Assembly: GCA_018715905.1 (NCBI GenBank)
Contig: DVKS01000195.1
Span: 1 to 37,533 of the forward strand
DNA length: 37,533 nucleotides
Source of the DNA: Candidatus Caccovicinus merdipullorum
GTDB taxonomy: Bacteria > Bacillota > Clostridia > Lachnospirales > Lachnospiraceae
Direction of reading: 5' to 3'
Each line of letters opens with the position of its first letter. Within the stretch, counting starts at the first letter, position 1. This document shows, in pieces, positions 1-37,533 of this stretch. The notes beneath the pieces were generated by a model that had not been told where the DNA came from, ran no database searches, and saw nothing but the letters and a program-made list of their open reading frames with translations. The position numbers and the translations under genes are program-made.

Positions 1-25
1 CAGCCAGATGTGTTATATTGATAAT

Positions 26-124
26 ACAAAGGGGAAAGCCAGAGACGCACGGCCTACCCTTAAACAGTTAAGCTAATATTTTTATCAGCCGTTCACTATT
101 GCGAGTAGTGGGCGGCTATTTTCT
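26..124 (+). ncRNA. putative antisense RNA of the holin-like toxin locus
   Basis: An extended -10 (TGTTATATT) lies at 11-19 and a hairpin with a T tract ends at about 124, so a plus-strand RNA of roughly 100 nt would run into the 3' end of the minus-strand toxin gene. The promoter and 5' part closely resemble, on the opposite strand, the toxin's own promoter and leader (shared TGTTATA.T and GGCCTACCCT). Type I toxin loci of this kind are usually held off by a small convergent RNA. The -35 would lie outside the window, so the promoter is only half seen. The transcript itself is inferred. Confidence 0.42.
87..124 (+). terminator. hairpin terminator between toxin and antisense RNA
   Basis: AGCCG..CACTA / TAGTG..CGGCT arms form a hairpin at 87-117, followed on the plus strand by ATTTTCTT. 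The stem overlaps the toxin stop codon. The T tract suits termination of the plus-strand RNA; the minus strand lacks a clear T run after the stem. Confidence 0.6.
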
Positions 125-208
125 TCCCCGAAAGATTGTATAACACAATCCCACGAGGGCTACAATGAACATTCCAATCTGAACCAGGTCCTGATATGTA
201 ACATACAT
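116..208 (-). CDS. putative holin-like toxin (30 aa, type I toxin-antitoxin)
   Basis: This is a 30-residue peptide beginning MYVTYQDLVQIG, followed by one hydrophobic segment (about residues 11-24) and a basic tail FRGRK. That layout is typical of the small membrane peptides annotated as putative holin-like toxins in Firmicutes, which damage the membrane when over-expressed. The ORF track runs upstream to 310, but a strong GGAGGG site seven to eight bases before the ATG at 208 fixes the short start. It has its own promoter at 301-329 and a probable convergent antisense RNA. Such loci are common stabilising modules on mobile elements, which fits the integrative element here. The toxin family is recognised by pattern, not by a search. 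Confidence 0.72.
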   Translation of the reverse strand: MYVTYQDLVQIGMFIVALVGLCYTIFRGRK

Positions 209-300
209 TGGCTTGCCCTCCTTTCTTTCGTCTGGAGGGTTAGCCCCTCCGATCATGGGAGGGTAGGCCGCCTTTATGCGCTCTGACTTTCCGTGTCGCC

Positions 301-329
301 AGTATAACATATCTTTCCCGGTATCTCAA
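301..329 (-). promoter_or_regulatory. toxin mRNA promoter
   Basis: On the minus strand, TTGAGA (324-329) and TATACT (301-306) are separated by exactly 17 bases, and TGT directly precedes the -10 (extended -10). It lies about 95 bases upstream of the toxin start, leaving a long structured leader that repeats much of the 5' part of the proposed antisense RNA. Confidence 0.72.
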
Positions 330-347
330 TCACATTATTCTGTTTTC

Positions 348-470
348 CTACTGCACTTCGGCAAGCTTTCCCGCCACCTCTTCCTCGACTATCTGTCGGT
401 GCATTTCTGTTGCGACGTCGCAACACTCTGCCTCGCATTTGAAGCGTGGACGAAGCGTGAGAAAATTCAC
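348..470 (-). CDS. small hypothetical protein (40 aa)
   Basis: This ORF is not in the supplied track. A GTG start overlaps the TGA stop of the sigma factor gene (AAGTGA) and sits shortly after GAGGG, so translational coupling is likely. The product (MNFLTLRPRF...EMHRQIVEEEVAGKLAEVQ) has a basic N-terminus, a cysteine pair (CC) near residues 16-17, and an amphipathic acidic helix at the C-terminus. I do not recognise a family. A perfect 18-bp palindrome (TGTTGCGACGTCGCAACA, 408-425) lies inside it. Support comes from start overlap, plausible residue composition and tight packing; the alternative is that this is an untranslated trailer. Confidence 0.45.
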   Translation of the reverse strand: MNFLTLRPRFKCEAECCDVATEMHRQIVEEEVAGKLAEVQ

Positions 471-1378
471 TTAACCCTCTGCATGGCCGTTCTTTCCGTG
501 CTGCTTGTCCACGTCCTTTTAAAGCATTCCAGACCCCCGCCTTTAAGCGCTGCGCTGTAAATCTCCCCTGCCCCTGAAAGGAAGGGCCGCAATCGGTCTG
601 CCTTATCAGGCTCCCTTAACTTTCGAATCGCCCTGGCGTGGATCCGGCTCACTGCCGCCGGCGCCTCTGATCTTCCTCTGCCAATCTCCGAAAAACTCAT
701 CCCAGCCTGATATCTTTGATAAATCACCTGCTGCTGGTCTTCCGGCAATTCCCCCACGCACCTCCACAGCTCACGGGAAAGCGCTTCATGCTGCATCCGA
801 TCTATGATTTCATCCTCCAGGCAGCCGGCAGAGGGGATTAAGTCCCCTACTGTTGCGTCACCCCGCCCATCAGGGCCTCTTACATTGGCATCCAGGCGAA
901 CCAGAACGCCTGTTCCTTCGCTTTTCTGTATTTCGTTGATATTTTTATCGTCTTCACCACAAAAGTCGCTTATTTCGGCTTCTGAGGGCTTTCTGCCGTA
1001 TTCCCGCAAAAATGCATTGTACGCCTGGCTGTATGCCCTCTGCTGATCCTGAACCTTATGGGGAAGACGAAGGCTGCTGCCGTTTGCCTGGGTGTATCTA
1101 CGAAGCCTCTGCCGGATCCAGCGGTCCGCATAGGTAACGAAACTTGCGCCCTGGCCTGGATCATATCCGGCGGCAGCATCATATAAGGCCATAAACGCCT
1201 CTTGTTCCAGGTCTTCCAGGTCTACGCCATGCCCCCGGTATCTCCAGGCAACGGAACGCAGGTAAGGTTTCATCTGCTCGTAAAGCAGGGCCATGCTCCC
1301 TTTTGCGTCCTTTCCGGCCTGGATCCACGCCGCCAGATCTTCATTGCTGGGCGTTTCCCTCTGCCTTTCGCTTGTCAT
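467..1378 (-). CDS. sigma-70 family RNA polymerase sigma factor
   Basis: This protein (303 aa) recruits RNA polymerase to a specific promoter class. Region 2 is clear: VDLEDLEQEAFMALYDAA around residues 52-69, followed by TYADRWIRQRLRRY, the DNA-melting helix. Region 4 appears at about 205-255 (GELPEDQQQVIYQRYQAGMSFSEIGR and a following basic helix). It is larger than an ECF sigma, with a region-3-like middle and a C-terminal extension of about 40 residues. AAGGAG lies nine bases before the ATG. It closes the early operon of the integrative element, so it probably switches on later element genes outside the window; that role is inferred. It could also act on host promoters. Confidence 0.85.
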   Translation of the reverse strand: MTSERQRETPSNEDLAAWIQAGKDAKGSMALLYEQMKPYLRSVAWRYRGHGVDLEDLEQEAFMALYDAAAGYDPGQGASFVTYADRWIRQRLRRYTQANGSSLRLPHKVQDQQRAYSQAYNAFLREYGRKPSEAEISDFCGEDDKNINEIQKSEGTGVLVRLDANVRGPDGRGDATVGDLIPSAGCLEDEIIDRMQHEALSRELWRCVGELPEDQQQVIYQRYQAGMSFSEIGRGRSEAPAAVSRIHARAIRKLREPDKADRLRPFLSGAGEIYSAALKGGGLECFKRTWTSSTERTAMQRVK

Positions 1379-1393
1379 CTCAACCCACTCCTT

Positions 1394-1636
1394 TTATGCT
1401 TTTTTGGCAGGAGTTATTCTGGGGGGAATATAAAAGACCGGCTGCCGGTGCTCATAAGCCCAGGCAATTTCATAGGCCACGCCTCTCGCTCTGGCCATAT
1501 CCTCAAACACGCCTGCCAGAACAGGCTTTGACCGGTATCGGCTGAGAACGTAGAGGGCGGCTCTGCCCTGATAAGGCTGAACGTAAACCTCTCCAAAATC
1601 CAGATAGCTGTTACAGTCCTGACTGCGAATTTTCAT
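1394..1636 (-). CDS. hypothetical protein (80 aa)
   Basis: This short protein has a mixed alpha/beta look (SYLDFGEVYVQPYQGRAALY, then VFEDMARARGVAYEIAWAYEH) and a basic tail. AGGAGG lies ten bases before the ATG, and the gene is packed between the ERCC4-nuclease gene upstream and the sigma gene downstream, with a 15-base gap to the latter. I do not recognise a domain. Its place in the replication/early operon makes it an accessory early protein of the element. An overlapping 60-aa frame in the track is a shadow. Confidence 0.6.
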   Translation of the reverse strand: MKIRSQDCNSYLDFGEVYVQPYQGRAALYVLSRYRSKPVLAGVFEDMARARGVAYEIAWAYEHRQPVFYIPPRITPAKKA

Positions 1637-1651
1637 GCGGTAAATTCCTCC

Positions 1652-2128
1652 TCACTTAAGCGCCTCTCGGGCGAAATATTGAAATGTGTTTGCAATGTAG
1701 TAGCCGCTGTATTCCGGCGATATGAACTGAACATTGGCCCCATAGCGGACTTCCCAGGTTTTCAGGCTGGCCATGTATGCCGAAGGCTTTAACTGGGTGT
1801 TATAGCGGTGGCTGATGATATCAGAATACCCTCCAGGAGCTTCGACCATCAGGTAAACCTTGCAGCCATCATTCCTGGCTCTTAAAAATTCCTTTTCAAA
1901 CCGGTCCCGCTCCTGGGCCAGATTGCCGGATAACTCTTCCAGACTAGCCTTGCGCTCGATCACAATATCACGGTGAAAATAAATATCCTGGCCGGCGGCA
2001 GAGGCAGGAATAAGAAGGGTGTAGTCCCCATAATCCAACTTAGTTTTCTGATAAGCTATTCCTTGACGCTGGAAATATTCCAGGATGTGCCCATTTTGCT
2101 TTTCCCGGCTGTCAACCAGGATAGTCAT
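1652..2128 (-). CDS. ERCC4-domain nuclease
   Basis: This 158-aa protein is a stand-alone nuclease domain of the XPF/MUS81 (ERCC4) fold. The family's conserved acidic and basic residues are visible: DSREK (6-10), YGDY (33-36) and IERK (57-60), followed by a helix LEELSGNL and the basic RDRFEKEFLRA segment. In the wider family these residues coordinate a metal and cut flap or fork DNA. No helicase or helix-hairpin-helix domain is attached, so partners must provide specificity. Lying in the replication operon after dnaB, it probably resolves branched replication or recombination intermediates of the element; the substrate is inferred. Confidence 0.82.
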   Translation of the reverse strand: MTILVDSREKQNGHILEYFQRQGIAYQKTKLDYGDYTLLIPASAAGQDIYFHRDIVIERKASLEELSGNLAQERDRFEKEFLRARNDGCKVYLMVEAPGGYSDIISHRYNTQLKPSAYMASLKTWEVRYGANVQFISPEYSGYYIANTFQYFAREALK

Positions 2129-2175
2129 GTGCCTTAAAAGGTGTTTTACTTCATCCAGGGAAAATCTGTAAGATT

Positions 2176-2433
2176 TTATCGTTTCGCCTCCTTCAGTGCC
2201 TGCCCCTTGCGGTCCAGTTCATCCAGGATAGCCTTTATCAGGGCTGTGCAAAGCGGCTGATCTTCATACTGCCGCACAATTTCCCTGGCCTCTGCCACAA
2301 CAGCATCCCAATACGCCGCATCCAGGCTGACAAAGTAATACTTTTTGAAGAAATTCCATACATCGCCAAAATACTTAAATTCTATGGCCATTTCCTTGTT
2401 TGATGCTGCTATTTCAATCCCTCCTTTGCACAC
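2176..2433 (-). CDS. hypothetical protein (about 71-85 aa)
   Basis: This small acidic helical protein (core MAIEFKYFGDVWNFFKKYYFVSL... ending LDELDRKGQALKEAKR) follows the helicase gene and overlaps its end. The start is uncertain. The track uses a GTG at 2433 without a convincing ribosome site; an ATG at 2391 follows AAGGA too closely. GGAGGG sits between the two and would best serve an unusual codon such as ATA. The first 14 residues (CKGGIEIAASNKE) may therefore not be translated. Similar small proteins are frequent in Firmicutes phage replication modules, but I do not recognise the family. Confidence 0.55.
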   Translation of the reverse strand: MCKGGIEIAASNKEMAIEFKYFGDVWNFFKKYYFVSLDAAYWDAVVAEAREIVRQYEDQPLCTALIKAILDELDRKGQALKEAKR

Positions 2434-3722
2434 GAAGATGCAGAACCTTTTTCCCGTTCATCGAAAGGTGTCTCTCGGGTCCGTTTAAAGCCAGTATAAT
2501 CCTGCACATGTGATTCCTCAAACGTCATTGTTACACCAGAAAAGTCGAGGTAAACCTTTCCCAAAGCGCCTTGCCGGTTTTTCGCTACCTTGATCCCCTT
2601 CTTGGATCCATCAACGTTGTCCAAATTCCAGAGAAGGAGGATCTGGGAGGCATCCTGCTCAATATCGCCGCTCTCGCGCAGCTCTGACATGCCTGGTTCT
2701 TTTGCGCCCTCAGAGAGCCGATTGAGCTGGGAAAGAAGGATGATAGGGCAGTGCAGTTCCATTGCGACCGCCTTGAATGCTTTCGAAATCTCTCCCACTT
2801 CAGCCGCGCGATTCCCGTACCGGCGTTCAGGGCGGACAAGCTGCAGGTAGTCAACGATGATGCAATCCGGCTGCATATGCCGGCACATTCCCCGGATCTG
2901 CGACACTGACTTGCTGCCATCTGAAATCCAGATATCCAGATTGCGTAAAGTTTTGTTTGCGGATTCAAACCGCGGACCCTCGTCTCGAAGAAAAGCCTCT
3001 GCCAGTCGGATCCGCTGCAGATCAATGCCTGAAAGCCTGGAAGCCATCCGCTCGTAAACTTGACGGCTCGACATTTCTAAGCTGAACAGGATCACTCGCT
3101 TCCCCGCCTGTGCCATGTTTAAGAGAATCTGAGTAACAAATGCGGACTTTCCGACCGCAGGACGTGCGCCAATAACCATTATGTCCCCCTGTTCAATGCC
3201 GCCCAGATATCTGTCCAAACGCGGAAAGCCTAAGTGTAGCATCTTATCGGGCCTCGCACAAAAGTGCTGTTCTGCCTCCCTGGACACAATATCTTTAATC
3301 TGGCAGACCTCCGCTTGTTGACTGTCCAAAAGCCCCTCAAGGGAGCTTACTAGGCCGCCGATTTGGGTTTCAACCCCGTCTGGCTGAAAGCGAACTGAAT
3401 TAATAATTCTGCTCGCTTCCCGCGCCTTGTAACCATTCACGACAGCTGCAGCATATTGTCCGGCGGCGGCAGAGGAAATCGAACTGTCAGCGCATTCCCG
3501 CAGACTATCCAGAAGTACCTGCTCGGGGACGTCTGGAAGCTTCTGGGCCAATTCCACAGGCGTCAGGCGATAGCCGAAATCTGCTGCTCGCTGAAATTCC
3601 AAAAAAATCCGGCCCAACAGGCCGTCATGAAACATACTGCCCTCCAGAGCACCACAAGCCTCGATAGCCTGCGGTGTCTGGAGGATTGCGCCAATCAATG
3701 CCCTCTCCGAGTTAAAAACCAT
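2409..3722 (-). CDS. dnaB: replicative DNA helicase, DnaB type
   Basis: This 437-aa hexameric helicase unwinds DNA at the replication fork. The N-terminal DnaB domain begins at once (SERALIGAILQTPQAIE). The RecA-like C-terminal domain carries the Walker A GARPAVGKS at about 185-193 and the Walker B IIVDYLQL near residue 290, followed by LSQLNR and SELRESGDIEQDA, all classic DnaB. The track start (3752) is ten residues too long; GGGGAGG six bases before the ATG at 3722 fixes the start. It lies just downstream of a lambda-O-like initiator, the usual helicase-loading partner arrangement in phages. It is probably the element's own helicase, not the chromosomal one. Confidence 0.93.
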   Translation of the reverse strand: MVFNSERALIGAILQTPQAIEACGALEGSMFHDGLLGRIFLEFQRAADFGYRLTPVELAQKLPDVPEQVLLDSLRECADSSISSAAAGQYAAAVVNGYKAREASRIINSVRFQPDGVETQIGGLVSSLEGLLDSQQAEVCQIKDIVSREAEQHFCARPDKMLHLGFPRLDRYLGGIEQGDIMVIGARPAVGKSAFVTQILLNMAQAGKRVILFSLEMSSRQVYERMASRLSGIDLQRIRLAEAFLRDEGPRFESANKTLRNLDIWISDGSKSVSQIRGMCRHMQPDCIIVDYLQLVRPERRYGNRAAEVGEISKAFKAVAMELHCPIILLSQLNRLSEGAKEPGMSELRESGDIEQDASQILLLWNLDNVDGSKKGIKVAKNRQGALGKVYLDFSGVTMTFEESHVQDYTGFKRTRETPFDEREKGSASSCAKEGLK

Positions 3723-3723
3723 G

Positions 3724-4509
3724 CTATTCCTCCCCTTGGTCAAGATAATCAATAATGGTCCGGTTAAAAAAAGTGCTAAGATCCTGATAAAATTTCAGCT
3801 CAGTCCCTTCGCCCCGTCTCTCCTCCACATACGAATCCACAGCCAGATAGATTTGCCTGGGAGTTAACCTATAGCGTGTTCCATCAATCACCCGGCCTGG
3901 TCCAACAAAACCGCGATAGTACTGAAAGGCTTTTGCTCGTCCTCGCTTTTTCGGATAGATTCCATAAATCCTCGCGAAATCATCCTTGTCTTGCTCCAAC
4001 TCAGTCGGTTTATCCACGCAAGATTCATCAGCTTCAGAATGCGCTGCGTCAGATGCGCAAGACTTTTCTTTAGTTTTCTTTAAAATATTTATTTTATTAT
4101 GTGCCTGATTGGGCACTACCCCCTGTGCCTGATTGGGCACTACCCCAGTGTCTGATTGGGCACTGGTGTCTAATTGAGCACTGGTGTCTAATTGAGCACT
4201 GGTTATCCCTTGTGATTGGCAAAATGTAATTTCCAGGGTAGATCCACGCTGATCTGGATTTAAAACTTCAATCAGCCCCACCTCACGCAATCGCCTGATA
4301 GCTTTCTTCGTGTTCCTGACCCCGCAATTAGCCCACCTGGAGATAAACGTGGCAGAAAGGGGGCAGCTGTCCCTCTGGAACCCAAAAGTGAAGCGCAGGA
4401 TACATAGAGCCACCTTAAGCTCGGTGCCATTCAAGTCTGCCGCCCCAAGCCGCTCCAATAAATCGTTGGGAATTTTGGTAAAGTTTTCCATATCTCGTAC
4501 AGAAATCAC
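3724..4509 (-). CDS. lambda O-like replication initiator
   Basis: The N-terminus (MENFTKIPNDLLERL...LNGTELKVALCILRFTFGF) matches the winged-helix DNA-binding domain of phage replication protein O. That domain binds origin iterons and recruits the helicase. The middle (about 100-135) is a low-complexity linker encoded by a DNA repeat array (see 4064-4199). The C-terminal domain (DFARIYGIYPKKRGRAKAFQYYRGF) resembles the region shared by many phage replisome organisers. The start may be the GTG at 4509, overlapping the upstream stop as GTGA, or the ATG at 4491, where the O-like homology begins. dnaB follows directly. Confidence 0.82.
   Translation of the reverse strand: MISVRDMENFTKIPNDLLERLGAADLNGTELKVALCILRFTFGFQRDSCPLSATFISRWANCGVRNTKKAIRRLREVGLIEVLNPDQRGSTLEITFCQSQGITSAQLDTSAQLDTSAQSDTGVVPNQAQGVVPNQAHNKINILKKTKEKSCASDAAHSEADESCVDKPTELEQDKDDFARIYGIYPKKRGRAKAFQYYRGFVGPGRVIDGTRYRLTPRQIYLAVDSYVEERRGEGTELKFYQDLSTFFNRTIIDYLDQGEE
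4064..4199. other. putative replication origin: five iterons plus AT-rich tract
   Basis: Five copies of a 16-bp partly palindromic unit, GTGYCTRATTGRGCAC, start at 4101, 4125, 4148, 4166 and 4184. They are followed at 4064-4100 by a 37-bp stretch holding only three G/C bases. The repeat spacing (24, 23, 18, 18) shifts the reading frame, so the first two copies encode VVPNQA and the others encode SAQ.DT. The DNA, not the peptide, is therefore what is conserved. Iterons inside the initiator gene with an adjacent unwinding region is the layout of the lambda origin inside gene O. Origin function is inferred. Confidence 0.72.
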
Positions 4510-4856
4510 CCGCCAATCTCACTACCATTTAGGTATTCGGCCAATTTCCCTAAGTTGACCAAGCGCTTATTTCCCACCGCCCGAAAAACTATCTTTCCCT
4601 GAAGACATAATTTCCGAACGTAATCATAAGATAGCCCCGTTCTGGCTGCCGCCTCCTTGACAGAGACCATTTCTGGTACCTGCACCTCCTCTGCGACCGG
4701 TATTCGAATGGCTGTCTCGAGTACAGACATTTCCTCCAAAATTGCCCGTTCCCTTCGCTCATGCTCCGGCGTCCATCGGTTCCCCGTTTGCAAAAGGATC
4801 TCTGTCCTTTGCCTGGCGAGGTCCGTATACCGATCAATCATCTGCTGTCGCGTCAC
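4506..4856 (-). CDS. helix-turn-helix (excisionase/MerR-like) DNA-binding protein
   Basis: This protein (116 aa) has an N-terminal helical part (MTRQQMIDRYTDLARQRTEILLQ) and a C-terminal winged-helix domain of the Xis/MerR-like type. The latter reads VSVKEAAARTGLSYDYVRKLCLQGKI followed by the wing VFRAVGNKRLVNLGKLAEYL. The GTG start is set by GGAGG eight bases upstream. It is the second gene of the leftward early transcript, directly before the initiator gene. The domain is used by excisionases and by replication or transcription regulators of mobile elements, and an excision or early-control role is likely but not shown. Confidence 0.75.
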   Translation of the reverse strand: MTRQQMIDRYTDLARQRTEILLQTGNRWTPEHERRERAILEEMSVLETAIRIPVAEEVQVPEMVSVKEAAARTGLSYDYVRKLCLQGKIVFRAVGNKRLVNLGKLAEYLNGSEIGG

Positions 4857-4893
4857 CTTAAAAACCTCCCTTCACGTTCTTCAATCATGTAGA

Positions 4894-5088
4894 TCATTCT
4901 TCCAGAATTTCTAAAATGTCAACACCAAGGGCTTCTGCCACTCGCCCAAGGGTAGCTGGGAGAACGCTCCGACCAGCAATAACCTTTCCCACTGTTGGGA
5001 TGGGCATGGACGCCTTCCGGCACAAGTCACTTTTGTTCATCTTAGCCCGGGCCATAGCGAGCTCCAATTTGCGTCTATCTGCTTTCAA
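4894..5088 (-). CDS. XRE-family regulator, Cro-like (64 aa)
   Basis: This is a single Cro/C1-type HTH domain: LELAMARAKMNKSDLCRKASMPIPTVGKVIAGRSVLPATLGRVAEALGVD. The track start at 5175 is wrong. A TTG at 5088, seven bases after GGAGG, gives a compact 64-residue protein. The extra upstream residues of the track ORF cover the promoter. It is transcribed leftward from a strong promoter (5117-5145), divergent from the repressor gene at 5228. That back-to-back pair with shared operators is a classic lysis/lysogeny-type switch, and this gene takes the Cro position. Which protein wins at which operator is not known. Confidence 0.8.
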   Translation of the reverse strand: MKADRRKLELAMARAKMNKSDLCRKASMPIPTVGKVIAGRSVLPATLGRVAEALGVDILEILEE

Positions 5089-5102
5089 GTAATCACCTCC
5101 TC

Positions 5103-5168
5103 CGATACATGAGTATATTATAAATGATACCAAAGTAACGGTCAACACAAAATTTATACAAAAGTATC
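5103..5168. promoter_or_regulatory. three candidate repressor operators
   Basis: Three partly symmetric 15-bp sites share an ATAC-N4-GTAt core: CGATACATGAGTATA (5103-5117), TGATACCAAAGTAAC (5125-5139) and TTATACAAAAGTATC (5154-5168). The first touches the leftward -10, the second fills its -35/-10 spacer, and the third lies beyond its -35 toward the rightward gene. This is how operators of a divergent phage switch are placed. Binding by the two XRE proteins is inferred. Confidence 0.6.
5117..5145 (-). promoter_or_regulatory. leftward early promoter of the integrative element
   Basis: On the minus strand TTGACC (5140-5145) and a consensus TATAAT (5117-5122) are separated by 17 bases, about 30 bases before the TTG start at 5088. 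It would drive the Cro-like gene and the replication operon. A candidate operator lies exactly in the spacer. Confidence 0.85.
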
Positions 5169-5227
5169 TATACATGTCTTGAATAATGTGTTATGCTTAT
5201 TTCAAAGTTAATGAGGGGAGTGGTAAA

Positions 5228-5782
5228 ATGGCCTTTTCAGAAAATTTAAAGAGGATTCGTAAGAGCAAGGGAATGTCTCAGGCAGACTTAGCCAAAAAGG
5301 CAAATCTGTCGGAGGTTTCTGTCAGAAAGTATGAAAGCGGAGAGCGAAATCCTAAACTAGAAACAAGAATATTATTAGCTAATGCACTCAGCGTGCCCTT
5401 TGATGAACTAAATGGTGGGCCTTGGGTGGAGAAAAAAGACGGAAATATGTTTTTCTATAACGAGCATCATTATCCGAAGTCCCAATATGATTCAGATTAT
5501 AAAATAAAACCACAAAACTTCGAAAGCAGCGTTTTTCTTTCCGCCAAGGAGCTGTTGATAAAATATCGCAAAGCTTTGGGAATATATGAAGAAGCTTTAA
5601 AGAGCGCAGTGTTGGAATTGGACCGTTTACGCGGAGAAATGGCTAATATCGAAAAAACAATAGATCTATTGGAAAATGAGAAAAGAGTAATCCAAAACGA
5701 AATCATGCTTTTAGAAGCTGATATGAAAACTTCTTCCCAGACAAATACTGAGCCGATGCCGGATAAAAGGGAGATGGAATAA
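5228..5782 (+). CDS. XRE-family repressor with C-terminal coiled coil
   Basis: This 184-aa protein has an N-terminal Cro/C1 HTH domain (SENLKRIRKSKGMSQADLAKKANLSEVSVRKYESGERNPKLETRILLANALSVPFDEL). A linker and a long heptad-like region follow (about 110-170: LLIKYRKALGIYEEALKSAVLELDRLRGEMANIEKTIDLLENEKRVIQNEIMLLEADM), a probable dimerisation coiled coil. The ATG at 5228 is preceded by GAGGGGAG and replaces the longer track start. No S24 peptidase (LexA-like) domain is visible, so self-cleavage under SOS is unlikely. It is divergent from the Cro-like gene and its stop codon abuts the integrase start (TAAATG), so repressor and integrase are probably co-transcribed. Confidence 0.85.
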   Translation: MAFSENLKRIRKSKGMSQADLAKKANLSEVSVRKYESGERNPKLETRILLANALSVPFDELNGGPWVEKKDGNMFFYNEHHYPKSQYDSDYKIKPQNFESSVFLSAKELLIKYRKALGIYEEALKSAVLELDRLRGEMANIEKTIDLLENEKRVIQNEIMLLEADMKTSSQTNTEPMPDKREME

Positions 5783-7135
5783 ATGGCAAGTGTAAGAAAG
5801 CGTGGCAATTCCTACCAGATCACCGTAAGCAACGGCCGCAGGGCAGATGGTACACAGATCATTGAAACAGCCACATTTACCCCAGAGCCAGGAATGACAC
5901 CGAAACAGACAGAAAAGGCCCTGGAGCAGTTTAAAATTGAATTTGAGCGAGAGGTGAAATCTGGCCAGAACGTGAAGGGCCGGCGCATGACGCTAAAGCA
6001 GCTAAGTGAAATCTTTCTGGAAGATAACCGGCCTGTCGGGGATCCAGAAGAAGATGCCATATCCATTACCACTTGGGCTAGTTATAAAAATAGCTTGACG
6101 CTTCGAATCATCCCGCGAATGGGGCACATGAAGATTAATAGTATTGTGCCTAAAACCTTAAAAGATTACTGTAGGGAGCTGCGCCAGGATGGCGCTCGAT
6201 CAGACGGAAAGCCAGGAGGTTTGTCTGAATCCACCATAGCAAGAGATTGCTCCATCATTAGTTCTTTGCTGTCTTATGCGGTGGGAGAGGGCTTGCTTAC
6301 CATTAACCCGCTGATCTATGCGGGGAAACAGAGCAAGGGCAGGAAGGCTCGGAAGGAATACAAAGTAGACTATTTTACCATTGAGCAAACACAGCGTTTC
6401 CTCTGGGCGCTGGATAATCCAATTCCAATCCGCCATAGGGCGCATGGGCAGGTAGATGATACCGGAAAAGCATATCATGTACGGGAGTATGTCCAGCTCT
6501 GGAAGCTTTCTCTTAAATGGCGGGCCTATTTTTACCTGGCCTTGTTTGTTGGGGACCGCAGAGGCGAAAATATAGCACTCACTTGGGAGGATATCAACCT
6601 GGAAACTGGAGAGGTGCGAATCGATAAATCTACCGCTTACGTAGAACGAGAAATCTTCCAGAAAGGAACTAAAACGTACAAATCGCGTACTCCTATTGTG
6701 CCGCCTGTTGTAACCGGAATTCTCAAGCAGTGGAAATCTGAACAGAAACAGATGAGCCTGGAACTTGGAAGCTATTGGCGGGGATACCGCGGGAAAGAGT
6801 TTGATAAGAATTTTGTATTCATCCAGAATAATGGCAAGCAAATGCATCCATCCAGCCCATATCATCAGTTTAAACGCATTATTCGAATCTATAATGAGAA
6901 CGTGGCAGAAGACGAAGCGAGCATGATCCCGCCAGGAGCTACACAACACGATCTCCGGCACACTGCAGCGTCAATCTTGATTGCAAATAACATGGATCCG
7001 CGTTCTGTGGCTGGCATTCTGGGGCATGCGAATGCAGCGACTACGTTAAACATTTATTCTTACTTTTTTGAAACCAAAAACAAGGAGGCTGCTGACATTA
7101 TGGCGAGCGCTTTGGCCAAAACATCCAGCAGTTAA
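5783..7135 (+). CDS. int: tyrosine-family site-specific integrase
   Basis: This 450-aa recombinase integrates and excises the element. An N-terminal arm-binding-like domain (MASVRKRGNSYQITVSNGRRADGTQ) comes first, then a SAM-like core-binding domain (about 60-170) and the catalytic domain. Catalytic residues are visible: Arg in GDRRGENIALTWEDI (about 258), HDLRHTAA (His about 389, Arg about 392), LGHA (about 415) and Tyr in TLNIYSYF (about 424). The start follows the repressor stop directly. It points toward the tRNA-Thr 3' end about 250 bases away, the usual geometry for tRNA-targeting elements, so the tRNA gene is probably the attachment site. Confidence 0.93.
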   Translation: MASVRKRGNSYQITVSNGRRADGTQIIETATFTPEPGMTPKQTEKALEQFKIEFEREVKSGQNVKGRRMTLKQLSEIFLEDNRPVGDPEEDAISITTWASYKNSLTLRIIPRMGHMKINSIVPKTLKDYCRELRQDGARSDGKPGGLSESTIARDCSIISSLLSYAVGEGLLTINPLIYAGKQSKGRKARKEYKVDYFTIEQTQRFLWALDNPIPIRHRAHGQVDDTGKAYHVREYVQLWKLSLKWRAYFYLALFVGDRRGENIALTWEDINLETGEVRIDKSTAYVEREIFQKGTKTYKSRTPIVPPVVTGILKQWKSEQKQMSLELGSYWRGYRGKEFDKNFVFIQNNGKQMHPSSPYHQFKRIIRIYNENVAEDEASMIPPGATQHDLRHTAASILIANNMDPRSVAGILGHANAATTLNIYSYFFETKNKEAADIMASALAKTSSS

Positions 7136-7279
7136 GAAAACAGATTACAATGAATATTGCTATGATATGAAAACTCGAAAAATAATCGCAGGCAGGGGGC
7201 GGCATTGTAGGGGAGTTGTGAAACGCGACATCCCTACAGTCAAAGCCGTTCATGACCAAGTGTCAAAATTAACTATGCG

Positions 7280-7301
7280 TTAGTCAAATGTTAGTCAAAT
7301 G
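7280..7301. repeat. tandem 11-bp repeat near the element end
   Basis: TTAGTCAAATG occurs twice without a gap (7280-7290, 7291-7301), between the integrase stop and the tRNA gene. Short direct repeats here are often arm-type binding sites of a tyrosine integrase. The function is inferred from position. Confidence 0.5.
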
Positions 7302-7305
7302 AGAA

Positions 7306-7330
7306 AAGCCGCCCTACTTAAGGACGGCTT
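7306..7330. terminator. hairpin terminator after integrase
   Basis: AAGCCG.CCT / AGG.CGGCTT arms form a short stem with one mismatch. The minus-strand read-out ends in TTTTC and the plus strand in AAATT, so it looks stronger for leftward transcripts. It lies at the junction of the element and the host tRNA. Confidence 0.5.
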
Positions 7331-7350
7331 AAATTAACCTCATAAACACG

Positions 7351-7372
7351 AAAAACCCTGATAAAATCAGGG
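7351..7372 (-). terminator. terminator of tRNA-Thr
   Basis: On the minus strand CCCTGAT-TTT-ATCAGGG is followed by TTTTT, starting 12 bases after the tRNA 3' end. It is a compact intrinsic terminator for the tRNA transcript. Confidence 0.82.
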
Positions 7373-7383
7373 CTTCTCACAAA

Positions 7384-7456
7384 AGCTGCTGACGGGAATC
7401 GGACCCGTGACCTCCGCACTACCAATGCGACGCTCTACCGACTGAGCCACAGCAGC
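7384..7456 (-). tRNA. tRNA-Thr (anticodon GGT)
   Basis: The minus strand folds as a complete cloverleaf. The acceptor stem is GCTGCTG/CAGCAGC, the D arm GCTC..GAGC, the anticodon loop TTGGTAG (GGT), and the T arm ACGGG-TCCGATT-CCCGT, with discriminator T. The CCA end is not encoded. The integrase gene lies just beyond the 3' end with no other gene between, so this tRNA is very likely the chromosomal target of the integrative element. The second attachment repeat would lie off the left side of the window. Confidence 0.95.
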
Positions 7457-7500
7457 ATCTTTCTGTCGCGAGGCATTTCCTCACTTCAAGCGACTTAGGT

Positions 7501-7529
7501 ATTCTATCATAAGTTTTCGAATTGTGCAA
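7501..7529 (-). promoter_or_regulatory. promoter of tRNA-Thr
   Basis: On the minus strand TTGCAC (7524-7529) and TAGAAT (7501-7506) are separated by 17 bases, ending 45 bases before the mature tRNA 5' end. Confidence 0.7.
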
Positions 7530-7588
7530 GACAATTTTGAATTTTTTTTTGGATAATTTATGAAAGAATAAAGGGACAGAAAAATCGG

Positions 7589-7617
7589 GTGACAGCGATT
7601 ATCAGGTAAGTTATAAT
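7589..7617 (+). promoter_or_regulatory. promoter of the HTH-protein gene at 7737
   Basis: GTGACA (7589-7594) and a consensus TATAAT (7612-7617) lie 17 bases apart, giving a leader of about 110 bases before the start at 7737. Confidence 0.7.
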
Positions 7618-7736
7618 GAAATGCAAAGAATGTGCGGCGTTTTCGGCAGATGAGAAAAGAGCCGCAAAGAATCAGAGGGTGCCAGGGAGCCTGAAACAAG
7701 GATGTGGAAAGTGCAGCCGGCAGGGAGGAGACAGGG

Positions 7737-8945
7737 ATGAATTGGGAAAAAGGACAGGAAGGGAGAACAAGAATTTCCGCGAACAATAGGAAGCTTCTCA
7801 GGGAGGCCGTAAGGACGCCGGAGGAGATGGTGGAATTTTTAAAAAGCGGGGCGGAGTTTCGAAGCTTTGATTATCTTCTGCGGCAGCTGTATCCTGGAGA
7901 AGATTTAATGCCCCGGCTGGTTTCGGGGCTGGAGAAGGTTACCGGGGAAAGCCACGACAGCATTGCAAGGAAAGCGCGGAACTGGCTGAACGGAAAGAAT
8001 ACGCCGAAAAGCCGGGAACTGCTGTTTCAGATCAGCTTTGTTCTGGGCCTGGATGAATTTGGGGCGGACCGTCTGCTGGCCTGCGCTTCAGAGACGGGCA
8101 TCCATTATCGGAATCCCAGAGAACTGGCATACGCCTGTGCCCTTCGTCTGGATCTGCCTTATGAAGAGGCGGATGAGCTGGCCGGGGAGGCGGAGACTGT
8201 CTGCGGGAAGATCAAGGAGAAGAAAGAGAAGGAAAAGAAAGAGAAAAACGAGAAGAACGAGAAGCTAAGGGGAATGGAGACAGGGCGCCTTTTCACCCGG
8301 CAGGTGCGGGACGCCTTCGATGAGGTCTGGTCAAAGGAGGAATTTCGGGACTTTATTCAGGAGTATGGAGATTCCCTGGGAACCCTTCATGAAACGGCAT
8401 ACCGGGACTTCCAGGATATGCTGACGAAGCTTCAGCGTCCGGAAAGCGGCGTGGACCTGAAGGAAAAGAAATACAGTATGGAGGAGATCCTGACGGATTA
8501 TATCCGGATGAAGGTTCCGGAGACCAAGCGGGTAGGCGGGTATTCCGCTCTGCAGCGGCTGGTAAAGAAATACTGGCCCAATGAAAGCAGCCTGATTAAT
8601 ATGCGCAGAAGGAAAGAGGATGTAAGCCGGAAGGCCATGATCCTTTTGTATCTGGTGACGGAAGCCCTGGAAGAGGCGGAAGACCCGGATGATCCGGATG
8701 CTTATTTCTGGGAAGATATGGAAGAGGAGGACGAAGACAGCATGCTGGAGATCCGAATCCGCCAGATGGATATCTTTCTGGAGCGGTACGGCATGAATCC
8801 CCTAGACTGCGGCAGTCCCTTCGATCTGATGGTGATGTACGCCATGCGGACCCAGGGAGATGAACTGACGAGAGAAGGGATGGGCGACCGGATGCGTCAG
8901 GTAGTGGAAATCCTGTTTTCAGAAGAAGAAACGGAAAAAAGTTAA
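7737..8945 (+). CDS. HTH-type regulator-like protein, first gene of the accessory cluster
   Basis: This protein (402 aa) is not a family I can name. An N-terminal segment (about 55-110: LMPRLVSGLEKVTGESHDSIARKARNWLNGKNTPKSRELLFQISFVLGLDEFGADRLLA) looks like a Cro/C1-type fold, with NWLNGKNTPKSRELL near the recognition region. A Lys/Glu-rich linker (KEKKEKEKKEKNEKNEK, about 165-180) separates it from a helical C-terminal half with a very acidic patch (EDPDDPDAYFWEDMEEEDED). There are no membrane segments. GGAGG lies eight bases before the ATG. It precedes a membrane kinase-NTPase and could be its transcription factor or phosphorylation target; both are guesses from neighbourhood. Confidence 0.65.
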   Translation: MNWEKGQEGRTRISANNRKLLREAVRTPEEMVEFLKSGAEFRSFDYLLRQLYPGEDLMPRLVSGLEKVTGESHDSIARKARNWLNGKNTPKSRELLFQISFVLGLDEFGADRLLACASETGIHYRNPRELAYACALRLDLPYEEADELAGEAETVCGKIKEKKEKEKKEKNEKNEKLRGMETGRLFTRQVRDAFDEVWSKEEFRDFIQEYGDSLGTLHETAYRDFQDMLTKLQRPESGVDLKEKKYSMEEILTDYIRMKVPETKRVGGYSALQRLVKKYWPNESSLINMRRRKEDVSRKAMILLYLVTEALEEAEDPDDPDAYFWEDMEEEDEDSMLEIRIRQMDIFLERYGMNPLDCGSPFDLMVMYAMRTQGDELTREGMGDRMRQVVEILFSEEETEKS

Positions 8946-8973
8946 AGGATGGCCGCCCCCGGAGGCTTATAAT
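8933..8973 (+). promoter_or_regulatory. candidate promoter of the kinase gene with GGAAAAAAGTT box
   Basis: GGAAAAAAGTT (8933-8943, overlapping the preceding stop codon) is followed after 24 bases by TATAAT (8968-8973). The same box at 23 bases from the -10 occurs upstream of 23,906 and 28,149. The -35 (TTAAAG, 20-base spacing) is weak, so an activator may be needed. This is the least certain of the three sites. Confidence 0.45.
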
Positions 8974-9023
8974 GAAAGAAATCGAAAAGGGGGGAGGCAT
9001 GCTGGTTGAAAGGGAGAAAATTC

Positions 9024-11993
9024 ATGTTAAGAGGCAGGAATCTGCGTCAGCCTGGGGAGACCTTGATTCTGGGAGAGACAGAATACTGTGTGGAGGGGGT
9101 ACAGGGCCAGGGCGGAAGCGCTGTGGTTTATCGGGCCCGATATGAGGATTCGCTGAATCGGGGATGTTATCATCACGTTTTGATTAAGGAATTGTTTCCG
9201 TATCATCCCAAGGGATGGGTATACCGGGATGAGCAGGGGTGGATTCGGTGCTGTCCGGAGGGGGAAAATCTGATGGAGCAGTGCCGGAACCGCTTTTTCC
9301 AGGGAAACGCGGTGAACCTTAAGCTGTTAGAGGCGCTGCCGGAGAAGATATCAGGCAATTTAAATTCCTATGAGGCATATGGAACCTGCTATTCGGTGCT
9401 GTATGTCCATGGCGGCCAGGATCTGGAGCATTTCCTGGAAGGGGAGAAAGAGAGCTGGTCCCTTCTCCGGGCAGCTGAGGTAATGGAACAGATTCTGGAC
9501 GCTCTGGAGCCTTTTCATGAGAACGGTCTTCTCCACCTGGATATCAGTCCGGATAATATTCTGATGCTGCCGGGAAGGGCCATGCTGATTGATTACAACA
9601 GTGTCTGGCCGGAGAATCCGGGGGAGCAGGAGGAATTTTTTTTCAGTGAAAAAGAAGGGTATACTGCGCCTGAGGTGCGGCTTAAGGAAATTCGGGAAAT
9701 CGGGCCGGCCGCGGATCTTTACGGGGTCTGCGCGGTATTTTTTACCATGCTTACGGGAAGGCGTCTTACGCCGGAAGAGTCCATGGGAAAGGGACTGGAG
9801 CGGGCCTTCCCGAAAGACCTGGATATCTTTCGCGGTCAGCCGGAAACAGCCGCCTGGCAGACGGTGCGGATCATCAAAAAGGGGCTGCATCTGCTTCCAA
9901 GAAAACGGTATGGATCCGTGAATTCTCTGCGGGAAGATATTCAGGAGCTTCTTTTGCGGCTTCATGGCTGGGGGATCTCCCACAGCGCCTTGTGGGAAGG
10001 CAGCCTGCGGGAGTGGAAAAAAAGCCGGGACAGGGAGACACAAGACCTGGAGCGGGTTCTGATGCTGACCGATGGCCTGGAGGGTTCCGGAGGAAGGCGG
10101 GGCCAGAACCCGGGGAAACGGGCGGAAAAATGGAATGAGAGAGATTTTCTCCCCCTTTTGGAGCGGGGAGAATGCTTCCTTTTATATGGCGCGGGGGGAA
10201 TGGGCAAGACCCGTTTCCTTAAAATGCTGCTCAGGCAAAGCATGGCCCGATACAGCCCGGCAAAACCTGTTTTTCTCTACATTTCCCTGGCGGATTATCC
10301 GGAAGGCGGGGAGGAGTTACGGTATATTCGAAAGCAGATTCTGCGCAAGCTTATGTTTCTGGAAGGGGGCCAGGGGGTGGAGGAGGCGCTAACATGCCTG
10401 GATCAGCTTTTCTCCGAAGAAGAAGGTCCGGGAGCCGTCCTTCTTCTGGATGGGCTCAATGAGGCTGGCCCGCGGCGGCAGAATCTGTTAAAGGAAATTG
10501 AGGGGCTGGGGAGATTTTCGTTCCTGGGAATCCTGGTAACGGACCGCACAGATGGGGTGAAGGCATACGGCCTTTCCGGCTTTTGTCCGGCGCGCCTGAT
10601 GGAACTGACCAGGGATCAGGTGGAAGAGACCCTTCGCCGACGGCAGATCCCCTGTCCGGAAGAGAAGATGATGCGTCTTCTGGAAAATCCCATGATGCTG
10701 TGGCTGTACGGGCAGACGGCGGTGATGGACCGGGAATTGGGGAGAGAGCAGGAGGAGACCGAGGCAATGACCATGGAATCTCTGGCCGGGGGATATCTGG
10801 AGAGGCTGTGTGCCGGCCAGCTGCGGCTGTATTCCGGAGATCAGGCGCAGCAGCTGCGGCAGGATTATCTGATCCGCCATCTTCTTCCTGACATTGCCAG
10901 GGAAATGAAGCGGAAGAAACGGCCCCTCCTTACGCTGGAGGAACTCTACCGGCCGGTAAGGCAGAGCTATGAACGCTTAAGGAGCAAAGCCTTTTCCCTG
11001 GCGTTTCCCCAGTACATGGGAAAGTCCAGGCTGATGCTCCAGGGAATCGCCAGTGAAAGCGAGTGGTTCGACTACGCGGTATCGGAACAGCTTTTAGGAG
11101 CCCTGGATCTTCTTAGAATAAGCGGAAATGGAAATTACGGACTGATTCATGAAAATTTCGCCGACTGCCTGGCCGGACAGGCTAGGGAAAACCACAAAAG
11201 ACTTGCCCGGTACAGGCGAAGGGCAGGCGGGAAAAAGTTCCTGGCAGGAGCGGCCCTCCTTCTCCTGATCGGGGGAGGAGGCGCGGCGGCCTGGCATCAG
11301 TGGGGGCCCAAAACCTACAGCGCCCAGGAAAAGCTGGTGTTCAGGAACGCGGCCCAGCGGCTGATGATCAACCTGCAGGTGCTGGATATTCAGCTGATGA
11401 CCCAGGAAACCATCCTGGAGGAAGCCATGGACAGCGCTGTGCTGGAGGGAGAGCCTGAGCAGACCGCCATGTTTGCCCAGTCCATTGAGAGAAAACGCCA
11501 GGAGCTGTCTTCCCAGCTTTCCGTGGCTTCTGATGGCAGCCGCTGGGTTCTGGAATTAGAGGAGATGAACGGCTCTGTTCCTCTGGAAGAACTGCAGGAA
11601 CTTTATGCAAAGCCCTGGGAGATGGAGAGACTGATGAATGAGGCCCTTGGCTTTCTTGAGGAAGCCTTCTGCAGTCCGGACAGCCCTTATACCACCAGAG
11701 AAAAGCGGCTGCCTCTGGCAGAAGCTTATCAGAACTATCTGGATGCCTATGCAAGGGAGTGCTATGTGGAGCTGAATCTGGTTCTTTCTTCCATGGAACC
11801 GGAGGCGGCAGCCATGGTGCAGGAGGCAACAGCGGAAATGAGCGTGCTGAAGCAGTATATTCTCGCCTACCCCTTAAGCGGAGTGACCCAGGAGGAGATT
11901 CAGGCCCAGCTTACCGCTGCCCGGAATCAGAAAAAAGACGCGGCGGACGCCATGCGGCTTGTGAATTATCCTATGGAGGCAGCGGGATGGTGA
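9024..11993 (+). CDS. membrane Ser/Thr kinase fused to a NACHT/STAND-like NTPase
   Basis: This 989-aa receptor-like protein is a three-part fusion (residues counted from the TTG at 9006). A Hanks-type kinase domain has the glycine loop GQGGSAVVY (34-42), Lys61 in VLIKELFP, the catalytic loop HLDISPDN (177-184), the metal site LIDYNS (DYN for DFG) and TAPEV. An NTPase follows, with Walker A GAGGMGKT (395-402) and Walker B VLLLDGLNE (478-485), the style of NACHT/STAND switches. One membrane helix (FLAGAALLLLIGGGGAAAW, near 744) and a helical C-terminal region of about 230 residues, probably outside the cell, follow. I chose the ATG at 9024 (GGGAG seven bases upstream); a TTG at 9006 also has a good GGGGAGG site. 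It likely senses a signal and phosphorylates partners. Confidence 0.82.
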   Translation: MLRGRNLRQPGETLILGETEYCVEGVQGQGGSAVVYRARYEDSLNRGCYHHVLIKELFPYHPKGWVYRDEQGWIRCCPEGENLMEQCRNRFFQGNAVNLKLLEALPEKISGNLNSYEAYGTCYSVLYVHGGQDLEHFLEGEKESWSLLRAAEVMEQILDALEPFHENGLLHLDISPDNILMLPGRAMLIDYNSVWPENPGEQEEFFFSEKEGYTAPEVRLKEIREIGPAADLYGVCAVFFTMLTGRRLTPEESMGKGLERAFPKDLDIFRGQPETAAWQTVRIIKKGLHLLPRKRYGSVNSLREDIQELLLRLHGWGISHSALWEGSLREWKKSRDRETQDLERVLMLTDGLEGSGGRRGQNPGKRAEKWNERDFLPLLERGECFLLYGAGGMGKTRFLKMLLRQSMARYSPAKPVFLYISLADYPEGGEELRYIRKQILRKLMFLEGGQGVEEALTCLDQLFSEEEGPGAVLLLDGLNEAGPRRQNLLKEIEGLGRFSFLGILVTDRTDGVKAYGLSGFCPARLMELTRDQVEETLRRRQIPCPEEKMMRLLENPMMLWLYGQTAVMDRELGREQEETEAMTMESLAGGYLERLCAGQLRLYSGDQAQQLRQDYLIRHLLPDIAREMKRKKRPLLTLEELYRPVRQSYERLRSKAFSLAFPQYMGKSRLMLQGIASESEWFDYAVSEQLLGALDLLRISGNGNYGLIHENFADCLAGQARENHKRLARYRRRAGGKKFLAGAALLLLIGGGGAAAWHQWGPKTYSAQEKLVFRNAAQRLMINLQVLDIQLMTQETILEEAMDSAVLEGEPEQTAMFAQSIERKRQELSSQLSVASDGSRWVLELEEMNGSVPLEELQELYAKPWEMERLMNEALGFLEEAFCSPDSPYTTREKRLPLAEAYQNYLDAYARECYVELNLVLSSMEPEAAAMVQEATAEMSVLKQYILAYPLSGVTQEEIQAQLTAARNQKKDAADAMRLVNYPMEAAGW

Positions 11994-12062
11994 TGGCCGG
12001 ATACCAGAACCGGGGAGAAGAGCAGGAGGAAAAGAAAGAGGAGAAGGGAAGGAAGCAAAGGC

Positions 12063-12848
12063 ATGAAAAAAGGGAGAGGAACAGGGCTTAAGGGCCGCCG
12101 GAAACTGGCTGCGGTCCTTTTGGGGCTGCTGATCTTATCTGCCTGCAAAGCCGGGGAAGACGCCTTTTCCCGGCAGAAGGAAATTGTGGATGAGACAGCC
12201 CGGATTGTACTTTTGATGGATCAGGACAGCCGGGACTATGATCTGGCCCTTCAGGAGATCGGCAGATACCTTGATGAGCCGGATCCGGAAATTCTTGCTG
12301 CCGTTCAGCAAAAGGTTCAGGAATCCACGGCGGAGTTTCAGACCCGGCAGGATCAGGCGGAGTCTTATGAGATGACGGAGGATTTCGCGGACATTCTTGT
12401 GGAGAACCATATTGACCCGGAAGAATACCAGATGAATGCCGATTCACGGATCAGCAGCCTGGGCAGATTTATCACCCGGCTGCAGACCATGGACACATAT
12501 CTGGAAATGGTCTCCATCCTTCCGGGAACCGTGGAGGATGACCTGCGATTTATGTATGAATATAACCTGGAGGAGCAGCGGATCATCCGCGGATACCAGT
12601 ACTGTGCGGTGAATTACTGGTTTGCTTCCTGGGAAGGGGAAGGCGCGGAGTACGCCAAGGAGCAGATCGCGGATCAGCTGGAGTCTTTCGTGCTGGAGGA
12701 ATCGATCTGGGAGACCAGTCAGGAAGGGGCGGAACAGAGGATGGAGGTATATTTGAATCAGCTGGAGGAGCAGATTTCCGAATTGACAGATTATATCGGC
12801 GAAGCGCAGGAAGAATTATATGAAATGGAAAAGGAAAACAGTCCGTAA
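12063..12848 (+). CDS. predicted lipoprotein, helical
   Basis: This 261-aa protein has a basic N-terminus (KKGRGTGLKGRRK), a hydrophobic stretch and a lipobox LSAC at about residues 25-28, so it should be lipidated and held on the outer face of the membrane. The mature part is acidic and almost all helical, ending in a probable coiled coil (YLNQLEEQISELTDYIGEAQEELYEMEKE). It follows the kinase-NTPase gene by 69 bases in the same direction and ends at a strong terminator. It may be the extracytoplasmic partner or ligand-binding subunit of that kinase's outer domain; this is inferred from gene order only. Confidence 0.75.
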   Translation: MKKGRGTGLKGRRKLAAVLLGLLILSACKAGEDAFSRQKEIVDETARIVLLMDQDSRDYDLALQEIGRYLDEPDPEILAAVQQKVQESTAEFQTRQDQAESYEMTEDFADILVENHIDPEEYQMNADSRISSLGRFITRLQTMDTYLEMVSILPGTVEDDLRFMYEYNLEEQRIIRGYQYCAVNYWFASWEGEGAEYAKEQIADQLESFVLEESIWETSQEGAEQRMEVYLNQLEEQISELTDYIGEAQEELYEMEKENSP

Positions 12849-12855
12849 AGAACGA

Positions 12856-12890
12856 GGGCTGGCAAAAAGTTATAAGCTTTTTGCCAGCCC
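12856..12890. terminator. bidirectional terminator between convergent genes
   Basis: GGGCTGGCAAAAAG / CTTTTTGCCAGCCC is a perfect 14-bp stem followed by TTTC on the plus strand. On the minus strand the same bases encode the last codons (GLAKSL) of the XRE gene, whose stop lies in the loop. Confidence 0.85.
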
Positions 12891-13193
12891 TTTCATGTAG
12901 GCCAGAGCCAGTTTTTTATCCTCCGCAGAAAGGGTGGTGAAAAGGGACAGGCATTCAGACTGTTCCCTGGTAAGGCTGGGGCGTTCAGGATCCGGATCAA
13001 AAAATTCCGAGATGGAGATGCCGAATCCTCCGCACAGCTTCTGCAGAGTTAAAAGAGAAGGCTGGTTCTGTTTATTCATCATGGTGTTTAATGTGGAATA
13101 GGTAATTCCGGACGCTTTTGCCAGATGGTAGTAAGACCAGCCCCGTTCTGCGCAGAGTTCCCGGATGCGTTCGAGGGAATTAAATTCTGTCAT
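12870..13193 (-). CDS. XRE-family regulator (107 aa)
   Basis: The HTH domain is MTEFNSLERIRELCAERGWSYYHLAKASGITYSTLNTMMNKQNQPSLLTLQKLCGGFGISISEFF, a typical Cro/C1 fold. A short helical tail follows (SAEDKKLALAYMKGLAKSL). GGAGGGGG lies just before the ATG at 13193, so the track start at 13427 is 78 residues too long. It is the only minus-strand gene in the cluster and is divergent from the seven-gene operon starting at 13591, so it probably controls that operon. Dyad sequences in the 400-base gap (CGTTAT-N6-ATAACG at about 13293-13310, GTCATTATGAC at 13437-13447) are candidate sites. Confidence 0.82.
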   Translation of the reverse strand: MTEFNSLERIRELCAERGWSYYHLAKASGITYSTLNTMMNKQNQPSLLTLQKLCGGFGISISEFFDPDPERPSLTREQSECLSLFTTLSAEDKKLALAYMKGLAKSL

Positions 13194-13436
13194 GCAACCC
13201 CCTCCTTTGAGATTGTTTTTGGCGGGTTCCAAGGCCGGAAACCCTGGTATCATCATATCCGAATTGAGAAAAAACGTACAGATATTGAAAACCGTTATGG
13301 AAATATAACGTAAAATCGTTGCAAAGGAAATAAGTTGCAGTTTTTTAAAAAAAGTAAGGTAGACTATCAGCAGCAGGAGAAATCCTCCGCAGTCAGAAGT
13401 GAACAGAATTCTGCGGTTTGCGGTCAATTGTTCATT

Positions 13437-13485
13437 GTCATTATGACGAAAAAACGTTGTAATTATGACTTAATTTTGATATAAT
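13437..13485 (+). promoter_or_regulatory. promoter of the Hsp70/AAA+ operon with adjacent palindrome
   Basis: TTGTAA (13457-13462) and a consensus TATAAT (13480-13485) are 17 bases apart, about 105 bases before the ATG at 13591. A perfect palindrome GTCATTATGAC (13437-13447) precedes the -35. ATTATGAC recurs within the promoter spacer, so a regulator could bind both. Confidence 0.78.
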
Positions 13486-13590
13486 GATATGGTAAAAAAT
13501 TACAAATGCCGAAACACTTCTGCTGCGGGCGAAAAATCCATTGGAACCAAGGAAAGGGCGGAGGCCCACATTGTTAAGGAGGTAAGCAGG

Positions 13591-14712
13591 ATGAGAACAT
13601 TTACGAAGGAACAAAGTCAGGCATTGTTAAACCAGGCGGAAGAAATGATGAAGCACATGGAGGAAGGCCAGAGTGTAAGGGACGTGATGGCCAGGATTTA
13701 TGTGGAAAATCTGGATGAAAAGACCATGAGCCAGGGACAGATGATGGCGGATGCCATCATTCAGGGGATAAAGGATTTTGATTCCGATTACCAGGAGGCC
13801 CAGGGTGATCTGGACCGTTTTATCCGGAAATTCCAGGATAAGGCCGATGACGGAAAAAGCCGTGAGGAACGCTGCAATTACTGGCTGAAAACAGCCGCCG
13901 CCGTTTCCGCAGCAGCTCTGGCCATGAAAGAGGGAGGAATTGACGAAGAAGAGATCATGCGGGAAATCGAAGCCCTTGCTGTGACAAAAGAAGAAGCCAC
14001 GCCGGAACGGGAAAAAGAACTGCGGGATCAGGCCAGAGAAGCCATTAAGCAGTCGGGAATTATGCTGGGAGCCCTGGCTGCCCAGGCGGAAGAACTGGAG
14101 GGGGTTTCCCCGGATGAAGCGGCGGAAATGCTTCTTGTTTTCGGAAACCAGGAGATGGAGTACCGGGCTGTGGCAGCCATGATCGCGTACACGAAGATCA
14201 AGAAGGGTGAGTTTGAAAATGTGCCGGTGGAAATGACTGCCGCCCAGGTAGCCTGCATCGTATGCGCGGAAGTGGAACAGACCCGGATCGCGGAAGCGGT
14301 GGGAAAGGGCAGTCTGGCGGTGGATGTGGCGGCAGCTCTTCTTAACGCTCTGGGCGCGGTGGTTATTGCTGCCTTTGCCATCAGTCTTGCCGCGGCGGGG
14401 CTGGAATTTGTTTTGAACCTTTTTCCTCTTATCCTGGCGGTTCCTGGCTGCATGGTGGTGGGAGCTTTGGTCACTCACGGGGTCTGCCGGGCCTGGAAGC
14501 TCTGGAAAAAAGACAGCCGCAGAATCGCGGAAGGTACGGCCGCGGCAGTTCGATTTGTGCTGGACGGCATAAAGGCGATTCTTTCCTTTGCCGCAGGAAC
14601 CCTGATTCCGGGAATCGTTAAGAAGGCAGAGGAAATTTATGCCCGGGTGCGCAGCAGGGGACAGAAGGCGGAACAGGTGCAGGTTCTGGAAGAAGCGGGA
14701 GCTCAGTTATGA
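13591..14712 (+). CDS. helical membrane protein, first gene of the Hsp70/AAA+ operon
   Basis: This protein (373 aa) is rich in Ala and Glu and mostly helical. One or two long hydrophobic helices lie near residues 250-295 (LNALGAVVIAAFAISLAAAG and LNLFPLILAVPGCMVVGALVTHG), followed by a basic stretch and a C-terminal helix. AAGGAGG lies before the ATG at 13591, so the first 34 residues of the track ORF are untranslated leader. Its stop overlaps the next start (ATGA), showing translational coupling. I do not recognise a family. It could be the membrane anchor of the ATPase complex encoded downstream; that is inference from the operon. Confidence 0.68.
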   Translation: MRTFTKEQSQALLNQAEEMMKHMEEGQSVRDVMARIYVENLDEKTMSQGQMMADAIIQGIKDFDSDYQEAQGDLDRFIRKFQDKADDGKSREERCNYWLKTAAAVSAAALAMKEGGIDEEEIMREIEALAVTKEEATPEREKELRDQAREAIKQSGIMLGALAAQAEELEGVSPDEAAEMLLVFGNQEMEYRAVAAMIAYTKIKKGEFENVPVEMTAAQVACIVCAEVEQTRIAEAVGKGSLAVDVAAALLNALGAVVIAAFAISLAAAGLEFVLNLFPLILAVPGCMVVGALVTHGVCRAWKLWKKDSRRIAEGTAAAVRFVLDGIKAILSFAAGTLIPGIVKKAEEIYARVRSRGQKAEQVQVLEEAGAQL

Positions 14713-16214
14713 TCCGGGTGCTGAAGATTCAGCAGACGCCGGTTTTAAATTTCCGGGATCTGCAGAAACGGTTCTGGCCGGCGGAGATTTTCAGACAGAT
14801 GGAGATTTTTGCGGAATTTGCTTCCGTTCACTGCCGTCCCATCAGAACTCAGCTGGCGGACAGAGAAAGTGGAAGAAAATACTCGGCGGAGTATTTTACC
14901 AAGGATTTCTGGATGGGGATTCTTCACCGGAGCCGGTGGCCGGGAGAGGAAAATCTTATGGATTGTTTCATGGCGGCGGCAAAGGCGGAATTGGGCATTC
15001 GGGGAAACGATGAAGAAAGGGATCCGGAGGATTCGCGGCAGGATGAAGAGAGAGAAGCCGGCATGAAACGGGAGGTTCGTGACGGCGGACTGGAGGAAAA
15101 GCTTGCCTTTATTGCCAGAGAAAGGGGCAGTGAGGCGGATTATGGAGAAGTTATCCGGCTGCTGGCAATCTGTGAACTGTCAGAAGTGGATCCGCGGAGG
15201 CTGGAGCCCTGGGCCTGGAAGAATCCGGAGACGGCAGAAAGCGGGGAGGAACCAGAGGAGATCAGCCTGTTTCCTTATGAGAATACGGTGCAGCTGATGA
15301 CCGGCGGCCGCGTTCGGAAATTCTGGTATCATGACGATGACGTTCTTGCTCCAGGGGCCAGAATCCATACGGTGAAAGTGGAAGCCAGGGGGAGCGCCAA
15401 TCAATACGCGGTTCTGCGGATTGAGCTGTACAGCGAAAAAACCGGAAAGTGTGTCCAGAGCCTGTCCTTAAAGAGCGGGGAGTATCGGTACTGCAGCGTC
15501 TCACGGGAGAGAATTATCAAATTTCTGCCGGATGTATGCGTCAGCGATGAGTTGTGCCTAATGCGGCAGAGATACAGTCAGAAGGAACTTACGGTCATCC
15601 CCAAAGACGGGGAATCCTGGACATTAAAAACGGAGGAAGTCACAAGCTTTGCCCCGGGAAGCAGACAGCAGGGATTTCTGCTGATCCAGGGAGGAAAGGT
15701 AAATTCGCGATTTTACAGACCGGCGGAAGACTACTTTATCCGGCTTAAGATGGATATGCTCACTCTCCCGGCAGTGGAAGCCCTGATTACGGAAACCGGC
15801 TATGCCGTTTTGCTGGAGGACGGTTCTGTGGCCTCCAGCCGGCCGGAGACATGGAAAAAAGGAATCGTCTCCCTTTCCATGGAGGGGAGGGCTCCTGTTC
15901 TTTCCGGGGCAGACAGTCTAAGCTGCAGGGAGGCAGCCGTTTCCTTGTCAGGAAAAAGCCTTGCCTTTTTGGGAAACGAGGAAAATAAGCATGAAGTTCT
16001 GTTCTCGGGAAAAGGCAGGAACTTTTCTATCCGGGAAAGAGACGGACGCAGGGAAGTATGGCTGGAAGAGGGGAGGAAAGTTGATGTGGAAATTAAGACA
16101 GGGCAGATTCTCAGGAGATGCCAGGCAAAGCCGGATGGAGGGCGAGGGTATGGTCCAGAGAAAAGATCTGGCGAACATACAGCGATGGGAGAAGGGAATA
16201 GAAGCTGCTCTTGA
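14709..16214 (+). CDS. hypothetical protein, beta-rich C-terminal region
   Basis: This protein (501 aa) matches no family I know. The N-terminal 110 residues are helical (VLNFRDLQKRFWPAEIFRQMEIF) and are followed by a charged linker. From about 185 the sequence alternates short beta-like stretches (TVQLMTGGRVRKFWYHDDDV, YAVLRIELYSEKTG, YAVLLEDGSVASSRPETW), which could form a propeller-like or repeated sheet domain. No membrane segment is seen. The start overlaps the previous stop (ATGA). The last 25 residues are Gly/Arg-rich and lie over the next gene's start with a 65-base overlap, so the native end may be earlier or the overlap may be used for coupling. Confidence 0.62.
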   Translation: MIRVLKIQQTPVLNFRDLQKRFWPAEIFRQMEIFAEFASVHCRPIRTQLADRESGRKYSAEYFTKDFWMGILHRSRWPGEENLMDCFMAAAKAELGIRGNDEERDPEDSRQDEEREAGMKREVRDGGLEEKLAFIARERGSEADYGEVIRLLAICELSEVDPRRLEPWAWKNPETAESGEEPEEISLFPYENTVQLMTGGRVRKFWYHDDDVLAPGARIHTVKVEARGSANQYAVLRIELYSEKTGKCVQSLSLKSGEYRYCSVSRERIIKFLPDVCVSDELCLMRQRYSQKELTVIPKDGESWTLKTEEVTSFAPGSRQQGFLLIQGGKVNSRFYRPAEDYFIRLKMDMLTLPAVEALITETGYAVLLEDGSVASSRPETWKKGIVSLSMEGRAPVLSGADSLSCREAAVSLSGKSLAFLGNEENKHEVLFSGKGRNFSIRERDGRREVWLEEGRKVDVEIKTGQILRRCQAKPDGGRGYGPEKRSGEHTAMGEGNRSCS

Positions 16215-16974
16215 CCTGCGGCTGAAATTTGATTTCGGCCAGGTGCTGAAAAGGGCCTTTGAGGAATGGAGGGAGATTCCGGCCCTTACCCGGCAAAGTG
16301 AGGCGGCGGACATTGTCCTTTCTGCCTTTTATCAGCAGGGAAAAATCAGCGATTATCTGGAGAAACTGGAAGCCTTCGCGGACCGGATCCCATCCATGAG
16401 CAGCCAGGAGACGGTACGGAATCAGGGCTACTATAATTATCTGTTTTTCCTGCGTCAGTTTGTGGAGGACATGAAGCCCAAATATGAAGCCGCCAGGGAG
16501 GCGGCAGAAAAAGCAGAACCGGCTGAAACCACCCCTGCCAATGTGCTGCGCTTCATCAGCAGTGAATGTGCTTCTGTGGCAGCCCTTAAGGACCTGCCAA
16601 AGGCCAGGGAGGCGGTAAGAAGACTTAAGGATTCTCTTGTTCTGGGAAAGGCCAGGACTTCATTAAATATTCAGGACCTGGCTTTCGTTTCGGAAAGCAT
16701 GGAGCTTTTGGAAATGGCGGTGAGAAGCGGGGATACCAGAGAACTGGAAGAGGCAGAGGAAAATCTGATGCAGAGAAAACGCGCCCTGAAAGAAAACATC
16801 GACAAGGGAAGCGGGCTGTATGACATCATCAAGGCAGAAATGACGGAGGAGTGGTTTGAGGCACTTAATCCGGAATCGGACCGCTGCCTTGTGATGGATA
16901 TGCCGAAAGAGAAGATCCGCCAGCTTTACATCGAAAAAATCAGCCGCATACGGAAGAAGACAAATGGACTGTAA
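16150..16974 (+). CDS. hypothetical helical protein
   Basis: This protein (274 aa) is almost entirely helical (EVIPAL-like helices, EDMKPKYEAAREAAEKAEPAE, LEEAEENLMQRKRALKENIDK), ending with a basic tail KISRIRKKTNGL. The ATG at 16150 follows a purine-rich GGAGGGCGAGGG, replacing the longer track start that reads through the previous gene. It has no visible enzyme motif or membrane helix. Twenty-two bases separate it from the Hsp70-like gene, so it may be a co-factor or substrate adaptor of that ATPase, in the way J-proteins or exchange factors are. No HPD motif is present, so it is not a classic J-protein. Confidence 0.66.
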   Translation: MVQRKDLANIQRWEKGIEAALDLRLKFDFGQVLKRAFEEWREIPALTRQSEAADIVLSAFYQQGKISDYLEKLEAFADRIPSMSSQETVRNQGYYNYLFFLRQFVEDMKPKYEAAREAAEKAEPAETTPANVLRFISSECASVAALKDLPKAREAVRRLKDSLVLGKARTSLNIQDLAFVSESMELLEMAVRSGDTRELEEAEENLMQRKRALKENIDKGSGLYDIIKAEMTEEWFEALNPESDRCLVMDMPKEKIRQLYIEKISRIRKKTNGL

Positions 16975-16996
16975 TCGTCCGGGGAGGTACAGAAAA

Positions 16997-19057
16997 ATGG
17001 AGAGAAAGACCATTGGAATTGATCTGGGGCACTGCGAAACGGCGATGGCGTTTCCCAGACAGCCTGATGCAAATGACAGCAGATATGAGGTCAGGAGACT
17101 GGTGGGAGAAAAGAAGGATCAGGTAGTGGCGACCCAGCTTATCCTTACCAATGAACAGATGAAAAAGCTGTCCGGACATAAACGGCCGGAATATTCCCTT
17201 CTTTCCGGTCTGGGAGAGATCCGGATTGGAAATAAGCTCCCGGCCTATGTCCCGGATGGAGAAAAATTCTGTTATTTTAAGGTGCCGCCGAAATATTTTG
17301 ACCGTCCTTACGGAAATACGGAATGTGCAAAAGAGTGCGGCATCACCCACGGAATGCTGATGGCATGCTTTGCCTTTGCTCTGGTCAGAAACATTTTCCT
17401 GTACAACGTGGGGGACCTGAGTGAAAACGACCGAAAAGAAACGGATCTGCTCATCGGCTGTCCTACCACCAGGGACTGGACCTCTCAGGAGGCCCAGACA
17501 GAATATGGGGCGCTGATTAAGAAGGCCACCAATGTTCATGCCGTCCGCATCGTGCCGGAATCCAGAGCAGCCATGTTCAGCAGCGTAGAAAATGAAAAGA
17601 TTAAGGTTTCTGCCCTGAAAGGCGCTGTGGTCTTTGACTTTGGCTCATCGACCGCGGACTGTACATATATGCTCTTAGGCCGGAAAATGATTGAATTCAG
17701 CTGGGGGCTGGGGGCCTCGGAGATCGAACGCCAGATGACCATGGCGGCATACCAGAAGGCCGTGGAGACAAACGGCGCCTTTCATGCCGCCATGACTTCC
17801 ATAGCAGACGTGGAAGACGAACTTCGGACGGCTAAGGAAAGCTATTTTGATCACCGTTTTCCGCCCAAGGGCCATCCGATCATCTGCAGTTTTGAACGTG
17901 AAGAGGATGGAATGACCGTAGATCAGATGATTCGGATCGATGATCCGTTCATGAAGCAGGTTACAGCGGAAAGACCTATCCATGTTCTCTGCGACAGCAA
18001 GAATACTGTGTCCGGTTCCTGGGAAGAACTCTGCCTGGCTTTTTTTCGGGAGGCCAGGGAGCGGATCAGCCAGGCATCTTACACTTTTGTGGACGCTTCC
18101 GGAAAGAAACAGACGAAACAATGTGAGATCGACACCATTGTGCTCACCGGAGGTGCCAGCCGGATGGAATTTATTGCTGAATTATGCCGGGAAGCTTTTC
18201 CTGAGGCGAAGATTCAGAAAGAAGATAATCCTTCTCACACCGTGTCCAATGGTCTGGGATGGGTGGCGGTATCCGATGCTAATCTGGAATCCTGCAGAAA
18301 CGAGGCGCGGAAGCTGATCGATTCCCGAAAATCCTGCAGCATCACGGCTCTGAAGGAAAATCTGGAGTCAAAGATCTTCGATTTAATCTGCCAGACCGCG
18401 GAAAAATGCACTCAGGAGTGGGCCGACGCGCCGGGAGATAATCTGTCTCTCCAGGATCTGCAGAAGAAGATTACCGCGGAGATGAACAGAGCGGAAACCA
18501 AAAATAAGATTAACGCGGCCTGCGCGCAGATTATTACGGAATGGAAAAAGGAGCTGTCCTCAGCCATGGAAGAGGCGGTGAACGGACAGGTAGGCAGGCT
18601 CTATTCGGAAAAGGTGGCCAGAGGGCTGATGATCCCGACGGATGTGTGGGAGACTCTCCAGGCGGGAAATATGAAGCTGGACCAGATGGATGTTTCCAAT
18701 ATCTTAAAAGGCATTGATGTTTCCTCCATTGCCAGGCAGATTGCCCAGTGGGCCATTATCGCGGCAGCCAGCGGCGTAGGCGCGATTTTCGGCCCCGTTG
18801 GAGCAACCATTGGATTCTTGGCCGGTCTGGTAGCGGCCGCCTTTATCGGCGATGATAAGATGGAAGAAAAACGGCCCAGGAAAAAACGCCAGAACGCGGC
18901 AGCTACGGTGAAGAAGAAGATCCGGGAATCCAAAGCCCAGCTGATGCAGGAGTTTCAGAAAGATTTTTCCCGGTTTGAATCGGAATATTCCAAACATGTG
19001 GATCAGTCCTTAACGGCGGCTTTTGAGATTGTATCCTTAAAACGATTTTCCATGTAA
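16997..19057 (+). CDS. Hsp70/actin-fold ATPase with glycine-rich hydrophobic C-terminus
   Basis: This 686-aa protein carries an actin/Hsp70 nucleotide-binding domain: phosphate-1 GIDLGHCETAMAF near the start, phosphate-2 VVFDFGSSTADCTY (about 208-221), and the adenosine motif IVLTGGASRMEFI (about 381-393). It lacks a recognisable DnaK substrate-binding domain. The C-terminal third is helical and charged, then shows a glycine-rich hydrophobic stretch (IIAAASGVGAIFGPVGATIG, about 585-605, and FLAGLVAAAFIG), and ends in a basic coiled region. Glycine-zipper stretches insert into or bind membranes. GGGGAGG precedes the ATG at 16997. Together with the AAA+ protein next door it suggests an ATP-driven remodelling machine at the membrane. 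The substrate is unknown. Confidence 0.8.
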   Translation: MERKTIGIDLGHCETAMAFPRQPDANDSRYEVRRLVGEKKDQVVATQLILTNEQMKKLSGHKRPEYSLLSGLGEIRIGNKLPAYVPDGEKFCYFKVPPKYFDRPYGNTECAKECGITHGMLMACFAFALVRNIFLYNVGDLSENDRKETDLLIGCPTTRDWTSQEAQTEYGALIKKATNVHAVRIVPESRAAMFSSVENEKIKVSALKGAVVFDFGSSTADCTYMLLGRKMIEFSWGLGASEIERQMTMAAYQKAVETNGAFHAAMTSIADVEDELRTAKESYFDHRFPPKGHPIICSFEREEDGMTVDQMIRIDDPFMKQVTAERPIHVLCDSKNTVSGSWEELCLAFFREARERISQASYTFVDASGKKQTKQCEIDTIVLTGGASRMEFIAELCREAFPEAKIQKEDNPSHTVSNGLGWVAVSDANLESCRNEARKLIDSRKSCSITALKENLESKIFDLICQTAEKCTQEWADAPGDNLSLQDLQKKITAEMNRAETKNKINAACAQIITEWKKELSSAMEEAVNGQVGRLYSEKVARGLMIPTDVWETLQAGNMKLDQMDVSNILKGIDVSSIARQIAQWAIIAAASGVGAIFGPVGATIGFLAGLVAAAFIGDDKMEEKRPRKKRQNAAATVKKKIRESKAQLMQEFQKDFSRFESEYSKHVDQSLTAAFEIVSLKRFSM

Positions 19058-19090
19058 ACTTATTGGGGTCAGCGGGGAAAGGAGAGAGAG

Positions 19091-21058
19091 ATGGCGGACA
19101 GTGTACAGAAACGGATTCTTGGGCAGTGCAGAAACGCCCTTCTGGGGGGAGTGCCCATCCTTTATATCAAAACGGATTCCCATATTTTGATTCAGAAGCT
19201 GCTTCTGGATGAGACATCTCCCCTGGTGGTTCTGTTAAGCAATGGAGGACGGAAGGGGACGGAGGAGCAAAGGGAGCTGAAATATATGCGTCCTATTTAT
19301 GAGCTGGAAAATCCTCAGGACAGGCAGCTTCGATATTGCTTAAACTACCGGAATTCCCTCCCGGAGATGGATTCCGGCGGGCTGTACCGGGAGCTTTATG
19401 CCAGCCCCAGGGATATGGCCAATGAACGGATGACTGGCCCCTTTTTATGGTCGGTAAACATGCCGGATGATCCTCAGGAATTAAAGCGGATATACCGCGG
19501 GCTGGAGCAGTACGTAACGGCTCACGAGGACGAAAACCATCCCCAGTACCCGGTGCTGCAGCGGAGCGTGGTTATCTTGTATTCCTCCCAGGTGTTTCTC
19601 TCCCCCATGCTGAGAACTTACACGGAGTTTATCGATGTGGGATATCCCGATGAGGAGGAGATCCGGGAGCTGATTAAATCGGAATCCGGCGGGGACCGGA
19701 ATCTGATCGAAAACGAGGAATATCTGTCGGCTCTGTGTACGGATTTTCTGGGATTTACCACAGAGGAAATCGTCATGACCATGCAGAGGATCATGGCTGC
19801 TTCCTCCCTGCAGCGTTCTGATGAGGCGGAAGGAATCATCAGGGAGCATAAGCGCCAGAAAATGCAGGGAGGCATTCTGGAACAATGTGACCCGGAGGGG
19901 AATATCGGCGGAATGAATCAGTTCAGAGCGTGGCTGATGAAGCAGGTAAAACCCTTAAAGTATTCTGCTTCTTACATGAGAAAGAACGGAACGCCCCCGC
20001 CGAAAGGGGTGCTCCTGTGCGGAATTCCGGGATGCGGAAAATCCGAGGCAGCCAAGTTTACTGCCCAGATCTTAAATCTTCCCCTGCTGAAAATGGATAT
20101 TGGAAGCCTGATGGATAAATATCAGGGCGTTTCTGAACAGAGGATGCGGGATGCGCTGAAAATGGCAGAGGCCATGGCCCCCTGCGTCCTGTGGATCGAT
20201 GAACTGGAGAAAGGATTCAGCGGCGCCGGTTCCAACGGAGATTCTTCCTCCTTTAAGCGGATGTTCGGTTATCTGCTGGGGTGGATGCAGGATAATCAGA
20301 AGCCCTGCTTCATCTTTGCCACTGCCAATGATATCGGCGGTCTTCCCAAGGAATTTTTCCGGAGCGGACGATTTGACGGGCTGTACGCGGTATACCTGCC
20401 TACCGCCGCGGAGTGCGTCAGCATTTTTAAGTCCTGCATGGAAAGAATCGAAAAAAATATGGCCAGAGCCCGGCACTGCAGGAGAGAGGAGGCAGTGATT
20501 TTTTCCCCGTCCTGTTATGAGGATAATATGCTGCGGCGTCTGGTGAATGATACTTTGGTCCTTCCGGATAAAAGTCCCAGAATGATCATCGGATCCGACA
20601 TTCAGAAAGCGGTGAATCTGGCCATGGGGAGACTGTTCAACGAAACCAGGATAAACGGCGAAGCCTGGGACAGGGCCCTGCGTCAGGTGATTGGCTCCGG
20701 GGATTTCAGCACCTTCGGAGACGGCGAGGAAAACAGGGACAGCATCGCGGTCAGTTACTGCAGAATGCTGCGGAAGGGATTTATTCCTACGTCGGATCAC
20801 GTTCTTTTTCGGAAAGAGGATTATCATGTGGAATTCGCGGAGGAATATGAACGGTTAAAACGGATGTCCACCGTCTCCATGAGCGATGAGGAATTAAAGC
20901 AGCATAAAGAGCGGCTGAGGCAGTTTGAAATTTTGCAGGACAGCGGCCGGCAGTTTGCGGACCCTTATGATGCTTCCGTGTATCATTTTTTGAGAAACCG
21001 GATTAACCAGATGGCGGCGCTGCTGGAAAGGCGGGAGAGGGAACTGCTGCTTCGCTGA
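19091..21058 (+). CDS. Ycf46-like AAA+ ATPase
   Basis: This 655-aa protein has an N-terminal alpha/beta domain (VPILYIKTDSHILIQKLL) like that of Ycf46-type proteins, then a classical AAA+ module. Walker A is GIPGCGKS (about 311-318), Walker B VLWIDELEKGF (about 365-375), and the second region of homology is ATANDIGGLPKEFFRSGRFDG (about 409), with the arginine finger pair in RSGRFD. The pore-loop-like YQGVSEQRMRDAL lies between them. AAA+ proteins of this type form rings that pull or remodel proteins. A charged C-terminal half (about 545-655) is unassigned. It lies 33 bases after the Hsp70-like gene and just before a zincin, so unfolding coupled to proteolysis or complex disassembly is plausible. 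Confidence 0.83.
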   Translation: MADSVQKRILGQCRNALLGGVPILYIKTDSHILIQKLLLDETSPLVVLLSNGGRKGTEEQRELKYMRPIYELENPQDRQLRYCLNYRNSLPEMDSGGLYRELYASPRDMANERMTGPFLWSVNMPDDPQELKRIYRGLEQYVTAHEDENHPQYPVLQRSVVILYSSQVFLSPMLRTYTEFIDVGYPDEEEIRELIKSESGGDRNLIENEEYLSALCTDFLGFTTEEIVMTMQRIMAASSLQRSDEAEGIIREHKRQKMQGGILEQCDPEGNIGGMNQFRAWLMKQVKPLKYSASYMRKNGTPPPKGVLLCGIPGCGKSEAAKFTAQILNLPLLKMDIGSLMDKYQGVSEQRMRDALKMAEAMAPCVLWIDELEKGFSGAGSNGDSSSFKRMFGYLLGWMQDNQKPCFIFATANDIGGLPKEFFRSGRFDGLYAVYLPTAAECVSIFKSCMERIEKNMARARHCRREEAVIFSPSCYEDNMLRRLVNDTLVLPDKSPRMIIGSDIQKAVNLAMGRLFNETRINGEAWDRALRQVIGSGDFSTFGDGEENRDSIAVSYCRMLRKGFIPTSDHVLFRKEDYHVEFAEEYERLKRMSTVSMSDEELKQHKERLRQFEILQDSGRQFADPYDASVYHFLRNRINQMAALLERRERELLLR

Positions 21059-21094
21059 TGGGGAAAGACAAAGAAGGAAGGAGAGGTGACAGGA

Positions 21095-21745
21095 ATGGTT
21101 GCAGAGACCATAATCGTCCTGGGAATCGCCGCCGCGGTGCAGATTCTGTTTAGTGTAATCGGAGGACTGATTAAACTGTGGGGAAGCCAGGAAATGCCGG
21201 AAACGATTCAGGCCGAGATGAGCGATACGGACCAGGCAAAAATCCGGGATACGCAGCGGCTGATGGCGGACTGCTTCGGAGACAATGTAACAGAACGCAT
21301 CCGAAACGCAAGCAACAAAGAGAGGATCGCGCTGATGGCGGATTTCGCGGAGCGGCTGGCCAGGGAGTATGATCTGGATATTGAGGTTGACGTTACGGTC
21401 AGCAATCTCCAAAACTGCGGAGCTTATAACTGGAAGGAAAAGAAGGCTGTGTTCAACATCGCCCTTCTGATGGTTGACGGCGATCATGAACAGTTCGCCT
21501 ATTGCGTCCGGGAAACTCTGGATACCATTATTCATGAGCTCCGTCATGCAGTTCAGCATAAGAGCATAGAACAGCCTGGATTTTGGAATGTGGAGGATGA
21601 GGTGAGAAACGCCTGGGCCAATAATATGGCTTCCGGCAATTATATCCGCCCGGAGGTGGATATGCGGGCTTATGCCATGCAGCCCATTGAACGGGACGCG
21701 GTTACCTTTGCCGCTTTAGTGATGAAGGGGGTGGATGAACAATGA
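21095..21745 (+). CDS. membrane-anchored zinc metallopeptidase (zincin)
   Basis: This 216-aa protein has one N-terminal membrane helix (IIVLGIAAAVQILFSVIGGLI, 6-26) and a zincin motif HELRH (147-151) in IIHELRHAVQHKS. The His pair and Glu fit zinc binding and catalysis. A likely third ligand lies in the downstream IERDAVTFAAL segment, in the manner of gluzincin-like ExxxD motifs. The start is the ATG at 21095 after GGAGAGG; the track uses a GTG three codons earlier. Its stop overlaps the next start (ATGA). In this operon it may cleave proteins delivered by the AAA+ ATPase or process a signal at the membrane; both are inferred. Confidence 0.8.
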   Translation: MVAETIIVLGIAAAVQILFSVIGGLIKLWGSQEMPETIQAEMSDTDQAKIRDTQRLMADCFGDNVTERIRNASNKERIALMADFAERLAREYDLDIEVDVTVSNLQNCGAYNWKEKKAVFNIALLMVDGDHEQFAYCVRETLDTIIHELRHAVQHKSIEQPGFWNVEDEVRNAWANNMASGNYIRPEVDMRAYAMQPIERDAVTFAALVMKGVDEQ

Positions 21746-22140
21746 GAATTTCGTTTAAGGAGTTTCACCGTTTCCTCAGCGAAGACGATTATACGGATAA
21801 GGAGATCAGACATTTATTCCATGCGGTGAAAGCCATGGATCAGGAAAGCCGGCGCTGGGTTCTGCGCTGGTTTAATCAGGGCAGCTACCCGGATCAGGAG
21901 ATTGAAGGGGTTACGGCGAAGTATCTGGTGGAAACCTGCGGATATCGTCCCCTGAACGCGCTGATTATCCTGGACTGGCTGAAAGCGGATCCCCAGGCGG
22001 CGAAATACTTTGTCCTGAAGATCCCATCCACCATTCCGCCGGGAGAGGCGATCGGTGAGGAGATCGAAAAAATCATGGAGGCAGAGGGAATACCGGTCCA
22101 AAAGGCCGAGGAGGAAGAGGAGCTGGGGGATATTTTATAG
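21742..22140 (+). CDS. hypothetical protein (132 aa), last gene of the operon
   Basis: This small soluble helical protein (MRISFKEFHRFLSEDDYTDKEIRHLFHAVKAMD...) has a very acidic tail (QKAEEEEELGDIL). Several residues resemble a helical adaptor domain (VTAKYLVETCGYRPLNALIILDWLKADPQAAKYFVL), but I cannot name a family. It is translationally coupled to the metallopeptidase gene (ATGA overlap) and is followed by a strong terminator, so it ends the seven-gene transcript. Tight coupling suggests a direct partner or regulator of the zincin. Confidence 0.65.
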   Translation: MRISFKEFHRFLSEDDYTDKEIRHLFHAVKAMDQESRRWVLRWFNQGSYPDQEIEGVTAKYLVETCGYRPLNALIILDWLKADPQAAKYFVLKIPSTIPPGEAIGEEIEKIMEAEGIPVQKAEEEEELGDIL

Positions 22141-22172
22141 GAAATGGGCTGTCGGGAAATAGATATTTCCAG

Positions 22173-22212
22173 CAGGGGCCGGTACGACTCAAACGAGTCA
22201 CACCGGCCCCTG
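22173..22212 (+). terminator. terminator of the Hsp70/AAA+ operon
   Basis: CAGGGGCCGGT / ACCGGCCCCTG arms with a further GACTC/GAGTC inner stem form a strong hairpin 33 bases after the last stop. The following ATATTTACTCT is only moderately T-rich. Confidence 0.72.
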
Positions 22213-22225
22213 ATATTTACTCTAT

Positions 22226-22328
22226 AAGTCCGCCGCCGGATAGGCGGCATGCATTCAGGGATGCCAAATGCGCCGCCAGATTTTTGCGGGATCGCTGGTG
22301 CGTTGGCTGCCGGCGCATGAAGGTTTAC
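22226..22328. repeat. REP-like intergenic repeat, copy 1
   Basis: About 100 bases are closely similar to 32,217-32,324. It contains two hairpins: GCCGCC-GGATA-GGCGGC and a larger TGCGCCG...CGGCGCA stem, and ends CATGAAGGTTTA. It lies between the operon terminator and the PadR promoter. No coding potential is evident. Confidence 0.78.
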
Positions 22329-22414
22329 TCAAAAAAGATGGCTAATGACATTGTGATCAGTTTATGTGCCGCATTACCTTACCCACACACCTTGTAACTT
22401 TTTCGTTAAGCCTA

Positions 22415-22444
22415 TTGACTCTGATACTTTGGAAGAGATATAAT
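22415..22444 (+). promoter_or_regulatory. promoter of the PadR operon
   Basis: TTGACT (22415-22420) and TATAAT (22439-22444) are 18 bases apart, about 45 bases before the padR start. PadR proteins usually repress their own promoter, so an operator is expected here, but no clear ATGT..ACAT dyad was found. Confidence 0.75.
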
Positions 22445-22495
22445 ATAGTCACTACTTAGCAATCCTAAATAGCGAAACTAAAGAGAGGCGACGAT

Positions 22496-22855
22496 ATGAA
22501 TAATAAATATGTCCAGCAATTCAAAAAAGGTTCTCTGGAAATGATACTCTTATGCCTCATCGGACGCAAGGAAACTTATGGATATGAAATTATAACCGAA
22601 TTGAACAATAGTGCGTCTGTTTTGGGATATGCGAAAGAGGGAACCATTTACCCCATTCTGTATCGTTTACAGGAAGCAGAACTAATCAAATGCCGATTGG
22701 CTCCGGCTGCGGCAAATGGCGGCTCAAAAAAGTATTATTCTTTAACGGATAAAGGCAGGAATGTACTTGATGAACTAATCTTATTTTGGTCAAGCTATGA
22801 AAACTGCGTAAACGGCTTTATAGAAAGTTATCAACAAGTGAGGGAGTCCAAATGA
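22496..22855 (+). CDS. PadR-family transcriptional regulator
   Basis: This 119-aa winged-helix repressor opens with the typical FKKGSLEMILLCLIGRKETYGYEII, the recognition region EGTIYPILYRLQEAELI and the wing KYYSLTDKGRNVL. It is short, without a long C-terminal dimerisation domain, so it belongs to the small PadR subgroup. Its stop overlaps the next start (ATGA), and the partner is a HAAS-type membrane protein, a common pair in Firmicutes. Base composition is visibly lower in GC than the genes on either side, hinting at separate origin. Confidence 0.9.
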   Translation: MNNKYVQQFKKGSLEMILLCLIGRKETYGYEIITELNNSASVLGYAKEGTIYPILYRLQEAELIKCRLAPAAANGGSKKYYSLTDKGRNVLDELILFWSSYENCVNGFIESYQQVRESK

Positions 22856-23310
22856 AAGAACAATATATCAAACAGGTTGAAAAGGAACTATCTTTGCCAC
22901 GCAAAATGAAAAAAGAGGTTGTGCGTGACTTGAATGAAGTTTTTGCGTCTGCTATGGAGCATGGAGAAACAGAGCAGCAGATTATCCAGCGTTTGGGGAC
23001 GCCAAAAGAATTTGCAGACAGCACCGCAGAACAGTTTGGCATTGATAACACCAAATCGAAAAAAAGGAACGGTATCATTTCTGCTCTTGCTGCGTTCGTT
23101 ATGGCGGCTGCTGCCTTTTCGGTATACGCTGTTGCACAATCAGGAAAAGTACCAGAAGGAGCAATCGGACAAGCAGACGCGGCAACAAATATACAGATTG
23201 AGGGCGCGTTTGCCTTTGACATTTCACAAATCCTTTTGGCTATTGGGTTTGCAGCAACAGCTATTGCTGTTTTGTTCATTATCCGAACCATACATGAAAA
23301 CAGGAGGTAA
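22852..23310 (+). CDS. HAAS/DUF1700-type membrane protein
   Basis: This 152-aa protein starts with the helical HAAS signature (QVEKELSLPRKMKKEVVRDLNEVFASAMEHGETEQQIIQRLGTPKEFADS). Two membrane segments follow (ISALAAFVMAAAAFSVYAVA and ILLAIGFAATAIAVLFII). Members normally sit directly after a small PadR regulator, as here, and are thought to act with it in sensing. The family's exact role is unsettled. Confidence 0.82.
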   Translation: MKEQYIKQVEKELSLPRKMKKEVVRDLNEVFASAMEHGETEQQIIQRLGTPKEFADSTAEQFGIDNTKSKKRNGIISALAAFVMAAAAFSVYAVAQSGKVPEGAIGQADAATNIQIEGAFAFDISQILLAIGFAATAIAVLFIIRTIHENRR

Positions 23311-23313
23311 CCG

Positions 23314-23686
23314 ATGAAGAAGTATATTTTTGTATTCACAATCATGGTTATGATTTTTTTTGCCTGCGAATGAGTACACAGAGGGGCTTCCTGTTGCGCC
23401 TGGTACGGTTGCATGGGCTGCACTTGATACAGAACATGAGAATTGCAATATCAACCTTACCGGCATTAGCGAAAACAACTATAATGAGTATATGGAGCTT
23501 TTGAACCAAGAAGGCTTTTCTGTAATTGAAAATGTGTCAGAGGAAATCGGGGGAGAAAACTATGTTTCTATCGGAACAATTTTATCAAACAACGAAAAGT
23601 GGTTAAGTATCAGTTACATACCAGATAGTCTAACTATCTACATTTCCTTTGACAATAACGAAAGAATTGTCAAAACGTTTGACTGA
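23314..23686 (+). pseudogene. secreted/lipoprotein-like gene with a homopolymer frameshift
   Basis: A good ribosome site (AGGAGG) and ATG open a signal-like MKKYIFVFTIMVMIFF, but the frame stops after 19 residues. A run of eight T (23354-23361) lies just before the stop. With seven T the frame joins the 108-aa track ORF to give ...MIFLPANEYTEGLPVAPGTV..., a protein of about 124 residues ending at 23686. This could be a real mutation, a slippery site used for phase variation or frameshifting, or a sequence error in the homopolymer. The product would be exported and acts with the PadR/HAAS pair by position; no family is recognised. Confidence 0.68.
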
Positions 23687-23797
23687 GAGCTTAGGAAAAG
23701 GATTTTCCCGGTTGCCAAAATCCTATTGCCTGGATTACTAAGGTATGCGGGCAAATCTCCGCTGCGGGAAGAACCAGCGGCGGGCAGCGGACTTTCC

Positions 23798-23837
23798 GGA
23801 AAAAACTTATAATTTTTCATTTTTTCCATGCTATTCT
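23798..23837 (+). promoter_or_regulatory. GGAAAAAACTT-type promoter upstream of 23,906
   Basis: GGAAAAAACTT (23798-23808) is followed after 23 bases by the extended -10 TGCTATTCT (TATTCT at 23832-23837). The same box, spacing and following ATACAAAGA are found at 28021-28060. The -35 (TTATAA, 19-base spacing) is poor, which suggests activator dependence. Confidence 0.6.
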
Positions 23838-23905
23838 GAAGATACAAAGAAATCAAATCAGTTCACCGAAACGAAATATTTCGAGAAAAAACAGGAGGCA
23901 GGAAG

Positions 23906-24475
23906 ATGACAAATTTAACGTATACTTATACAATAAAAGAAGGAAAGTCTGTGGAGGAATTCATCTCCATGGTGGATATCTTTTTACAGAGCAGCGAAAA
24001 CATGGAGACGCAGCGGGTTCCCGTAGAAGGAGAAGTTCATAATGCTCTCCAGGCCAGAGTGAAGAATGGAAAACTAAAGCAGGTAATCGGCATGGACAAG
24101 GCCATTACCCTGCGCTTTCTGGAAAGTTTTGGCGAAGGACATTCTGTATGTATCCAGATCGGCGACGCGAAATGGATGGACAAGGGAATTGTGATGACCG
24201 TTTCTATGTTCGTACTGTGGCCTCTGACGGTAACCTCCGGGGTCGGTATTTACAGGCAGAAGCAGCTTCCGGCAAAGATTAAGAAGGCGGCGGATACTTA
24301 TTTCGAGACGAAAGCTTTAGTCTGGAAGGAAAAGGGAATGGCTGCGAAGGCAGCCCAATGTGCCGGCGATGCCCTGAGAAACGCCAGTGACGCAGCGGAA
24401 CAGTTTGTCAACAGTTCAGCCGGGCAAAAGATCGGCTGTTATATCGCCAGGAATTTGTGGAGAGTATTTCGATAG
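23906..24475 (+). CDS. hypothetical membrane-associated protein
   Basis: This protein (189 aa) has a beta-rich N-terminal half (NLTYTYTIKEGKSVEEFISM, LKQVIGMDKAITLRFLESFG), one membrane helix near 110-125 (IVMTVSMFVLWPLTVTSGVGIY) and a helical Ala-rich tail. I do not recognise a family. It has its own promoter and is followed 15 bases later by an ADP-ribosylglycohydrolase gene, so they form one transcript. A possible role is to bring that enzyme to the membrane; this is a guess. Confidence 0.68.
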   Translation: MTNLTYTYTIKEGKSVEEFISMVDIFLQSSENMETQRVPVEGEVHNALQARVKNGKLKQVIGMDKAITLRFLESFGEGHSVCIQIGDAKWMDKGIVMTVSMFVLWPLTVTSGVGIYRQKQLPAKIKKAADTYFETKALVWKEKGMAAKAAQCAGDALRNASDAAEQFVNSSAGQKIGCYIARNLWRVFR

Positions 24476-24490
24476 AAGGAGGATGAACAG

Positions 24491-25573
24491 ATGACCACAA
24501 AAGATATCACAGAGCAGACAAGAGATCGAATTCGCGGCTGTCTGATCGGCGGCGCAGTGGGCGATGCCCTGGGTTATCCGGTGGAATTTTTGTCCTACAG
24601 CCAGATCATTCATTCTTTTGGGGAAAAAGGGATAACAGAGTATGTTCTGGATGTTCAGGAAGGAAAGGCAGTTATTTCGGATGACACGCAGATGACCCTG
24701 TTTACGGCGGAGGGATTGTTAAACAGCGCGGGCAAGAAAAAGGAGGAAATTCCTTATGAAGTTTATCGGTCTTATCTGAACTGGTACCAGACGCAGAGGG
24801 GCAGGCGGAAGCCGGAGATGGGAAAAGGAAAGGCCGGGGCAGGCAATCCCGGCAGAGACAATTCCCGGCTGATGGAAATTCCGGAATTATATGTGTGCAG
24901 GGCGCCGGGGAATACTTGCCTGAGCGCGCTTTCCTCCGGCCGCATGGGGGATATGGAAGAATCCATCAACATGAGCAAGGGCTGCGGAGGCATTATGCGG
25001 GCAGCTCCGGCGGCCATTTACCGCAAGCCGGATGAGACCTTTACCAGGAAGGAAATTGATCTGCTGGGAGCCCGGCTGGCGGCGATTACCCACGGCCATC
25101 CTCTGGGGTATATTCCGGCGGCGGTACTTGTACATATTGTGAACATTGGCGTGTACGGCGGCAGCCAGCCGGGAATGGGACTGGCGGATGCGGTGAAAGA
25201 GGCCGTGGAGACAGCCCGGGAGCTGTTTCCGGAAATCGGATTTATGCCGAAGCTGGCTGCCCTTGTGGACCGAGCTGCAAAGCTTGCGGGAAATGAAAAG
25301 GAAGACATTGAAAATATCCGTGAACTGGGCGAAGGATGGGTGGCCGAGGAAACTCTGGCCATTGCCGTTTACTGCAGTATCCGGTATTGCGATAATTTTT
25401 CTAAAGGGGTGGCTGCGGCAGTAAATCACAGCGGGGATAGCGATTCGACGGGAGCAGTCACCGGGAATATTCTGGGCGCGTGGCTTGGACTTGAAGGAAT
25501 CGAGGAGAAATGGCTGAGAGATCTGGAACTGCGGGAGCTGATTTTAACCATGGCAGACAGCCTTTGCACCTGA
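24491..25573 (+). CDS. ADP-ribosylglycohydrolase family protein
   Basis: This 360-aa protein belongs to the DraG/ARH family, which removes ADP-ribose from modified proteins or nucleic acids, or hydrolyses related compounds. Diagnostic metal-binding segments are present: RIRGCLIGGAVGDALGYPVEF (13-33), ISDDTQMTLF (62-71), SKGCGGIMRAAPAAI (about 160) and NHSGDSDSTGAVTGNILGA (about 308-326). Length matches the family. An extra Gly/Lys-rich insert (RKPEMGKGKAGAGNPGR) lies at about 103-119. The Rbs AGGAGG is eight bases before the ATG. In this cluster it joins an NADAR protein, pointing to ADP-ribose chemistry; the natural substrate is not known. Confidence 0.92.
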   Translation: MTTKDITEQTRDRIRGCLIGGAVGDALGYPVEFLSYSQIIHSFGEKGITEYVLDVQEGKAVISDDTQMTLFTAEGLLNSAGKKKEEIPYEVYRSYLNWYQTQRGRRKPEMGKGKAGAGNPGRDNSRLMEIPELYVCRAPGNTCLSALSSGRMGDMEESINMSKGCGGIMRAAPAAIYRKPDETFTRKEIDLLGARLAAITHGHPLGYIPAAVLVHIVNIGVYGGSQPGMGLADAVKEAVETARELFPEIGFMPKLAALVDRAAKLAGNEKEDIENIRELGEGWVAEETLAIAVYCSIRYCDNFSKGVAAAVNHSGDSDSTGAVTGNILGAWLGLEGIEEKWLRDLELRELILTMADSLCT

Positions 25574-25631
25574 GAAGATCAGACGGATAGGCGGGAATTT
25601 GACAGAAGGAGAGAGTTGAGGAGGCGGAGCC

Positions 25632-26840
25632 ATGAAGCTGACCATTCATTTGGAAAAGCCGGGCTGCGGGGACGGGATGTATGAGATTCGCGCCAGGGGA
25701 TATCTGGCGGCAGAATTATTCTGGAGTAATGAAAAGGGAATTCTGGAAGAATATACTGCTTTTGCCTGTATCCCTTTGGGACTGGACGGAGAGGGAGTTT
25801 TCCGTTTTCAGGGCGGACGGGGGATTCCGCCGGAAGCTTCCTCGGTGACCGTCCGGGCGGTGGACGGCAGCCTGAAGAAATGGGAGGAGGCAAGCGCCAT
25901 CATTCCCATGGATTTTCGCAGTCCTTTGCAGGATGCGGAACAGAAGATCTGTGTCATGAGCGACCTCCATCTTTCCCGCCGGGCCGGGCGCCTGAAATGG
26001 GTGCTTAGACAGGGAAAGAAAGCGGATCTGGTGCTTTTGCTGGGAGATCTGGTAAATGACGGGCTGCCGGAGCAGTTTCGGCTGTTTTCCCGGTGCCTGG
26101 AGGAAGCGCTGCCGGATGTGCCGGTGCTGGCAGTGCCGGGAAATCACGATTTCCCCAGAAATCCTCTGCCCTTAGCTGGGGAGAAAAGAGGAGATTTTCG
26201 CGGGGTGTTTCAGCAGATGGCAGAAAGGGCAGGAAACCTTGGGATTCAGCTTAAGGCAGATCCCAGAGGCGGTTTCTGCGCCCGGGCAGGCAGGATCCAG
26301 GTGATCGGGCTTTATGGGGCATCCAACTGGCGCAGGCTGCGCCTGGAAAAAGATGGGCAGCTGGCGTTCTTGGAAAAGGAACTGGGGGAAAAGCAGGGGG
26401 AGGAGCCGGAAGAAAAGCTGGGAGAAAAACCAGAAGAAAAGCCATTCCTGCGCCTGATTCTCTGTCACGCGCCCCTGCTTGACCATAATCCCCAGCGGAG
26501 AAAGGGACAGTCTCAGCCTTACCTGGGCGGGGACCGTGCTTTGCAGAAATTGCTGGATGGCCAGGAGAACTTTCTGTTTCTTTCCGGGCACACCCACTTG
26601 TCCCCAAACCTGTATCAGGGAACCGTGGAGATTCTGCCGGGAAACCGGATTTATGCCAATGTGGGGAGTACCTGTCCCTGCGAGATGAAAGGGGAGGAGC
26701 CGCTGACTCTTAAGGAGTGGAGAGAGCCGGTGATGACAGAGCTGATCCTTGGGAGAAAAACTGCTTCGATCATTTCTCGGTCCCTGGTGACAGGAAAAGC
26801 GTTTCCCAGAGGATATTACCGTTTTAACCTTTTTTCATGA
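25632..26840 (+). CDS. calcineurin-like metallophosphoesterase
   Basis: This 402-aa enzyme has about 95 N-terminal residues of beta-rich unknown sequence, then the phosphoesterase core: MSDLHLS (about 109-115), LLLGDLVNDG (about 136-145), VPGNHDF (about 171-177), LCHAPLLDHN (about 278) and LSGHTHLSPN (about 318). These give the two-metal site used to cut phosphomono- or diesters. A Glu/Lys-rich repeat (EEPEEKLGEKPEEKP) lies in a loop near 255-270. Substrates of the family range from proteins to nucleic acids and cyclic nucleotides. Here the neighbourhood hints at nucleotides or RNA ends, but that is inference. Confidence 0.88.
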   Translation: MKLTIHLEKPGCGDGMYEIRARGYLAAELFWSNEKGILEEYTAFACIPLGLDGEGVFRFQGGRGIPPEASSVTVRAVDGSLKKWEEASAIIPMDFRSPLQDAEQKICVMSDLHLSRRAGRLKWVLRQGKKADLVLLLGDLVNDGLPEQFRLFSRCLEEALPDVPVLAVPGNHDFPRNPLPLAGEKRGDFRGVFQQMAERAGNLGIQLKADPRGGFCARAGRIQVIGLYGASNWRRLRLEKDGQLAFLEKELGEKQGEEPEEKLGEKPEEKPFLRLILCHAPLLDHNPQRRKGQSQPYLGGDRALQKLLDGQENFLFLSGHTHLSPNLYQGTVEILPGNRIYANVGSTCPCEMKGEEPLTLKEWREPVMTELILGRKTASIISRSLVTGKAFPRGYYRFNLFS

Positions 26841-26893
26841 GGGATGTTCTGGCACATTCAATGGGCAGAAGGAAGGCCTGTAGGAATAAGGGC

Positions 26894-26922
26894 TGGAAAA
26901 AGAGGGGGACAGAAGATATAAT
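26894..26922 (+). promoter_or_regulatory. candidate promoter of the EcsC gene
   Basis: TGGAAA (26894-26899) and TATAAT (26917-26922) are 17 bases apart in the 130-base gap before the EcsC gene. The -35 is weak. The GGAAAAA here resembles the box of the shared promoters but sits at a different distance from the -10, so it was not grouped with them. Confidence 0.5.
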
Positions 26923-26978
26923 GGTGGCATCATTATAAGTCAGTATAGAAGACTACGGAAAGGCGGGAGATTGTGGTC

Positions 26979-27941
26979 ATGATGCAATCAAAGCATGGGA
27001 AATATGAGACAGCCATCGATAAGGAATTAAAGCTCATCCACCGGCAGGAGGAATCTCTGCGGCGGGCAGCGATGAAGGGGAAAACGCCCCAGTGGAAAAC
27101 GGCTCTTGAGGAAAAAGTGCCCGGTTCCATTTACGAAAACCTTCAAAAGGCATTCCGGAAGGCCTTTGCCATTGTCTTTGAAAAGGGGACAGGCTTGATT
27201 GAGAAAACTTATAACCGGGAATCTCTTGAGGAGGACTGCCAGGTTCGGGAGTTCGCCTTTCAGGTGAAGGCAAACCGGAAAACCTTAAAAAAAGCCAGAA
27301 AGGATGCCCGGGCCGGCAATCTGCGCAATCTGGCCATTACCAGCGCGGAAGGGATCGGCCTTGGGGTTCTGGGCATCGGCCTGCCGGACATCGTCATGTT
27401 TGTGGGCGTCCTGCTGAAAGGAATTTACGAGACGGCTCTCCAGTATGGCTATGCATACGATTCGGATCAAGAGCGCTGCTTCATCCTGAAGCTGATGGAG
27501 ACGGCAGTGCTTAAGGGAGAGGACTGGGAGGAAGGAAACCGGGAGATCGACCGATATATTGAATCTTCCGCTGTGGAATGCGCCGTAGAAGAAGAGTCTG
27601 GGACGGAAGAATCTGGAGAGGCAGAGCCAGGGGCGGAAGAATCCGGGGAGGAAGAGTTCGAAGCGGAAGGGCCCGGGGAGCAGCAGCAATCGGAGGCATG
27701 GGAGAAGGACCTGAAGGAGCGGGTAAAGGAGCAGACCGGCCGGACGGCCGATGCCTTTGCCATGGACATGGTGCTTCTGAAATTTATCCAGGGCCTGCCT
27801 GTGGTAGGAATCCTGGGCGGCGCAGGGAATCCTCTGTACTATAATAAGGTGATTAAGTATGCGGAATTAAAGTACAGGAAGAGGTATCTGCTTAAGCTTC
27901 GGGAAAAATTCCGCAGTCAACAGGATGCAGGGAAAAGATGA
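26979..27941 (+). CDS. EcsC family protein
   Basis: This 320-aa protein matches EcsC, a family of membrane-associated proteins of unsettled function. The recognisable core is ITSAEGIGLGVLGIGLPDIVMFVGVLLKGIYETALQYGYAYDSDQERCFILKLMETA, with a hydrophobic hairpin, and a second hydrophobic stretch near the end (LLKFIQGLPVVGILGGAGNPLYYNKVIKYA). Between them sits an acidic Glu/Gly/Ser repeat (EESGEAEPGAEESGEEEFEAE), probably a disordered insert that can expand. GGGAG nine bases before the ATG at 26979 replaces the track's GTG. A terminator follows the gene. Confidence 0.83.
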   Translation: MMQSKHGKYETAIDKELKLIHRQEESLRRAAMKGKTPQWKTALEEKVPGSIYENLQKAFRKAFAIVFEKGTGLIEKTYNRESLEEDCQVREFAFQVKANRKTLKKARKDARAGNLRNLAITSAEGIGLGVLGIGLPDIVMFVGVLLKGIYETALQYGYAYDSDQERCFILKLMETAVLKGEDWEEGNREIDRYIESSAVECAVEEESGTEESGEAEPGAEESGEEEFEAEGPGEQQQSEAWEKDLKERVKEQTGRTADAFAMDMVLLKFIQGLPVVGILGGAGNPLYYNKVIKYAELKYRKRYLLKLREKFRSQQDAGKR

Positions 27942-27965
27942 TTTATTGGAAACCTTCATGAGTCG

Positions 27966-28006
27966 GCAGCCGGTGTTTGCGTGACAGCATTCCGGCTGCT
28001 TTTTTC
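27966..28006 (+). terminator. terminator after the EcsC gene
   Basis: GCAGCCGG / CCGGCTGC arms separated by 18 bases are followed directly by TTTTTT, a standard intrinsic terminator. Confidence 0.85.
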
Positions 28007-28020
28007 TATATCACCAGGGC

Positions 28021-28060
28021 GGAAAAAACTTGAAGTTTTTTCATGACGCTGTGTTATCCT
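28021..28060 (+). promoter_or_regulatory. GGAAAAAACTT-type promoter upstream of 28,149
   Basis: GGAAAAAACTT (28021-28031) is followed after 23 bases by the extended -10 TGTTATCCT (TATCCT at 28055-28060). It has the same layout as the promoter at 23798-23837, including the downstream ATACAAAGA. It should drive the long repair operon from 28,149 to 34,514. Confidence 0.62.
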
Positions 28061-28083
28061 GAGAATACAAAGAGATTACAACA

Positions 28084-28110
28084 CCGCCTATCCGGCGGCA
28101 GAACTTTCAG
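28084..28110 (-). repeat. partial REP-like repeat in the operon leader
   Basis: Read on the minus strand, CTGAAAGTTCTGCCGCCGGATAGGCGG matches the CTGAAAGTCCGCCGCCGGATAGGCGGC part of the repeats at 22,226 and 32,190. It forms a GC-rich hairpin between the promoter and the ribosome site of the gene at 28,149, so it may affect translation or mRNA stability. Confidence 0.65.
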
Positions 28111-28148
28111 AGAAAACGGATACACGAAAAAAGGAAGGAGAGGCAGTC

Positions 28149-28874
28149 ATGAAAAAGCAGGATAAGATCATTCCGATGAACGATATTTTTGATGAGAACG
28201 AAGCGGTAAAATACATGAAGTCCTATATGTTTATCAAAGGGTTTGCCTTTGGAAAAGGGCTGAGGCAGACCATCCTTTCCCTGGCAGTAGCCAGAAGGCT
28301 TCATGAGGGGCAGTACCGGAAGGATGGAACGCCTTATATTTCCCATCCGCTGAAGGTATGTACCACGCTGATTAGCTACGGAATCGAGGATGACGTGACC
28401 TTATCTGCGGCGCTTCTCCATGATGTTTTGGAGGACTGCAAGGAAAAGCTTCCCCTGGAGGGGAGCGAGCTGGTGCTGGAATACGGACTGGATCAGGAGA
28501 TTCTGGAGATTATCCGGCTTTTGACCAAGGAATCAGGGCTTGATGATTACGAATTAAGCGTCTATTTTAAACGAATCGAGGAAAATCCCAAGGCGGCTCT
28601 CATCAAGCTGGCGGACCGGCTTCACAACAGCAGCACCTTGTATACTTTTTCCAATGAACGGATGAAGAAGTATCTGCGGGAGACAAAGAAATTTATGATT
28701 CCCATGGCTTCCTATTGCAAGAAATATTATCCGGAATATAATAACGCATTCTGCATTTTGAAGAATAATATTGAGATGCTTAATTCGACCATGATGGTGA
28801 TGCTGGAGAAACTGGAGGAAGGAGCAAAGGGAAAAAGAGAGGAGGAGAATGAATATGGAAGAGCGGTACTATGA
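28149..28874 (+). CDS. HD-domain (p)ppGpp hydrolase-like protein
   Basis: This 241-aa protein is a single HD domain of the RelA/SpoT/MESH1 type. It shows YRKDGTPYISHPLKVCTTL, AALLHDVLEDC with the HD..ED motif used for manganese-dependent hydrolysis, and ALIKLADRLHNSSTLYTF. No synthetase, TGS or ACT domain is attached, so it resembles small alarmone hydrolases. Such enzymes remove the 3'-pyrophosphate from (p)ppGpp, and relatives act on other nucleotides. It opens the operon of NAD and RNA repair genes. Whether it truly cleaves (p)ppGpp here is not shown by sequence. Confidence 0.85.
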   Translation: MKKQDKIIPMNDIFDENEAVKYMKSYMFIKGFAFGKGLRQTILSLAVARRLHEGQYRKDGTPYISHPLKVCTTLISYGIEDDVTLSAALLHDVLEDCKEKLPLEGSELVLEYGLDQEILEIIRLLTKESGLDDYELSVYFKRIEENPKAALIKLADRLHNSSTLYTFSNERMKKYLRETKKFMIPMASYCKKYYPEYNNAFCILKNNIEMLNSTMMVMLEKLEEGAKGKREEENEYGRAVL

Positions 28875-29550
28875 ACGGATGGCGGCGGCTTATCTCCGGG
28901 GCGTGGCGGCTGCGAAAGACATAAGAGTCCCGGAGAAGACGGCAGCGCTTTTTGCCGGGAAATGGGAAGAGATGACTGGAGAGGATGTAAAAAAACTTCT
29001 TCTTGCGGGGCAGAGTCTGGGAATTCGCCTTCACTATTTTAAACGCTCCTCCGGAGAGCTGCCCCGGGTGAAGCGTACCCTGGGGATTCTGCGGGGGCTT
29101 TCGTTTCAAAGCCTCCTGGACATGGGAAGCGGAAGAGGCGTATTCCTGATTCCTTTTCTGGAAGCCTTCCCGGGGATCCGAACGCTTTCTCTGGATCTTC
29201 TCCCAGGCCGGGCGGAATTTCTGCAGACCCTGTCCGCAGGGGGAATTTCCAATCTTACCGCCATTCAGGGCGATATCTGCAAAGAAGAAATTCCGGAAAA
29301 TGCCTTTGACATCGTTACTCTTCTGGAGGTGCTTGAGCATATCCCAAACGCAGAACTGGCCGTGAAGCGGGCGGTGGAGATTGCCGCAAAATACGTGATT
29401 GTCTCCGTTCCTTCAAAGCCGGACGATAATCCGGAGCACATCCATCTGCTGACGAAGCCGGTGCTGACGAAGATGTTTACCGAGGCCGGATGCAAAAAGC
29501 TCCATTTTGACGGGGTAAACGGACATTTGATTCTTTTGGCGGCAGTGTGA
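28855..29550 (+). CDS. class I SAM-dependent methyltransferase
   Basis: This 231-aa methyltransferase has motif I LLDMGSGRGVFLIPF (about 88-102), an acidic ribose-binding residue in LSLDLLPGRAEF, TAIQGDICKEE, and the DIVTLLEVLEHIPNAEL loop typical of Methyltransf_11-like enzymes. About 85 residues of helical N-terminus precede it. The start may be ATG 28849 or 28855; AGGAGG spacing favours the latter. It overlaps the end of the upstream gene. Beside RNA repair genes it could modify RNA, and it carries EVLEHI and EHIH reminiscent of Hen1, but the full Hen1 metal motif is not convincing. The substrate is unknown. Confidence 0.8.
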   Translation: MEERYYERMAAAYLRGVAAAKDIRVPEKTAALFAGKWEEMTGEDVKKLLLAGQSLGIRLHYFKRSSGELPRVKRTLGILRGLSFQSLLDMGSGRGVFLIPFLEAFPGIRTLSLDLLPGRAEFLQTLSAGGISNLTAIQGDICKEEIPENAFDIVTLLEVLEHIPNAELAVKRAVEIAAKYVIVSVPSKPDDNPEHIHLLTKPVLTKMFTEAGCKKLHFDGVNGHLILLAAV

Positions 29551-29582
29551 GCCAGCCGACAAGGAGAAAGGAGTCATATCGA

Positions 29583-30692
29583 ATGACAGGGAATGAACAT
29601 AAATTTGACAGGCCTTGCGTGGTGGTAATGGGAGGGTCCTTCAATCCGCCGACCATTGCCCATCTGCGGCTGATGCTGGCTGCCGTGGAGGCGGTAGGGG
29701 CTCAAAAAGGCATTTTTGTCCCCTCCAATGACGCTTATGTCAGGAAGAAGATGAAACGTCAGCATCTGGAGCGGGAGACCATCCCGGAGCAGCTCCGCCT
29801 GGAGATGCTGGAAGTGATGTGCGGCGAAGACAGCCGTCTGACCGCGGAACCTTGTGAGTATGGGCGGGATGAACGGGCGAAAACCTATGAGACCATGGAA
29901 ACCATTCAGGAGAAGTATCCCCATGCTCTTATCTATTTTGTGGCGGGAGGCGACAAGCTGAAGGTTATGTCCCGCTGGCATCGAAAGGAAGAATTTCTGG
30001 AGAAATTCCGGATCCTTGTGGTGAAGAGAGAAGACAGCAGTCCTGAGGCCATCATCGACAAAATTCCATTTCTGAACCAACATCGGGACGCCTTCGCCCT
30101 GCTTAAGGAACCCGTGGGACTGGAGGGAATCAGCTCCAGCAAGGTAAGGGATTTATTAAGGCGGGGCGATGAGAAGGGGAAAACCCTTGTCCACCCCGGG
30201 GTATGGAGGCTTTTGCTGGAGGATGGACGGCTGGAGACGGGGATCACCAGCTTCCGGGGAGATTATCATTTTCTGAGCAATTTCTATGAGTCGCCGCTGG
30301 AATATGAAGGATTACGTTATCAGAACGCGGAGGCAGCCTTCCAGGCTCAGAAATGCACGGATGACGGGGAAAAAGCAGAGTTCTGCAGTCTGGCGGCCAA
30401 TAAAGCCAAGAGACTGGGACGCCAGGTAAAGCTGAGGGAGGACTGGGAAGAGGTAAAGACCGGCCTGATGCTTCAGATTGTCCGGGCAAAATTCGCCCAG
30501 AATCCAGAACTTGCGGACGAGCTTTTGCGTACCGGGGACCGTAAGCTGATAGAGGGCAATACCTGGCATGATGTTTTCTGGGGCATGGACCTTAATACCG
30601 GCCAGGGAGAGAATCATCTGGGCCGGATCCTGATGCAGGTGCGAGAGGAGATGCGGGAGGAAAAAGCAGGGGAAAAACGCCAGGAAAAATAA
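29583..30692 (+). CDS. NMN-adenylyltransferase-like / NADAR domain fusion
   Basis: Two domains are joined in 369 aa. The N-terminal nucleotidyltransferase (about 10-215) has GSFNPPTIAHLRL (18-30) and the ISSSKVRDLL signature (183-192) of NadD/NMNAT enzymes, which make dinucleotides such as NAD. The C-terminal NADAR domain (about 224-356) has FLSNFYESPLEYEGLRYQNAEAAFQAQK, LGRQVKLREDWEEVK, LLRTGDRKLIEGNTWHDVFWG and NHLGRILMQVR. That family includes YbiA-like N-glycosidases and enzymes acting on ADP-ribosylated substrates. AAAGGAG nine bases before the ATG at 29583 sets the start. The fusion suggests coupled synthesis and clean-up of an NAD-derived or ADP-ribosyl compound. Confidence 0.9.
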   Translation: MTGNEHKFDRPCVVVMGGSFNPPTIAHLRLMLAAVEAVGAQKGIFVPSNDAYVRKKMKRQHLERETIPEQLRLEMLEVMCGEDSRLTAEPCEYGRDERAKTYETMETIQEKYPHALIYFVAGGDKLKVMSRWHRKEEFLEKFRILVVKREDSSPEAIIDKIPFLNQHRDAFALLKEPVGLEGISSSKVRDLLRRGDEKGKTLVHPGVWRLLLEDGRLETGITSFRGDYHFLSNFYESPLEYEGLRYQNAEAAFQAQKCTDDGEKAEFCSLAANKAKRLGRQVKLREDWEEVKTGLMLQIVRAKFAQNPELADELLRTGDRKLIEGNTWHDVFWGMDLNTGQGENHLGRILMQVREEMREEKAGEKRQEK

Positions 30693-30734
30693 GAGCAGCC
30701 AAAACGCGGCGGAAAGAGGAAGGAGAAGAGAAGG

Positions 30735-31376
30735 ATGAAGGAAGGAATGACGGAGCTGGTGTTTATTTTGGACAGAAGCGGTTCCATGTTCGGGCTGGAG
30801 AAGGATACGATCGGGGGATTTAATTCCATGATTCAAAAACAGAAGGAGGAGGAGGGAGAAGCTGTGGTGACTACCGTGCTGTTTGATGACCGGTATGAAT
30901 TGATTCATGACCGTTTTCCTCTTTCGGCAGTAGGGGAAATGACCAGGAAGGAGTATTTCGTAAGGGGAAGCACGGCTTTGCTGGATGCGGTGGGCAAGAC
31001 CATTGTAAAGATTCAAAACGTCCAGGAGCATTTGCCGGAGGAAGCCAGAGCGGAGAAGGTAATTACCGTGATCATTACAGATGGTCTGGAAAACAGCAGC
31101 CGGGAATACAGCCGGGAACAGATTTCCCAGATGATTACCCGGCAGAGGGCGAACGGATGGGAATTCTTATTCCTTGGCGCGAATATGGATGCAGTAGCTG
31201 AGGCGAAAAGCCTGGGAATCCAGGAAGAGAGGGCGGCCTCCTATCGGAATGACAGCCAGGGCGTCAGACGGAATTATCATGTAGTAGGAGCGGCGGTCAG
31301 CGCCATGAGGCGGCGGGAAACCGTGGGCAGGGAGTGGAAGAAGGAGATCGATGAGGATGGGGAAGAGAGAAGATAG
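30735..31376 (+). CDS. von Willebrand factor A (VWA) domain protein
   Basis: This protein (213 aa) is a single VWA domain without membrane segments. The MIDAS metal site is intact: ELVFILDRSGSMFG (7-20), a threonine in RGSTALLDAVG (about 76-86) and IITDGLENSS (about 112-121). VWA proteins mediate metal-dependent protein-protein contacts, often with AAA+ ATPases or in assembly of larger complexes. The C-terminal 40 residues are charged. AGGAGA precedes the start. The end overlaps the RNA ligase start by 26 bases, so the two are coupled. It is probably a scaffold for the repair proteins or for the AAA+ machine upstream; this is inferred. Confidence 0.88.
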   Translation: MKEGMTELVFILDRSGSMFGLEKDTIGGFNSMIQKQKEEEGEAVVTTVLFDDRYELIHDRFPLSAVGEMTRKEYFVRGSTALLDAVGKTIVKIQNVQEHLPEEARAEKVITVIITDGLENSSREYSREQISQMITRQRANGWEFLFLGANMDAVAEAKSLGIQEERAASYRNDSQGVRRNYHVVGAAVSAMRRRETVGREWKKEIDEDGEERR

Positions 31377-32190
31377 AGATGATAGGGAGCAGTTCCGGGA
31401 AACTACAATCATCAAATACCCTCGAACGCCCCATCTGGAGGGCTCCCGCCTGCAGCCGGGAGATGAGGATCTGTCCCAGATCCCTTTCCGCCAGATCGCC
31501 GGGCGGAATCTGGTGGTGGAAGAAAAATGCGACGGAGCCAATTCTGCCGTCTCCTTTTCCCCTTCCGGGCAGCTCCTTCTCCAGAGCCGGGGACATTACC
31601 TGACCGGAGGCTGGCGGGAACGGCATTACAATCTGATGAAACAGTGGGCCAGCGCTCACCGGGACGCGTTTTACCAGGTTTTAGGCAGCCGGTACGTGAT
31701 GTACGGGGAATGGATGTACGCGAAGCATTCGGTATTTTATGACGCTCTGCCCGGATATTTCCTGGAATTTGACATTCTGGACCGGGAGAGGGGCGTATTT
31801 TTGGATACGCCTTCCCGCAGAAAACTGACAGAGAAGCTGCCGGTAACTTCGGTGCCGGTGCTGGCTCAGGGAAGATTTACGAAAAAGGATGATCTGCTGT
31901 CCCTTTTGGGGCCTTCCCGGTTCATTACGCCAAAGAAAACGGAAAGGCTTCGCCAGGTGTGCGTCCAGAATGGCCTGGATCCGGAGCGTCAGATTAGAGA
32001 GACAGATCCCTCTGGCCGGATGGAAGGACTTTACCTTAAAGTTGAAGAAGAGGGAATCGTGACAGAACGGCTGAAATATGTGCGGGCATCTTTTGCCCAG
32101 CAGGTGGATGAATCCGGAACACACTGGCTGGACCGGCCTATTGTGCCGAACCTTTTAGCAGTTCCGGTGGAATCCTTATTTTTACCCTGA
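31351..32190 (+). CDS. ATP-dependent RNA ligase family protein
   Basis: This 279-aa protein has the covalent nucleotidyltransferase fold of RNA ligases. Motif I is VEEKCDGAN with the lysine nucleophile at residue 59, motif III MYGEWMYAKHS (118-128), motif IV EGLYLKVE (225-232) and motif V ERLKYVR (239-245). An upstream KYPRTPHLEGSRL element is common to small bacterial RNA ligases. It should seal 3'-OH and 5'-phosphate ends after AMP transfer. The next gene is an HD-Pnk-type healing enzyme that produces exactly those ends, so the two form a repair pathway. The VWA gene overlaps its start. Two close ATGs (31351, 31357) are possible starts. Confidence 0.88.
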   Translation: MRMGKREDRDDREQFRETTIIKYPRTPHLEGSRLQPGDEDLSQIPFRQIAGRNLVVEEKCDGANSAVSFSPSGQLLLQSRGHYLTGGWRERHYNLMKQWASAHRDAFYQVLGSRYVMYGEWMYAKHSVFYDALPGYFLEFDILDRERGVFLDTPSRRKLTEKLPVTSVPVLAQGRFTKKDDLLSLLGPSRFITPKKTERLRQVCVQNGLDPERQIRETDPSGRMEGLYLKVEEEGIVTERLKYVRASFAQQVDESGTHWLDRPIVPNLLAVPVESLFLP

Positions 32191-32358
32191 AAGTCCGCCG
32201 CCGCATGAAGGTTTAGCCTAATGGTCTGCCGCCGAATAGGCGGCGTTAATTCAGGGATGCCAAATGCGCCGCCAAGACTTTTATGGGATGGCTGGTGCGT
32301 CGGCTGCCGGCGCATGCAGGTTTACCCTGAAAGTCCGCCGCCGGCACATGAAGGTTTA
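32184..32358. repeat. REP-like repeat, copy 2, flanked by partial modules
   Basis: A full copy (32217-32324) matches 22226-22328, including the hairpins GCCGCC-GAATA-GGCGGC and TGCGCCG...CGGCGCA. It is flanked on both sides by a shorter direct repeat, TACCCTGAAAGTCCGCCGCCG..CATGAAGGTTTA (32184-32215 and 32323-32358). The whole gap between the RNA ligase and HD-Pnk genes is made of this material. The track start of the next gene (32221) is translated repeat and is not used. Confidence 0.8.
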
Positions 32359-32373
32359 GGAGGAAATGAAGAA

Positions 32374-33543
32374 ATGGATACGTGGAAAATGGTGAAAGCA
32401 GCTATGCCGGGGCCGCCCTGCTGGGAGACGGACTGGGAAATCCTTTCTTCCTGCGGGCTGACTGGATTCTTCGGGGAAATGGAAGGAACCATGCAGAATC
32501 CCCGCTGGCATGGAGAAAAGGATGTGATGACCCATACCCGCATGGTCTGCGATGCTCTGGCCGGTCTGGAGGAGTTTCGTTCCCTTTCGGAGAAGGTCAG
32601 GCATGAGGTATTTCTGGCAGCCCTTCTTCATGATATTGGAAAGATCCCCTGCACCCGGCTGGAGGATGGGCAGTGGACTTCGCCTAATCATGGGCGGGTT
32701 GGTTCCAGGATGGTCAGAGAATTTCTCTGGCGGGAATGGGAGATGGCAGGGGAAGCGGATCTTCAGGCCCTTCGCGAGTGCGTCTGCCTGCTGATCCGGT
32801 TCCATATGGTTCCCGGCCATATTCTGAGACGGAAGGACGGGGAAAGAACATTGATCCAGATCAGCGCCTGGGGGGAGGCGGCGCCGGACTTTTCCCTTAA
32901 GCTTCTCCATCTTCTGGCGGAGGCGGACCTCCGGGGAAGAATCTGCGAGGATACCGAGGAAAAGCTCCTTGAGGTGGAGCTTAGCCGTCAGATGGCCCGG
33001 GACGCAGGATGCTTTGAACAGCCGGCCTTATTTCCTTCAGAGGCGGCCAGGCGGGATTTCTTTCGAGGAAGGACGGACTGGCCGGGCCAGGAGCTTTATG
33101 ACGATGCCTGGGGAGAGGTGGTGGTTCTCTGCGGACTTCCCGGAACAGGGAAGGATACCTGGATTAGCCGGAATCTGCCGGGGCTTCCTTGCATTTCCCT
33201 GGACGAGATCCGAAAGAAGCAGAAGATTTCGCCAACGAATTCACAGGGACAGGTAATCGGGGAGGCAAGAAAGCTGGCCAGAGAATACCTCAGGAAGAAG
33301 CAGCCTTTCGTGTGGAATGCCACCAGCTTAAATTCCATGACCAGGGATCGGATCATCAGCCTGGCGGAACAGTATCATGGGGCGGTGAGGTTAGTGTATC
33401 TGGAGACAGGCTGGGATACGGGACTGGCCAGAAACCGGCAGAGAAAAGAAGAAGTGCCGGAGGCGGTGATCGGACAAATGCTTTCCCGGCTGGAACCGCC
33501 GGGGCCGGATGAGGCCAGGCGGGTGGAGTGGCATTGTGTGTAA
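32374..33543 (+). CDS. HD-Pnk-type RNA/DNA end-healing enzyme
   Basis: This 389-aa protein fuses an HD phosphohydrolase (about 45-190: VMTHTRMVCDAL, AALLHDIGKIPC, then IRFHMVPGH) to a P-loop kinase (about 248-385). The kinase has GLPGTGKDTW (254-263), SLDEIR with the likely general base (276-281), a WNATS segment, and a lid with NRQRKEEVPEAV. The same order is found in the characterised Runella HD-Pnk, in which HD removes 2',3'-cyclic or 3'-phosphate ends and Pnk phosphorylates 5'-OH ends. AGGAGG before the ATG at 32374 replaces the track start within the repeat. The RNA ligase upstream would complete the repair. Confidence 0.88.
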   Translation: MDTWKMVKAAMPGPPCWETDWEILSSCGLTGFFGEMEGTMQNPRWHGEKDVMTHTRMVCDALAGLEEFRSLSEKVRHEVFLAALLHDIGKIPCTRLEDGQWTSPNHGRVGSRMVREFLWREWEMAGEADLQALRECVCLLIRFHMVPGHILRRKDGERTLIQISAWGEAAPDFSLKLLHLLAEADLRGRICEDTEEKLLEVELSRQMARDAGCFEQPALFPSEAARRDFFRGRTDWPGQELYDDAWGEVVVLCGLPGTGKDTWISRNLPGLPCISLDEIRKKQKISPTNSQGQVIGEARKLAREYLRKKQPFVWNATSLNSMTRDRIISLAEQYHGAVRLVYLETGWDTGLARNRQRKEEVPEAVIGQMLSRLEPPGPDEARRVEWHCV

Positions 33544-33574
33544 GCAGATATGAGCGCAGGAAGGAGAACGAAAA

Positions 33575-34102
33575 ATGCGGCTTTTTGATTTGTTTTCAGA
33601 GAAAAGAAAAAGAGAGGAAAAAACGGAGAAGAAAGAAGGCAAGGGGATGGCTTCAGGAACCGGAAACAGAGAAGAAACGGGAAATCTTCCCCCAAGGCCA
33701 TTTTATTCTTTAGGGAAAGGCTGTTATCTGGCCTATGAGCAGAAGCCAAACGGCCTGGGCGGATACCGCGATGTGAATGTGCGGCTGTATGAGGGGGAAA
33801 GGCTGGTTCGCGCTCTCACCGATGAGAACGGGCAGTTCCTGGATTTTCCGGGGATAGAGCATGGTTCCTGGGAACAACATCTGACCCGCCCCTTCGAGCC
33901 GGTTACCCGCTTTGCTGTCAGCTACAACCGGTTTAAGGAGGATGGTCTGGCGGAGCTTGTCTGGATGGTTCAGCCGGACGGACGCTACTGGGAGGACGAA
34001 GATGGGTTCGGAGGAGAAAACGATGTGGAGGTGGAATTATACGCGAAATTCGATGAGAACGGCCAGTTCGTGACTCCCTTCCGGAGCAGGGACAAAGGAT
34101 GA
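33575..34102 (+). CDS. hypothetical protein (175 aa)
   Basis: A charged Lys/Glu-rich N-terminus (SEKRKREEKTEKKEGKG) leads to a beta-rich domain (GKGCYLAYEQKPNGLGGYRDVNVRLYEGERLV, FAVSYNRFKEDGLAELVWMVQPDGRYWEDEDGFGGENDVEVELYAKF). Asp/Gly-rich loops near 150 could bind a metal or simply be turns. I do not recognise a family. AAGGAG lies before the ATG, and it follows the HD-Pnk gene by 31 bases as part of the same transcript. Confidence 0.68.
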   Translation: MRLFDLFSEKRKREEKTEKKEGKGMASGTGNREETGNLPPRPFYSLGKGCYLAYEQKPNGLGGYRDVNVRLYEGERLVRALTDENGQFLDFPGIEHGSWEQHLTRPFEPVTRFAVSYNRFKEDGLAELVWMVQPDGRYWEDEDGFGGENDVEVELYAKFDENGQFVTPFRSRDKG

Positions 34103-34106
34103 TGCC

Positions 34107-34514
34107 ATGAAAAAAAGGATGAGACGGCTTTTCCTTCAGGCCATGGAAGGGGACAGCAGGGCCTTTTGTAAGCTGGGAATCCTCTTCATCCGGGGAAAAG
34201 CAGGGCAGAGAGATGTAAAACTGGGGAGACTTTTTCTGCGAAAAGCCGTTGAACTGGGAAATGAGGAGGCGTATTTTTTGTATCATCGGCTTTTTTCCCG
34301 GAAAAAGAAGGTAATTGATGACCTTTCTTATGAGGAAATGTTCAGGGAGTATCAGACTGCAAAAACATGGAAGAAGAGACGGAGGCTGTTAAAATACCTT
34401 CGTCTGGGAACAAAAGCGCAAAAGAGGAACAGAATATTAAAAGCGCTGCGGAACGGAGTAAGATATCCGGAACCGTCAGAATCCCCCTCTTTTGGCAAGA
34501 AGGACGGTTTATAA
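34107..34514 (+). CDS. Sel1-like repeat protein (135 aa)
   Basis: This short, very basic protein has one or two Sel1/TPR-like helical repeats: AMEGDSRAFCKLGILFIRGKAGQRDVKLGRLFLRKAVELGNEEAYFLYHRLF. Such repeats bind other proteins. The C-terminal 60 residues are rich in Arg and Lys (KTWKKRRRLLKYLRLGTKAQKRNRILKALRNGVRY) and could contact RNA. It lies four bases after the preceding gene and is the last gene before a terminator. It may be an adaptor of the RNA repair group; this rests on position and charge only. Confidence 0.68.
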   Translation: MKKRMRRLFLQAMEGDSRAFCKLGILFIRGKAGQRDVKLGRLFLRKAVELGNEEAYFLYHRLFSRKKKVIDDLSYEEMFREYQTAKTWKKRRRLLKYLRLGTKAQKRNRILKALRNGVRYPEPSESPSFGKKDGL

Positions 34515-34519
34515 AAAAG

Positions 34520-34555
34520 TCCGGCGTTAAATCTGAAAACAGAGAAAACGCCGGA
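34520..34555. terminator. bidirectional terminator between the repair operon and thiT
   Basis: TCCGGCGTT / AACGCCGGA arms lie 18 bases apart. The plus strand continues TTTGCTGTTT; the minus strand continues CTTTTTTATAAA, a strong T tract for the thiT transcript. Confidence 0.85.
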
Positions 34556-34603
34556 TTTGCTGTTTCTGTACAGCGGTCCAAATGGTTTTGTCTTTTGCGG
34601 CAG

Positions 34604-35263
34604 CTAGGAGACTGCCAGCCGTTTTACCTGTGTCAGTGCCTTTGAAACAGGAGGCAGGGAAATGACGATGACGGTCAGCACGCCTTCCGCCAGGATGTAG
34701 GAATAGTTGTAAATAATTGGATAAAACGTTGCCAGGGACTGCGGAAAGTTTTCCGGCATATAGTCCATCCAGTACAGATAACCGCCAAGGGAATGAAATG
34801 CGCCGCGGATAAGAATTCCCAGAAGATAGCCTTTTATCAGCCCATTTTTTGATTTGTAAAACAAGCCTGCCAGTCCAAGGCCGGCGAATGCCAGCACATA
34901 GTCACAGCATACCTGGAAAAAGGACAGCACATAAGGTTCCTGGAGAAACTGCAGGATACCGTAGGCCAGGCCGGTCATCAGGCCGGGTAAGGGACCGTAC
35001 CAGTATCCGATCAGGCAGATGAACAGCATACTGAACAACGTTACGGAACCACCGTAGGGAAAGGCAAAAATCTTCATATAAGAAGTAAGAAAGGACAGCG
35101 CCATGGCTGCTGCGCAGAAAACCAGCTGCTTTGTGGAAAGTTTTCGGGAATGGCTGCTTGCAGAGTGCCAGAAAGAGGCGGTACCCAGAAAAAGTATGAC
35201 AGCTGCCGCACACAGACCATACCCGAAAACGGTCAGTCCGCCTTCTGATGTAACGATTGACAT
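34604..35263 (-). CDS. thiT: thiamine ECF transporter S component ThiT
   Basis: This 219-aa membrane protein has about six hydrophobic helices. It shows the ThiT pattern GGSVTLFSMLFICLIGYWYGPLPGLMTGLAYGILQFLQEPYVLSFFQVCCDYVLAF, in which the GG-VTL-SM helix and the Q-DY segment form the thiamine site. It captures thiamine and works with shared ECF ATPases encoded elsewhere. AGGAGG lies before the ATG and a strong promoter 45 bases upstream. The leader is too short to hold a TPP riboswitch, unusual for thiT genes, so control may be by another means. It is unlinked in function to the repair cluster across the terminator. Confidence 0.9.
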   Translation of the reverse strand: MSIVTSEGGLTVFGYGLCAAAVILFLGTASFWHSASSHSRKLSTKQLVFCAAAMALSFLTSYMKIFAFPYGGSVTLFSMLFICLIGYWYGPLPGLMTGLAYGILQFLQEPYVLSFFQVCCDYVLAFAGLGLAGLFYKSKNGLIKGYLLGILIRGAFHSLGGYLYWMDYMPENFPQSLATFYPIIYNYSYILAEGVLTVIVISLPPVSKALTQVKRLAVS

Positions 35264-35309
35264 AATAATTCCTCCTTTATTTCACTGCATTTTCCAGTGG
35301 AGCGCTGTG

Positions 35310-35338
35310 AGTATAGCGCCGGCCGGAGTGATTGTCAA
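35310..35338 (-). promoter_or_regulatory. promoter of thiT
   Basis: TTGACA (35333-35338) and TATACT (35310-35315) on the minus strand are 17 bases apart, close to perfect consensus, about 45 bases before the start codon. Confidence 0.88.
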
Positions 35339-35411
35339 TAAAAAAGTGTGTCCGCACCGGATTTTCAGCAGGAGAACGAAAAAAGAAGAAATCATGCGTA
35401 TACCTTTTTAT

Positions 35412-35757
35412 TTATAAGATAGGCTCAATAACTGCACGGAAATATCGGTCTAATTCCTCAGGCGTTTGCTTCATTCGGCCTCTGATCCGCAGAGCACCAT
35501 TTCTACAAAGCTGCCGGAAATATGGTTGACTAAAAAATCCTGCGGAATATCCGAGTTGTTTTTCCTGTTTTGATTGACAAACTGATTTTGTATCAGTTCG
35601 TTTAAGCTATCCTTGAAATACCGCAAGAATAGTTCGCTGCTTTCACAGGAAAGCAATTCAAGTATATTATTTTCATCATTCGGCGCATTTCTGTCGGAAT
35701 ATAATCCGTGAGTATGGGTGCAATCCAATGCGCTGCTTTATGACAGAAAATTCGAGT
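35412..35757 (-). pseudogene. decayed C-terminal fragment of a TetR-family regulator
   Basis: Three minus-strand frames join into one TetR C-terminal domain. The first is IFCHKAAHWIAPILTDYIPTE (from about 35757). The track ORF continues with NNILELLSCESSELFLRYFKDSLNELIQ...ISGSFVEMV. The last frame is RGRMKQTPEELDRYFRAVIEPIL, ending at a stop at 35412. Two frameshifts and the absence of an N-terminal HTH domain make it a remnant. It overlaps the 3' end of the MFS gene, so an old regulator gene was truncated when the present MFS cassette arrived or degraded. I base the family call on the C-terminal pattern, without a search. Confidence 0.7.
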
Positions 35758-37039
35758 GACTGTCAGCAGCCTGTTTCACGGTCTGCGGGCAGTTCCTTGT
35801 AAATTGCCCAATCTCTAATCTGCCGAATATCTTTTTGGAATAAAGAGAAATCAAAAACGCAGCTGCCGCGGCCACAAGTAAAACTCCCCATGTATGTGCA
35901 GCAAAAATGTCGAACAAAACACCGTAAATCGCCTGACCAACCGGTTGTCCGCACATAGCAATAGAAATCAGTGCCGCCATGATTTTGCCGACTAATTGAG
36001 GCGGGGTCTGTGTCTGGACTAATGTGTAAATCTGAACCATAAAGAGTGCAGAGGCACCCATAGCGGTAAAACTCATGAAAGTAATTACCCAATACGATAC
36101 AACAGGGGGCATATTCAGGAAAAGGGAAATTCCCATAACCGCTACGGCAGCCGAACAAACCAGAAGCAGCACATACGAATTTTGGATTTTCAGCTTTTCC
36201 GATACGATGGCGGTTAAAATCCCGCCGCACAGACCGCCCAGCGCCAGTGCCCCCTGTGTGAAGCCGTACATGGTATCAGACATCCCCAGCACCTGTGTAA
36301 TCAAGATGGGGGTTCCCACAATCATCACCGCACTCAAAACCAAATTGAAGCTGGACACCAGAAAGACCACCGAAAAGAAAATGGGTTTTTCTGTCTTTAC
36401 AAACTGATAGCTTTCTTTCAAGTCCATTCCCACAACTCGAAATATGCCGGCTTCGCGCAGGCGTTTTTCATGTGGTATGCGGATAAAGATTTCCATGATG
36501 GCGGAAAAAGTAAAACAGGCCGCACTCAAAAGCAAAATCGGATAAATACCCCAAAGGGTGAACATCACGCCGCCGATCACCGGCCCCAAGAGGCCGGAAA
36601 GCGTGTTGACCTGATTGATTACTGCATTTCCGGCCATCAGTTTCTCTTTCGCTACCAGAAGCGGAACACTTGCCTGTACTGCCGGCTGGTACGTGCCGGA
36701 AATACCATAGAGCAGCATCAAGACAACAATAAAAAGCGGAACCGTTGGGATCTTCTCCAGCGAAAGGTAAAACAGCATGATAATGGCTGCCGTAGAGAAG
36801 TCCAGCCATACCATAATGTTACGCTTGTTCACACGGTCAGCCAATACGCCGCCGGCCATGGAAAGAATGACCATCGGAGCAAAGGAGCAGGCGGTCACAA
36901 CGCCAAACAACGTAGATGAACCTGTTTCCCGCAACAGATACAGCGGCAGGGCAAATCGCAAGATAGCATTGCCGAAAAGAGAAATAATTTGGCCGATTAC
37001 GACGAGAGTAAAATCCCGACGGAAAAGTTTCGTCTGCAT
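35738..37039 (-). CDS. MFS efflux transporter (DHA3/macrolide-efflux-like)
   Basis: This 433-aa transporter has about twelve membrane helices. It opens with LFRRDFTLVVIGQIISLFGNAILRFALPLYLL, followed by GGVLADRVNKRNIMVWLDF, the MFS motif A region, and QASVPLLVAKEKLMAGNAVINQVNTLSGLLGPVIGG, typical of proton-driven drug exporters of the MefA-like group. The ATG at 37039 follows GGAGG by six bases; the track start is nine residues too long. Upstream lies a 25-bp palindrome and a TetR-type regulator in the same direction. The substrate cannot be told from sequence. The last residues overlap the TetR remnant, so the C-terminus may be altered. Confidence 0.9.
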   Translation of the reverse strand: MQTKLFRRDFTLVVIGQIISLFGNAILRFALPLYLLRETGSSTLFGVVTACSFAPMVILSMAGGVLADRVNKRNIMVWLDFSTAAIIMLFYLSLEKIPTVPLFIVVLMLLYGISGTYQPAVQASVPLLVAKEKLMAGNAVINQVNTLSGLLGPVIGGVMFTLWGIYPILLLSAACFTFSAIMEIFIRIPHEKRLREAGIFRVVGMDLKESYQFVKTEKPIFFSVVFLVSSFNLVLSAVMIVGTPILITQVLGMSDTMYGFTQGALALGGLCGGILTAIVSEKLKIQNSYVLLLVCSAAVAVMGISLFLNMPPVVSYWVITFMSFTAMGASALFMVQIYTLVQTQTPPQLVGKIMAALISIAMCGQPVGQAIYGVLFDIFAAHTWGVLLVAAAAAFLISLYSKKIFGRLEIGQFTRNCPQTVKQAADSHSNFLS

Positions 37040-37060
37040 AAAGCACCTCCATAATTTGTT

Positions 37061-37085
37061 TTTCAAACCGACCGCCGGTTTGAAA
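37061..37085. promoter_or_regulatory. palindromic operator upstream of the MFS gene
   Basis: TTTCAAACCG-ACCGC-CGGTTTGAAA has perfect 10-bp arms and lies about 20 bases upstream of the MFS start. Palindromes of the ACCGaCCGGT type are typical TetR operators, and a TetR gene is adjacent. Binding is inferred. Confidence 0.68.
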
Positions 37086-37091
37086 AAGTGT

Positions 37092-37128
37092 CTAAAATAA
37101 ACTGCTCATTGAGAGCAGCTCATTTTAG
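37092..37128 (-). terminator. hairpin after the tetR gene
   Basis: CTAAAAT...ATTTTAG outer arms and CTGCTC-TCAAT-GAGCAG inner arms lie between the tetR stop and the MFS operator. On the minus strand the stem is followed by TTTATTTTAG, so it could end the regulator's transcript and isolate MFS expression. Confidence 0.65.
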
Positions 37129-37132
37129 TGAG

Positions 37133-37533
37133 TCAGTCCGTGCGCTGAGACTTGCAGTAGCTGATATAACCGGCTATCATTTCGTCATCTAAAAGCTGAT
37201 TGATACCAGCACCCTGCAATAAGTCATTGAATGTTTTGCACCGATTGCGCATCCCCGCTTCATCCGTCATGCTAACCAACGGATTGAGCCATACGTTCGA
37301 CAAGACCATGATGGCCTCTGCCAGTTCACCGGGATTTGTTGCCTGAATGGAACCATCGTCAATTCCCTGCTGCAGGATCGGCAGGATAAATTTTGGAGCA
37401 ACAATCTGATAGAGCTGGGCAATCTGCATTGCCAAAAAGCGAGGATTATCCAATAAGCAGGGAGTAACTGTGAGCATCAAACTTTGATTAGAATTAAACA
37501 AAGCAGCCTTAAAGATTGCCCGCAGTTTTTCCA
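37133..37533 (-). CDS. TetR/AcrR-family regulator, C-terminal part (cut by window edge)
   Basis: The frame is open to the right edge (..EKLRAIFKAALFNSNQSLMLTVTPCLLDNPRFLAMQIAQLYQIVAPKFI), so the track start at 37501 is only an internal codon. The segment is the ligand-binding helical domain of a TetR-type repressor; the HTH part lies outside the window. It precedes the MFS gene in the same direction with an operator between, so it probably represses the pump and is released by a drug-like ligand. Confidence 0.72.
   Translation of the reverse strand, partial: EKLRAIFKAALFNSNQSLMLTVTPCLLDNPRFLAMQIAQLYQIVAPKFILPILQQGIDDGSIQATNPGELAEAIMVLSNVWLNPLVSMTDEAGMRNRCKTFNDLLQGAGINQLLDDEMIAGYISYCKSQRTD

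Follow-up and report, generated by a model that had tools for sequence, protein, structure and literature searches.

Three genes of Candidatus Caccovicinus merdipullorum, called A, B and C here, form a single unit, and on balance we favour the view that this unit is a transmembrane signalling system in which B, a membrane-anchored STAND kinase, would sense the outside of the cell and act on A. The window, that is the whole stretch of DNA analysed, comprises 37,533 nucleotides of contig DVKS01000195.1; the features discussed are listed in Table 1. An earlier note on this DNA had grouped the kinase with the lipoprotein, which stands, and had missed the gene starting at 7737 as a constant partner, naming it only as a possible substrate. 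The three genes lie on the same strand with gaps of 78 nt (A-B) and 69 nt (B-C), no terminator-like site was found on the + strand between them, and the genes from 13489 onward have a separate promoter-like site. The complete set occurs in three further genomes of the genus (G005, G006 and G007) and also in other genera. The genes are under purifying selection: in a comparison of a single close pair, the G005 and G007 copies, dN/dS was 0.12 for B (kinase 0.07, NACHT 0.13, ectodomain 0.15) and 0.14 for C.

Table 1 Features of the A-B-C unit and its borders (positions in the window; aa, residues of protein B unless stated)
Feature	Positions	Strand	Basis
Promoter-like site upstream of gene A, GTGACA-17-TATAAT	7589-7617	+	11/12 consensus positions; consensus match only
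Gene A, 402-aa helical protein of an unnamed family, constant partner of the B-type kinase clade	7737-8945	+	Linkage of homologues to kinase genes
Gene B, kinase-NACHT-TM-ectodomain protein, 989 aa	9024-11993	+	Intact frame, Pfam, motifs
B kinase domain, aa 20-315	9081-9968	+	Pfam Pkinase 4.5e-15, motif alignment
B NACHT NTPase, aa 384-540 (Walker A GAGGMGKT, Walker B LLLDGLNE, sensor-1 Arg508)	10173-10643	+	Pfam in orthologues, motifs
B NACHT-associated helical and winged-helix part, aa 541-725 (NPMML and H709 motif)	10644-11198	+	Conserved in all nine orthologues
B single membrane helix, aa 739-757	11238-11294	+	Hydropathy; position shared by all orthologues
B extracytoplasmic helical domain, aa 758-989	11295-11990	+	Profile match to lipoprotein C
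Gene C, lipoprotein, 261 aa, lipobox LSAC (Cys28)	12063-12848	+	Lipobox; homologue adjoins NACHT-TM or helical-ectodomain kinases
15-pair terminator-like hairpin, interval between gene C and the convergent XRE gene	12855-12891	unassigned, scored on -	Hairpin scan
XRE-type gene, convergent, conserved neighbour within the genus	12870-13193	-	Identity to neighbours in related genomes

The description of B as a receptor-like kinase fused to a NACHT-type NTPase is borne out by its intact frame of 989 codons, its Pkinase match and the NACHT matches of its orthologues. The motifs HLDISPDN (aa 171-178), GAGGMGKT (aa 389-396) and LLLDGLNE (aa 473-480), the one membrane helix and the outer domain all lie where the earlier note had placed them. 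A profile search for a NACHT/STAND fold recovered the NACHT module, with Pfam NACHT matching eight of the nine full-length orthologues (best 3.6e-12); the window copy alone scores 9.1e-5, under the curated cut-off. Walker A, the DG[LF][ND]E motif (a NACHT-type Walker B, in which the Asp is followed by a small residue), Arg508, P556-M557 (NPMM) and His709 are kept in all nine orthologues, at identities as low as 28%. When a profile of the NACHT region (aa 375-728) was used as query, the closest relative of the module beyond the kinases proved to be a NACHT-WD40 protein from another family of the class (4.7e-45). These motifs and profiles show that the NACHT module of B is real and complete, with both the NTPase and the winged helix. 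The module had been placed at residues 380-640 and is found there; it runs further, to an end motif, HENFADCL, near aa 709-716. That the output of the kinase would be gated by nucleotide state and by an outside signal, as had been proposed, can be soundly inferred from STAND biology.

The membrane helix starts about 14 residues past the winged helix and is followed by the C-terminal outer domain of about 230 residues. A positive stretch, KRLARYRRRAGGKK, directly precedes the helix, which by the positive-inside rule predicts that the N-terminus of B is inside and its C-terminus outside. For the product of gene C, a lipobox of the pattern [LVI][ASTVI][GAS]C was sought; LSAC is present in the window copy, and a lipobox-like sequence is present in most orthologues but is not evident in that of G170. 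A profile of the B ectodomain matches mature C (E 1.8e-4, 163 columns) with a score of 37.1, compared with 13.8 ± 2.6 (maximum 22.6) for 100 column shuffles, a maximum of 26.3 for 100 block shuffles, 20.8 for the reversed profile, and 17.6 and 19.8 for unrelated helical comparisons with A. The hhalign probability, obtained with few sequences, is 49%, and we therefore grade the ectodomain and C as probable distant homologues. Such a relationship suggests that the sensor was duplicated, with one copy carried by B and the other anchored to lipid, and that the two copies may pair. The proposed pairing of B with the downstream lipoprotein is well supported, since C is confined to kinases with the helical type of outer domain and is apparently homologous to it. 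C travels with the ectodomain rather than with NACHT, and in G194 it is retained despite the loss of NACHT. Ectodomain and C distances correlate (r 0.95, n=9), as is expected already from shared descent. The single-sequence structure model of C is poor (pLDDT 41).

Gene A is the constant element of these loci. A search of the family and order with A alone gave 23 strong homologues whose flanks could be read, and in 22 of them a kinase gene lies at most 1.6 kb away, mostly within 250 bp; we estimate the chance expectation for such proximity at about 1%, given the six Pkinase matches in the 3.0 Mb of the genome studied here. The exception is G407, where a kinase lies 4 kb off. An extra A-kinase pair, from another family of the class (G1214), was recovered through the search with B. 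Outside the order A is rare, with a weak match in one of 398 other genomes (phylum sample of 399). Distances between A proteins follow those between their kinases (r 0.92, 22 pairs), a correlation that shared descent would already produce. In G314, G719, G246 and G546, A is convergent or divergent with respect to the kinase and not in an operon with it. Profile and PDB searches found no Pfam or PDB relative of A. By eye, the stretch RNWLNGKNTP...LF.ICFALGL resembles XRE proteins; assignment of A to a known HTH regulator was rejected, as profile and PDB support were absent. The single-sequence model of A residues 1-170 is poor (pLDDT 50).

Our proposal for how the unit works builds on the domain order, the topology signal, the lipobox, the NTPase and kinase residues, the linkage to A, the probable homology of C and the ectodomain, and the purifying selection, all read from the sequences; beyond these, we infer that C touches the ectodomain, that nucleotide gates assembly, that the kinase is active, that A serves as its substrate or adaptor, and what kind of signal is sensed. 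B would keep the usual STAND order of effector, NACHT switch and sensor, with the sensor relocated to the outer side of the membrane. Kinase and NACHT would be cytoplasmic, and the helical ectodomain outside would work together with C on the same membrane face. A change outside the cell, such as a ligand, envelope damage or the surface activity of an invader, would alter the ectodomain-C complex and thereby free NACHT for ATP-driven assembly, which would bring the non-RD kinase domains together. The gathered kinase domains would then act on A, the dedicated cytoplasmic output, as substrate or adaptor. More tentatively, at just short of an even chance, the unit may be regarded as an inside-out NLR, a STAND switch in which an outside sensor, made of the ectodomain and its duplicated, lipid-anchored copy, controls a non-RD kinase together with the output protein dedicated to it; it would be a bacterial counterpart in which a single chain combines the logic of surface receptor kinases with that of NLRs.

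To the left of the unit lies an integrase-bearing element, with a tRNA-Thr gene (7384-7456) between the two, which makes it unlikely that the triad is cargo of that element; the triad loci in the rest of the genus yielded no tRNA. On its right, the window contains Hsp70-like, IetA-like AAA+ and peptidase genes, G005 contains genes for dynamin-like GTPases, M48, PP2C, vWA and another kinase (similarly in G007), and G006 contains dynamin-like and HerA genes. The Hsp70/AAA+ genes (13489-22140) were considered as members of the unit and rejected, as G005, G006 and G007 lack them next to their triads. The convergent XRE gene has neighbours 73-84% identical to it at the triads of these three genomes and 59% identical near A in G407, but its linkage to the unit is far less consistent than that of gene A. 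Overall, the region to the right of the unit resembles a conflict or stress island, and of the circumstantial hints of defence it is the best.

A role in anti-phage or anti-invader immunity, in which B as a membrane NLR-like sensor would, once triggered, phosphorylate targets via A and halt growth, is a reasonable possibility, somewhat short of an even chance. It is in line with the STAND architecture of B, the swapping of sensors among its relatives, the differing conflict-type cassettes just downstream of the unit in the window, G005 and G006, and a sporadic distribution, in 15 of the 397 family genomes sampled and in one of 398 others in the phylum sample. However, there is no toxic effector domain, and the ectodomain and C are under purifying selection (dN/dS about 0.15, from the one close pair). 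No homologues were found in phages or viral contigs, the plasmid search gave no match covering most of the B protein, and the window copy, across the tRNA-Thr gene from the integrase, apparently lies outside that element. The PADLOC model PD-T4-6 matches B (3e-21), but canonical kinases of the same genome score far better (1e-52 to 1e-72), so that this match is generic and was discarded as evidence of defence.

The kinases adjoining A form one clade (support 100/100), apart from the canonical kinases compared, and this clade comprises three builds. The first, found in G462, G246, G671 and others, is a soluble kinase-NB-ARC/STAND-TPR protein; the second is a kinase-TM protein with a beta ectodomain, as in G038, where a Big_2 domain is present, with G155, G190 and G268 grouping there; and the third is the kinase-NACHT-TM-helical ectodomain protein accompanied by lipoprotein C. 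The sister group of the NACHT-TM kinases is a kinase-TM-ectodomain form without NACHT, and the G194 protein, nested among the NACHT forms, has lost NACHT and kept both the ectodomain and C, so that NACHT may do no more than tune the response. With a lipoprotein that is conserved and under purifying selection, these two forms would also suit an ordinary envelope-stress or developmental receptor kinase of the PASTA-like kind, with NACHT inserted as an oligomerisation aid, a reading we regard as possible but on the doubtful side. Against it, the NTPase motifs are fully conserved, whereas a passive spacer would need none, and the patchy distribution is unlike that of core sensors. Moreover, the soluble relatives beside A carry NB-ARC/STAND and TPR parts, so that STAND modules recur across the whole clade. 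As these relatives have the textbook STAND layout, the membrane helix and ectodomain of B occupy the position of the sensor repeats, which fits the membrane-anchored STAND kinase favoured here. Across the builds of the A-linked clade, the sensor end is exchanged.

The kinase domain of B retains K55, the catalytic D173, N178, the metal-binding D190, the APE motif and the alphaF Asp, all invariant among the NACHT-TM orthologues; by alignment, the metal-binding residues, on which the earlier note had laid weight, are present. The position of the alphaC Glu is occupied by Gly94, HRD reads HLD and DFG reads DYN, and the glutamate, arginine and glycine concerned are missing across the whole TM clade, whereas all three are present in canonical kinases from the same genomes. 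The earlier note had mentioned neither these missing residues nor that NACHT is dispensable in one relative. The loss of the three residues makes the kinase of B non-RD and atypical, and its catalysis may be weak, unusual or absent. By this alignment, B has the kinase fold in an atypical form and is not a canonical Hanks-type Ser/Thr kinase; its activity is likely, though not certain. Many plant immune receptors carry kinases of the non-RD type, which offers an analogy to B and not a relationship. S/T/Y-kinase effectors occur in STAND/vWA ternary conflict systems, for which Kaur et al. (2020, PMC7159879) report that most kinase domains are disrupted. Together with the three missing residues, this precedent would accord with a pseudokinase in a scaffolding role, binding ATP or A, whose output is the binding of A and not phosphorylation, but the invariant residues listed above and the lowest dN/dS of the three B domains make this reading unlikely.

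Kinase-STAND fusions of the PknK type and receptor kinases are known. A kinase plus a MalT-like domain has already been listed (PMC1262709), and NACHT defence proteins have been described (PMC12169576). The open-licence literature, to which our search was confined, gave no description of a kinase-NACHT-TM-ectodomain protein accompanied by a lipoprotein homologue and a constant partner; given that scope, the absence is weak evidence. The A-B-C unit consists of known parts in a new arrangement. With bNACHT/STAND NTPases, B shares an N-terminal effector, a central NACHT with helical and winged-helix parts, a C-terminal sensor and the hallmark motifs; unlike them, it has a Ser/Thr-type kinase as effector and its sensor beyond a membrane helix, with a homologous lipoprotein, and it lacks the cytoplasmic C-terminal sensor that follows NACHT in bNACHT anti-phage systems. 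In PknK-type mycobacterial kinases (kinase, MalT-like STAND and repeats), the kinase precedes STAND, as in the soluble A-adjacent relatives, but B belongs to the NACHT clade and has a membrane helix and ectodomain in place of the repeats, A and the lipoprotein as partners, and a non-RD kinase. A cytoplasmic kinase, one membrane helix and an outer sensor are shared with PASTA receptor kinases (PrkC, StkP, PknB); B differs in the NACHT between kinase and membrane, the helical ectodomain, the lipoprotein homologue and the missing canonical residues, and a Pfam search gave no match to PASTA repeats in B. The STAND/vWA ternary systems likewise use a kinase, often with disrupted residues, as effector in NTPase-centred systems, whereas the A-B-C unit is without vWA, MoxR and EAD, belongs to Clostridia and contains a membrane-spanning fusion. 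PD-T4-6 anti-phage kinases have the Ser/Thr kinase fold in common with B, whose match is no better than any kinase would give and lies below those of canonical kinases.

STAND/NLR proteins are usually cytoplasmic detectors, and receptor kinases watch the cell surface. In these gut Clostridia, B unites an NLR switch and a receptor kinase in a single chain, accompanied by a surface lipoprotein that matches it and by a constant partner gene. If the proposed reading is true, it would show how signals from outside the cell can drive an NLR switch, gene A, from a family without a recorded Pfam name, would be a candidate output for testing, and the A-linked kinase clade would constitute a natural set of swapped sensors.

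The triad is bordered on its left by an integrated element that ends at a tRNA-Thr gene. In the sister genome G005, the genes adjoining the triad resemble a TerY-P-type signalling set, and one of their three dynamin-like GTPases is LeoA-like (4.7e-22). Elsewhere, stand-alone ORFs of ~140-150 aa, among them one in locus L126 lying 66 bp from a kinase gene, correspond to the N-terminal half of the helical protein encoded by gene A. A NACHT-WD40 protein in locus L143 has a NACHT region close to that of B, and its gene may be frameshifted, since its WD40 portion extends into an overlapping reading frame.

Genes and regions around the triad and in related loci (bare coordinates, window)
Position	Strand	Feature
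467-7456		integrated element: sigma factor, ERCC4-type nuclease, DnaB-like helicase, repressor, integrase
7384-7456		tRNA-Thr
13489-22140	+	seven-gene run, including four unnamed genes
16964	+	Hsp70-like (same run)
19091	+	IetA-like AAA+ (same run; PADLOC 5.5e-17)
21086	+	small peptidase, HELRH (same run)
28149-33543	+	HD protein, methyltransferase, NadD/YbiA fusion, vWA, RNA ligase, HD/polynucleotide-kinase-like
L038:1504-13789		G005: three dynamin-like GTPases, M48 peptidase, kinase, PP2C, vWA, trypsin-FHA
L126:6338-6760		short gene A version
L143:4814-7718		NACHT-WD40

Judged by eye, the run containing the RNA ligase gene resembles a cluster for RNA repair or a nucleotide cluster. The seven-gene run to the right of the triad is separate from it, has a promoter-like site of its own and is replaced by other cassettes in the sister genomes; it is possibly a second conflict system.
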